Below are positions 1-64,000 of a DNA stretch of 64,000 nucleotides, in pieces (position 1 is the first letter of the stretch; each line of letters begins with the position of its first letter). The notes under the pieces are model-generated. The model saw nothing but the letters and a program-made list of their open reading frames with translations, had not been told where the DNA came from and did no database searches. The translations under genes were made by a program, and so were the position numbers. This stretch comes from Argopecten irradians (Eukaryota; Mollusca; Bivalvia; Pectinida; Pectinidae). The stretch spans positions 38,495,604-38,559,603 of the forward strand of contig NC_091138.1 of assembly GCF_041381155.1 (NCBI RefSeq), written 5' to 3'.

Positions 1-84
1 TATTCACTTGAGTTCCTTACTTGGTATCAGCTTGTATATGATATATAATGGGTATCATCAGCACAAGTCAAATGCTATACTTAC

Positions 85-935
85 TAGATGTGGAAGGTGC
101 AGAAGTCATTGGGGCGTTGGTTTGAGGTGCTGCGGTTTGGGTAGCTGAAGTTTGCGGTGCTGCGGTTTGTGGCGCTGCAGTTTGTGGCGCTGCGGTTTGA
201 GGAGCTCCCGTTTGTGGCGCTGCGGTTTGAGGAGCTACCGTTTGCGGTGCTGCGGTTTGTGGCGCTGCAGTTTGGGGAGCTGCCGTTTGAGTTGCTGCGG
301 TTTGAGGAGCTACCGTTTGTGGCGCTGCGGTTTGAGGAGCTACCGTTTGTGGTGCTGCGGTTTGTGGCGCTGCAGTTTGGGGAGCTGCCGTTTGAGGTGC
401 TGGAGTTTGTGGTGCTGGAGTTTGAGGAGCAGGTGTTTGTGGTGCTGGAGTTTGAGGTGCAGGTGTTTGTGGTGCTGGAGTTTGAGGTGCAGGTGTTTGT
501 GGTGCTGGAGTTTGAGGAGCGGGTGTTAGGGGTGCTGGAGTTTGAGGAGCAGGTGTTTGTGGTGCTGGAGTTTGAGGTGCAGGTGTTTGTGGTGCTGGAG
601 TTTGAGGAGCTGGTGTTTGGGGTGCTGGAGTTTGAGGTGCAGGTGTTTGTGGTGCTGGTGTTTGGGGTGCTGGAGTTTGAGGAGCAGGTGTTTGTGGTGC
701 TGGAGTTTGAGGTGCAGGTGTTTGTGGTGCTGGAGTTTGAGGTGCAGGTGTTTGTGGTGCTGGAGTTTGAGGAGCGGGTGTTTGTGGTGCAGGAGTTTGA
801 GGAACAGGTGTTTGTGGTGCTGGAGTTTGCGGGGCAGGTGTTTGTGGGGCTGGAGTTTGTGGGTTTGGTGGTGCAGCAGTTGACATCGGGAGAGAAGTTG
901 CGTTAGTTGCCAAAGTCGGCGATAATGTTGGTATC
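85..935 (-). CDS. Thr-Pro-Ala-Pro-Gln repeat exon (mucin-like stalk) of the four-GH18 chitinase
   Basis: An 851-nt exon with an acceptor at 936 and a donor at 84 continues in phase from unit 4. It starts with [20 protein letters not shown] and then runs into about 48 pentapeptides of the form TPAPQ, grading toward the far end into TAAPQ and TVAPQ, and closes with [13 protein letters not shown]. The DNA is a 15-bp minisatellite. Pro/Thr-rich stalks of this kind are usually heavily O-glycosylated spacers between catalytic and chitin-binding modules, so a CBM14 domain may follow outside the window (inference). Confidence 0.85.
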
Positions 936-3900
936 CTGTAAACATGCATCAAAGTATGTTTAGGAAACGATTTCGATTGATATGTGAACTTATGAAGAAG
1001 CCGTATATTTATGCAAAACATCAAAAGTTACAAATATTTTGCATGTAGACCTAATTTTCCCATCACATACCAAGTTTACCTACTTTGTTACCATCGTAAC
1101 TGATCCACTACCTCTTAACTCGTTATAGATCGCGTTCATTAGTGGATATTTGCCCTTTTCTTTGAAATCGTCAAGGTCGTGATCACATTCCATTACACAT
1201 TTGTCATGTTTTCACATTTGTAAATTTGACCGAAAATGACATTGACTGTCGATGGGCCGATAAGCTTAAAATAACAAACAATGAAATATTTGTGTTACCT
1301 AATTCAAAACAAGACTTCTATGTGTCGTCAATGTATACCTTGATATTAATTAATAAAAACACTGACGATTCATTTATCAAGATTTTAACCTCCCAGTCCA
1401 CAGCGTTACCTACAATATACCTAAATTAATTACAATACTAGCCACATTTTGTCATTTCAACACCCTTCCTGAACTTACTTGGTAGTCAACATATTTGGGT
1501 CAACTTTTCTCAATTCGTCATTGATGGCGTTCAAAAGTGGATATTTGCCTTCTCCACACGATCCACTGAAATCGTCAAGTGCAAGATCCCAAACCATTAC
1601 ACCGCCAAAATGCTCTTGTTTCACGAAATCCACCTGTCGAATATTGTACTCCTTAATTCTGACAGTAACAACACTTGATGTAATTTTATAAACATTCAGT
1701 TTAGATGCAGAAACTTTTGTCCTTTACTTTACTATATACATTTACATTATATATTTTTAGCAATCTTTACCTTTTTACGGAGACTTTCCTGGTCATCGTA
1801 ACCCACCCACTGGTTACCCTGGACGATGTATGGTACTTCTTCACCTTGTATAATGTGCTTTGTAGACTTTGGAATCATTGTACAGATCTGGATGGAAATT
1901 ATTCAAACATAAAGCAATGTTTAAAGTCGATAGTATATATTCATTATACAAGGTAGGAGGCAAAGAGTATCATATTAATATTAATATTGCTGGTCAACTT
2001 GGATCCTTTTAAAGGTACTACACAGATCATATTTTATCAATTGAACATCATATTTCCAACTTGTTTGTTTGTTTGATTTAATTAACTTCCTATTAACAGC
2101 TAAGGTTATGTAAGGACGGCCTCCCATGTATGCGGTGTATTGCATGCATGTAGTGCGAGGTGCGTATTTTGGGAGACTGCGGTATATTCGTGTTGTGTCT
2201 TCTTGTATAGTGGAACTATTGTCCTTTTTATAGTGCTATATCACTGAAACATGCCGCCGAAGACACAAAGCAACAAACCACACCAGGTCCACACCACACA
2301 ATTCTAACGCCCTAACTGCAGGGCAGATATTTCCAATTGTATTTTGATATTCAATCAGGGGATAGAATGTCATTTTTTCATAAATCTACTGGAGATTAGA
2401 TAATGAATTTTAGTTTTAACGGCAAAATGTATGATATAATCTACAATAGATTACTGAAAAATGACATTCTTTCCACATTCTAAGATATTTAGGATGCAGT
2501 GATGCATAACTTGTCGTAAAATTTATCAAACATCGTCATCTAACAAGAAATTTGAGACCGCACCGCTATTTTTCCGTTAGCCAATCAGATGTATTTAGGG
2601 TATTTCCAAGACGCCTGTCTGTTTTTTGTTTCACCTGTTTTCTGGATAAAGGTAAGAAAGATACATAGCTACCGGCTAATTATGTACAAAAGATTTATAG
2701 ATTGTCGTGATTGGAATCTGCTGTACCGTGTCAAGGTTGATTAACCGATAGGCTTTTTTTTTTTTACAACTGACTGAGATTTGTTTTCAATTTTTCAATC
2801 TGTTGTACGTTTGAATCATTTGTACTATGTTTCGAAAACATTAAATTTTATAATTTTCAGTTTGTTTACACTGTCAATGATATAAAACTTCGTCGCGATC
2901 TGCATCTGACAATATGAAAGCCGTGTAACCGTTTACCGGATTCGACGTCGACACAACAATGTCATAAATTTCTATGTTAAATGGTATTTGATCATGAAAA
3001 TAATCCAATAAAAACATCATTTTAGAATTATACATCAGGGTTCTTGTTATATTACTATTGTTTGCGAAATATCCAATATATTGATTATGTGCTGATAGTA
3101 GTGTTATTGTCAACTACGACTTGCTGAAAAAGTTGCAATATTTTTTTGGTTTCGTTTCAGCAAAACAATAACAAGTATGGTACCGTAATTAAGCATTACC
3201 GCTAGATACTGTGAGTTACTACAGAAACCCCTAGTCTTACCAATTTTTATTGTTTAACATTGTTGATATTATTGATAAACAGCAACTAGTGATACATGTA
3301 TACTGAATCGTTCTTTACATAGTCTTGTATTAAGAGCTAATCTTGCAGCAGATCAAAAAATATTTGCGGCACCCCAGTTGAAGATCCACAGCATTTCTTT
3401 TCTTTAATTTGAAATAATATTTTGGCCAAAGAATCTTCCTATCTGGACCTTTACCTCGTAATAGGCCAGAAATCCACTCTCACGGGTAAATCTCCCAGCG
3501 GTTCCTCCTCCTCGGACGGGAGCGTGAAGACCAGTGTTACTAGTGCTGCTCAAGGTAAAGGAGCGACCATATAGAGGCATTCCGACATTAAGCATGCTCT
3601 TTGGTACTCCTCTTCTCACATATTCATGGGCAGCCCATTCCTAATAATCAAATGTGTGTTACTGGAATACATTGAACAGCATAGGGTTTGGGTACTATAT
3701 ACAGTATATGTATATACTGTATAATACATCACCTTAGAATTATCATGCAGTTCAATTTACATGTCCTCTAAAGGATCATCAGTTCGAGGAAAACAAGCTT
3801 ATTGACTATTTTCAGAACAAACGGTTTCTAGCCTACGGTTAACCATTAATTTGTTTGTTTGTTTGTTTGAGTTTTACGGCCCATCGACAACTAAGGTCAT

Positions 3901-6900
3901 TTAGGGCCAAACTACAATTCAGGCATTAATATCAGGATAAAAGATCAGGGTAAGAAAAGGCAAGTAAGGATTAAAACACAGATTGTAAACGTTTATTTGA
4001 TAAAAAAGGTTTGCATGTGATAAAATAGTTTTGGCTAAAACACACGAGAAAACTCATGCAAAATGTTGATGAAACGATGAAATGTTGAGTTGATACGATG
4101 ATATGATGAGAAAAACGTTCATATTTTATCTAAAATACCAATTTCTTTGAGATAATTAAAAATACTATTATGTCTCACGGCATGAAACAAAGTGTACATG
4201 TCGGAGACATCGTAGTGCTTATCTCGTATGTGCTTAAAATCAATACAGTGCACTAAGATATGCTCCACTGTGAGAGGAGAACCACATGCATGACATGTTG
4301 GAGGATCCTCCCCTCTCAATAGATAGGAATGTGTAAAATATGTGTGTCCAGTTCGGAGCCGAGAGAGAACAACTTCCTCTCTGCGGTCTCTCCGACTGGA
4401 CAGTTTAGGATTAAGTGTAGGTTGAATTTTAAACAGTTTATTGTTTGTTTCGGTAGACCACCTTTGTTGCACATGGTGTTTGATGGCTGACTGAATTGAA
4501 GGTTTGATGTCGGTGTATGGTAGTTTCAAATCTGTTTGTGCTAGGCGAAGAGCAGTCTGAGCTGCTTTATCAGCCTGTTCATTCCCCTTTATACCCACAT
4601 GACTGGGAATCCAGAGATAAGTAATTTGAGTTTAAGAAGATAATCGAAATGTTCGGATTAAAAGATTTTGGATTAGAGTATTTCTAGGACATCTTGATTT
4701 CAAAGCCTGAAGAACCGAAAGAGAGTCTGAACAGATGATTGCCTTTTCAATGCGGTGTTCTTCGATGTGGTCAAGAGCCAGACCGATAGCACAAGATTCC
4801 GCAGAGAAAATGGAGGCAACATCTGGAAGTCGGATAGAGGAACAGTGATTAGATGTACAGCATGCTGCCGCAACTTTATCACCATCTTTTGAACCGTCAG
4901 TGTAGATCTTAACATGATCAGGGAAAGCTCTGATGCACTCCCGAAAGGGGGATTTATGTTCTTCGGGTAATGCACTGGACTTTGCCCTCTCATGCAAAGA
5001 TAAATTGATATCAGGTGTTTGAATGAGCCATGGTGGTACATAGACCACTGACAAATTCTACATACCACATTCAATGTTGTGTCGTTTCCGGTATCCATTG
5101 GACCGGCCTTAAGTGGACTGTTGTGACCAGTGTGATCATCAAACGCACCATGGAGGTCATACGTCATCAAGTTGATCATATCCAGATACCTACGGAATGG
5201 ATTGAGGACATTGTAATTGGTTCGTCTTAAAATAAACTTTACGTATTTTACAAAGAATTCAAAATGAAAATTTAATCACAATCTTTGCATTAGGTAAGTG
5301 AATAACAAAACACTTGATAATTATGCTGACGTAAAATGGAATACAATTATATATTGTCATTGATATAAAGGTAGTTGCTTAACCAAGATGCCAATTCTAG
5401 ATTTCTTTATCCCTCTGCAAATTAACCAATTTCATATAAATTTAACCCACTTGATGAGCTGAGGGAAATCGTAGGCAGTTTCAATTTTTTCCTTTCCCGC
5501 TCCTGTCGCTGCTGAGAGAATCAAACGCGGTTTACCAGTTGATTGTGCGTCACTATCAAACAGCTCACGTGTTTTCTACGTAGATAGAGAAATAATCAAT
5601 CATCAATCAACAACTACAATTCATTCACCTACATCAACAAATTTAAGAGAAACAGAAATGAACTAATCTTTACTTCAGCAGTAGCAAACTTATCGGACGT
5701 TTCATTACATGCTAGAACATTGCATATATCTTACCTTTACAAGTTCAACGAAGTTTTGTTTGTCTTGAGGTGGACTCCCTCTGTTGGCCGGATATTCCCA
5801 GTCAAAATCGAGTCCATCAAAATCATGTGACCGAAGGAATTTCACTGCATCAGTGGCGAAGTCAGTACGAGTTGCATCGGAAGCTGCTATTCTTGTGAAG
5901 GGTGCAGATCCAAGGTTCCAGCCTCCAACCGCTAGAAGAGTCTTAACATTTGGATTCTGTTTCTTCAATGCGTTGAATCGTTCATACCTAAGTACATACA
6001 GACGTTTTAGAAGCAATAAATAATGAAATCAAGACGATCAGATAAACGAGTTGATAATTTTTCCGTCCATTATATTAGGGATTTTCCACATATGTCAATA
6101 TGTGGTCTTTTAATGGTAAATGTAATAACCAAACCAAACTCAATCAATTTTTCCACAAAATGTCGGACAAAGGAAGACTTATTTTTGGTTATCAACTACT
6201 TACATGCCTGTGGACCATGGTGTACTCTCGTCGTTCCATTCAAAGGCTTTCAGATGATTATTATTGAGGGTTGCAAACGCGTAGATGATGTGTGTACAGA
6301 GACTTGCGTTGATGCTCTCGGGGAGGAACTTCCCTTCGCCGTTTCTGTACTGGGACCAGTTAGAGTGGTAACAAATACGGCGATAGGAGTCGTTTGATCC
6401 TAATACGAAAAGAAAAACATGTTAAACATATTTCATAAGCTGTAATTATAAGAAAGGATATATTCCCGTGCACTGCAGAGTTTTTGTTTAATCCTAGAAA
6501 TCATTGAAATGTCCCGATCAGCATCAGAGCGTTCAAATACAAAATGTACAAGCTAGCAGCTCTTGTGTGGTGATAGTTTTTGGTACCAAGAAGCTTTGTT
6601 ATAATGGAGTAGTTTAAAAATAACTAAAACTTTCGTCCAGTACCAACCCATACGTCTGCCCTATTCCCTCCCCAGTCTCCAACTCGTCGTAAGAATTGAT
6701 TTTAGTTTTAATTGTTTATGAGTAATAGTTGGCTCTCAAAGTGAATCCCTACTTCGCGTTTCTCGGATCTGAATTCGATATTGGTGTTATAGTCCTATGT
6801 AAACCTGGCTTTTGGGGTTTATGATGAGAGCACACTCATACTTTGCGCTTTATGATGAGATAACACACAGATTTTTGTGTTATATCTCCATAATTTACAA

Positions 6901-9900
6901 AATGTATTCAAGTTAATGATATTATGAGCTGATAAAGCAAAATTTTAAGCCAATGGAAATTATAGAAAAATAAAAGAACTTTAAATCCAAGCTATGATAT
7001 TATTCCATCAGAGATATACTTTCCTGTCTCATTATAAATGCATATCAAACAGTAATGTCTATGAACATAGACACGAGAAAGAAAGCATCTGGTTACAAAT
7101 ATGACAAGGGTGTACTGTTCGTTGTCTCTGGTTGTATGTTTCAATGAGATAACACTATAGTAAGGGTATGAATCCTATTATTACAAAGGAATACAATACG
7201 AATATACCGCAGTCTCCCAAAACATTCATATATTAATCCAGGCAACACGTTGCATACAAGGGAGGCGGTACTTAAATGATCCCAGGTGTTTATGGGATGC
7301 ATTAAGCCCAATCAACCAACCAAATTTCAACGAAAGTACAAAGGCAGCTGTATTTGAAATGTAGCATTTACCTGAGTTTGAAGTTGTACTGGCAGGTACG
7401 ACCGTAGTTGTTGGCGGTGGACTGAGGAAAATCATGAAATTAAATACATCATTTCCTGTTGCTAGCCTACAGAACATTTCGATAGCAACATAAAATTATC
7501 TCAAAATTATAAATGAAATTATTCCGGTTGCATTTAACATGAATTCTAGTTCCCATACACAAGTATTGTATTTCATTGTGTTGTGATAAAAAAAACCTTT
7601 CTATATATACAAAAAATAAGGTCGCCTTACTTGGTTATCACTGGTCCAGTCCTTGTCAATTTTGTCACATACGAATTGAAATGAATTCTGATCCGAAAAA
7701 TATTTCGACATGTGTGTGAATATTTAAGTTTGAAAAGCAGTCCGAGAAAAAAAACAAGACAGATTGCATTTGTAAAATGAATAAATCAATATTTTTATAA
7801 TAATGTCGGCTTACTTGGTTAGCACTGGTATAGGTCCAGTTCTTGTCAATTCATCATTGATTGCGTTCAAAAGTGGATATTTGCCTTCTCCGCACGATCC
7901 ACTGAAATCGTCAAGGGCAAGATCCCAAACCATAACTCCGCCATAGTGCTCGTTTCTGACAAAATCTACCTGTTATAAATACATAAAAGCTTTTTTTTTA
8001 AATTTGATCTTAAGAAACAACTCAAATTTATTGGCCTTGTTAAATCTGAATGATAACATTTTATGTTTTAGGAGTTCGGGGATTGCAGCTATTCATTCTG
8101 TTCAGATATAGTCCTTTTAAATCTAAGAAGAGTAATATTCGTGAATATATTACAAATTGCAATTTGGAGATATTGAAAGACATATAGCTTTTGATGAAAG
8201 AGACAACCGGAAGTACAAACTACAAGGACATAGTTAATCTAATATACATCATAATTATACTTGTCTGAGTGATTACATTACCTTCTTACGGAGACTTTCC
8301 TGGTCATCGTATCCCACCCACTGGTTACCTTTGACGATGTAGGGTACCTCCTGGCCTTCTATCATGTGTTTCGTAGATGTGGCGATCATTGTACAGATCT
8401 GAAATTAAAGACATGCCAAGTTGGAACATAATGAGCAATAAATTAGTTAGTAAAATATTTATTGTGATTTATGAATGTTTATAATACAAATTATATAAAA
8501 CAAAATATAGATCGTTTGTATAAAGCTAGACCCTTACCTCGTAGTAGGCCAGGAATCCACGCTCTGCCGTATACATTCCAGCGTTTCCTCCACCGCTAAC
8601 AGGAGCGTTCACACCAGTTTCACTTGTACTTTTCAGAGTGAATGAACGACCGTATAGAGGCATTCCGATGTTAAGCATGCTCTTCGGTACTCCTCTCTTC
8701 ACATATTCATGGGCTGCCCATTCCTTGTAAGGCAAATAAATTCGTAGAAATCATATCTGCCACCTCAGGAAATTTTGTAAGTTAATATAATTGAGAATCA
8801 TATAGCAATTGCATAATGTTGTCAACCTGCAAGAATTATCGTACAATAGCGGCAGATGACAACGATCACTATTGTGCGAGGACATAATCCGAAAAATCGA
8901 CAGAACCTTTCAGGCAATGGACCTTGGTACGATTGAGACGGAAATCTGTTAACAGAAAAAAATAGGAGTTGCTGTCTCCCAAAACACACATCCGCACACT
9001 ATGTACAACATTGATCTTCTTCGTTATTATCAACCACTGATGAAGTCTACATACCACATTCAATGTTGTGTCGTTTCCGGTATCCATAGGACCGGCCTTA
9101 AGTGGACTGTTGTGACCAGTGTGGTCATCAAACGCACCATGGAGATCATACGTCATCAAGTTGATCATATCCAGATACCTGCAGATTTGATTATGAAACA
9201 ATCAAGGATGAAGATCACTAAACTGCAAAAATCATTATATTACAGTACAAAGCAAATATTTTGATAAACATAATACATGGTGTTGTTTTGTTTCAAGTGT
9301 GATCTATTAAAGTACAAAGACCAGATATAAGGTTTCGGACAAACGAGTTGTTTTAGACAACGTTAGTATCGTGCACCGTGCGAACATTTCCATAAATGTC
9401 GAGATTTAAATACAAAAGGAAACGGCTAGTTTAAACTGAAAGTACGATCGGAATCCGTGGTAACTTATGGCTAACCAGACACAACTCTGTGAAATGGTAC
9501 AAACAATTTGACAAACAAATTGAAATCGAAAACAGAGTTTCGAACAGAGTTGGCCCCGGAGGTAGGGCGTTAAGATTGTGCCTAGCGTACTTCTTTACAT
9601 TTTGGCATGAAGTTGAGCGTTCGCCCCTCTGAGAAAGGCTCTTATCCCCTGACCGAGATACACCTAAGTATATTAAAATTAATTTATTATTAGCGCTGGA
9701 TATAAAGTAAGTGGGACGACTGGTTTGCCCGTTGTCAGTACAATATAACCAGATGAAGACGCACTCCTTCCACTTTTAGAAATATGTGAGACCGCAGCTA
9801 GCGCAGAAAAAAACCACGCATGCCGGTTGTGACCAAGGCTTAGAGCCATTGCCATTGAATAATGAGTTGACCACTGTTCAAGACTATTGCCAATGAATAA

Positions 9901-12900
9901 CAAGTTGACCACGGCTTAGGGCTATTGACATTGAATAACGATTCTCGGTTCTGTACTAAACAATCCCTTGTTTCAATTTCTCGCGAATTATGACAATAGT
10001 CAAGTTACAAAATTACATGACCTTTGCATTTACAGTCAAACATTTTCATAAAACATAATGGGCGAATCAATTGCTAAGGATATATTAATTATATAGTTCA
10101 TCGGTTTAATCGTACCTGTTACTTATAAACAACTGTTCCACAGAATTCCGATCAAATAGAAAATTTTATATTCAGTTTCAAAATGCATAAATGGAATCAA
10201 TGGAAACAAGCGAATTTTAGAATATATCAAGCAATCAGAGACAATTATACATAAGCTATATCAAAGATTACACTCACTGTATAAGCTGAGGGAAATCGTA
10301 GGCAGTTTCAATTTTTTCCTTTCCCGCTCCAGTCGCAGCTGAGAGAATTAGACGCGGATTACCAGTTGATTGTGCGTCACTATCAAACAGCTCACGTGTT
10401 TTCTGTACATAGCAGTAAACAACTGAATATTAATCTATAACTGGAACCGAATCAAATACGTCAAACATCTGTTTTGGCAGCAGAAAGTTCATGCAATGTT
10501 TGAATGTAAATGTATTATCAAACGTAGTATGAAGTAGTACGAAAACGTGCGGTGTCATTTACCTTGACGAGTTCAACGAAGTTTTGTTTGTCCTTAGGAG
10601 GGCTCCCTCTATTTGCCGGATATTCCCAATCAAAATCGAGCCCATCGAAATTATGTGACCGAAGAAATTTTACTGCATCAGTGGCGAAGTCGGTGCGAGT
10701 TGCATCGGAAGCTGCTATCCTTGTGAAGGGTGCAGATCCAAGGTTCCAGCCTCCAACAGCTAGCATAGTCTTCACATTTGGGTTCTGTTTCTTCAATGCG
10801 TTGAATCGTTCGTACCTGCAGTTAAATATAATGAAGACTGTTTGATTCAAATTTGGATTAAGTGATTAAGCTAATGATTAATTTAATAATTAATATGTAA
10901 GGACTAAACTCGTTACCTTGCCATTTTTTGTCTAACTCCTTTTCTATTAATGGCAATAAGACATGATTTCAATGGAATAATGGAATCAAACGATTGAATA
11001 AGTTACAGTGGTATTCCGGTCGCTAATAATACTTTATTAGATTTATGTACTTGTCAAACCTAATTTGTAACAAAGAATGTCAATGAATACTTCATGGATC
11101 TGTGTTTTACTTACAAGCCTGTGGACCATGGTGTACTCTCGTCGTTCCATTCAAACGCTTTCAGATGATTATTGTTGAGTGTTGCAAACGCGTAGATGAT
11201 ATGTGTGCAAAGACTGGCGTTGATGTTCTCGGGGAAGAACCTCCCTTTGCCGTTTCTGTACTGAGACCAGTTAGAGTGGTAACATATACGGCGGTAGGAG
11301 TCGTTTGATCCAGATGCAGATCCTTAAATAAAAAAGTCTGAGTTTTGTAATAGTGGCCATGATAACGCTTGTAACTACTGATTTGGAGCAATATTTCAGG
11401 TATTTGTATAATCGTTAATTACAAAGGTTACTGGCAAGGTCTGTCACCCAGGTACTGCAAGGTTTTTGTTTAATCTAAACAAATACATCGTCAATACGTT
11501 TTGGTCATCGTCATTAACATTAAAAAGTAATTACTTGGAAAGCCTGTATTCACTTTGTTACAGACAGATTACTAGGATTACCAGTCATCTTGACAATGTT
11601 CTGGTTTCGGGACATTATGAATATTCTTTAATGTAGTATGTAGTAGAATAGTTGAACTAGATTTTAATCATATTTCCAGCAAGCTCTTCAATCCGACGGC
11701 TGCCATGGTATTAGTTAATCTGCTAATTCTTTTGGATAGAGTGAATTTCTTTCTGCATACGTCTTTACTCTTGTAAATCTGAATGTATTCTTTGCAAGTC
11801 TTTTTGATAATTTGTCTTTTTAGTGCTAAGAGGGGCTTGACTTTACTCGAATACTTTGTAAAATGGAGATTTTTATTTATTTCCGGGAGTGTTTGTAATT
11901 ATATGATGTATTAAAAAGATCTAAACTGGTTGTGGAGTTGAATATATTGTGATCAACTCAAAGTCTGTAAACCTTAACTTTCATTTATTATTAGCACTCA
12001 CTTGAAACAAAGTCATACAATAGCAAAATGTTTAACTCACCGGAATTTTGAGATGAACCTGAAGGTGTTGAACTGACAGGTACGACTGCAGTGGTTGGCG
12101 GTGGACTGAGGACATTTATAAAAATATCAGTTACTGTTCTTGTTGTAATATGACACGTTAAATTAAAACGCTGTTTAATACAAATTATATTCATCGGAAA
12201 TTATAGTCTAGTATTATGTATTGAAGTGGTCTGCGGATGGACTGCCGAAATCCACATATCAAAAGCGTATATACGAATTGAAAGGTATTGTGATCCGTTG
12301 GACAATTAATTACAAAACATGTTTCGTCAACAGTGAATTTTTTTAAGTTTAAATGGAGTCTGAGAATAAAAAACAGATTGCATTCGTAAACAAATATTAT
12401 ATCAATATTTACATAATAATGTCTACTTACTTGGTTATCACTGGTATAGGTCCAGCTCTTGTTAATTCGTCATTGATGGCGTTCAGAAGTGGATATTTGC
12501 CTTCTCCGCACGATCCACTGAAATCGTCAAGGGCAAGATCCCATACCATAACACCACCGTACTGCTCGTGTCTCACAAAATCTACCTGTTAGTAACGTAT
12601 GAAACCATCTTTATGTTGATTTCAGTAACAGTTCAAACCAAACAATTTTATTGGATCTTAATTTTTATATTTCATCCTTGACGAGTTTGAGGATTGCATT
12701 AATTTAACCACTTCAAGTTCAGTTCTCTTAAATCTAAAGCAAAGAAATGTTAGGATATTGTTAATCCAGTATAGAATACACATATACCTACACATGTCTG
12801 GGTGATTGTATTACCTTCTTACGGAGACTTTCCTGGTCATCGTAACCCACCCACTGGTTACCTTTGACGATGTAGGGTACCTCCTGACCTTCTATCATAT

Positions 12901-15900
12901 GTTTCGTAGACGTGGGGATCATTTTACAGATCTGAAGTAAACGAAATCCATGAGAAACCAAAGAGAACAAGACTGAGCTAAAGTATCATACGAAATATTA
13001 CAAAAAATAATGATATTAATCCTAATTTATTCTGGTTTATAATTAAAATTGTATGAAGCAAATCAAATTGTAGATCATTTGTATAAAGCTAGACCTTTAC
13101 CTCGTAGTAGGCCAGGAATCCACGCTCTGCCGTATACATTCCAGCGTTTCCTCCACCACTAACAGGAGCGTTCAAACCAGTTTCACTTGTACTTTTCAGA
13201 GTGAAGGAGCGACCATATAATGGCATTCCGACGTTAAGCATGCTCTTCGGTACTCCTCTTTTTATATATTCATGTGCAGCCCATTCCTTGTAAAACAAAT
13301 AAATTCATAGAATTCATGTCGGCCAGTTCAGGAAATACTGTAGGTTAATATCATTGAAAATAGGACAGTTATTGTAAATTGTAGTAAAATAATTTTGTAC
13401 TAAAGTAGCAGATGATAATGGTTTCTCCTATTGTTCACTGATTAGTCAACGGTTTTCGTCGTTATAGGTTTCTTTAGGGTATGACAGATTGCACGCGCTA
13501 ATTTTGTGAACCTGAAGTTTCATTAAAACAATTCCGTGACGTTATGACTTCATGCGGTGTAACTGTGGCGTGGAATGTCGATGACTTAATCAATATTAAC
13601 TATACCACATTCAATGTTGTGTCGTTTCCGGTATCCATAGGGCCGGCCTTAAGTGGACTGTTGTGACCAGTGTGGTCATCAAACGCACCATGGAGGTCAT
13701 AGGTCATCAAGTTGATCATATCCAGATACCTACGGAGTTCATTAAAAAAAACAATCTCAACTAAAAGTCGTTTTCATGCATAGAAGGTATCTATTTGACA
13801 AGAACGGAAAGTGATCCTTGTAGCTAAAAGATTTTGGTAAACAAAATAATAATATAGATCTATTTTGAAATGTCTTAATATGGACCCACGATACGGAATT
13901 GCTAGAATTGCTACGGAATTGGAGTCCAGATGTCCTAAAGTAGCGTTTCTAGACTATATATTTCAGCATTGGGCTCAATACACCGTTTTTAAGTTCTGTC
14001 AGACACGTGCTTTCTGCAACAAGAAGCCCAATGCGCCTGTGTAGCTCACCTGGACAATGATTATAATTTAAGAAAAAAAAACTACAATTCACAGAGGAAG
14101 ACGATTTTCAAAGATTTCTTATAAATAGAATGTCATACAACACGGTAAGGGAGGCGAACAAATTAAAGACAACCTTTACCATTGTCCTTTTCATTCAAAG
14201 ATAGTACATTCAATTATTTATATTTATCCTGACGGACAATTCCTTCTATTCGCCTATATACAGATACTACAGATACCAATACCAACTCACTGTATTAGCT
14301 GAGGGAAATCGTAGGCAGTTTCAATTTTTTCCTTTCCCGCTCCTGTCGCTGCTGATAGAATCAGACGCGGTTTACCAGTTGATTGTGCGTCACTATCAAA
14401 CAGTTCACGTGTTTTCTGTACATAGATATAAAACATTCTTGTTTAGATGAGAATCCTAGAGACCAAGATAATAAAACAACATTTATATCAGAATATACTA
14501 AACAAGCAAGCCAACAGCAGAACACTACTGCAATATCATTACCTTGACGAGTTCGACGAAGTTTTGTTTGTCTTTAGGGGGGCTCCCTCTATTGGCCGGA
14601 TATTCCCAGTCGAAATCGAGCCCATCGAAATCATGTGATCGAAGGAATTTCACTGCATCAGTGGCGAAGTCAGTACGAGTTGCATCAGAGGCTGCTATCC
14701 TTGTGAAGGGTGCAGATCCAAGGTTCCAGCCTCCAACAGCTAGCAGAGTCTTAACATTTGGGTTCTGCTTCTTTATTGCGTTGAAGCGTTCGTACCTTCA
14801 ATTCAAGAGACAGAACAAAAGGAATATACCAATTTTCGAAGTGCATCTTGTATGGCTTCTATGAAAACTACCACCAGCTAAGTATAAATTTCATTAGAAA
14901 TTATGTCATAATCTTATATCGCGATCAAAGAGTGACCTTCAGCAGGTAAGTACAATCATACTTTAGCGCTGCATTTATGGTGCGAATAACGCTAAAATAA
15001 CCGCCAAACTAATATGTTTATAGTGCATAAATATGGGTTTATTACTTTTACTATAGATGATTTCATTTGGATATATTTTGCCTGTCTTCTACTTACAAGC
15101 CTGTGGACCATGGTGTACTCTCATCGTTCCATTCAAATGCCTTTAAATGATTACCATTTAGAGTTGCAAACGCGTAAATGATATGTGTGCAAAGACTGGC
15201 GTTGATGTTCTCGGGGAAGAACTTCCCTTGGCCGTTTCTGTACTGAGACCAGTTAGAGTGGTAACATATACGGCGGTAGGAGTTGTTAGATCCAGATGCA
15301 GATCCTAATTAAAAAAAAAAAGTCTAACTAATAAGTTCATGTTTAGTTGCTAAGGTTACACTTGTGTCTTAGTTGCACTAATCGAGGAAACACGTAATTT
15401 TTATACAGAATTTCAAAATGAACCAATATTCCAATATGGTTTAGATTATATGATCAAAAATTCTTTCTGTATAAACAATGTATAATACATTTAGAAATGA
15501 ACACAAACTAATCCATTTCATATTAGATATAAAAACCGGAATTACCGGACGCCGACGTAGTTGTAGCCACAGTAGTAGTGGTAGGTGGGCTGAAAAACAA
15601 TATTTAAATCGAAATATTACAAACAACCATGACAAAAATCATTTTCGTTTAATAGTCTGTCTTGGCAAGTAATTCAGTCATGTTTAGTCGATATTGTAGA
15701 TCTTTGATTGACACGGGTATACCACAGACTCCCAAAACACGCACCACGCAATTCACACACGCAAGACATCGCATACACGGGGAACCATCCCTCAATGGCC
15801 CTGTCTGTCAATAGGACGTAAATATAATAAAGTATAATAAAACCAATCAATCTACGTTGTTTAAAGGGAAAACGAATGATGTTTTTTTTTTATTTCTTCT

Positions 15901-18900
15901 TTACTCACTAGCTATCACTGTATCGACTAACCATGAATTCTTAATTCACAAGTACTTTATTTAATTGTGCTGTGTTGTGAATTTTACTTGGCGTATTAAT
16001 ATTATTTCTGTTTATAAAATTATGTCGACTTACTTGGTTATCACTGGTATAGAACCAGCCCTTGTCAATTCGTCATTGATGGCGTTCAAAAGTGGATATT
16101 TGCCTTCTCCACACGATCCACTGAAATCGTCAAGGGCAAGATCCCAAACCATAACACCACCATACTGCTCGTGTCTCACAAAATCTACCTGTTATGAAAA
16201 AAGATTTTATCTGTTAACCATTAAATACAATATTCGTAAAATGAGAGATATGATTGCCATACATTCACACCAAACGCAAAACATCCATGGTACAAGAAAT
16301 ACACATAAAGTTTCAACTGCGGTTAGTGGGATGTGGAGTATTACAAAGTCAAATGTAATATCATGTTTGATTTAAATTACCTTCTTGCGGAGACTTTCCT
16401 GGTCATCGTATCCAACCCAATGGTTACCTTTGACGATGTAGGGTACCTCCTGACCTTCTATCATGTGTTTCGTAGACGTTGGGATCATTTTACAAATCTG
16501 GAATCAACATAAGGTAACGTGATGAGCACCAAACTGGTAAAAAGTATTATTGAACCTATGAGTAAAGTATTAATCGTGAAAATTGAAAATTGTAAACAAC
16601 AAAAAAAAAATTATAGATCATTTGGATAAACTAAGACCTCACCTCGTAGTAGGCCAGGAATCCACTCTCACCGGTATACCTCCCAGCAGTCCCTCCCCCA
16701 CTGACGGGAGCGTTCACACCAGTGTTACTTGTGCTTTTCAGAGTGAAGGAGCGACCATATAGAGGCATTCCTATATTTAGCATGCTCTTCGGTACTCCTC
16801 TTTTCACATATTCATGGGCAGCCCATTCCTTACAAAAAAAGTAAAATTCATATCAGCCACTGCAAAAATATTGTAAGTTACTACAATAATCATTGAGGAT
16901 CTGATTACAGTTGAACTTGCGAGAAATAATGTAGAAAAGCGGCACATGACAATCGTCTATAATGTGTAAGAATCATTATCTCGTACATCTAAATCTGAAG
17001 AAAATACTGAGACACAGTTTCTCCAATACTCATCAACTCAAAAGTGGTTATTAACTATTGAAAAATTCTATATACCACATTCAATGTTGTGTCGTTTCCG
17101 GTATCCATAGGGCCGGCCTTGAGTGGACTGTTGTGACCAGTGTGGTCATCAAACGCACCATGGAGGTCATAGGTCATCAAGTTGATCATATCCAGATACC
17201 TACGGAGTTCATTAAAAAAAACTCAACTAAAAGTCGTTTGCATGCATGGAAGGTATCTAATTGACAAGAACGGAAAGTGATAATTGTTGCTAAAAGATTT
17301 TGGTAAACAAAATAATAATATAGATCTATTTTGAGAGTGTGGTTGTTACGAAATGTCTTAATATGGACCCACGATACGGAATTGCTAGAATTGCTACGGA
17401 ATTGGAGTCCAGATGTCCTTAAGTAGCGTTTCTAGACTAAATATTTCAGCCTTGGGTTCAACACGCCGTTTTTTAAGTTCTTTCAGACACGTGCTTTCTG
17501 CAACAAGAAGCCCAATGCGCCTGTGTAGCTCACCTGGACAATAATTATAATTTAAAAAAAAAACTACAATTCACAGAGGAAGACGATTTTCAAGGATTTC
17601 TTATAAATAGAATGTCATACAACATGGTAAGGGAGGCGAAAAAATTAAAGACAACCTTTACCATTTTCCTTTTCATTCAAAGATAGTAAATTGAATTATT
17701 TATATTTATCCTGACGGACGATTCCTTCTATTCGCCTATATACTGATACCAATACCAACTCACTGTATTAGCTGAGGGAAATCGTAGGCAGTTTCAATTT
17801 TTTCTTTTCCCGCTCCTGTCGCTGCTGAGAGAATCAGACGCGGTTTACCAGTTGATTGTGCGTCACTATCAAACAGTTCACGTGTTTTCTGTACATAGAT
17901 ATAAAACATTCTTGTTTAGATGAGAATCCTAGAGACCAAGATAATAAAACAACATTTATATCAGAAAATACTTAACAAGCAAGCCAACAGCAGAAAACTA
18001 CTGCAATATCATTACCTTGACGAGTTCGACGAAGTTTTGTTTGTCTTTAGGGGGGCTCCCTCTATTGGCCGGATATTCCCAGTCGAAATCGAGCCCATCG
18101 AAATCATGTGATCGAAGGAATTTCACTGCATCAGTGGCGAAGTCAGTACGAGATGCATCGGAAGCTGCTATCCTTGTAAAGGGTGCAGATCCAAGGTTCC
18201 AGCCTCCAACAGCTAGCAGAGTCTTCACATTTGGGTTCTGCTTCTTCATTGCGTTGAAGCGTTCGTACCTTCAATTAAAAAAAGTATGGACCAATCCATC
18301 AGTTCGGTGGACCGTTTTGGGATTATGATATATTGCTAGTTAAAGAAGCCCAGTATTAACCTTTACCTGGGCACCATGGAACGTATTGCTGCAAAATTGT
18401 AATTATTATACCAAACACGCTTAAATATTATACAAACACAACTATTAGCGTGCTTCCATACGAATTTCATTTTGATATATCAAATTGACATGCAATCTCA
18501 CGATATCGGAATCAGTCACTTGAAAATTAAGTTAAAACATTTTTTTTTATTATGGATTATTTATTTCATTTGAATATCTTTTGGTCGTCTTCTACTTACA
18601 AGCCTGTGGACCATGGTGTGCTCTCGTCGTTCCATTCAAATGCCTTTAAATGATTACCATTAAGTGTGGCAAATGCATAGATGATATGTGTACAGAGTGT
18701 GGAGTTGATGTTCTCGGGGAAGAACTTCCCTTGGCTGTTTCTATATTGAGACCAGTTAGAGTGGTAACATATACGGCGATAGGCATTGGTAACCACTGAA
18801 ATACGAAATCAAATAGCAACATCAGTCTTCAAGCGCATAAGTTCCACAGCAATGAACTTTTTACTAACGTCAATTAGCAATTTCACAACTACAAAGAAAT

Positions 18901-19095
18901 GTAGTAGGGAAGATTTTACTAACATCGATTAACAATTGCATGTAGAGTATAATTTTGTGATGCTAATATTAAAAGAGAAAATTCATTTGTAGTCAATTTT
19001 GAATTTTGAAAAAGTCAGTGCATGCCTTTGGTACTATCTAATATGCTAATGTACTGACCTGCCAATGCTATCACCAGGCATGCAATTCGAAACAT
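85..19095 (-). CDS. Secreted multidomain chitinase with four tandem GH18 domains (3' end outside window)
   Basis: Endochitinase of glycoside hydrolase family 18, predicted to be secreted and to cut beta-1,4 N-acetylglucosamine chains. The gene has a signal-peptide exon, then four GH18 units, each of seven exons (about 196-208, 253, 125, 124, 186, 117 and 155 nt). Three small Pro/Thr linker exons separate the units, and an 851-nt repeat exon follows. Every exon joins in phase with GT donors and AG acceptors, giving about 1,898 residues so far with no stop. Each unit keeps AVGGWN, the catalytic DGLDFDWE (DxxDxDxE), MTYDLHG, LYGRSF and the C-terminal VWDLALDDF. Only one signal peptide exists and each linker leads in phase into the next unit, so I read one gene rather than four. 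No CBM14 domain is visible before the window edge. Insect Cht10-type chitinases also carry several GH18 domains, but usually with CBM14 modules between them. Confidence 0.88.
1479..6399 (-). CDS. GH18 catalytic domain, unit 4
   Basis: Exons are 6204-6399, 5735-5987, 5451-5575, 5066-5189, 3455-3640, 1771-1887 and 1479-1633. Motifs include [63 protein letters not shown] and [10 protein letters not shown]. All seven exons keep the sizes seen in the other units, and all are open. The intron between exons 4 and 5 holds a 5'-truncated LINE (3851-5044), whose edge lies about 20 bases from the exon-4 donor. The next intron holds an internally deleted SINE (2060-2326). Confidence 0.9.
2060..2326 (-). 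mobile_element. SINE-like family A copy, internally deleted, with target-site duplication
   Basis: This copy has the CAAA-type tail (read on the minus strand) at its low end and the CCCTGCAG-type head at its high end. Most of the middle is missing compared with full copies. The 10-bp direct repeat ATATTTCCAA flanks it at 2050-2059 and 2327-2336, so it is one insertion event. It lies in an intron of GH18 unit 4. Confidence 0.8.
2337..3454. other. Intron of GH18 unit 4 without recognised content
   Basis: This is the remainder of the intron between exons 5 and 6 of unit 4. It is AT-rich with short homopolymers. I see no exon or repeat family that I can name. Confidence 0.5.
3851..5044 (-). mobile_element. 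5'-truncated LINE (I/Nimb-like), RNase H and C-terminal zinc knuckle
   Basis: Two adjoining reading frames on the minus strand encode the end of a non-LTR retrotransposon polyprotein. Positions 4632-5044 carry a type I RNase H domain ([33 protein letters not shown]). Positions 4119-4610 carry its last part ([18 protein letters not shown]) and a [17 protein letters not shown] zinc knuckle. One frame break separates them near 4600-4635. Reverse transcriptase and endonuclease are missing, as expected for a 5'-truncated copy. The 3' untranslated part (3851-4118) ends in ATGACCTTAGTTGTCGATGG, a short spacer and CAAAC repeats. The RNase H plus this tail suggests the I/Nimb group (inference). Confidence 0.8.
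7195..7330 (+). repeat. SINE-like family A, decayed tail fragment
   Basis: ATACCGCAGTCTCCCAAAAC, followed by a decayed CATACAAGGGAGGC and an AATCAACCAAC end, matches the 3' third of family A. It lies in the intron between unit 4 exon 1 and the linker at 7372. Confidence 0.55.
7372..7421 (-). CDS. Pro/Thr linker exon between GH18 units 3 and 4
   Basis: A 50-nt exon encodes about [18 protein letters not shown] with proper splice signals and the same phase pattern as the other linkers. Confidence 0.77.
7815..11322 (-). CDS. GH18 catalytic domain, unit 3
   Basis: Exons are 11115-11322, 10563-10815, 10278-10402, 9055-9178, 8538-8723, 8282-8398 and 7815-7969. Exon sizes are identical to unit 2. 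The catalytic segment reads [13 protein letters not shown], so the DxxDxDxE acids are all kept, and [19 protein letters not shown] and PLYGRSF are present. The intron between exons 3 and 4 (9179-10277) is the longest here and carries a decayed SINE head and a small tandem repeat. Confidence 0.9.
9549..9665 (+). repeat. SINE-like family A, decayed head fragment
   Basis: GGTAGGGCGTTA, then GAGTTGAGCGTTCGCCCC, AGGCTCTTATCCCC and GACCGAGA match the head of family A with internal losses. It is in the long intron of GH18 unit 3. Confidence 0.6.
9827..9940. repeat. Three-copy tandem repeat, about 38 bp per unit
   Basis: Units begin at 9827, 9867 and 9905 with TTG(TG)ACCA and end in TTGAATAA or ATGAATAA. 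They lie in the intron between exons 3 and 4 of GH18 unit 3. Confidence 0.7.
12041..12105 (-). CDS. Pro/Ser/Thr linker exon between GH18 units 2 and 3
   Basis: A 65-nt exon encodes about [20 protein letters not shown] followed by NSG. Acceptor and donor consensus and phase agree with the other linker exons. It shares the PPPTT..VVP core with the linker at 7372-7421. Confidence 0.78.
12431..15304 (-). CDS. GH18 catalytic domain, unit 2
   Basis: Exons are 15097-15304, 14543-14795, 14291-14415, 13606-13729, 13101-13286, 12815-12931 and 12431-12585. The first exon is 12 nt longer than in unit 1 and starts with SASGSN linker residues. [21 protein letters not shown] and LYGRSF motifs are intact. 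The introns in its upstream half (between exons 2-3 and 3-4) match unit 1 almost base for base. Those in its downstream half (for example 13287-13605, just after the KEWAAHEY exon) look more like unit 3. The unit therefore appears to be a mosaic of its two neighbours. Confidence 0.9.
15546..15589 (-). CDS. Pro/Thr linker exon between GH18 units 1 and 2
   Basis: A 44-nt exon with AG acceptor and GT donor encodes about [16 protein letters not shown]. Its length keeps the phase left by unit 1 (two bases carried over) and hands one base to unit 2. Thr/Pro-rich linkers of this sort are usually O-glycosylated spacers in chitinases. Confidence 0.78.
15715..15845 (+). repeat. SINE-like family A, tail fragment
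   Basis: TATACCACAGACTCCCAAAA, the CATACACGGGGAACC variant and AATAGGACGTAAAT match the family A 3' part. It lies between linker exon 15546-15589 and GH18 unit 1. Confidence 0.6.
16034..18795 (-). CDS. GH18 catalytic domain, unit 1 of the four-domain chitinase
   Basis: Exons in reading order are 18600-18795, 18016-18268, 17764-17888, 17076-17199, 16643-16828, 16381-16497 and 16034-16188. Together they encode about 385 residues, a full GH18 barrel. Visible landmarks are [14 protein letters not shown] at the N-terminus, [15 protein letters not shown], the catalytic [50 protein letters not shown] and [18 protein letters not shown]. All catalytic acids are present. The introns at 17200-17763 and 17889-18015 are nearly identical to those of unit 2, pointing to a recent duplication or conversion between these two units. 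Confidence 0.9.
19059..19095 (-). CDS. Signal-peptide exon of the four-GH18 chitinase
   Basis: This 37-nt exon encodes [12 protein letters not shown] and finishes its signal peptide in the next exon (VVTNA before [10 protein letters not shown]). The ATG follows a pyrimidine-rich stretch ending in ACAG, which reads as a 3' splice site directly abutting the start codon. A non-coding first exon should therefore lie further upstream (above 19.1 kb). The second chitinase gene has the same arrangement, which supports the start choice. Confidence 0.82.
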
Positions 19096-19096
19096 C

Positions 19097-19570
19097 TGTA
19101 AAGAGAGAGTAATCTATCTTACATTGTAGTCTAGTCACATTCTAAACAAAAACCTCCAAAACATTGCAACAAAAAATGATTGCGTCTATCGTTTGAATTA
19201 TATTTATATCGTTTATATTAATAAAGGTTGATTGCAAAATCGGTCAATGGGAAAGCCTTTGATATATAAATACAAAACATCGCATATTCTGTGCAATCCA
19301 CATGGCATGTTTGGGCTGCCGCATGAGATTAGCAGGCAACGGAAGTGGTGGCATCTGAGTAAATAATAACTATTTTGTTTTATCAACAAATATGGCATAA
19401 AAAGTGAATCATAAGTGTATATGTGGGTTACTGTATGTTTTTCTAAAACTTTACAATGTGTTTCTCTTTATTAAAATATTGGAACCTATTTTTTCTCTCT
19501 GAATATCTACTTTAAAATGAAAAAAAAATCTGGAATATAATCCTCTGACTACGTGTGAAATAAAGTTTAT
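19097..19570. other. Upstream region of the four-GH18 chitinase
   Basis: This stretch should contain the upstream intron, and perhaps the non-coding first exon and promoter, of the large chitinase gene. No TATA box or first exon could be assigned with confidence. Confidence 0.4.
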
Positions 19571-19571
19571 T

Positions 19572-20541
19572 TGCTTGTTTGATTCTTTTAACGACCTATT
19601 AACAGCCAGGGACATGTAAGGACGGATTCCCGTGTATGGAGTATGTAGCTTTTGTGAAGTGCGAGTTGCTTGTTTTGGGAGACTGCGGTATGTTCATGTT
19701 GAGTCTTCTTGCATAGTAGAACTGTTGTTCTTTTTAAGGTGGTTCGATATAGTTAGGCCTAAAAATTTCCTCTCGTTTGATTTTCTTGAAAATTTGCTCA
19801 CTGAAAGATTGGTTGATAAACTGTTTATTAAGGCTTGTATTTGAAATTTGACCGTGCTGTTTTTGAAATATTATACTTTCAATAAACCTACTTTACCGTC
19901 TGTTTTTCTCAAAATACAATTTTACACACATATTTTCAAAGCTTGGTTATTGACTGAAATATTACAAATAACAACATTTTTTATCTTTAACATGTAAGTT
20001 TGTATGGCTACCAATGACCTCAATGTCGTTTCCACTCTTAAAAATACATTAATTGTGATTTTTTACGCGAATGTGTGTAAATGAGGCCTAAACTGAACTA
20101 AGTACAATATCGACAAATATTTCGTTTATAGACTATTCTATCCCGATTTTAACGTTAAAAGATAAGATATCGTTAGACGGATAATATATAGATAGCTATC
20201 CTTCATAATCTTAGTCACAAAAGAGTTTTCATGTGTAGTTCCGAATGCACGCATTGACCCAAGGAGGTCCGAACGAATGGCGCATTCGATCACTGTTCGG
20301 AACGTCCTTAAAGGAGCAAAAACTACAACTTTTATAGACTTTGTGTGTCTCGGCCAAGGGACAGCATAGGAGCTTTCCTCACAGGGGCGAACGCTCAACT
20401 CAAGGCCAAAGGGAGGCATTAGGAAAGATAAAGTCAGTTAGGAAGAGGAGAACAGATAATATCCTAAACTTAGTCGCCTTTTACAATCATGCAATACGGG
20501 CAGCTGGTACAATTCTAAACCCCTTCCTGCAGGGCAAGTTT
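19572..20541 (-). mobile_element. SINE-like family A copy split by about 560 bp of unrelated DNA
   Basis: The tail part (19572-19737) and the head part (20305-20541, ending in CCCTTCCTGCAGGGC) are in the same orientation. They are separated by a segment that starts AAGGTGGTTC and ends GAACGTCCTT, which are imperfect inverted repeats. About 150 nt of the SINE middle is missing, so this is either an insertion with a deletion or two separate fragments. Confidence 0.55.
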
Positions 20542-20545
20542 ATAA

Positions 20546-21300
20546 AGGAAATAATTGTTTTAAACTTCATTACCTTGAATGTATAAGGAAACAATGTCAA
20601 TGTGTAACCAAATGTGATCTCACAACAGTGGAAAGTCCAGGTAAGTAACCAATGCGAAGGCAGATTTTCCTTCTGGTATGTCTAAGAACGAGTTTTAATG
20701 AACTAGTTTCTTATCTTAGTTGTAAACATTTGTTTCGTGCTGAAGAACTATCACACGATAAACATAACATAACAATAGAAACGTTCACAACAATGTATTT
20801 GTATTGTTTTTTCATCTATTAAAGAGACTATGATTTAGAATTAAGTACGTATAGCAATGTCACTTGGTTGTTTTCTGGTTTTTGTGTGTTTTTTTTGTTT
20901 TTTTTTTAATTTTTTTGGGGGGAAAGGGGGGGTGTTTGTGTGTTTTGTTTTGTTTTGTGTTATTTTTTGCTCTACCTTTGATGGTTGGATTTATTTTCTG
21001 AGTGGTATGGTAACCTGATATATTTTACTTACACTACCTCACATGAACGACAATGATTAGTGAAATGATATATAATAGAAGATCTTTGGTGCCTCACCTA
21101 TTGGCTACAAATGTATCAATATTTTACCTATTTTGTATGTATTTATTTGCAGCATGGCTGCCATGGCTGACACTGTTGTTACTATATATGTTATGTTAGT
21201 CGTCATTTGGTAAAATAACATTAACTAGAAATATCCATTCGTTGTAATTTATATAATAAATCCAAAAACTCTTAGATTCAGATTCTATTAGATTTCCTAT
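20546..21300. other. Intergenic, no gene seen; T/G-rich low-complexity tract near 20875-20965
   Basis: Long T runs mixed with GTGTTTT and a G run occupy 20875-20965. The segment near 21035-21220 shares short stretches with 24990-25060 and with sequence just right of 35196. It may be an old repeat into which the LTR element inserted. Confidence 0.4.
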
Positions 21301-21309
21301 TTGTCTTTT

Positions 21310-21455
21310 AGTCAGAGTGATATGAAGGCTATGTGAATATGAAGGATAATGATATTCTACCCGGGGGTATTGCATGGGTAGCTTTGCTATTTAGCCTCAG
21401 GCGACAGGAGTGTATTATTCTAGACAAGCCAGTATTACACGTGTATGTATGTGCT
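21310..21455. repeat. Fragment of the foldback repeat seen at 55985-56475
   Basis: ATATGAAGGATAATGATATT, then CTACCCG, GCCTCAGGCGACAGGAGTG and AGACAAGCCAGTATTACA match the longer foldback element near 56 kb with an internal deletion. Confidence 0.6.
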
Positions 21456-22055
21456 ATGTACTATATCACAGTAGTGACATTACCCACCTACACGTAATGA
21501 CCACAAGGATTTGTATGTCCTCAATCTAAGTAACAAAAGGTGAACATTCTTCTTGACCTATGGTCTCAAAGAAAGCGATGGTTTTCTTGCCATGACCTAA
21601 TTCAGATCACAGAGGTGATAAGGTAGTGCGGTCGTAAACATGACAGGAAGTTATTAGCACATGCCCGTTCTCAAGACAGTGGACGCCAACGTTATTCGCT
21701 GCTGACCAATACAATATTGATGTTGGTGACTTTTATAATATCTCCTTAAGACTGATTTTCACTCGTAAAATATTTCAATGAAAATTAATTGCAGTGATAC
21801 TGTCATTTAATGAATTATGATACACCTGGTAAGCAGATAGCGCGTAGATAGTTATTCGACTTCTCAACTCAAAGCGAAAACAAATGTAGCCTTCACTACT
21901 GTAAAGCTAGTCATACAGAGGTGAATACAAAAATACTTCTGATATGAGTATTCGTCCGGATAACCTAGTAGATGTCATGGTGATGCTGTCTGCTATGTTA
22001 AGGCTGAAATAAATGGTGAAGGAATAGTTTTGGATTGGTTTGGTTATGTTGTGAC
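21456..22055. other. Intergenic stretch, nothing recognised
   Basis: No coding signal, RNA gene or named repeat was recognised in this AT-rich stretch. Confidence 0.4.
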
Positions 22056-22059
22056 ATGC

Positions 22060-22210
22060 TTCAGTAAGATAGCACTATATAAAACGGCAAGAGATATACT
22101 TTATGTACATACGAATATACTACAGCCTCCCAAAATATGATAGATCCACACACTACACAAATGGAAGGCCTTCCTTAAATGAACCTGGACGTTAATTTAA
22201 TAAACCAAAC
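22060..22210 (+). repeat. SINE-like family A, decayed tail fragment
   Basis: CATGCTTCAGTAAGATAGCA, then ACTATATAAAACGGCAAG and CAGCCTCCCAAAAT, match the family A 3' half with many differences. Confidence 0.55.
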
Positions 22211-22215
22211 CAAAA

Positions 22216-23335
22216 CATATAAGTCTTATAGTCATATTAACAGTTAAGGTAATTTATATGTGTGAACGTCTATGTTTTGGTAGAATGTGGAGCATTTGTG
22301 CTGTCTAATACCTTTCACATTTGTTAATAAAATGGTTTGAAATTGAATTTGTGTTGTACCTTTGTAATAGTGTTTATAGTGCTCACTGCATACAACATGC
22401 CATACAATACAAACAAATCTCAAAATAGATCAAAGGATAAATTAAGACGCTGGGAATAAAAAGGTTTTGATTTGTAAAACAATTTTGATATACCACCTGA
22501 AAACACAGTTTGTTCTCGGATTTATTAAAATATGTTACATTTTGTAAATTAATGTTAATTAATCAAATTAAAAATATGCGTTCGTAGGAATGTTGCTTCA
22601 AGCATGTCTTTCACTTACATGTTTTGGTATAAAAAAAGGGTAAAGAGAGGTAATTCCTTTTTTTAGAAAAATCTGTTCTGTCTATTTGTTCCTCATATTT
22701 ACATCAGATATATAAATTTTAATATAATATTAAACATTTAGATGCCAATTTGCTTTATATTACTAAAGAGTGACAATGTGTATTCTGACTTACGATGTTT
22801 CATTGATGATCCATAACACAATATCTTGGTTCGAAATAAATTCAAACGCTAGTCTTTAGGAGGAAGAGAAAGTTTTAGGATTCAAAAACTATGTCTTCTA
22901 GTTAAAGATAGAAATATTAAAATGTACTGAAGATCGACGAAAAGATGGCAAAATATAAGTTATTTGCTTTTGAAACGAGAACAAAACATCCTTATCGTTT
23001 CATTTTCAGAGCATAACTTTCGAGCAAGACCTTTCTCATACTATTTGGGAATGTGGCCGGATGATGTGAATTTCTGAAATTCCTAATCAGTATTGCTATA
23101 TTGAAATTGTACTATAACGTATACTTTATTATAGTTTGTTTGTTCAATTTTAAAAGGACAGTCTTATCAACTTCTTCCAATGCCATTCAAGAGGAACATT
23201 TTATGAATGGCATGACGAAAAATGTCACATATTGGAAAATGTCTTGTCTGGTTAAAGGTACCATAACGATTATCGACAAAAACTCATTTTGGTTACATTG
23301 TGTAAAGATTTACATAATAAACAAACAGATCCCAA
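22216..23335. other. Intergenic stretch, nothing recognised
   Basis: AT-rich sequence without convincing exons. Short open frames here show no family resemblance. Confidence 0.4.
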
Positions 23336-23341
23336 CATTCT

Positions 23342-23528
23342 TGTTTGTTTGTTTGTTTGATTAGTTTAACGTCCTATTAACAGCTAGGGTCATGTAAGGA
23401 CGGCCTCCCATGTATGCAGTGTGTAGCGTGTGTGAAGTGCGTGGTGCGTGTTTTGGGACGTGTGTGAAGTGCGTGGTGCATGTTTTGGGAGACTGCAGTA
23501 TGTTCGTGTTGTGTCTTCTTGTATATTC
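23342..23528 (-). repeat. SINE-like family A tail fragment with an internal 30-bp duplication
   Basis: TTTGTTTGTTTGATTAGTTT, then AACGTCCTATTAACAGC and GTAAGGACGGCCTCCC mark the family A tail. A block containing GTGTGAAGTGCGTGGTGC is present twice in tandem (about 23430-23490). Confidence 0.7.
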
Positions 23529-23534
23529 TAGAAG

Positions 23535-25130
23535 AGCCATCAGGTTGTAAAGGATATATCAGTCTATAGTTATTCAATACAACCAGTGAAAGGTTTGTCT
23601 CGATAACGACTCCAAAGTTACAAACAATTTTGCAAGTAATCATTAATTTATCGGTGACGTATTTAATATATGCATTTCTCCATTACGAAAACTCGATCTA
23701 AATCAAGTGAGTATCAAGTAGGATAAACGTCATTATCAAAGCTCTCTGCTTGTACTTTAATGCCTTTTTTTGTTAAATTATTACATATCACTGGTCATTA
23801 GACATCTTATTTTCCGATACACTTATTTTTAATATTACTATTAATCATAGGTATTTTTTCTAATTTGGTTTGTATCTTACTATTTACCTTTTTCCGGATT
23901 GGAAAACCGGAAGTGAGTTGGGTTTTGGATATTAAAATGAAGATGGAAAAAATAAAAATGTTAAATAAAACAACCACCTCTGGGAGTTAATTCCCCCAAC
24001 GATATAACATTCCAATATGTTTATAATATTGTAGTTCTGTAGATTTTAGTGTGTTGTCATGAAATTCAAATGATGAAGAATTGTTATGACACATTTAAAA
24101 TATTCTACTTAATAATAATAATTAACATATATTTGTTTTATTTTGAACTGTCTCGAACATTTTTAATATAACGCATGGCTATGTTTCTTCATTGAATGCG
24201 TACGAGATAAATCAATGAATAGCTAGAGTTTGCTGGCGTTGAAATATTTTACTCACATTTATGGTTTCAGCTATCCCATGCGTTTTCTGCCCTCCCTGGA
24301 ACACAGTCTGATGCCTTACCTACAACAGATCTTATATCTGTCTCGGCTATCAACTTATCAACGGTTGACCCGGTTTAAAGGGTGTCACCAGGTCCTTGAG
24401 GACATTCATTCTATCATACAATACTTTATATTTACTGAGCTTCTACATATACTGACTACATTGTTTTAAGAATTAATGACTTCATCGAATGTTTTACATT
24501 TTCAATGAACCTATCGCCGATGACTAGATCTATCAAAGATACCGATGATTTGGTCTGAAACTCTTACATTTTGGTTTCTCCTGACGGTAAAAAGGTCCTT
24601 CGGGATATAAATTTCCTTTTTTGAATTGTCTCCATTGACCGGGTTACTAGTGCTACAACCTTACCTTGACTAATGTCACTTAGTCGGTCCCTGAGAACAC
24701 CGGTATCATTCAGTACATGATGAGTACCAACGGGCGGAACGGTAATATTGGGCCCTTGCCACTACGAACTTTAGGCTGTACATATTTGCTTAAGTAATTA
24801 TTTCTGGTGGCATTGGCAACAACCAGGATCAAATAGTCAAATAGGATCAGTCCTGAATATTTTTTGAGTACTTCTAATTTGCAGAATATTTTTGATATAC
24901 AGAAAAACATGGATAGTGTCTTTTTTACTGATAAATTACGGCTTTAAATATAGTAGAATTTGCCATTGTTATAGTATTCTAAGTCTTTAACTACATCTCA
25001 CCTGAACGACAAACGTTAGTGAAATGTCCAACCTCGACATATAATGTTTTGGGGCTTGTTTGGGTACTTTATCTTTTTGGATATTGCATATGATGTATAT
25101 ATATATATATGTTTATGCGAAATTGAATTG
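23535..25130. other. Intergenic stretch, nothing recognised
   Basis: No gene seen. A short TA repeat lies near 25095-25110 just before the LTR-like segment begins. Confidence 0.4.
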
Positions 25131-25139
25131 AAATGCTTA

Positions 25140-25714
25140 TATTATTTTTGACATTACTTCAAATCTGGATTAAATGATCCATTGGTAAGGTATTGACCAA
25201 CAATCACCATTTTTCCCGAATTCTGCCATATTAGGTCTATATTATAGATCTAATGGTTGAATAATCTCTGTTCCTCTGCTAGGATAATGGTAAACAAGCT
25301 GAGGAATTTCTGCCTTTTTTACCCTTATCGGTACGCAACCTCGCGCCAACGAAAGTATCTTTAAAATTCCCCGCACTTTATAACGTCACGTGCCGGTTTT
25401 TGAACTCTAGTAGAAAAATGCGTTGATGGCGGCACGCCCATACAAGGCGTTTTTTTACCGGAGGGTATAATGCATTACAACATAGTCTATAAAGTCGGAA
25501 CTTACTTAAAGGTGTATGTATTATAGGGTAATATATAAGATACTTTTACAATTAGACTATCAATAAACGTACATGGCTCATGCTTAATCTTAAATGATAA
25601 ATAGAGCTTATTTCATATCTTACTACACAACATCATAAGAATCGCCATTTTCTAATCGCCACTTATTTCATACAACATAGGTATTATTGGAGACCTAAAA
25701 TGAGGTACGTTACA
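25140..25714 (-). repeat. 3' LTR remnant of the Ty3/Gypsy element
   Basis: Aligns by eye to about 34625-35196, with shared blocks such as GACCAAC, AATTTCTGCC, CCCGCACTTTAT and ATGAGGTACGTTACA. The low-coordinate end is not the expected terminus, so the copy seems incomplete there. Confidence 0.7.
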
Positions 25715-25731
25715 CTGCCCCTCCACTTTAT
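25715..25731 (-). promoter_or_regulatory. Polypurine tract
   Basis: On the minus strand AAAGTGGAGGGGCAG directly precedes the TGTAACG start of the 3' LTR, as expected for the plus-strand primer of an LTR element. Confidence 0.65.
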
Positions 25732-26569
25732 AAAAATTCGTCCTCGAATTTCTAATGAAATACTCAAATATAAATATCATATATAAATCTTGAATATTAT
25801 TCTATCAATAGCTAATATTAAAGTTAAAATAACGGTTATCGCATTCCGAATTAGTAAGAAATGTCAGTCATGTATCATAAGTTAAACCGATGAAAATCTT
25901 CTATCGTGTTGTCTCTGCCAACATCGAGTAGATGTCCGTAAATATTCACAAAGTTCATGTGTTATTAATTAATTGCCATACATGTATGCCAAGGACGTAT
26001 AAATCCTTGATGTATGAAAGTTAATCACAGTCACTAGTTATATTAATCTTTTAACTCGGCTCCAGGAAAGCTGTCATATCATCGGGGATGATCCTTGCAG
26101 AAGTAAAAGAGAAATATTATAATCCATTTGAAAAAGTATGTACACATCTTCACTTATACGGTTGTCCAGGACTCCAGGTAAGTATCCGGTAAAATCCAGG
26201 TAATGTATGTAATCCACTTTGAATGCATAGATAGAATCCTGTGGTGAAATCCATTACTGTAGTGGTACTGGTAAACTTCAGGATTTGTCTATATATTTAC
26301 GTAATCCATAACTTATAGAATACTCTTATATTCACTTATATCAATTTGTATTTATACTACTAAAATATACTTTGTAACTTAAATATATATAATTATACTG
26401 TAGATATCCAAACCTTTCACTCCTTGAGACTTGAAGATATACTCATAAAATATCACTTACAAATAATATTATATCACTTCAGAAAAATATTAAAAATTAA
26501 TTATACACAGTCACTCGTCGAATCACAGGTAGTCACTTGTCCATTTGCTGATATAGATTGATACATTGA

Positions 26570-26923
26570 TTAATAATTATATTCCTGAATTTTCCTTTCA
26601 CATAATTTCTGGAGTCCAGCCAGCTGATAATATTTCGCCTCCACCAATATTTCCTCCAGCACTGCTGTTCCTGCCGGCAGGAGACGAGCCATGGATACAA
26701 AGTTGATATTTCTAAGGTAATTTAGTACAAATCTGAAGTGTCGTGGGTCTCTGTCTATAAAATATGTGTATAAGTTATCCACCTCGTATGGCTTCATGGG
26801 AGAGTCTGCTGATATCATTCTAGATAGTAGTCCTGCTGGATCGTTATTCAGAGTCTGTATCGTTGTCTCGTATTTTGTCCCTCCAACGTTAATTGAAATT
26901 CTTTTGTTCTGCATCTCCGTCAT
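26570..26923 (-). CDS. KCTD-type BTB/T1 (potassium-channel tetramerisation) domain within the LTR element
   Basis: A 117-residue open frame: MTEMQNKRISINVGGTKYET, LNNDPAGLLSRMI, YFIDRDPRHFRFVLNYLRN, LLPAGTAVLEEILVEAKYYQ and LAGLQKLCERKI. This is the T1 fold shared by KCTD proteins and voltage-gated potassium channels, here as an oligomerisation domain without a channel. The frame looks whole, unlike the neighbouring pol. The phrase TDKTII appears on both sides of the SINE at 26962-27493, hinting that this domain and the coiled-coil region were once one transcript (inference). It could also be a host KCTD gene fragment carried along. Confidence 0.72.
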   Translation of the reverse strand: MTEMQNKRISINVGGTKYETTIQTLNNDPAGLLSRMISADSPMKPYEVDNLYTYFIDRDPRHFRFVLNYLRNINFVSMARLLPAGTAVLEEILVEAKYYQLAGLQKLCERKIQEYNY

Positions 26924-26961
26924 GCCTTTTAGTTTTATGATCGTCTTGTCTGTCGGGGTAT

Positions 26962-27493
26962 ATTCTTTTTGTTTGTTTGATTTATTAACGTCCTATTAAC
27001 AGCTATGGTCATGTAAGGACGGCCTCCCATGCATGCGGTGTGTTGCGTGTATGTTGTGCGAGGTGAGTGTACTGGGAGACTGCGGTATGTTCGTGTTGTG
27101 TCTTCTTGTATAGTGGAACTGTTGCCCTTTTTATAGTGCTATATCACTGAAGCATGCCGCCGAAGACACCAAGCAACACACCCCACCCGGTCACATTATA
27201 CTGACAACGGGCGAACCAGTCGTCCCACTCCCTGTATGCTTAACGCTAAGCAGGAGCAGAAACTACCACTTTTATAGACTTTGGTGTGTCTCGGCCAGGG
27301 GACAGAACCCAGAGCCTTCCTCACAGGGGCGAACGCTCAACTCAAGGCCAAAAGTGAGGCGGTGCCAAGGGAGGCATTAGGAAAGATAAAGTCAGTTAGG
27401 AAGAAGAGAAAAGATAAGATCCTAAATTTAGTCGCCTTTTACGATCATGCAATAGGGGCAGCAGGTACAATTCTAACGCCCTACCTGCAGGGT
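26962..27493 (-). mobile_element. SINE-like family A, full copy
   Basis: Full-length family copy with head at 27493 and CAAA-type tail at the low end. GGGTAT occurs at 26956-26961 and 27494-27499, a plausible short target-site duplication. It splits the KCTD-like coding region of the LTR element. Confidence 0.82.
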
Positions 27494-27499
27494 GGGTAT

Positions 27500-28629
27500 G
27501 GGCGTAATTGTGATGATGGTCTTGTCGGTTGTCCTTCTGTCAAGTATGGCTTTCCTTGCAGCTTCCTCATTGGTGATCAGTCGGATTGATATATCGTCCT
27601 CTTCATCTTGCTCCTCTTCCTCATGGTATTTCCATTGTCACAGTCCTTATCCTTCCCGCTGTTGTCTTGTTCACTTGTGTCGTCGTGCTGTCTGTCCTGT
27701 CCGTTGTCTTCTAGTGGTACCATTTCCAAGTCATTGTCAATATCTTCTAAAATTATCTCTGGAGTCTCAATCTCGTCTTCTGTGTCGGAATCTGTTAGGT
27801 CCAGCCCTAGGTCCTTTGCTGATGTCTTTGGTAGCCAGCTGCGTCTTCTGACATTTGTAACTTTTAATTTCTTATTATACGGTCTTGTTGGTTTCGTTGG
27901 TTTTCTTATAAAATTTCCGTCACTCAGTTCATCTCTGTCCTTTGTCTCTGTTTCCTCTTCTCTCAATCTCTTCACTGTCTTCTCTTGTTCCTCTTTTCTG
28001 TTTTCCTTTCGTCGTTCGTCCTCTTCTTTCTGCCTCATCAGGTTCTTCTGTCTTTCTTCCTTTCTAGCTTCCTCTTCTCTCAATCTCTTCACTGTCTTCT
28101 CTTGTTCCTCTTTTCTGTCTTCCTTTTGTCGTTCGTCCTCTTCTTTCTGCCTCATCAGATTCTTCTGTATTTCTTCCTTTCTAGCTTCCTCTTCTCTCAG
28201 CCTCTTCATATTCTTCTGCTGTCATTCATCCCTTCTCTCTTCCTTCCTTCCTTCATCATCTTCCCTCTTTCTTTTCAGGTTCTTCTGTTCGTGGCGCCTG
28301 CGATTATAGGTTTCTCTAATACTCTCTGTCTCTTCTGCCTTCGTCAGTGCCTCCCTCTCTATCGATCTTACGATTGTCTCTATCTTCCTGGAATATTCTT
28401 TATACTCTTTCTCCTCTTCAAAAGTAAGGGTCATAGTACTCCTTTTAATCAGTTCCAACCGTGAAGACTCACACTTCCTATGTTTCCCTTCTCTGGAGTA
28501 CACCTGCCGGCATTCTAGACATCGGTAACCGAATCCAGAGTGCGCCGCCAGAATATGTCTCTCACAATACAATTGCTGACTGAATTCCTGGTCATCTCCG
28601 CAAATGGCGCAGTAGTAGCGGTAACCAGC
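27500..28629 (-). CDS. Extra coding region of the LTR element: Cys-rich zinc-finger-like head and Glu/Arg-rich coiled coil
   Basis: After an ATTTCAG acceptor-like site at 28630, the minus strand encodes GYRYYCAICGDD, LYCERHILAAHSGFGYRC, LECRQVYS and GKHRKC, a spacing of Cys and His that suggests zinc binding. A long charged segment follows with about three repeats of a 38-residue unit (KRLREEEARKEERQKNLMRQ and so on), a likely coiled coil, then an acidic stretch. It lies on the same strand as pol and between integrase and the 3' LTR, where some Gypsy elements carry env. I do not recognise the family. It may be a captured host gene or an element-specific accessory gene. A SINE copy at 26962-27493 separates it from the BTB part. 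Confidence 0.6.
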
Positions 28630-28853
28630 TGAAATCGATAATAACGTAGTCTTAGTACGAGTGAAGTATATTATTGAATCATATTAGGACCACTGAAAGG
28701 TTGGTTTATTGTTGATAGATATTTTTTATTCCTTTCTTTTTCATTCAAGGGAAGTTAACTCATTTTTATCATATATTGCTATCAGGCATGTTTGTCTAAC
28801 CTGGTTCCACAAGATCTATACATGTATGTGTAATTTCACGGGATTATGATACC

Positions 28854-29989
28854 CTAATATTTTAACCATGTAGGTTTGTTTTCACCTTTGTAAGGTTTTA
28901 GATGGTTGTGGTGTACAATTTGTATTCGTGATCTTGTATTTCTTTGAATACGATATAATACATCATTTATTCCTTCTGTTATGAGAAAAGGACCTTCCCA
29001 TGATAAACTTAATTTTGAATCTTTCCCCTGTGAGCAAGGGTTGTATTTCCCAAACGGCATCACCCCTTTCATAACGATTCATTTGAACTCGTTTATCATA
29101 TCCCTTTTTTTCATATTTTGGAAGAAAGTTTGATTCTTTCCCGAGCAAACTTGTGTATATTTTCTATCTGTTTGTTTAGAAGATAGGCATAGTCTGTTTC
29201 TGTGTTGTATGTTTCAGTTTCGACCCGACCTAGTATCAAATCTTACAGGAAGGCTTATCGGAGATGACCAAACACCATTTTAATTTGGGTGAAACACCTG
29301 TAGTCTCAGTTTCAGCGGAGCGGTACGCCATCATAAGCAGGTAAATCTTTTCGTCACCAAACACTCTTGTTTTCTGAAACATAAGGCCGAGAGCATAGCC
29401 TCTATGGTTCTGTATGCTCCTTTCTACCATACCATTCTGATTGTGGCCGATATGGTGTGGTCCTTGTCTTTTCTATACCAAGAATATTACAGTTTTCTTT
29501 AAATACATCATCGAGCCAAAATTTTGCTCCTTGATCAGTGTGAAGCTGACTTGGTACCCCAAAGGACAGTAATTATTCTATCAAGTAAACTTTTGAGCGA
29601 TAGTGGTCGCCTTCTGAATTCTCACGGAATGGCCTCAGTATTTGGACATCTTTAGACATCCATGCCCACCTTACGCCAAAAATATCGCACTCTAACTTTT
29701 GACAATGTTTTCTTAATCCCTAATAACCACCTGTGGTATATGTATTGTGAAGATACTACAGTATTAGTGTTGTGAGGTTTTTAGGGATCACCATTTGATA
29801 GGTAGGTTGTATCCCTTTCTCCATATCCCATTTATGGCAAAGTATACTATTTTTGACCTTAAGGGAATCAAATCTTGCACAATAGTATTTTGCTTCTTCA
29901 CTCATATGAAATATTTCACTCCAGTCAGGTTTCTTACCTGATACTACCCATTCAGTAATAGCTTTTAATACAGGATCTTTCCCTTGCAT
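28854..29989 (-). pseudogene. Fossil integrase region
   Basis: Recognisable pieces are MVERSIQNHRGYALGLM and AYRSAETETTGVSP of the catalytic core (29236-29430), an N-terminal part around 29756-29989, and a C-terminal part (WEGPFLITEGINDVLYRIQ, IVHHNHLKPYKG) at 28854-29072. The region is broken. Confidence 0.75.
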
Positions 29990-30148
29990 TTCTTGAATAC
30001 ATTTGTGTTTGGAATTTGAGAATTTCTAACGTTTTTTTGTTGTGTATTTACATCGCTATTGTTTTCTATTACATGTACCCCATTGGCTTCCTGATGTGTA
30101 TTGTCCAGTGCATTCCTAGAGTCCACCACAGGTTCATCCTTGTTTGAC

Positions 30149-31484
30149 TCACAAGACCTGGTAACAACAAACACATTTTCTGTGATCATTATCTTTTGAT
30201 TCAACAGTTGAAATTTCATATTTTTGTTCAACTCTTTCGCAATGACTACAGTTTGACTCTTGACATGGTCGTCTAGACATAGCATCTGCATTGTTATGAA
30301 CTCGTCCAGCTCGATACTCGATGGTAAATTGGTACGAAGATAGAATTTCAAACCATCGGGCTAGTTGAGCTTCTGGATTTTTAAAGTTCAATAACCAAGT
30401 AAGAGCACCATGGTCAGTTCTAGCTTTAAAGTTTTGTCCATATAAATAGTGATTGAACTGTTTGATAGAACTTACTATGGCTAATAGCTCTCTTCTTGTC
30501 ACACAGTATTTCCGTTCAGTTCGACTGAAGGTTTTACTATAATAACTGATGACCTTTTCTTTTCCTTCCTGTATTTGTGACAGGACTGCTCCCATTCCTA
30601 AGTTGGAGGCATCAGTGTCCAGAATGAACTGTCCTTCAGGAGATGGAAAAGCTAAGATTGGAGAACTAGTGAGAGCCCTCTTCAGGAGATCAAATGCTGT
30701 CTGACAGTCATCGGACCAGGAGAACTTCTGATAAAGTTCTTTAAGTTTGTACAGGGGTTTTGAAATGATTGCAAAGTTGTTAACAAATTTCCTGTAGTAG
30801 GAACATAAGCCTAGAAATTGTCTTAACTTCCTTTCACATTCTTGGAACTGGCCTAAGATTTAACTGCTTCTATTTTCTCGGGATCTGTAGTGATTCCTTG
30901 TTCACAAACAACAAGACCCATGAAGGATGCCTTTAATTTAAAAATGGGAGGCACTTCTTAGCTTTCATTTTCAAACTTGCCTTTTTAGTCTGTCAAGCAA
31001 CTTGCCAAAATTTTCTCCATTAATCTTTCGAATGTGCTTGGAGCGTTACACAATCCAAATGGAAGTGTAACCCATTTGCCATAAACCTCCCCCTGCTACA
31101 GAGAAAGCTGTTTTTGGTCTTTTTTTTATCTAATTTAACCTGCCAATAACCACTTTTGAGATCAATGGTTGAAAACCACTTTGACCCGATTAATGCATCT
31201 AGGAGTGCTATCTATTCGTGGTATTGGATGACTATCTTTGATGGTAACATCATTGAGTCTTCTGAAATCAATACAAAATCTAAGAGAATTGTCTCGTTTT
31301 CTAACAAGTACAATAGGAGAGCACCATGGACTATCAGATTTTCTATTACACCTTTGAGAACCATGTCCTCTATTTCCTTATCTACCTCTTGTCTACAGGA
31401 GAGTGGAACACGCCTGGGGGGTTTGTTATTTATAGGCTGAGCATTTCCCAGTTGTTTATCTGGTGCTGCACTAGATTCTGTCAA
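30149..31484 (-). pseudogene. Fossil reverse transcriptase and RNase H region
   Basis: 31212-31484 carries the [20 protein letters not shown] start of a Gypsy reverse transcriptase. 30149-30595 carries the RNase H part (YYSKTFSRTERKY, RRELLAIV, ARTDHGALTWLL, FTIEYRAGRVHNNADAMSR). The domain order is normal and the region is broken. Confidence 0.8.
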
Positions 31485-31949
31485 GCCTAAACATTTGAGA
31501 TTTAGAGAAGGTATCTGGGTAATCTAGTAAAAAGTTTTCTTAAAGCTTCCCGTTCCTTCTCATTTAAGATTTAAGCAACTACGTTCGTAGAGGGATACCA
31601 AATGTTCTGGTAGTTCAGTTGGAGAGACCGAGTAATCTGATCTAACCTGCTTTACACTAACATTTTCCTGGGGATTTTCAATACAATTCTTTAACTTCTT
31701 GAATAGTAGCAACCACTGATCCACTGTGTAAAACACAATCTTTGGTCAGTTAAATTAAGTAAACGTAAAGGAATAGCTTCCTTTGGTTGGATTGACAAGA
31801 CTCTTAGCTACTAACACTTCATGTTTTTCCATGAATTTTGGTGCAGCTTCTACTAGAGCAGTTGTCTCCCTAAATATTGGATCCATAATTCTCCCCAGGA
31901 ACAATAATTTCATTGTTGGAGGGTATTTTTACCTCTTCATACAGCGACA

Positions 31950-32330
31950 CTCTACAACAAGTAGTTCGATTCCATTCTGAAATCTAAAAAACTGAACTTT
32001 TTCCCCTTTTATATAGAGATAAATCTCTTTCAATGACAGATCTGTTATATGTTCAGTCATGAAGTCTAGACCAATTATACCTTGTTGGCCTATATCAGCG
32101 ACAAGAAACTCATGGTTTTTGTAGTCTTTCCAAGAGCGTAAATTTCATTGCGTATCACTTACCAATAAATAAGGTTTTCTTCTCCCCAGTTGCTGTCACA
32201 AGTTCAATTTAGTTCCAAACTGGGAGATCTAGTGAAGGATCTTAATTTATCAATGAATGCTTGACTAAGAATACTGATACTGGCTCCAGTATCAATCAGT
32301 AAATGAGTATACTGATTACAAATCTTGAGT
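31950..32330 (-). pseudogene. Fossil aspartic protease region
   Basis: An LLIDTGASISILS-like segment near 32270-32310 carries the DTGA protease signature. The surrounding region is broken. Confidence 0.55.
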
Positions 32331-32449
32331 ACACTACAAATAATCCTTGTCCTTCTCTTGTCATTGATACTACTGACTAACTGCTATATCATGGGTCCCT
32401 CCCCAGATTTCCCTGCTGACTATTTGACCCTCAAAAACCCAGCATTTAG

Positions 32450-34230
32450 AAGTTTTCCCGAATTCGAGAGACGTTCCTAACGATATTGTAAAGAATGTTT
32501 ATTTGTTCGTGGTTCTGTTCTCCTCTGAGATCTGATTGCTATGGTTCTGTGAAGTCTGATTATGTTGGCCCCATTGATTGCTTGGAAAAACTCTGGTTAT
32601 TGGCCCAGTTACACTCCCCTGGATTGATTCTGGTTATGACTCCAGTTACTTCCCTTGGATTGGTTCTGATTGTGGCCCCAGTTATTTCCCCTGTGTGAGT
32701 TCTGGTTATGATTCCAGTTATCCCCCTGTGTGAGTTCTGGTTATGATTCCAGATTTATCCCTAGACTGATGTTCTGCTGATTGAGTATTATCATTTTGTT
32801 TCATTTGGTGACAATTATTACCGTGTTTCCAGGAATTTCTCTGCTTTTGTACTGGGATTGGTATTTTGGTTACTATGCCCCTGATAGTGTTAACAGGAAG
32901 AAACTACCAACTCTTTTGCTGTGTGGGACTGGTTCAAAGTTCCTATAGATTTGTTTAAGGTTTGGAATGTCAATGCCGGATGTTTCTGTGTTAGGTTTTT
33001 GTGTGCTGTGTTATTGACTGTTGCATTGGATTCTGTGTCTAACACATGGCACTAACCTACCACGCTGTCTGTCTGCTTGTTTAGCATTTGCTTCAAGACG
33101 TTTTTGATAGCGTGCATTTCAGCCTCATCGTTTAGATGTCTTATAGTCTTAATGCCTCCCTAAGCCTCACTTTTTGAGTTGAGCGTTCTTAAGGCTCTGG
33201 GTTCTGTCTGGACACACCAAATCTATAAAAACTCTGGTGATAGAAATCAGTATAATAAAATGGTCAAGTGCTAACACATACACGCAACACAAAACAAAGT
33301 TGGATCAGAAGCTGTTGGATAAGCTCGTCTTGTCAACTTTCTTATGTCTTGTGCTAGTTCGGCTAGTGACTCATTTTTACTTCGTGTTCTTGTTTGTAAT
33401 TTTGCTCTAAAAATATTTCTGGCTCTTTCCTCATAACCAAACCTTACATTTAATGCCTTTGACCAAAGTTTTGAAGTCATGTTTTTGTGAAGTGTTTAGT
33501 TCTGTGAGGATAGATCTTTGCTGAACCTTTTAGACTACTCGCCAGGTATAGAGCTTTAGACTGATTGTCCCAATTATTTATCTGTGATATTGTTTCAAAT
33601 TGGAAAGATAATCTTCAAAGTCATCATCTCCATCATAGGTTGAAGGTTTTATTTTAAATGGATTTAGTTATCTCCCTTGAATGATGGTGAGGAATACCAT
33701 TAAAATTCTGGGTCATCAATTTGAATGAAAAGGAAATATAGATTCTTCATTTGAGAAATTGCTAACCACTTCTAGGTTTTCATTGCCAAGTTTCAGATAC
33801 CTTTTGTTCCAGGAAATTCATTTTATGATCTAGAGTTATATAAAATCCCTTTTCAATTCATGTAAATCTCTGTGTAAATCATTCTTCAATTCAATTTTGA
33901 GATTGAGAAAGTTTTTCTTGTTTCTCTTGTCCCAATTTAGCAAATTGTTCACCAATTTCATTTTAAAATGTTTTTTCTCTGTTATCTCAGATCTGGAAGA
34001 TGGAATAGCTTTGTGGGTTACTTGCCTCAGAAGGTGTGCTGTATGAGCTGGCGTGTTCAACTTGATATCCATTTGTGACACAAGGATCCATCCATCTTGA
34101 CTATAGATCACTTGGATTTTATTTTCATATGAAAATATATGTTTGATATAAATATTTTCTAAAATTGTTGAATTAGTCTTTGTGCTGATGGGTTTCGATA
34201 CAAAAAACTTTTCATTAGTATCCCACTTTT
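32450..34230 (-). pseudogene. Fossil gag region
   Basis: Remains include a capsid-like segment at 33271-33480 (ESLAELAQDIRKLTRRAYP) and an Asn/Gln/Trp-rich stretch near 32520-32760. It is broken. A short piece of the SINE-like family A interrupts it at 33146-33240. Confidence 0.6.
33146..33240 (+). repeat. SINE-like family A core fragment inside the gag region
   Basis: ATGCCTCCCTAAGCCTCAC, then GAGTTGAGCGTTC, GGCTCTGGGTTCTGTC and ACACACCAAATCTATAAAA match the tRNA-like core of the family. Confidence 0.7.
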
Positions 34231-34240
34231 TTGACACCAC
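34224..34240 (-). promoter_or_regulatory. Primer-binding-site-like sequence
   Basis: On the minus strand TGGTGTC followed by AAAAAAGTGG lies four bases inside the 5' LTR end. It resembles tRNA-complementary primer sites of Gypsy elements. Confidence 0.6.
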
Positions 34241-34243
34241 ATG

Positions 34244-35196
34244 TGTAACGGTGTCGTTTTCAAAACTTTATAACCTGATACAAAACTTTGGATCCGTTAT
34301 GTACCAACAGTTACCTCAGCACCAAGAGAACAAAAGAATTTGAATAAAGTATCCAACATTTTTAATTTGCGTAGTACAATTATTTTCATATATTCATCTC
34401 AAATATAACTAACTCCAATATGTAACATCACATATAATATTAAGAATTATTAAACTCTATGATATCTAATGAACACTACACATTCATTTATTTATACACA
34501 CAATTAAACCTTTGGCATAGATTCCCAGCATGCCACCATATAAAATTAGGAGTTTTAACTTAAGTTTCAGATTAGGAACCATTCTTGTGTTTCCAGACAC
34601 CTGGAACTGGTTCCGAAATAGAAATTGAAGAAGTATATAATAATTAATGACCATTTCGTTCAAATCCTAGGGATTAAATATCCATTGTGTGAAGGATTGA
34701 CCAACACAACACCAATTTTCCGAAATCTGCCATAATAGGTCTAGATATATAATCAAATGGTGATATATCTCAGTCGTCTGTTGAGAGAATGGTAACGAAG
34801 CTGAGAATTTCTGCCTTTTATAACCCTTATCGAACGCAACCTCAACGCACAAAGTATCTTTAAAAAATTCCCGCACTTTATTCGTTACTTCCGGTTTGTA
34901 GAACTTTAGAAAAAGCGTGTTTGCGGCCTGCCATACACGACGTGTTTACCGGAGTGAATAAAGCATATTACAACATGTCTATAAAGACGCTAACTACTTA
35001 AGAAGGTATGATTATATGGTAAAATAAGGTACTTTTACAATTAACTATCATAAACTTAACAAGCTCATGCTTACTCATAACGATAAATTATATAGCTATT
35101 TCAATTCTAACACTCAAATCATATGAATCGCCATTTTTACCGCCAATTATTTCAAACTACATAGGTAATATGAGACCTAAAATGAGGTACGTTACA
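34244..35196 (-). repeat. 5' LTR of the Ty3/Gypsy element
   Basis: The segment of 953 bp begins TGTAACG and ends CGTTACA on the plus strand, the short inverted termini usual for LTRs. On the minus strand a TATAAAAGGC box lies at 34813-34822, a fitting LTR promoter position. Confidence 0.75.
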
Positions 35197-35250
35197 CAGC
35201 ATGGCTAACAACGGTGTTACCATATCTGTCATTTTACAAAATGAAATATT

Positions 35251-35781
35251 TTGTTTGTTTGTTTGTTTGATTGATTAACGTCCTATTAACAGTTATGGTC
35301 ATGTAAGGACGGCTTCCCATGTTTGCAGTGTGATGCGTGTATGTTGTATGAGGTGGGTGTTTTGGGAGACTATGGTATGTTCGTGTTGTGTCTTCTTGCA
35401 TAGTGGAACTGTTGCCCTTTTTATAGTGCTGTATATCACTGATGCATGGCGCCGAAGACACCAAGCAACACACACCACCCGGTCACATTATACTGACAAC
35501 GGGCGAACCAGTCGTCCCACTCCCTGTATGCTGAGCGCCAAACAGGAGCAGAAACTACCACTTTTATAGACTTTGGTGTGTCTCGGCCAGGGGAACCCAG
35601 AGCCTTCCTCACAGGGGCGAACGCTTAACTTAAGGCCAAAAGTGAGGCGGTGCCAAGGGAGGCATTAGGAAAGTTAAAGTCAGTTAGGAAGAAGAGAAAA
35701 GATAAGATCCTAAATTTAGTCGCCTTTTGCGATCATGCAATAGGGGCAGCAGGTATAATTCTACCGCCCTACCTGCAGGGC
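35251..35781 (-). mobile_element. SINE-like family A, full copy
   Basis: Runs from TTTGTTTGTTTGTTTGATTG (tail) through all family landmarks to CTACCTGCAGGGC (head). No clear target-site duplication could be seen. Confidence 0.8.
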
Positions 35782-36640
35782 AGACAATTGGAAATTTCTA
35801 TTTGTTATGATATATAATATATCTAAAATATCTTAGCTTCAGTCGTGTGTTTTAGTCAGATGATGCAGATGTACAACACGTAAATTATATAGTAGTATAG
35901 AGTAATTTTAGGCTAATTTTACTACATAAGATGTGAAAAGCGAAATGTTTGTTCTCAAGTATCTCATTAGACCTTTTCATATGTGGATATGAAGTATAGT
36001 AATATTCTAACCTCGGCATCACAGACTATTGCGACCCTCAGATAGAATATCCCTGTCTTTCATAGAGTCTTAATATTATACACTATTAGATATGTTCTGG
36101 TTTCCCACTATTTTCATTGGCTAATACATGATCACATTGCGTTCAATAGATAGCATATTGACTCGGTGTTTTTATTTTTAGAAACACCGAGTTAATATGC
36201 CTTTGCGAATTCCATTGCCCAAATGCTGCATTCCTCAGAGTGGCATTCAATGACCAATGTTTTTCTTGTAATTAATATACAGATTAGAGAATATTTTTGA
36301 CATTTGTTAAAGAAAACGACATATATAAAGATTAAGGACATTTGCTTCGGTCCACATGTTGTTATATCGCCCTTGTAAGATTTAAAAAATAATGACCTCG
36401 GGCGACGCCCTAGCTCTTTCATTCTGCGCGCGCGATATAAGACCATCTGGACCGCAACAAAGGTCCATAATTTATATTATAGAATATCGTTTCGGTATAT
36501 CCATTTTAAAAAAACATAGAGCCAGTATTTAACGATGTCGTTAACTGTTGTTAAGAAAATTAACATTTAACAACTTTCTAATTAATCGTTAACTTTAATC
36601 ACTTGAGAACCCTCGATTAAGGATTAAACGAGTCGTCAAA
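35782..36640. other. Intergenic; foldback fragments and a short perfect-looking hairpin
   Basis: 35965-36070 resembles the foldback repeat of 55985-56475 (TTTTCATATGTGGATATGAA). No gene is visible until the transposase exon at 36642. Confidence 0.45.
36153..36200. repeat. Short inverted repeat (19-bp arms)
   Basis: GCATATTGACTCGGTGTTT and AAACACCGAGTTAATATGC pair with one mismatch around a 10-base T-rich loop. It could be a MITE relic or a terminal piece of a DNA transposon. Confidence 0.75.
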
Positions 36641-36641
36641 T

Positions 36642-37719
36642 ATGGCTGCCAGGATGGTTGTGGTGGTGCCTCCTCGGAGGAAACCGCGCGTGTATGGACA
36701 CCAAGCCATCTTGGACGGTGCATACACCGATCAGGAATTGAGAGCACGCTACAGGTTTGGACAACAGTCCATCGCTTTCCTGAATTTCCTGCTCAAGGAT
36801 AGGTTGGAGAGACATTCCGTCAGGAACCATGCCCTGACTGTAGATCAGCAGGTGCTGGTTACTCTTCGGTTTCCTGCAGGTTTCCTGCAGGTTGTAGGAG
36901 ATACAACAGGTTAGATTTGATTAATATTGATTTGTTTGAGCATTTTTTGTGTTTTGGACATCTATACCAATAATGCAAAATTGAACATTAATAGATTTTC
37001 TAGTAACTAGTAAAAATGGCAGACGACAAAAGATGAGTTGAAAGAATCCTTCCAAAACAGAACCTAGACTTATTGCAAAATTGACTTACAATATCACAAA
37101 AGCTCTTGTTAATTTGCTAATATAATGCAAATATGGTGTTAAATAAGACCCCAAATATTTACAGTAATGAAACCTTAAATGAACTGATGGTCGTTGATTT
37201 CATGATATTTTTTTCAGTACCGCGTTTTATGTATTGTGTAGTTTAGTGTTGTTGTTTAAACAGAAATCTTGTCTATTGCCTTTGTGAACATATCATGTAA
37301 GCATGTTTATACTTCCGTTGCATCACAGGATAGAACAATCTATATATTCTTCGATGTATAATATAATAAAAGTTAGGTATGCAGCCTTGAAACAAAAACA
37401 GGTTTGCTTCTAATGAACCAATTCTCCGAAAAAACTTACTACGAAAAAATGTTGGACAAGAGCACGGTATCACGTTGCGTGTACCGTGTGTGTGGTCGGC
37501 TGGCCGACCACCACAACATTGCTGTAAAATGGCCTTCCCTTGATGAGTGCCGGCGCTCCAAGGCGAATTTTTTTCTTCAATACGGCTGGATTTCCGTCAG
37601 TGATGGTGCTGTGGATGGGACCCACATCCGGATACAAGCTCCACACGTGGATAAGCCATCCTACGTCAACCGGAAGGGATTCCACAACATCAACGTGCAC
37701 TGTGTCTGCGACGCAGATG
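36642..37719 (+). CDS. PIF/Harbinger (HARBI1-like) transposase, two exons, C-terminus missing
   Basis: Exon 1 (36642-36909) encodes RKPRVYGHQAILDGAYTDQE, RYRFGQQSIAFLNFLL and VTLRFPAGFLQVVGDTTG. Exon 2 (37402-37719, ACAG acceptor, GT donor) continues in phase with DKSTVSRCVYRV, VKWPSLDECRRSKANFF, SDGAVDGTHIRIQAP and GFHNINVHCVCDADG. Both match the helix-turn-helix and first catalytic Asp (DGTHI) of DDE_Tnp_4 nucleases. About 195 residues are present; HARBI1 proteins usually have about 350, and the second and third acids of the DDE triad are not found before the SINE at 37881. No terminal inverted repeats were recognised. It is either a decayed Harbinger transposon or a truncated HARBI1-like gene copy. 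Confidence 0.75.
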
Positions 37720-37880
37720 GTAGGTGTTAAGTCCATTAGTGCATTGCCCGAAATCTGTAGTCTGTTTCAACTTTGAATATTACAGAACATATATTCCCAA
37801 CCATTGATTTCTTAAGGGTGCCGTCATATGGCCATTATTCTTCTAATTAACATGCACAGTAATTACAGTAATGCTTTTAA

Positions 37881-38417
37881 TGTTTGTTTGTTTGTTTGAT
37901 TTAATTAACGTCCTATTAACAGCTATGGTCATGTAAGGACGGCCTCTCATGTATGCGGAGTGTTGCGTGTATGTTGTGCGAGGTGAGTGTACTGGGAGAC
38001 TGCGGTATGTTCGTGTTGTGTCTTCTTGTATAGTGGAACTGTTGCCCTGTTTATAGTGCTATATCACTGAAGCATGCCGCCGAAGACACCAAGCAACACA
38101 CACCACCCGGTCACATTATACTGACAACGGGCGAACCAGTCGTCCCACTCCCTGTATACTGAACGCTAAGCAGGAGCAGAAACTACCACTTTTTTATAGA
38201 CTTTGGTGTGTCTCGGCCAGGGGACAGAACCCAGAGCCTTCCTCACAGGGGCGAACGCTCAACTCAAGGCCAAAAGTGAGGCGGTGCCAAGGGAGGCATT
38301 AGGAAAGATAAAGTCAGCTAGGAAGAAGAGAAAAGATAAGATCCTAAACTTAGTCGCCTTATACGATCATGCAATAGGGGCAGCAGGTACAATTCTAACG
38401 CCCTACCTGCAGGGCCA
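37881..38417 (-). mobile_element. SINE-like family A, full copy with perfect 11-bp target-site duplication
   Basis: Complete tail-to-head copy. AATGCTTTTAA occurs at 37870-37880 and again at 38418-38428, so the insertion edges are firm. It sits just downstream of the Harbinger-like exon 2. Confidence 0.9.
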
Positions 38418-38429
38418 AATGCTTTTAAC

Positions 38430-39395
38430 TTTTGTCGAAAAATACATACTATGGTGTTATACGACCCTGTTAGAATACCTTAAATTTGGATATTTTGTAT
38501 GTGGTCATATTTTGGTATATTTGTCGCTAGGAAAATTTAACACAAAAATGTGACTACGTATTTATTTGTTTATATATCAAGATCAACATAAACACTATAT
38601 TAATCACATGGGTATGTAGTTAATTGTAAGTTACTCAAACACGTTATGTAAACATACGTTTAAGGTATCTTCTATCAACCGTAAAAACTATTACACGGCA
38701 AGTGTTTATTTCTTGAAAACACGTATAAATGTATGTGATCATCAAACTTCTATTGAAGACCAATATTAGAAAGGATTGACCAAGAAAAGTTTATTACATG
38801 GCTTTCGGTACTTGCGGCTTCAATTTAAATCCCATCAGTGTTTCATTGTTGGGGGATCTATGCGACAATAGGAACAAGTAATACGACATCAACAAAGTTC
38901 CATATTTGAAAAATATGTAAAATAATGTATATGTATATATAATAAATTATAGAAAATCAAAAAAAGTTACAACACTATCAATACATAACAACAAAAAATT
39001 GATTAAGATAGCTATATTAGTAATATAAGTATCTGGTGCGAAAACTTTATACAAGAAATTACGTATACCACACAATACCTTTTAATCCTTGCTTTTCCAC
39101 AATATATTGCTCCATTGCTTTTTCACGCAAAAACTTTAGTTATCCAGTTAATTTTAATATACATTTCGCATATATACTTCTTTTAAGATTTGTTGAAAAA
39201 ATTGAGTAGGAATTGCAAGCATTTCCGTCAGTCAACATGATGTTATATGATATAATAACAACTTTTGAGGAACAGTATATGACGATTTCCCTTCCGATTC
39301 ATCCATTCACTTACCATTCGGTCAAAGTCATATGAATTAACGGACACATAGATACCCAAAACAAATATAATATAAAACAATGATCCGTTATAAGA
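38430..39395. other. Intergenic, downstream of the second chitinase gene
   Basis: AT-rich sequence with no convincing exon. I looked here for the missing transposase C-terminus and found none. Confidence 0.45.
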
Positions 39396-39398
39396 AAC

Positions 39399-39404
39399 TT
39401 TATT
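39399..39404 (-). terminator. Polyadenylation signal of the CBM14-bearing chitinase
   Basis: AATAAA on the minus strand about 24 bases past the TAA stop, a short 3' untranslated region. Confidence 0.65.
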
Positions 39405-39427
39405 AGTATAAAACAGAAAACTGCATC

Positions 39428-39630
39428 TTAGCCCACACTGCTGGCGCAACTTGGCACATTCATTCGGAAGTCACAAGCATCAAGTTTAACGTTGAAGCTC
39501 AGTCCTGGGGGGCAGGGCTGGCGAAAAGCTAGTCCAAAGGAACACTGGTAGAAGTACTGGCAGTCTTGTGGATCAAGGAAGTACCCATTGATTTTCCCGG
39601 AGCAAAAACTGTTGTTTATGTTGACATTTG
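39428..39630 (-). CDS. Second CBM14 domain and C-terminus
   Basis: The terminal exon encodes [42 protein letters not shown] and VPSCASSVG, then TAA. All six CBM14 cysteines are present. The acceptor at 39631 was chosen because it keeps phase with the previous exon, whereas the closer AACAG does not. Confidence 0.85.
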
Positions 39631-42600
39631 CTTTAATGAAAAATAAAATCTTTATCCCAATATTTCATATCCACATATGAAAGAGTCAACCATACGTGGG
39701 ATACAATGCAATAGTGAAATTTCACCAAGGTATATCTAACTATCAAGAATGTTTTGAAATTATCAGTAAACATCAATGGATATGAAAAATAATTTTAGAC
39801 AGAACATGTTTGTAAATTTTGTGAATTTTTTTTTAGTAGTAGTGACCTTTGTAGTTGACCTTTTGACCCCAAATACAAACCCAAGCTATATTATCTCCTA
39901 TGTTACCATTGTATGAAGTTTGAACAAATTCCGTTGATATGTTCCCAAGTTATCATTCGGACACTGAAATTTGTGAAATAAAGATTGTTTCACAAATTTC
40001 AGTGTCCAAATGATACCTTGAGAACACATCAACGGAATTTAATGGTAACATACCTTGGGTTTGAATTTGTTGTTAAAAAGGTCAATTTTTTTGTAAGTGA
40101 CCTTTGTAGTTGACCTTTTGACCCCAAATTCAATCCCAAGCTGTAATTTCTCATATGCTACCATTGTGTGAAGTTTGATCAAAATGCGTTGATTTTTTCC
40201 CAAAGTTATCGTCTGGAAACGTTTGTTTGTTTGATTAATTAACGTCATATTTACAGCTATGGCCATGTAAGGACGGCCTACCATGTATGCGGTGTGTTGC
40301 AAGTATGTTGTGCGAGGGGCGTGTTTTTGGAGACTGTGAATGATTTTAAACAATTCATTTTTAGTAATAGTGACCTTTGTTGTTGACTTTTTGACCCCAG
40401 ATTCAATCCCAAGCTGTATTCTCCCATATGCTATCATTGTGTGAAGTTTGATCAAAATCCATCCATTAATACTCAAGTCATCTGGAAACCAAATCCGAAA
40501 CCAAACACTAAAGTCCCTTTCCAGTTTCCAGCAGTGGACTAAAAAGAATTGCTTGATGTCTGCTGGTATAGTTACCTGACATACACTTACCTGGAGCGCT
40601 GGTCGCAGCTGGAGCATGTGTTGGTTGTGGCGTATTTATACCTGGTTGTGGGGTTTGCAGAGGCATGTAAGTGACTGGTCCGATGGTGACAGAAGCGGTG
40701 GCCTGGACTGGATTCTGTGTTACTGCCGGGGGCTGAGAAGAAGGTGACTGACTTACGCTGCAGTGTACGTTTCTTGGCCAATCACAGAATGAAGAGGACG
40801 GATTAAATAAAAGCCCGGATGTACATGCCACCTCAAACGCTGATCCACCGGCACAGATAAAGTATTTGGAGCAATCGGTCGGGTTGGGGTAAAAACTAGG
40901 ATTTCGTCCTGTACATTTGAAGTTGCTTGAAGGTGAAACTGTGTGATGAGCTGTAAGAAGGTAAACAGCAAAATTATCAATACTTGTTTTTAGTTGTTTC
41001 ATCATTAATGAAAATGCATCTTCACATAATGTTTTTGTGTGATGAAACCATTATATCAAATTCATGAAATGTGTATACGACTTGAGTGACATATCGGATG
41101 TTGGCCCTGCAGGTAGGGCGTTAGAATTGTACCTGCTGCCCCTATTGCATGATCGTAAAAGGCGACTAAATTTAGGACCTTATCTTTTCTCTTCTTTCTT
41201 AATGACTTTATCTTTCCTAATGCCTCCCTTGGCACCGCCTCACTTTTGGCCTTGAGTTGAGCGTTCGCCCCTGTGAGGAAGGCTCTGGGTTCTGTCCCCT
41301 GGCCGAGACACACCAAAGTCTATAAAAGTGGTAGTTTCTACTCCTGCTTAGCGCTCAGCATAACGGGAGTGGGACGACTGGTTCACCCGTTGTCAGTATA
41401 ATGTGACCGGGTGAGGTGTGTTGCTTGGTGTCTTCGGCGGCATGCTTCAGTGATATAGCACTTTAAAAAGGGCAATAGTTCCACTATACAAGAAGACACA
41501 ACATGAATATACCACAGTCTCCCAAGACACGCACCTCGCACAACATACACGCAACAGACCACATACATGGGAGGCCGTCCTTACAAGTTACATGACCATA
41601 GCTGTTAATAGGACGTTAATTAATCAAACAAACAAACAAACAAAAATTGTTTTTGACTTACAAGATGTTGTTTTTGACTTACCGGATGTTGTTTGTGGGA
41701 CATGAGTGACATGGACAGGAGCATTTGTCGTCACTCTTGTGGTACGAACAGGTGCTTGAGTTGTAACTACAGGCTGAGTGGTAACGGGTGCTGATGTCTG
41801 TGGACTAATGCTAGTATTCTTAAAATTGATGAGCTTAATGGAAGAAATTTAAGGTGCTCTGAATGGTAATTTCTCGGAGAGGGCAATAATTATATAATAA
41901 TTAGAAAGATAACTCGTACGAGCTTATTTTTGCTTAAACGTTTTTTGTATTTCATTAAAAACATTTGGAAGAGAGCTTAAGAGTCAACTTTTCTATTGTG
42001 AAAATCAATCGCGTAAACGTTAGATAAGAACTTTTTGTAAAATACTGGTATATGAATCAGAGTGGACAGCTACGATACTGAACCATTGCATTGTGTACAC
42101 ACTGGTGACCATAATATATATTACGGTGTAAAACGATATGATTTTCAAATACAGCAGATTAAACCCTTCCTTAGAAGAGCAAAGGAAAACTTTCAACGTC
42201 ATCTTAAATCACCAAAATCAGCCCAAAACCGAAACTTACCGATTTCGCCGGCAGCCATCTTTAATGACCGTAATATATATTACATTATATTATTATATAA
42301 TTATATTATAGTGTGTGCACAGTGCCTTGGCGGACCTCGCGTCAAAATTGCTTTCAAAATTTGATTGGATGTAGCTAGGTTCAGTCGACCAATTAAAAGC
42401 GGTTTTTACGACGATTTTATGTTATAATGTAACGTTTTAATAACGTATTGCTATTGTATTAATAACGTTATTCTGATTTACTTGCGTTTTTGATAACCTG
42501 ATCATGACTTATTCCGCATTTACACCACCATAACTTACCCGGTAATAATTACATCATTCTGACTAAAATTCAGAATGAATAACTGACTAAAATTCAGAAT

Positions 42601-45600
42601 GAATAACTAATGGCCCTGCAGGTAGGGCGTTAGAATTGTACCTGCTGCCCCTATTGCATGATCGTAAAAGGCGACTAAATTTAGGATCATATATTTTCTC
42701 TTCTTCCTAACTGACTTTATCTTTCCTAATGCCTCCCTTGGCATCGCCTCACTTTTGGCCTTGAGTTGAGCGTTCGCCCCTGTGAGGAAGGCTCTGGGTT
42801 CTGTCCCCTGGCCGAGACACACCAAAGTCTATAAAAGTGATAGTTTCTGCTCCTGCTTAGCGCTCAGCATACAGGGAGTTGGACGACTGGTTGGCCCGTT
42901 GTCAGTATAATGTGACCGGGTGGGTGTGTTGCTTGGTGTCTTCGGCGGCATGCTTCAGTGTTATAGCACTATAAAAAGGGCAATAGTTCCACTATACAAG
43001 AAGACACAACACGAATATACCGCAGTCTCCCAAAACACGCACCTCGCACAACATACACGCAATACTACGCATACATGGGAGGCCGTCCTTACATGACCAT
43101 AGCTGTTAATAGGACGTTAATAAATCAAACAAACAAACAAACTGAATAACTAAGGTTTTGAATACTTCATCCTGACTTACTTATTGTGGCTTACTCCTGA
43201 CCCAGACCTTGTCAACTCGTCATTGATAGCGTTCAGGAGGGGATACTTTCCTTGTCCACACGATCCAATGAAATCGTCTATAGCAAGATCCCAAACCATA
43301 ATACCACCAAACTGTTCCTGCTTAACGAAATCTACCTAAAACAAGAAATTCAGTAATGACAGTCATTGATCATAAGATGTTGTTCAGATTGAATCTTCGT
43401 TATCAAGTGTTGTGTTATTGCAAAATTAATACGTTGATTTGGTTAGTTTTATTCTGCTTCCCGTCCGTCCTTTCAATATCAGAAACCATTTAAGGATGTT
43501 CTTTTCTGTATTCGATATGGTTTTGGGAGACTATGGTATATATTCGCTATGCATTCATGTGATAGCGGAAATGTAATGTAGTTATATTACTTCAGTATCG
43601 TTTTCATAACATTATATAAATCATGATATAGTAAAGACTTTTTTTTCACATCTTCAAATGACTCGTATCCATGTGAACATTACCTACCTTTTTACGGAGA
43701 CTGTCCTGGTCATCGTAGCCCACCCATTGGTCACCCTGGACGATGTAGGGAACCTCTTGACCTTGTATTATGTGTTTCTGAGATGTTGGGATCATTTGAC
43801 AAATCTGAAGGTTAAAAGATACATATATTGTGAAACTCGTCCTGAAATTTGAATATTACCGCGGCAAGGCACGTAAAATGTAAGACTCGTACGTTTCGTA
43901 TGAAATAGATACTAATACATATCATTATCGAATTGACAAAATAATAATAGCCATATTTCTTACCTCATAATAGGCTAGGAAGCCTGCCTCATTCGTATAG
44001 CGTCCAGCATTACCAGCTCCCCGGGCTGGAGCATTAACACCGTTATTGTTAGGGTCCTTCAGTGTAAACGAGCGGCCGTATAGAGCCATCCCAACGTTGA
44101 GCATGCTCTTCGGTACTCCTCTCTTTGTATATTCGAGGGCGGCCCATTCCTTTGGAAAAAAAACATGCACATGGAAAAAATGTAATTACTGTACTTTTTT
44201 AATATCAATAGGAAAGAAATAAAAAGTGGCATTCATTAGAAGGGCCCGCTTCCGCTAAGGTGAACATTAGCTGCAGTAAATGACTAAGTGACACCAAACA
44301 TTCCTAAATGCTTTCATCATCAGTGTACGCAGTATCTTCAAAAGGTTCTAGTGAACAAATGTCATTGGCATCGACCGATTTTCTTCACAGGTTATTGCGG
44401 CCTTCTTGAATTTCTCGGGAAATACCCAACTCCTTATTGAACATCTTCATTCTATCAGATTGTACTATGTGCAGTTTTAATTCAAAACAAACGGTGTTAT
44501 ATTGTACAGACACGGTTATCACTGTAAGAACGGCCTCCTATGTATGCGATATGTTGCTTATGTGAGGTATTGATGCGTGTTTGTGTGTCTCGGACAGGGA
44601 TAAGAACCCGGAACCTTCCTCACAGGTGTGAGCACCAAACAATAAAAGTAAGGCGGTGTTAAGTGAGACGTTAGTAAAAGGTAAGTCAGTTAGGATGAAT
44701 AGAAAAGATAACATCCTAAATTTAGTCGCCTTTTACGAACACACAATGAGGACAGCAGGTGCAGTCCTGCAGTATTCAGTTAGAATTGCAGTTTCCAGCT
44801 GTTTAAGAATAGGGCGTATGAAAACCCCGAAATTATCTTATATATGATTTATATGCCCTTAAAATGTCAATTATGTCACGTACATGTTCTACTGTTGATG
44901 GGATCTTACCAGATTCAGGGTTGCGTCATTTCCAATATCCATGGGGCCTGCCTTAAGTGGACTGTTGTGACCAGTGTGGTCTTCGAACGCTCCGTGAAGG
45001 TCATACGACATCAGGTTGATCATATCTAGATATCTAAGTGGAAAAAACCGAATCAATTCTCAGATTAATGAGAGGTTGTTTATATATTCTTAAACATGCT
45101 CCATCACTGACAAATGACATTTTTTCGCTATCAAAAATAGGAACAGACGGGAAAAAATGAAGATAATTAATTGCATCCCGAAAAAAAAATCTTTCGAATA
45201 TAAGTACCTGGGCTCTGAAATGGGACATAAAGTTTAACCCCACTAAAACTGAATCATTAATATTTTCAAGGAAACGAAACGTCATTCATCCCGATATATA
45301 TTTTGACAATAACACGGTTCATACAGCTAGCACACATAGACATTTAGGAGTTCTACTTTCTGACGACTGTAAATGGACTCACCACATAGATTATGTATAC
45401 CAGAAAGCATTTAAAAGGATAAATATTTTAAAAGCATTAAAAAAAGAGTGTCACGTAAAACTCTTTTAAACATTTATAAAAGTTATATTTTACCTATTTT
45501 AGAATATGCTGATGTTTTATGGGATAACTGTACTGAACAATGTAAACTTCTGTTAGAGTCTGTCCACTTAGAAGCCGCTAGGATTATAACGGGATTGCGC

Positions 45601-48600
45601 AGAGGTACCTCCCATGATATACTTTATAAAGAACTAGCTTGGGAATCTCTTTCGGATCGGCGTCAAAAACACTAACTTTTCTTATGTTTAAGATACTCCG
45701 TGGATTTGCTCCACAGCATTTGATTGAAATTGTACAACCATTTTTATATCAGCCTGAAAATGAGAGATATCCACTAAGGATGACAAGATATTTTAATATT
45801 CCTATGTGCAGAACTGCAAGTTACTATACTAGTTTTTTTCCAAGTACCTTTAGAGAATTTAATTCTTTCGCTTTAAACTTTGACTTATCGAATGTTAATA
45901 CTGTTGCACAATTTAAAACACTCCTTTTTAACATTATTAGTAAAATGGAACCTGATATAACAAATACCTTTATAAACAAAGGTTCTCGAATTATAAATAT
46001 TACTCTGTGCCAGCTCAGAAATTCCTCTAGCAATCTAAATTCTGACCTATTTCGCGATCATTTGAGAGATTCTCCAATTTGTTCTTGTGGCCTTGGTAAT
46101 GAAACAGCCGAACACTATCTTTTCATATGTCCTTTATTTAATGAACAAAGATCATCACTCAGAACCAAAATACATAACTCTAATATCCCCCACTCGCATT
46201 TTAACGCAAAAACTCTACTGCATGGCTGTGACAATTGTGATGAAGAAAAAATACATATTTATTGCAATGCATATCAGAATATATATCTGAAACTAAAAGA
46301 TTTTTTTAGATTTTTCTACTATGATAGATTGGGGAGATACACTAATAATAATATTCATTCATAATGTAATGTTAAATGTTAAAATATTTTGTTGATAATT
46401 GTACTATACCGGATTTGTTTGGAGATGGCTAATATAGGCTTTGCCTGTTGCCAAATCCATTTGCATATTATTTGCAATAAAATTTGTTGAAATTAAAAAA
46501 ATTTAAAAAAAATCCCGAAAAAAATCCGTGGCAATATGTCCTGTATGGAATTGATTATTGATTGCGCATGCACCAAAAGCAAAACCAATTATTTCATATT
46601 AATTGTTGCGTTAAGTAGACATACATGTATTTATGCACGATTAAACACCAATTATTGTTCGAATAATGAGCATCGTTTATGCTCTGTTGGCGATGTAGCA
46701 TCTTTAACGTACTTGATTGTTGATATATTATCTTGTAACGTACTTTATTGGTGATATATTATCTTAAATCGTACTTGATTGTTTATATATTATATTGTAA
46801 GGTACTTGATTGTTGATGTATTATCATGTTACATACTTGATTTCTTATACATTATCTCATAACGTACTTGATTATTTGAGGAATGTCATAACCCGTGTCG
46901 ATCTTGGTCTTGCCTGCACCTACAGCAGCCGACAATATCAATCGATTCTTACCAGACGCGGCGGCGTCGGCATCAAAGGTCTGACGTATAATCTGTAAAA
47001 TAACATTGTATTATTAGGTATGACGTAAAATAGCATTTTATTATTAGGCCTGACGTATAATCTGTAAAAAAGCGTTTTATTTTAGGCCTGACATATAATC
47101 TGTAAAATAGCGCTTTATTATTAGGTATGACGTAAAATAGCATTTTATTATTAGGCCTTTCGTATAATCTGTAAAATAGCGATTTATTTTAGACCTGACA
47201 TGTAATCTGTAAAATAGCGCTTTATTATTAGGTCTGACGTATAATCGGTAAAATAGCGTTTTATTATTAGGCCTGACGTATAATCGGTAAAATAGCGTTT
47301 TATTATTAGGTATGACGCATAATCTTTCAAACAGCGTTTAATTATTAGGCATGTTTTATAATCTGTAAAATAGCGTTTTATTATTAGGTTTTTTGTATAG
47401 TTTGTTAAATAGCGATTATATATTAGGCCTGAAGTATAATCTGTAAAATAGCGTTTAATTATTAGGCCTGAAGTATAATCTGTAAAATAGCGTTTTATTA
47501 TTTGGCCTGTCGTATAATCTATAAAAAAGCGTTTTATTATTAGTTATGAGTATAATCTGTTAAAAAAGCGTTTTATTATTAGTTATGACGTATAATCTGT
47601 AAAAAAGCGTTTTATTATTAGGTCTGACGTATAATCTATAAAAAAGCGTTTTATTATTAGGTCTGACGTATAATCTATAAAATATTAATCTATAAAATAA
47701 AAAGCATTTTATTATTAGGTCCGAGCGTATGAGAAATCTTAAAAGGCGTAAAAAAGTGTTTTATTATTTAGGTCTGACGTATAATCTGTATAAAATAGCG
47801 TTTTATTATTAGGTCTGACGTATAATCTGTAAAAAAGCGTTTTATTATTAGGTCTGACGTATAATCTGTAAAAAAGCGTTTTATTATTAGGTCTGACGTA
47901 TAATCTGTAAAAAAGCGTTTTATTATTAGGTCTGACGTATAAATAAAAAAGCGTTTTATTATTAGGTTATCTGACGTATAATCTGTAAAAAAGGCGTTTT
48001 ATTATTAGGTCTGACGTATAATCTTAAAAAAAGCGTTTTATTATTAGGTCTGACGTATAATCTGTAAAAAAGCGTTTTATTATTAGGTCTGACGTATAAT
48101 CTGTAAAAAAGCGTTTTATTATTAGGTCTGACGTATAATCTGTAAAAAAGCGTTTTATTATTAGGTCTGACGTATAATCTATAAAATAGCGTTTTATTAT
48201 TAGGTCTGACGTATAATCTGTAAAAAAGCGTTTTATTATTAGGTCTGACGTATAATCTGTAAAAAAGCGTTTTATTATTAGGTCTGACGTTGACGTATAA
48301 TCTGTAAAAAAGCGTTTTATTATTAGGTCTGACGTATAATCTATAAAAATAGCGTTTTATTATTAGGTCTGACGTATAATCTATAAAATAGCGTTTTATT
48401 ATTAGGTCTGACGTATAATCTGTAAAAAAGCGTTTTATTATTAGGTCTGACGTATAATCTGTAAAAAAGCGTTTTATTATTAGGTCTGACGTATAATCTG
48501 TAAAAAAGCGTTTTATTATTAGGTCTGACGTATAATCTATAAAATAGCGTTTTATTATTAGGTCTGACGTATAATCTGTAAAAAAGCGTTTTATTATTAG

Positions 48601-51000
48601 GTCTGACGTATAATCTGTAAAAAAGCGTTTTATTATTAGGTCTGACGTATAATCTATAAAATAGCGTTTTATTATTAGGTCTGACGTATAATCTGTAAAA
48701 AAGCGTTTTATTATTAGGTCTGACGTATAATCTGTAAAAAAGCGTTTTATTATTAGGTCTGACGTATAATCTGTAAAAAAGCGTTTTATTATTAGGTCTG
48801 ACGTATAATCTGTAAAAAAGCGTTTTATTATTAGGTCTGACGTATAATTTATAAAATAGCGTTTTATTATTAGGTCTGACGTATAATCTGTAAAAATAGC
48901 GCTTTGTGATTACTGAAACATTTTTTTGCGAGATTCGTGTTCATTTATCTTATCAGTATTTTCACATGATAGGTTTTGTTTCGACTTTATAATAGATATA
49001 TAGGGACAAAGGTAATATTGATGAAAAAAAAAGAAAGTAAAGACGGATTTAACGTTTGTTATATTTCTTATTTAGAGGAGATATCAACTAGACAAACACT
49101 ACTTTGCAACTCGCTGAACTTATGCTGTTAGAAGAAGACAATTTTGACAAGGGATATATAAGGCATTATATATTTAGGGAATATACATTCAACAATACTA
49201 GCATATCAAAATCTGACAACCAGATGTTTGCTAGTAAACTGATAATGTATATATTGAACTCTGTATGCTCTGTTTGATAAAAAGTAGCTCTAGTCAACTT
49301 GTGGAAATAAAAATATCCTGATAACTCTTGCAACCCTATGATAATATATGCGACTACTGACCTTGACAAGTTCAACGAAATTCTGTTTGTCCTGTGGAGG
49401 ACCCCCTCTATTGGCTGGGTACTCCCAATCCAGGTCAAGGCCGTCGAAGTTGTGTGTTCTCAGGAATGTGACTGCATCGGTGGCGAAATCACGTCGATTT
49501 GCATCCGTAGCTGCCATTCTGGTAAAGGGCGCCGTACCCATACTCCACCCACCTACCGCAAGTATGGTCTTTAAGGTAGGATTTGTTTTCTTTAGGTCGT
49601 TAAAACGTTCGTACCTGATAATAGAATTACAGCAAAGGTGTGGATATGTCAGCTAGCACTTCCATATGTAATCAACTACTGTTTCACAAGTTAATTCACG
49701 TTACAAAACCAGTGTAACTCGTATCACTAAGCTCATTATATTGTCTACTACTGTTTCACAAGTTAATTCACGTTACAAAACCAGTGTAACTCGTATCACT
49801 AAGCTCATTATATTGTCTACTACTGTTTCACAAGTTAATTCACGTTACAAAACCAGTGTAACTCGTATCACTAAGCTCATTATATTGTCTATCTCATTAA
49901 AAGCAAAAGAGACATATTAAAATGAACCATATCATTGAAAAATATATTAAAACACAAACAAAAAGAGGGGGGCAACATGAAAGTCACAAATGATTTTAAT
50001 TCTTACTTTCTTTTACGTGAATGTGAAAATAGGGGAAAGAAGTCTCCTAAATATTACTTGAGTGACTCCACTATGAATAAACTTCCTGACTAACTCACAT
50101 AAACATTCATGTCTTTACAATGGCATTGTTCCTAAAGTGATCATAGGAATTGAAATGACGAAAAGCATGATATTACTAAACTTTAAACATTTCTCTTTAA
50201 AGACACTTTGACATACAGATATATATGTTGACCCCGGAAAGCATATACTAGGTATTAGGTGTCTTCACGTACATGCCCTTTGACCACGGCGTGCTCTCGT
50301 CGTTCCATTCATAGGCTTTAAGGTGATTTCCGTTGAGGGTAGCGAATGCGTATACAATATGGGAACAGAGACTGGGATCGATGTTCTCCGGGAAGAACTT
50401 CGCTGGTTTGTTTCTATATTGTGACCAGTTGGAATGGTAACATACTCTGCGATAGGCGTTGACAACCACTGCAATAATGTATGTGAAATCATGACTAAAT
50501 TACACATATTGATTAACAAAACTCACTATGGACGTTTATATGGCGTAAGATGGCGTTTCTTGGGAGTGGTTTATGAATACATTCTTTAGTAATCTATACA
50601 GAAATATCATAGTATGTCCACTTCGGAAGCATACTTTCGTTAATTGAATTTTGGTGATAAATGATCTGGTCTATTTTAATTCCAATTCATGTAGAGACAA
50701 ATAAAAAGAAAGAAGATGGCCTAACGAATACCTACAGGAGTCCTCTCTCTGGTTAAATATATTGTATGTTATATAAGAATCAATGGAAGTCTATTTTCCT
50801 TCGTTTTAGAACACACATATTTCTGATGGGTTAATCAAAGATGATTGAGCGTAGTCCTTTTGCAAACTACATTTCCAACATGGACAAAGTTTAGATTTAT
50901 GTTGAGAATAAGATCCCATCACCGGACGTATTACCTAATGAATTATTCTATGAAGTACGTTACCTGTTAATACCGCCAAAAGAAGAACGATTCGGAGCAT
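39428..51000 (-). CDS. Secreted chitinase: signal peptide, GH18, Thr-rich linker, two CBM14 domains (complete)
   Basis: Eleven coding exons: 50964-51000, 50273-50468, 49362-49614, 46868-46992, 44910-45033, 43964-44149, 43688-43804, 43181-43335, 41683-41804, 40591-40950 and 39428-39630. Their lengths sum to 1,878 nt, 625 codons plus stop, with consistent phases. Residues 1-17 are a signal peptide ([12 protein letters not shown]...). The GH18 domain spans about 18-398 with catalytic DGLDLDWE (D135, D138, D140, E142), [19 protein letters not shown] and LYGRSF. A Thr/Pro linker covers about 398-438, and two six-cysteine CBM14 domains follow. Exon sizes match the GH18 units of the neighbouring gene exactly. 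The introns carry three SINE copies, a LINE and two splice-site-derived minisatellites. The predicted role is extracellular hydrolysis of chitin, anchored by the CBM14 modules. Confidence 0.92.
39835..40200. repeat. Interspersed repeat with direct copies and a foldback core
   Basis: A module containing GTGACCTTTGTAGTTGACC and TTTTGACCCCAAAT occurs near 39840, 40098 and 40370. At 39901-40050 two arms of about 50 bp (TTCCGTTGATATGTTCCCAA... and its complement) face each other around a loop of about 9 bases. It lies in the intron between the two CBM14 exons. Confidence 0.75.
40218..40335 (-). repeat. SINE-like family A tail fragment
   Basis: GTTTGTTTGATTAATTAACG, then GCCATGTAAGGACGGCC and a truncated end inside the TTTTTGGAGACTG segment. 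It interrupts the direct-repeat module. Confidence 0.7.
40591..40950 (-). CDS. First CBM14 (peritrophin-A type) domain and second linker
   Basis: A 360-nt exon with six cysteines in the CBM14 spacing ([40 protein letters not shown]), followed by a Pro/Thr/Gln linker ending [12 protein letters not shown]14 binds chitin and normally tethers the enzyme to its substrate. Confidence 0.88.
41104..41646 (+). mobile_element. SINE-like family A, full copy
   Basis: Starts GGCCCTGCAGGTAGGGCG, has the tRNA-like core (GAGTTGAGCGTTCGCCCC, GGCTCTGGGTTCTGTCCC) and ends in CAAACAAACAAA. It lies in the intron between the linker exon and the first CBM14 exon. Confidence 0.85.
41683..41804 (-). CDS. Thr/Pro/Val linker exon
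   Basis: 122 nt encode [20 protein letters not shown] followed by [22 protein letters not shown], a likely O-glycosylated spacer between GH18 and CBM14. The donor-side sequence is duplicated just downstream: TTGTTTTTGACTTAC occurs at about 41648 and 41669. Confidence 0.8.
42085..42325. repeat. AT-rich foldback repeat
   Basis: GTGTACACACTGG and ATAATATATATTACGG on the left face CCGTAATATATATTA and GTGTGTGCACAG on the right. It resembles a MITE core and lies in the intron before the Thr-rich linker exon. Confidence 0.5.
42556..42610. repeat. Direct duplication of about 26 bp next to a SINE
   Basis: TGACTAAAATTCAGAATGAA followed by TAACT occurs twice in tandem, and the SINE at 42611 inserted at its edge. 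Confidence 0.6.
42611..43142 (+). mobile_element. SINE-like family A, full copy with perfect 11-bp target-site duplication
   Basis: TGAATAACTAA flanks it at 42600-42610 and 43143-43153. It is a full-length copy with head, core and CAAA tail, lying less than 40 bp from the donor of the GH18 exon at 43181. Confidence 0.9.
43181..50468 (-). CDS. GH18 catalytic domain of the CBM14-bearing chitinase
   Basis: Seven exons encode [71 protein letters not shown] and [18 protein letters not shown]. The catalytic acids are present. Sequence differences from the four-domain gene are spread through all exons, so it is a more distant paralogue than the four units are to each other. Confidence 0.9.
44510..44785 (-). 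repeat. Decayed SINE-like family A copy
   Basis: ATCACTGTAAGAACGGCCTC, GTGTCTCGGACAGG, CCTTCCTCACAGG and AAATTTAGTCGCCTTTTACG are recognisable, with large internal losses. Confidence 0.6.
45189..46511 (+). mobile_element. 5'-truncated LINE with 13-bp target-site duplication
   Basis: The plus strand encodes the end of a non-LTR reverse transcriptase ([51 protein letters not shown]) and a C-terminal zinc knuckle ([20 protein letters not shown]). At least two frame breaks (near 45440 and 45665) show it is dead. It ends in an A-rich tail near 46495. ATCCCGAAAAAAA is found at 45175 and at 46512, which fixes the insertion. It differs from the RNase H-bearing LINE at 3.9-5.0 kb and may be CR1- or Jockey-like (uncertain). 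It lies in the intron between exons 4 and 5 of the GH18 domain. Confidence 0.82.
46691..46874 (-). repeat. 31-bp minisatellite made of copies of the adjacent exon's 5' splice site
   Basis: Read on the minus strand, the exon ends AATCAA before GTACGTTA. Five further copies of AATCAA (or AATAAA) plus GTACGTTA-like sequence follow at a spacing of about 31 bp, with ATAATATATC-type spacers. Four of the five keep a GTAYG or GTACC donor-like core. Confidence 0.85.
46978..48905 (-). repeat. 39-bp minisatellite made of about 49 copies of the adjacent exon's 3' splice site
   Basis: Each unit, read on the minus strand, holds CTAAT (branch-point-like), AATAAAACGC, a T-run, ACAG or ATAG, and then ATTATACGTCAGACC. 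The last 15 bases are exactly the first 15 bases of the exon at 46868-46992. The array begins at the real acceptor and fills about 1.9 of the 2.4 kb intron. Units near the exon are more diverged and the central and distal ones almost identical, so the expansion is recent on the far side. Confidence 0.92.
49675..49890. repeat. Three tandem copies of a 72-bp unit
   Basis: Units start at 49675, 49747 and 49819 with ACTACTGTTTCACAAG and are identical or nearly so. They lie in the intron between GH18 exons 2 and 3 of the second chitinase gene. Confidence 0.88.
50964..51000 (-). CDS. Signal-peptide exon of the CBM14-bearing chitinase
   Basis: Encodes [12 protein letters not shown], completed by VVNA in the next exon. 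As in the larger gene, the ATG directly follows a TTTCAG acceptor, so a non-coding exon must lie upstream. Confidence 0.82.
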
Positions 51001-51945
51001 CTGAAACATGCAAAAGATTACAATATCTATGAAGTTGTTTGATGATTTATTCCATATTATTACAACAACCTTTTTAAAATTAGTTTCAACGTTGTGCAAT
51101 ATCTTATTTCAGTGGGAATACGGATCATTGAACCCCATTACTAAAAGAAAACACAACGAAATGATCTTATCTGTTGATAACAGAACGTTACGAAATATTC
51201 TAATCCGAAATATCGAGAGTTAAAGCCACACTAAACGTAACTTGCAGCAAAAAGCCAAGTTAGATTCGACCCAGATATTGTTATATTTGTAGATGTTAGT
51301 TGAAATTAACTTATATCATATAATGTTTATAATGAATTCTTAAAAACTTAGGTACAGCAGTTGGTGAAAATCGATGCCTGTTGACAAGCCTTTACATCAA
51401 ACTGGTCGTTACTAGGATTAGAAGTTACGATTGTTGCCGAACGGGATTCGGAAAGTTCATGATCCGTTCTCGGAAGAGTTTGGAAAGACGTTACGTAGCT
51501 CTGGTGGCCACATGGTGTTCTCAGCAACGACGATACAATGTCGGCTAACTTCGGCTTGTTTGTAAAGTGGGAGCAACTCAGCAATATCCAATAATTATTT
51601 GATTTTTTATCGAAGTTTTCGAATCATTATAACTCATCTTGACTTCGAGTTAATCTTGTCTCAGCATGATTAACAACAAGATTCTTGTCACAATTCTTCT
51701 AGATCATAAAAAAATCGGATAGATACGGATATTGTGACTTTAAACACACTCCATTTTACAGACTTCAGTATGGTTATGGCCAGAAATAAAAGTCTTGACC
51801 GGCTCAAATCAAGACTCAAAGATCGAACTTTTCAGTTTGCTTGGTGACAAGTTAATACCATTAAAAACACCTTGGACGTTTCTTATCTTGTCAGGGTTTG
51901 CGTTTTACAGGCTATAAATATTGAAAGATGTGATTTTCTTAAACT
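51001..51945. other. Upstream region of the CBM14-bearing chitinase
   Basis: Expected to contain an upstream non-coding exon and promoter. Nothing could be assigned. The TTTCAG at its edge is the acceptor for the ATG exon. Confidence 0.4.
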
Positions 51946-51949
51946 TAAA

Positions 51950-52120
51950 TGATATAGTACTATAAAAAGGACAGGACAGGAGATTTACTATTACAAGAAA
52001 CATAGCCGGAATATACAACAGCCTCCCAAAAATATCGCAACACATTACACACATGGGGGTCGTCCTTAAATGACACTGGTTATTAATTGGACCTTAAGTC
52101 TAATATACCAAATCAAGCAT
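51950..52120 (+). repeat. SINE-like family A, decayed tail fragment
   Basis: GATATAGTACTATAAAAAGG, CAGCCTCCCAAAA, ACACATGGGGGTCGTCCTT and AATTGGACCTTAA match the family's 3' part. Confidence 0.6.
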
Positions 52121-52124
52121 ATAC

Positions 52125-53755
52125 AAGCATGTGGTTGGGCCTTATAACAGGGTAGACGTATCAAAGAATACAGGATGATGAAACGTATATAACACTATAT
52201 CCTTAACTTTGTGTTCCATGCTGACCACGCAGATCTGTTTCTTTCCATCATAAACGTCATTAATACAACATATCCAGCTGTATATTCAAACTGGTAACAC
52301 TAGCAAATATTTCAAAGAATCCACATTGACACGAAAACTTGGAAGCTAAGTAAACCTTTTTACAGGAAAAGAAATCAAACATATCATTGTCATGATGCTT
52401 ACCTTTTTTGAAGAAATTTGAAGATTGCTTTTGGACGTCTGTCGTTACCAATTTATCTTTATCGCACCTACACGTGATCCCAAACTGACCCTCACACACG
52501 TGACAGTACATATGGTTTATATGGGACGAAACCCCATGTCGTGCCTTCCCAGATGATCGTTTCCATGTCTTTGTATTTTATAGATAGCAATACAGTCCGG
52601 TTCTATAGGTTATCAAACCGTAGGTGTGTGTATTTGTGCTATGACGTATGAATTTTACACAACGTGATTTTATTTCAACTCCATGTTCTTTTTTCACATG
52701 GTAAACATGTATGCATATTTCGTAGTTCTTCAACATATGTTTTTTCCCTTTTCCCGTTCCTTTCTTCATTCAAGTCAGACAAAATATTTACCCTTTTCTC
52801 TTTTCCTACCCAATTACACATTTTCATTTTTTTTATTTCTGGATAGTAATTTTAAGATTCTTCAGTATTGCACTTAATCCATTTGCCCTTTTACTTCAAA
52901 ACCCCACGTTTGAATTTTGGATTTCTGGATAATGACTGTATTTGACACTAGAATCTCTCGGCAATATTTAGTCAGATAAAGCATTTATCACTTTTCCCTT
53001 TCCCTACTGAATCCACTATTTCATTTTGCATTTCTAAATAGTGACCGCATTTGCCTCTTGAATAGCTCATCGATATTTAGTCATTTTTTTTGCTATCGCT
53101 ACTGGATTTACATTGAAGGCTACACTTAAGAATTGTAAGTTAGATCTCGTGGATGCAGTGAAGAGTGCTTCCTCCTCAGGGAATATTTCGGGTTCATTTC
53201 TGTTTATAGTGATCTTCTCTTGGAAATACTGGATTAGAACATATACTCGATTCGACTTGCTCATTTTCGTTATAAACTGAGAGGTTGATTACGTGTTGAA
53301 TAAGCCATAAAGACTACACAAAAATGAAATAAATGAACTGAGCTGTTCACAGGACTTCAAATCCATTTTACCGACCACATTGACTGAAGAGTTCGTATTA
53401 AGCCAGGTTGTCGAGTTTTTCCTATTTTGTATTAACGATTTCACAATGCTTTGTTTAAAGTACTGGTTCATAAAAATTCTTTTATGGTCATCAAATTTAC
53501 ATTTTTTTACCTTTATGACCAAGGTCATCGAAATGTCGTATAATGTCGCCTCGCTCAGTCAACAAATGATATTGTTTGTAAATTAGACACGAAAATGTAT
53601 ACAATGGGTTTTTCAGCTACGTATGATTATTTTGTGCGGGTTGTTTCTAATTATTTGAAGATAACATTATATTAACATTCTCGATTTGTGTAGTAGCTGT
53701 ATCATACATTATATACAGGATCTGTTCCAGTAGTTTTAAGATTTGTAATTCTACG
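52125..53755. other. Intergenic stretch, nothing recognised
   Basis: AT- and pyrimidine-rich in parts (52680-53000). A loosely repeated segment containing TTTGCAT(T)TCTGGATA-like text occurs around 52840, 52920 and 53025. No exon seen. Confidence 0.4.
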
Positions 53756-53876
53756 GCAGGCTGTAACTGAAATGATGTAATTAACGTTCAGCATAAAAGG
53801 AGTGGATGGAATGACTGGTTCGCCCGTTGTCATTATAATGTTAACGGGTGGGTTGTGCTCAGCAAACGGAGAGTGG

Positions 53877-54085
53877 TTTGGTTTGTTTAGTTTTACGTCT
53901 CATTAACAGCCAGGGTCATGTAAGGACGTGCCAGGTTTGTTGGTGGAGGAAAGCCGGAGTACCCGGAGAAAAACCACCGGTCAGCGGTCAGTACGTGGCA
54001 ACTGCCCGACATGGGATTCGAACCCGCATCCCAGAGGTGGAGGGCTTGTGGTAATATGTCGGGACATCTTAACCACTCGGCCACC
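53877..54085 (-). mobile_element. tRNA-derived SINE (family B) with perfect 11-bp target-site duplication
   Basis: On the minus strand it starts GGTGGCCGAGTGGTTAAGAT (A box like tRNA-Ser/Leu) and has GGTTCGAATCC (perfect B box). A central TTTTTCTCCGGGTACTCCGG stretch follows, then a tail ATGACCCTGGCTGTTAATGA, CGTAAAACTAAAC and AAACC. ACGGAGAGTGG flanks it at 53866-53876 and 54086-54096. The A and B boxes form an internal RNA polymerase III promoter. Confidence 0.92.
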
Positions 54086-54177
54086 ACGGAGAGTGGGACG
54101 ACTGGTTCGCCCGTTGTCAGTATAATGTGACCGGGTGGGGTGTGTTGCTTGGTGTCTTCGGCGGCATGCTTCAGTGT

Positions 54178-54759
54178 TCATTTTCAAGAAAAATGTGTTT
54201 TTCAAAATGACGGCTGTGTCGGCGATCTTGGATATTCTTCGGATTCGAGCCCGAAAAATAACAACACTTGAGACGGTAAGAACCATGTCTGATCATTTCA
54301 TGCAATTTTTCAGCCAACATCGCACTGGTATAACTTGAGAAGAAGTTCAAAATGTGTTTTCAAGATGGCGGCTGTGGCGGCCATCTTGAATTTCGGATCG
54401 ACCCGAAAAATAACAACACTTTGTCGGGACCATGTCAGGATCATTTCATGCAAGTCTCAGCCAAATCGCACTGGTAGAACTTGAGAAGAAGTTCAAAATA
54501 TGTTTTCAAGATGGCGGCTGTGGCGGCCATCTTGGATTTCGGATCGACCCGAAAAATAACAACACTTTGTCGGGACCATGTCAGGATCATTTCATGTAAG
54601 TTTCAGCTTAATCCCACTGGTCAAACTTGAGAAGAAGATTGAAATGTGAAAAGTTTACGGACGGCGGACGGCGCACGGCGGACGGCGCACGGCGCACGAC
54701 GACGGACGAAGCATGATGACTATAGGTCATCCTGACCCTTCGGGTCAGATGACCTAAAA
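54178..54759. repeat. Interspersed repeat with three about 145-bp tandem units, GC-rich minisatellite and terminal hairpin
   Basis: Units starting near 54200, 54360 and 54502 share AAGATGGCGGCTGTGGCGGC, GAAAAATAACAACACTTTG and CTTGAGAAGAAGTTCAAAA. Then comes an ACGGCGGACGGCGCACGG type minisatellite (54655-54710). It ends with a hairpin GGTCATCCTGACCC / GGGTCAGATGACC at 54725-54754 followed by TAAAAA. It interrupts a family A SINE. Confidence 0.78.
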
Positions 54760-54945
54760 AACAGCACTATAAAAAGGACAACAGTTCCACTTTACAAGAA
54801 GACACAACATGAATTAACCGCAGTCTCACAAAAAAGAACCTCGCACAACATACACGCATCACACCGCATACACGGGAGGCCGTCCTTAGCTGTTTATAGG
54901 ACCATAGCTGTTAATAGGACGTTAATTAATTAAACAAAGTGTTAC

Positions 54946-55145
54946 TTGGTGTTTTCAGCAGCATGCTTCAGTGATATAGTACTGTAAAAAGGACAAGAGT
55001 TCCACTATACAAAAAACACAACAAGAACATACCGCAGCCTTCCAAAACACACTCACATACACGCAGCACACCGCATACATGGAAGGTCGTCTTTACATTA
55101 CCCTTGTTGTTAATTGAACGTTAATGTAAACAAACAAACAAACAA
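54946..55145 (+). repeat. SINE-like family A, second tail fragment in tandem
   Basis: GTGTTACTTGGTGTTTTCAG to CAAACAAACAAACAA repeats the 3' part of the family immediately after the previous copy, with more divergence. Confidence 0.75.
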
Positions 55146-55149
55146 TCGT

Positions 55150-55980
55150 TTTCCATTGTACTGTTTGGCTTAAAACTTGCTTTGTTCACGAGGTATTTCA
55201 CAATACATCAGTGTCATATAGTCAGCATTGACATTATACTTCCTTTATTTAATTTTGTGTGGTTGGAATTTTGACCAATCATATTTCGAAAAAAAATCAT
55301 TATGTGAGTCTTCTTGGAACAGGAAGAGATTTACTTTCTTTGACGCTCAAGATAAGATATATACGTCATCAACAAAAAAATGTCTTAAAAACATGTAACA
55401 TTTTGGTGTAATTTTGTTTGCCGGCATGTTTACACAAAGGGTTAATCAGGAGGTTCCAGATTTGGGCTAGTGGATGACATTCTCAGTACTCGGATAAATT
55501 CAATTGATATACGACAGGAGCGAATAATATCTCATAGTAACACAATGTAATAATGTGAACGTTATCATATTCTAAAATTTTCCAATATTTTGTAAATATA
55601 TGACAAACGTTGGTTTACTTTTTTTACAACTATTAGCAGGACGCGTTTGAATTTGGTGATGGATGGAAGCCGCAGCAACCGGATAAAAACCTTCAACTAA
55701 CGCCATGTCATAATTTTACCATTAGTTCTTATATATGAAATTAGCATATCACTGACTTCTTTTGAGTTCAGTTATGTTACCGAATGTCTTCACTAAGACA
55801 CAAATACCATTGTACTTTTATATGTTTCTTATATCATCAACATTCTTTATCCCTCAAAACGTGAGTATGGACAAATGAAAAAGAGAAAAACTATATTGAC
55901 ATTGAAATTTCAGATCAAAGTTCAGCCTGCAATAATATAGATCAAAGTTCAGCCTGCAATAATATCCCGATACTATTTGT
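55150..55980. other. Intergenic stretch, nothing recognised
   Basis: No exon or named repeat. A 22-bp direct duplication (ATCAAAGTTCAGCCTGCAAT and AA) lies at about 55914-55962. Confidence 0.45.
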
Positions 55981-55984
55981 ATTA

Positions 55985-56475
55985 TAAGACTCTTTCATAT
56001 GTGAATATGAAGGATAGGGATATTCTACCCGACGGTCACAAAATGTAATAAAACCCGAGGCTTGCCGAGTGTTTTGCAACATTTTGTGATCCCGAGGGTA
56101 AAATATCCCTATCCTTCATATCCACATATGAAAGAGTATTTTTCTTTCATACCTCGACGTTTTATAACAATTTTGCAACTATAATATCCCGCCATTTTGA
56201 AATAAATTCGAAGAAAACCACAACTGCAAGTCAATTTTCCAAACATGAAGAATTATGTGATTTATCAACACAAATTCCGTCGTTTCCATCTATTATAGTA
56301 AATACAGTCAAGTTTGTGAACAAAAATGTTAAAATTTTACCGAGGAAATAGTAATTTTGATGATACCATGACGTAACGAGGCTTTATTGCAGGGGTAGCC
56401 ATGCAATACAGCCTCAGGCGACATGAGTGTATTACCCTAGACTAGCCAGTATTACATCCTTAGGTATGAAAGAAA
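55985..56475. repeat. Foldback (MITE-like) repeat with 55-60 bp inverted arms
   Basis: ACTCTTTCATATGTGAATAT, GAAGGATAGGGATATT, CTACCCG and CACAAAATGT at 55988-56046 face their complement at 56080-56137. A second part ending GCCTCAGGCGACATGAGTG and TAGACTAGCCAGTATTACAT closes at about 56460. Deleted relatives lie at 21310-21455, 35965-36070 and 39655-39695. Confidence 0.75.
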
Positions 56476-56479
56476 TTAA

Positions 56480-57340
56480 TTTACATGCCAGTTAACAGAT
56501 TTCCTGTTCTAACACCACGAGAGTAGATTTCTGCTGACTAAATGAGGATATACGCACAATGTTTTGCAAATTCAACTGTGATTTCTTCTTATTCGAAATA
56601 TTTTCTGGATCAAAAAGGTCTGGAACGGAAAGGTGAAACATGATTACATATGGTTTGACACCATTAATAATTAATTTCGTCATAAAAGTGTCTCTCAGTA
56701 CGAAGTTAAGGTGGGGGTTATTCTGGAATCGGTTTGTGCGTCTGTCTGTCGAACACCTCCTAAATTACTGGACATATTTTGATAGAACTCCGATATAAAG
56801 GGGAATTGAGCAAACTTTATAGGGTTCTGCAATATCCCCTATTAATGGCTTATCACATAAATTACATACTCCCCAAGACACGGGTAATCATTTAGCAGAT
56901 ATGCAGCACTGTATAATTGCCAAAATCCGATGTTTGCAGTATGTGATAAGTAATATCATATGTAGAGTAGAATACCTAAAAGATACGTTCTTTTTATCGT
57001 TTGTAACTTTTTTAGAATGCTTTCAAGAATGTTTGGTTTTCAAGGAAAGCTATGACAATTTGCCTTGATATACAATTAAATACACATTTGATATGATATT
57101 AAACTATAGAAACAGGTGGCGATTTGTTTTCTACATCGATAATGATTTAATTTTAATTTGTACATGATTTTCTTTCAACATCAGCCCGTGTTTCGAAGAT
57201 GTATTCAGTTTCACTATTTAATATCAAACATATAATCACTTTTAACTCACCGTTGTTGACGTCAGAGCATTACTCTGTGACTACTATTGACATAAAAATA
57301 ATGACGTTCTACATAATGAACAGTTTTGTTATTAATTCCT
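56480..57340. other. Intergenic stretch, nothing recognised
   Basis: AT-rich without convincing coding signal. Confidence 0.4.
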
Positions 57341-57345
57341 AAATT

Positions 57346-58346
57346 ACTTTTGTTTGTTTGATTAATTAACGTCCTATTAACAGCTATGGTCATGTAAGGA
57401 CGGCCTCCCATGTATGCGGTGTGTTGTGTGTATGTTGTGCGAGGTGCGTGTTTTGGGAGACTGCGGTATATTCATGTTGTGTCTTCTTGTATAGTGGAAC
57501 TGTTGCCCGTTTTATAGTGCTATATCACTGAAGTATGCCGCCAAAGTTTTGTTTGTTTGTTTGTTTGATTAATTAACGTCCTATTAACAGCTATGGTCAT
57601 GTAAGGACGGCCTCCCATGTATGCGGTGTGTTGTGTGTATGTTGTGCGAGGTGCGTGTTTCGGGAAACTGCGGTATATTCATGTTATGTCTTCTTGTATA
57701 GTGGAACTTTTGCCCTTTTTATAGTGCTATATCACTGAAGCATGCCGCCGAAGACACCAAGCAACACACCCCACCCGGTCACATTATACTGACAACGGGC
57801 GAACCAGTCGTCCCACTCCCTTTTTGCTGAGCGCTAAGCAGGAGCAGAAACTACCACTTTTATAGACTTTGGTGTGTCTCGGCCAGGGAACAGAACCCAG
57901 AGCCTTCCTCACAGGGGCGAACGCTCAACTCAAGGCCAAAAATGAGGCGGTGCCAAGGGAGGCATTAGGAAGGATAAAGTCGGTTAGGAAGAAAAGATAA
58001 GATCCTAAATTTAGTCGCCTTTTACGATCATGCAATAGGGGCAGCAGGTACAATTCTAACGCCCTACCTACCCCACCCGGTCACATTATACTGACAACGG
58101 GCGAACCAGTCGTCCCACTCCCCGTTTGCTGAGCGCTAAGCAGGAGCAGAAACTACCACTTTTATAGACTTTGGTGTGTCTCGGCCAGAGGACAGAACTC
58201 AGAGCCTTCCTCACAGGGGCGAACACTCCACTCAAGGCCAAAAGTGAGGCGGTGCCAAGGGAGGCATTAGGGAAGATAAAGTCAGTTAGGAAGAAGAGAA
58301 AAGATAAGATCCTAAATTTAGTCGCCTTTTACGATCATTGTGATTC
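57346..58346 (-). mobile_element. Head-to-tail cluster of three SINE-like family A copies
   Basis: A tail-only copy (57346-57547), a nearly full copy (57548-58068) and a head-side piece (58069-58346) lie end to end in one orientation. The junctions fall inside the element (GCCGCCAAAG to TTTTGTTTG, and CGCCCTACCTA to CCCCACCCGG), so they arose by nested insertion or unequal recombination. Confidence 0.82.
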
Positions 58347-58391
58347 AATAAATTGTTAAAAAGAAACACAAAGCGACTGTAAAATAAACGT

Positions 58392-58397
58392 TTTATT
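58392..58397 (-). terminator. Polyadenylation signal of the third GH18 gene
   Basis: AATAAA on the minus strand about 100 bases past the stop at 58496. The SINE cluster begins about 45 bases further on. Confidence 0.6.
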
Positions 58398-58495
58398 TTT
58401 GTAGTAACTCCAACAGAAAGTAGCGATATTTTACATTGAATTTTTAAATAACACAACACCCTGTGTTGATCTGAATGATGTCACGACTTGTTTGT

Positions 58496-61400
58496 TTACC
58501 ATCCCCGTCTGCGACCACCAGTTCTTCCACTTTGCTGACTATGAATTGCTTCTTGTTGGTCCTGCATTTGCCAGCCTAGCGCCCTCTGTCGGTAGATTTC
58601 CTTCTTAGCGGCGGCCTGCTGGGCCTGGTCCTGTTTGGCGTTAGTGATGAGCTCATTGTATCCATGGCGGGCGTTTAAACCGTCCAGGGCAGCGTTTATC
58701 AGAGGGTAGGGCCTGCCACATGAGCCTTTGTAGTCGTCCAAATCTAATGTCCAGATCATTACACCACCAAGGAAGTTGTTGAAGACAATACGAGCCTGCA
58801 GCACAAAATGGTGATAAAATGTCAGTTCTTTCCGAGGACAATAGAATTATCAGCATTTCTCGTCAAAAGTTTACAGAAATTCTTCACCTGATATCTTAAA
58901 GGGACATGAACCTAAAATAATTTGTTCTGTATGCTTAGATATGGTTTTCAGATGTTTATTGAATATTTTATTACAATTATTGGTTATCTAAAACGACATG
59001 AAAACGTGGGGAATAACTACCTCAAAAATGATAAAAATAGACCGTCATATTCTATTTTTGGAACACAAAACAAAAGCTGGCCGAAAGCGAGGTTATAATG
59101 ATAGTTTTCTACATTTTAAGATTATTTTCTAATTTACGATGGTTGACAAATGAAGATTAAGCCATATTTGTTACAATTTTGGTTTGGTTTGGTTCTTTAA
59201 TTAACGTCCTATTAACAGCTATGGTCATGTAAGGACGGCCTCCCATGTATGCGGTGTGTTGCGTGTATGTTGTGCGAGGTGCGTGTTATGGGAGACTGCG
59301 GTATATTCATTGTGTGTCTTCTTGTATAGTGGAACTATTGCCCTTTTTATAGTGCTATATCACTGAAGCATGCCGCCGAAGACACCAAGCAACACACCCC
59401 ACCCGGTCACATTATACTGACAACGGGCGAACCAGTCGTCCCACTCCCCGTTTGCTGAGCGCTAAGCAGGAGCAGAAACTACCACTTTTATAGACTTTGG
59501 TGTGTCTCGGCCAGGGGACAGAACCCAGAGCCTTCCTCACAGGGGCGAACGCTCAACTCAAGGCCAAAAGTGAGGCGGTGCCAAGAGAGGCATTAGGAAA
59601 GATGAAGTCGGTTAGGAAGAAGAGAAAAGATAAGATCCTAAATTTAGTCGCCTTTTACGATCATGCAATAGGGGCAGCAGGTACAATTCTAACGCCCTAC
59701 CTGCAGGGCCATATTTGTTACAAAACAATTTGTATTTAGCTTAAGAATGATAAGTCAAAAGTCAAACGAGACTTTTCATTCGACAGGGCACCGCGAAGGG
59801 AGGTTCCTGACTTATTGCACATATGTACATCACGCAAGTATAAAGTGGGGAGTTGCTCCCGTCTTTTGCATTTCAGCGATCCATTTAAATTTACCTACTT
59901 TCCCAATCGCACACGTTACTGACTCTTGACGTACACTGTTTTCTATCGGAATTCGTTTGTGTTCGCTTCACCCACATTTTTGACCCACCATTTGTTTACA
60001 TTAATTTAATTGGAGCAATGCATTGTGGGAGGTCACTTAAGATCAACACAGCTAAACTATCGTTACTAAATTCGACCGGGCCGGTTCAAAATACAGAAAG
60101 ATGGAATTTCCATTATAATTATTTTATTTGACACATTTGCACAATAACTGATATATATTACTTAGTAAGGTATCTGACACGTCTTAAATATGTATTTTAC
60201 TCAAATTTACATGGTTTATTTAGGTTCATGTCCCTATAAAACATTATGAAGTGTGCTTTGAATCAATAATTTTCATAAACTTGCAAGGACATCTACGTAC
60301 TTAGATAATTATTTGACTGTTGTCATGCAATTGTTATTACGTTAGTTTCATGTAATTGTTTTTAGTTTCAACAAGCAACTTTCTACACATTGTTTATTTT
60401 TAACAATAAATGGTATAATATGAAATAATAGCTTTTTTAATCGTGTGTTTTTTGTTTTGTTAGCTATATTGTGTTGTATACATTTTTACATAATTTATAG
60501 TTGTATGTTCCCATACCATAACAACAAAGATTTATTGAAATTCGGGTATCAATGACACATAAGAACACTTGATCAGTGTTGTACTTACCTTTTGTTTAAT
60601 ACTTTCTGGATTATCGTATCCGATCCATTCGTTGTTGACGATAACATAAGGGACACGTTTGTCGGCGATCACCATTTCTTTGGCTCCGTTCTTGATCAAG
60701 TGGCAAAGCTGTTGAGTGGATAAAAATGCTTTATCAAATTTGGTTTATGGTAATATCCACATACTACAACGGCACTTTTTTTTTCGCGAGGTACCAATGT
60801 TCGTATAATTTCGCAATATAGCTCTAACACGAATTCAAATAATTGTTAAAATGCTAATAGGAATTTATGATTGAGAATTTATGTATCCACGAATATACTG
60901 AAAATAACGAAAATGTGAAATATTGTGCACCCGAAAATAAAGTGGTTTACAGTAAGAGAGAGATAGAGAAAGAGAGAGAGGGGGGGAGAAAGAGAGACAC
61001 AGAATCCATTTTGTATTGGTTTAATTACGTTTGATAGGATAGGTCGCCTTACCTTTGAGATGGGGTAGCCGTCTCCCTCGTCGGAGCCCGGCCCAGAGCA
61101 GGGAGCCCCAGCCTGTGTATAGTTTCTGTTGGTCAGTGTGAAGGAGCGGCCATACATTGGCAGACCCAGCACGATCTTGTGGCGAGGGACTCCCTTGTTT
61201 ACCCAGTAACGGCTCAGGTTGTTCTGGAATAAAAGAAGGATTTGTCATCCAGCAGATGTCGAATTTATTTTATACATTTGGTAAGACAGATTATCGCACA
61301 GATTATCGTAAAAACATTCGATAACATATAGCGAAACAGCAAAACCAGACATCAACGATGGAGTAACATGTCGAACCTATTTCAACTAACCTATTAGAGG

Positions 61401-62093
61401 AACTCGCCGATATTCTTTTTTTCAGTTATTAAAGACTCTATCAAGAGTCCTGACATGGCAATTGTATCTGTTTTGTATGGTTGTTTCCAGTCATGGTAAG
61501 ATCAGAACCGCCTTATCTATACATGAAATGCCTGTGTGTAGCGTTAGGTGTATCAACGAAAATTTATATGTTTTTGTCCTTCAAGAAATTGCAAAACTGC
61601 AAGATGGAATTAATTTGAGGATTTTTGAGATATATATGTTTGCGTTTGCACGAGACTTACAACATCATTGGTGGCACTATCGAAGATTATTTGATGAACA
61701 ATGATGTTTATTTTGTTTCACTTGAATTTAGGTGTGATCGGTGCACGTTTAATCTATACAGCTGATCCTCATACTGGAATGTTTCACGCTAGTGTTTCTA
61801 CAGCAAAGAGGGAACATATAAATTGTTATCCAATGTCTGTGTTTTGGTGCACGAAAAAAAATATCTATATATTTAGATATTTATTTATAGATTTTATCTC
61901 AATAAGACCATGCCGACATAACAATGTTTTTTTTAATGCGTTCTTGCGTCAGATAACTGCCAAGAGCACTCCCGTACTTACCACGTTTTTAGGGTCGTGA
62001 GCACTGTAGAGGGCGCTGTGGTGATTTGCGACACATGGGTCATTCCAGTGGCCATAGAAATCAAACATTTTCATATTGATCCAATTCACCCAT
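58496..62093 (-). CDS. Divergent GH18 chitinase-like protein, last four exons (5' part outside window)
   Basis: Exons are 61982-62093, 61053-61223, 60589-60708 and 58496-58795. They begin at exactly the GH18 exon borders and phases used by the other two genes. Together they encode WVNWINMKMFDFYGHWNDP, VLGLPMYGRSFTLTNRNYTQ, VPYVIVNNEWIGYDNPESIK, and GGVMIWTLDLDDYKGSCG with YPLINAALDGLN. A Gln/Arg-rich tail (AKQDQAQQAAAKKEIYRQ ... GGRRRGW) and TAA follow. No CBM14 or Thr-rich linker is present. The usual MTYD motif reads KMFD here, replacing the Tyr that contacts the substrate in active GH18 enzymes, so activity may be altered or lost. The DxxDxDxE exon must lie beyond 64000 and could not be inspected. 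Confidence 0.85.
59177..59707 (-). mobile_element. SINE-like family A, full copy with perfect 16-bp target-site duplication
   Basis: GCCATATTTGTTACAA flanks it at 59161-59176 and 59708-59723. It is a full-length copy in an intron of the third GH18 gene. The long perfect duplication suggests a young insertion. Confidence 0.92.
59725..60588. other. Intron of the third GH18 gene, nothing further recognised
   Basis: AT-rich intron sequence between the exon at 60589 and the SINE, without recognisable exons. Confidence 0.45.
60955..61002. repeat. GA-rich microsatellite
   Basis: GAGAGAGATAGAGAAAGAGA, more GA repeats and a G run, about 50 bases upstream (plus-strand sense) of the exon at 61053. Confidence 0.85.
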
Positions 62094-62319
62094 CTATAAC
62101 CGAGAAACACAATTCTACTCAAACAGATACAATGCAATTGGTATATCATCTATGTCTAGTCCAGGATAAATTCTTTTCGCACAGCCAGTATTATGCCAGT
62201 ATTATTTGACAAGTTTGGATAGCGACGTCTTTGGCAAAGCCCTTAAAAGTAAGTGAGAAAGTACTTTGAAGTAGGAAGTATCGTTTACCAGTTATTTTAC
62301 GAGTCAAAATTTTGCAATT

Positions 62320-62402
62320 TGGGTCTTCGGTTGTATGCTTCAGTGATATAGCAGTATAAAAGGGCAACAGTTCCACTATACAAGAAGACACAACATTAAT
62401 AT
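62320..62402 (+). repeat. SINE-like family A fragment
   Basis: CTTCGGTTGTATGCTTCAGT, GATATAGCAGTATAAAAGGG and ACAAGAAGACACAACATTAA match the family's middle-to-3' part. Confidence 0.65.
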
Positions 62403-64000
62403 ACCATGAAAATTAATTTTCGCGAATGAAAAATACCGCGCTTTGGCTTCTGAGGTATACATAATTCCATCATATCTTAATACTTCAAATGTTCGGGACC
62501 ATGGCCATGAAAATATTTAAAACTTACATGTGGATATCTTCAATTTTAAGGTACTATCTAATGGAATTTTAATAGGTTAATACGATAAAAGTAACAAACT
62601 ATAGAACATAGTTCTTTTTAAATATCGTTTGTCAAAATATTTTTAGCAATATTAGTGTATTTTTTCTCTCTCGCAGTTGTCCTTTCCATACAGCTATTAA
62701 GCTACGTAAAGTATACATAAACGATGCAAAACAAAGAATCTTTTTTTTTTCTAAATATCGTTTGTCAAGTGTATGTGAATTCTTGTATCATCTTACGCCG
62801 TCGGAATATAACATATTATACTAGGTAAAATTCTCTGCTCCGATGTACATATGTATCACTCTATTTACTATAAGAATGCGAGGACAGATTTAGTTTATGT
62901 CTGAAGTATGTTATATAATGATGCTTTTTAGCTATTCATAATTGCTAAGGTATGTTCACGGTAGTGACTTACTCAAATTAAAAATAGAAGCATGCCGCAT
63001 ATTGTAGAATTATCATACGTGTATTGTTCAATAGACAGTGATTGATGTGCCTTTACTAATAGGTGTGTATATATATATAATTACATATAAATAATGACTG
63101 TTATCTTAGGAATAACAAGGACTTATTAAATTTAATGATTTATCAAAAATATAAAACCATAAAGGCGTACTTTTCCCGAGAGACCGACTTGTTTATTGTC
63201 AGTCAAACTGATATATGTTTTAACATTGCTATTCTCTTTGTATACTTTTACTCGATTTCGGTATATTTCTAAATTTCTGTAAAAGCTATATCGGCTACAA
63301 AAGTTCTACTGCTTAACGTATGAATTTCAAATGTAGGGTTACTTATTTATAAGCGACACTAAAAGTATTCATCGAAGTCGAATTCGAATAACAATATCAA
63401 AACGAGATCATATTACAGAATTGATGAAACTTTCTGTCAGGGATATAGACAATACCATCAATATTAAACAATAAAATCGTCATCGAAGATCTTTTCGTTT
63501 GTACTGCAGTACATATTAATTTTGAAAAAGATGAATTGCTTCTTTTTTAATAACTACAATTTGGCAGACATCAATTTTATCTAAACACACATATCATATT
63601 CATAACAAACAGGGGATGACATTTATACCGTCGCCCGGACGAATGACTCACCTGTCGACGTCTATCGTGTTAATTGAACTACTTTGATATTGATATTACA
63701 GTGCGACTTGACAAGTATGATGGATCTACGAGATGCGCTAACGAATCGCATATGAATTGTCTTACTGCATTTTGCAATTTTAATTTCCATTTTACATACA
63801 CATGCTTATTTATACTGTACATTAAATTTCATTACAGCATAAAACGCTACGTTCTAAGCTTAATTAAATGTATTTACCTAAAGGAAGGATATATTGATCG
63901 ACCTGCCTAAGCATTTTGAACCATTGATAGAAACAATGTATGGTAGCTCATCTGCATGAAGTAAACTTGGAAATATTTTATGTAAAATATTTTGTTTTGT
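62403..64000. other. Intron or upstream part of the third GH18 gene, no exon found
   Basis: I searched for the GH18 exons encoding DxxDxDxE and the RELFDxDA block on the minus strand and did not find them. The intron seems to continue past the window end. Confidence 0.45.

Follow-up and report, generated by a model that had tools for sequence, protein, structure and literature searches.

A 39-bp minisatellite extends across an intron-exon junction of a GH18 chitinase gene in the scallop Argopecten irradians

The window analyzed here, a stretch of 64,000 nucleotides from Argopecten irradians (assembly GCF_041381155.1, contig NC_091138.1, positions 38,495,604 to 38,559,603), carries a tandem cluster of GH18 genes on the minus strand at 1505-18793, 43195-50466, and 58676-61205. 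The cluster includes four close paralogues (P1 to P4), the gene studied here, and matches to a more distant GH18 gene. The studied gene, also on the minus strand, encodes a GH18 chitinase whose product additionally has a CBM14 chitin-binding domain. Its closest named relative is a protein from Pecten maximus, with 85% identity across 99% of the query.

We focused on exon C (46868-46992, minus strand), which is 125 nt long (41 codons plus AA), lies within the GH18 domain, begins in phase 0, and ends in phase 2. It is preceded by exon B (49362-49614, minus strand; donor AAG|GTCAGT), which contains what we take to be a GH18 motif, and it forms an in-frame junction with exon D (44910-45033, minus strand). 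The joined exons A to E give an open GH18 frame, and the intron before exon C has the same position and phase in all four window paralogues, so the exon given in the first-pass annotation stands. The reading frame, the homologues, and the four window paralogues agree with each other and thus fix the position of exon C. Across the studied gene and the four paralogues, all checked junctions had the expected dinucleotides (GT at 30 of 30 donors and AG at 30 of 30 acceptors). A genome search (846 Mb in 1,508 contigs) returned 111 GH18 exon matches, and exon C mapped to one place. Based on conceptual splicing, skipping of exon C would shift the frame and lead to a stop.

Most of the intron ahead of exon C is occupied by a 39-bp minisatellite (46977-48912, minus strand), whose extent we defined by wrap-around alignment from 48912 down to 46977. 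The array consists of the unit that contains the genuine acceptor, 49 other units, and a 2-base tail, which agrees with the approximately 49 copies originally counted. It reaches 16 bases into exon C and accounts for 81% of the intron (1,920 of 2,369 bases), as expected from the earlier statement that the repeat fills most of the intron. The consensus unit contains CTAAT, a T-run, ACAG or ATAG, and then the first 14 to 16 bases of exon C. The exact sequence ATTATACGTCAGACC was found 30 times in the window, always on the minus strand, and 0 times in 100 dinucleotide shuffles. One of these 30 copies constitutes the first 15 bases of exon C, so the proposed identity between the repeat and the exon start was upheld; the 16th base of the exon (T) likewise agrees with the repeat unit. 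TRF reported 48.6 copies of 39 bp, along with 2.2 copies of a 30-bp form, and ended the array at 46995, three bases before exon C; because of this end point, the exon C acceptor was not flagged by TRF alone.

The first-pass annotation had further described every unit as a complete 3' splice site. This is true of the consensus unit but not of all individual units, because only 41 of the 49 other units keep the AG; CTAAT is kept in 44, and 36 keep both. Divergence among the units depended on their position, as is typical of minisatellite turnover. The units far from the exon had 1.6 differences per unit (n = 29), compared to 5.75 in the units near the exon (n = 20, including the genuine unit; Mann-Whitney P = 6e-6, although units within one array are not independent). 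Changes were also present in the outermost distal units, at 48912 and 48873, and a few interior units were diverged. Units without AG were more frequent near the exon (6 of 19) than far from it (2 of 30), which might be read as a selective loss of AG next to exon C. We rejected this reading, as overall letter divergence there is also approximately 3.5-fold higher, and we attribute the AG loss in these units to age. Across the array, the number of letters off consensus was 11 of 98 for the AG, 45 of 686 for the exonic part, and 6 of 245 for CTAAT. The AG is not specially kept, and we therefore see no sign of selection for working decoys.

It is important to note that tandem arrays are error-prone in assemblies and that one published amphioxus minisatellite of a similar type appears, in the report describing it, to have been misassembled in the draft genome (PMC3087553). 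An array that was collapsed, expanded, or chimeric could in principle arise in the same way here. However, the window is N-free and lies inside a 51-Mb contig, the acceptor array itself contains 0 Ns, diverged units are distributed along it, and comparable arrays are found at other loci. An assembly artefact is thus very improbable, and our analysis confirmed the acceptor array as a real, junction-crossing minisatellite.

We then compared exon C and its upstream intron with those of the four paralogues. The corresponding exons are located at 5451-5575 (P1), 10278-10402 (P2), 14291-14415 (P3), and 17764-17888 (P4), all on the minus strand, and their upstream introns measure 159, 160, 127, and 127 bp, respectively. 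The array was absent from all four of these introns. At the start of exon C, the studied gene encodes IIRQTFDAD, the paralogues encode KTRELFDSD, and Pecten has TIRQTFNAD (for Pecten, the comparison is at the protein level only). The start of exon C is therefore old coding sequence, shared with the paralogues and Pecten, and it was the repeat that took up exon sequence. Within 3 mismatches, a pattern search of the genome with the 39-bp unit gave at least 32 matches, every one inside the acceptor array. These three observations (exon homology, array-free paralogue introns, and a single genomic locus for the unit) support the original proposal that the minisatellite expanded over the boundary between intron and exon.

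The same data bear on other origins for the repeat. The match between the initial 16 bases of exon C and the repeat unit could also mean that the exon start derives from the repeat, with the acceptor having shifted into a satellite that already existed in the intron. This explanation is largely refuted, since the codons concerned are homologous in the four paralogues and in the Pecten protein, the intron has the same position and phase in the paralogues, and the unit was found nowhere else in the genome search; we consider it extremely unlikely, and an exonized-satellite origin was rejected on the same grounds. Bivalve genomes contain transposable elements with internal tandem arrays, which favors the alternative that such an element, or a dispersed satellite, landed at the locus. 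Nevertheless, the matches were not dispersed in the genome search and the unit shares its sequence with exon C, so we rejected a transposon origin and give this alternative, too, hardly any credence. Intron gain through tandem duplication was likewise rejected, as the intron is common to all four window paralogues in position and phase.

Two further junctions of the studied gene, neither of them mentioned in the first-pass annotation, are crossed by tandem repeats. At the other end of exon C, TRF identified a 31-bp minisatellite of 5.6 copies (46700-46873, minus strand) that lies across the donor and covers 6 exonic bases at the 3' end of the exon. The genuine donor (CAA|GTACGT) follows 46868, and decoys follow 46837, 46806, 46775, 46744, and 46713. 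All five decoys keep the GT, and three of the five score at least as high as the genuine donor on a local position weight matrix (PWM). Use of these decoys would lead to a stop in all four of those tested; the fifth has identical first 31 extension bases. The genome search gave 2 matches to the 31-bp unit, both at exon C. The exon H donor is crossed by a 21-bp duplication (41647-41694, minus strand; 2.3 copies by TRF) that covers 12 exonic bases. Here the genuine donor follows 41683 (CCG|GTAAGT) and a decoy follows 41662 (CTT|GTAAGT), the use of which would insert 7 residues and keep the frame. Counting TRF arrays and the acceptor array as defined by alignment, repeats cross 3 of the 14 checked junctions in the studied gene, while none of 48 junctions in the four paralogues was crossed by a TRF repeat.

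To place these junctions in a wider context, we surveyed GH18 genes outside the window, covering 99 exon-like stretches in 27 regions (149,135 bases with 37 arrays); exon edges in this survey are tblastn edges rather than mapped exon ends. The survey identified two further junction-crossing arrays. At locus L044 (2687-3294; C5, from 1367957), a 46-bp array spans the donor site in a homologue of exon D. Its unit comprises the last 30 bases of the exon and 16 intron bases, and it is present as 18 pattern-matched units and one with an inserted base. The unit holds CAG|GTACGA, in which AG|GT could act as either an acceptor or a donor. At locus L060 (2511-2881; C15), a 39-bp array of 9.4 copies crosses an exon B donor. 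In the second half of the L060 array, three units read CAAAG|TTTG, compared to CAAG|GTAT or similar in the others. Arrays at L038 (two survey rows) and L041 (one row) end short of the exon and were dropped.

Random placement of the 37 arrays would be expected to produce 3.76 crossings of an exon edge, compared to the 2 observed (P of at least 2 = 0.92). Junction crossing is thus not above chance in the surveyed GH18 loci, which gives no support to the idea that arrays are targeted to junctions. No array was found within an exon, compared to a random expectation of 2.58 (P of 0 = 0.056). This outcome fits arrays that are hidden by splicing rather than aimed at junctions. Measured against the survey rate, which is based on two events only, 3 crossed junctions of 14 in one gene had a binomial P of 0.0003, or 0.007 after the first was discounted. 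The occurrence of three crossings in a single gene is a poor fit to a purely random process. In a sample of P450 loci that was too small to be informative (27 stretches from 12 loci, 5 of them single-exon), no array crossed a stretch edge.

All 41 decoys of the acceptor array that keep AG (as AG|ATTA) come ahead of the genuine acceptor in transcription, and the closest of them is 69 nt from exon C because the intervening unit has no AG. The first-pass annotation had predicted that each decoy would add Ile-Ile-Arg-Gln-Thr and then a stop. Five codons followed by a stop were computed for 36 of the 41 decoys, while the remaining five give 4, 6, 6, 7, and 33 codons. The prediction was therefore correct for most decoys rather than for each, and its consequence, that choice of a decoy would truncate the chitinase, is borne out by these early stops.

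We compared decoy and genuine sites with a local acceptor PWM built from 29 sites of five related genes, with the tested site left out. The genuine exon C acceptor scored 5.3 and the commonest decoy scored 2.6, and only 1 of the 41 AG|ATTA decoys scored at least as high as the genuine site. On the same scale, 37 of the 41 equaled or exceeded the lowest-scoring genuine acceptor found in the five genes. Pyrimidine content gave a different picture, with 31 of the 41 decoys at or above the genuine acceptor, and the two measures disagree on whether genuine or decoy acceptors are stronger. Further, among the matches listed, CAG|ACC sites within the portion of the unit that derives from the exon scored from 5.8 to 8.6, above the genuine 5.3, as did 2 of 25 other AGs in the intron (6.7 and 6.2, again among the matches listed). 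A CAG is also found 12 bases inside exon C; splicing there would remove IIRQ in frame, and these residues or their equivalents are present in homologues.

Taken as a whole, the array is probably a passive repeat that happens to cross a junction and is hidden by splicing, since the copy on the exon side keeps the junction. The array may have started when a short segment spanning the junction (∼25 bases from the 3' end of the intron and ∼16 from the start of exon C) was duplicated in tandem. The duplication would have arisen within the studied gene, as the four window paralogues are without it, and could have expanded to ∼50 units via slippage or unequal exchange (the mechanism of duplication is inferred). 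The remaining copies would stay intronic and be removed with the intron, and the array would be tolerated because the exon-side copy retains an intact junction. Junction-crossing arrays would then be tolerated to about the same degree as arrays lying wholly within an intron. The same process may have given rise to the small donor array of exon C and the exon H donor duplication. We would expect most transcripts to use the acceptor on the exon side, presumably through acceptor-donor pairing across the 125-nt exon, together with a minority of mis-spliced transcripts with early stops; both the choice of site and the fate of mis-spliced RNA are predicted here. Weighing against the passive reading are the 41 AG-bearing decoys that precede the genuine acceptor, most of which match or surpass it in pyrimidine content, and the three crossings in one gene.

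Alternatively, in line with the first-pass suggestion on copy number, array length may influence expression, with longer arrays raising the use of decoys or the skipping of exon C, early stops causing transcripts to be removed, and less enzyme being made. The closest precedent is a variable-number tandem repeat (VNTR) in intron 18 of human ABCA7, described as having a 25-bp unit with a splice donor in about 12 to 427 units, in which longer arrays are reported to be associated with reduced expression and with more frequent skipping of the following exon, exon 19 (PMC5954066). These effects count against a passive reading. Moreover, stops follow the decoy acceptors, the four tested decoy donors, and exon C skipping, which favors such a mechanism. 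On the other hand, retention of one unit at ABCA7 is described as rare (2 ± 1%) and independent of length (PMC5954066), and the AG in the scallop units is kept no more than other letters. We consider this explanation possible but unlikely. A more specific form of it is also doubtful, and slightly more so: exon C, flanked by two decoy arrays derived from itself, could act as a length-set switch in which the copy numbers determine extension and skipping and hence the chitinase dose. If this were the case, the amount of one chitinase would be set by a fast-mutating minisatellite, and several such switches would exist across the gene family (at both ends of exon C, at exon H, and in two further GH18 genes).

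The scallop and ABCA7 repeats are alike in having a short unit with a splice site and many copies running inward from the exon edge. ABCA7 has the donor only, with measured effects, whereas the scallop has a large array at an acceptor that is known from sequence alone (PMC5954066). The scallop array is of the same kind as the "mirage" minisatellites of amphioxus, which have been reported from Adh3, the globins BflGb6 and BflGb9, and troponin C, with imperfect ones in PGBD5 (PMC3087553, PMC3902484). As described in those reports, many but not all of their copies carry splice signals (PMC3087553), their length is unstable between haplotypes, with somatic instability at Adh3, and RT-PCR data suggest that regular splicing is undisturbed (PMC3087553, PMC3902484). 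Both the amphioxus mirages and the scallop array have tandem units across an exon-intron boundary that duplicate splice signals, and both have a homogenized interior and a diverged edge (PMC3087553). In the scallop gene, we found a boundary-crossing unit at three junctions, splice signals in the copies, and this same pattern of interior and edge. The 39-bp scallop unit falls within the 10 to 72 bp given for Adh3 units, and its ∼50 units compare with 3 and 6 in two BflGb6 haplotypes (PMC3087553). Unlike the mirages as described there, the scallop repeats are in a mollusc gene and occur on either side of a single exon and at one more junction of that gene, and the case for them is so far made from genomic sequence (PMC3087553).

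Other known systems resemble the array in part. Human genes in segmental duplications contain minisatellites that average 30-bp units and 4 copies, some of them at exon edges (PMC2812944). As in the scallop, these occur in recently duplicated families and may activate cryptic sites, but they were tied to new introns or alternative transcripts in that account, whereas the scallop intron is old and common to the paralogues (PMC2812944). The tandem dual-specific splice sites of polyubiquitin UBC similarly place many equal sites in tandem; the UBC units are coding monomers, while those of the scallop are intronic and contain acceptors at the start of exon C or donors at its end (PMC10809524). Among the matches listed, the open-licence literature yielded no earlier report of a junction-crossing minisatellite in a mollusc. 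The scallop case stands out by the size of its acceptor array, by the presence of arrays on both sides of a single exon, and by its recurrence in a gene family, and it brings a mollusc gene family into the known range of junction-crossing minisatellites. How the spliceosome chooses among near-identical acceptors is a live question for which this locus offers a natural test, with 41 AG-bearing acceptor decoys and five donor decoys around a 125-nt exon and with mis-splicing that would be easily read out.

Several other features were observed in the window. The intron after exon C contains plus-strand open frames at 45167-46364 that resemble, we presume, the remnant of a non-LTR reverse transcriptase; there was no Pfam match for 45630-46364. 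Downstream of P1, an open frame of APQTPAPQT repeats (68-1027; 30-bp unit, ∼25 copies) forms a mucin-like linker, and a 117-bp tandem duplication of 2.2 copies (27952-28208) lies within an open frame in which E, K, and R are abundant. In the studied gene itself, the intron ahead of exon B holds three identical copies of a 72-bp unit (49675-49891), ∼60 bases from the acceptor.
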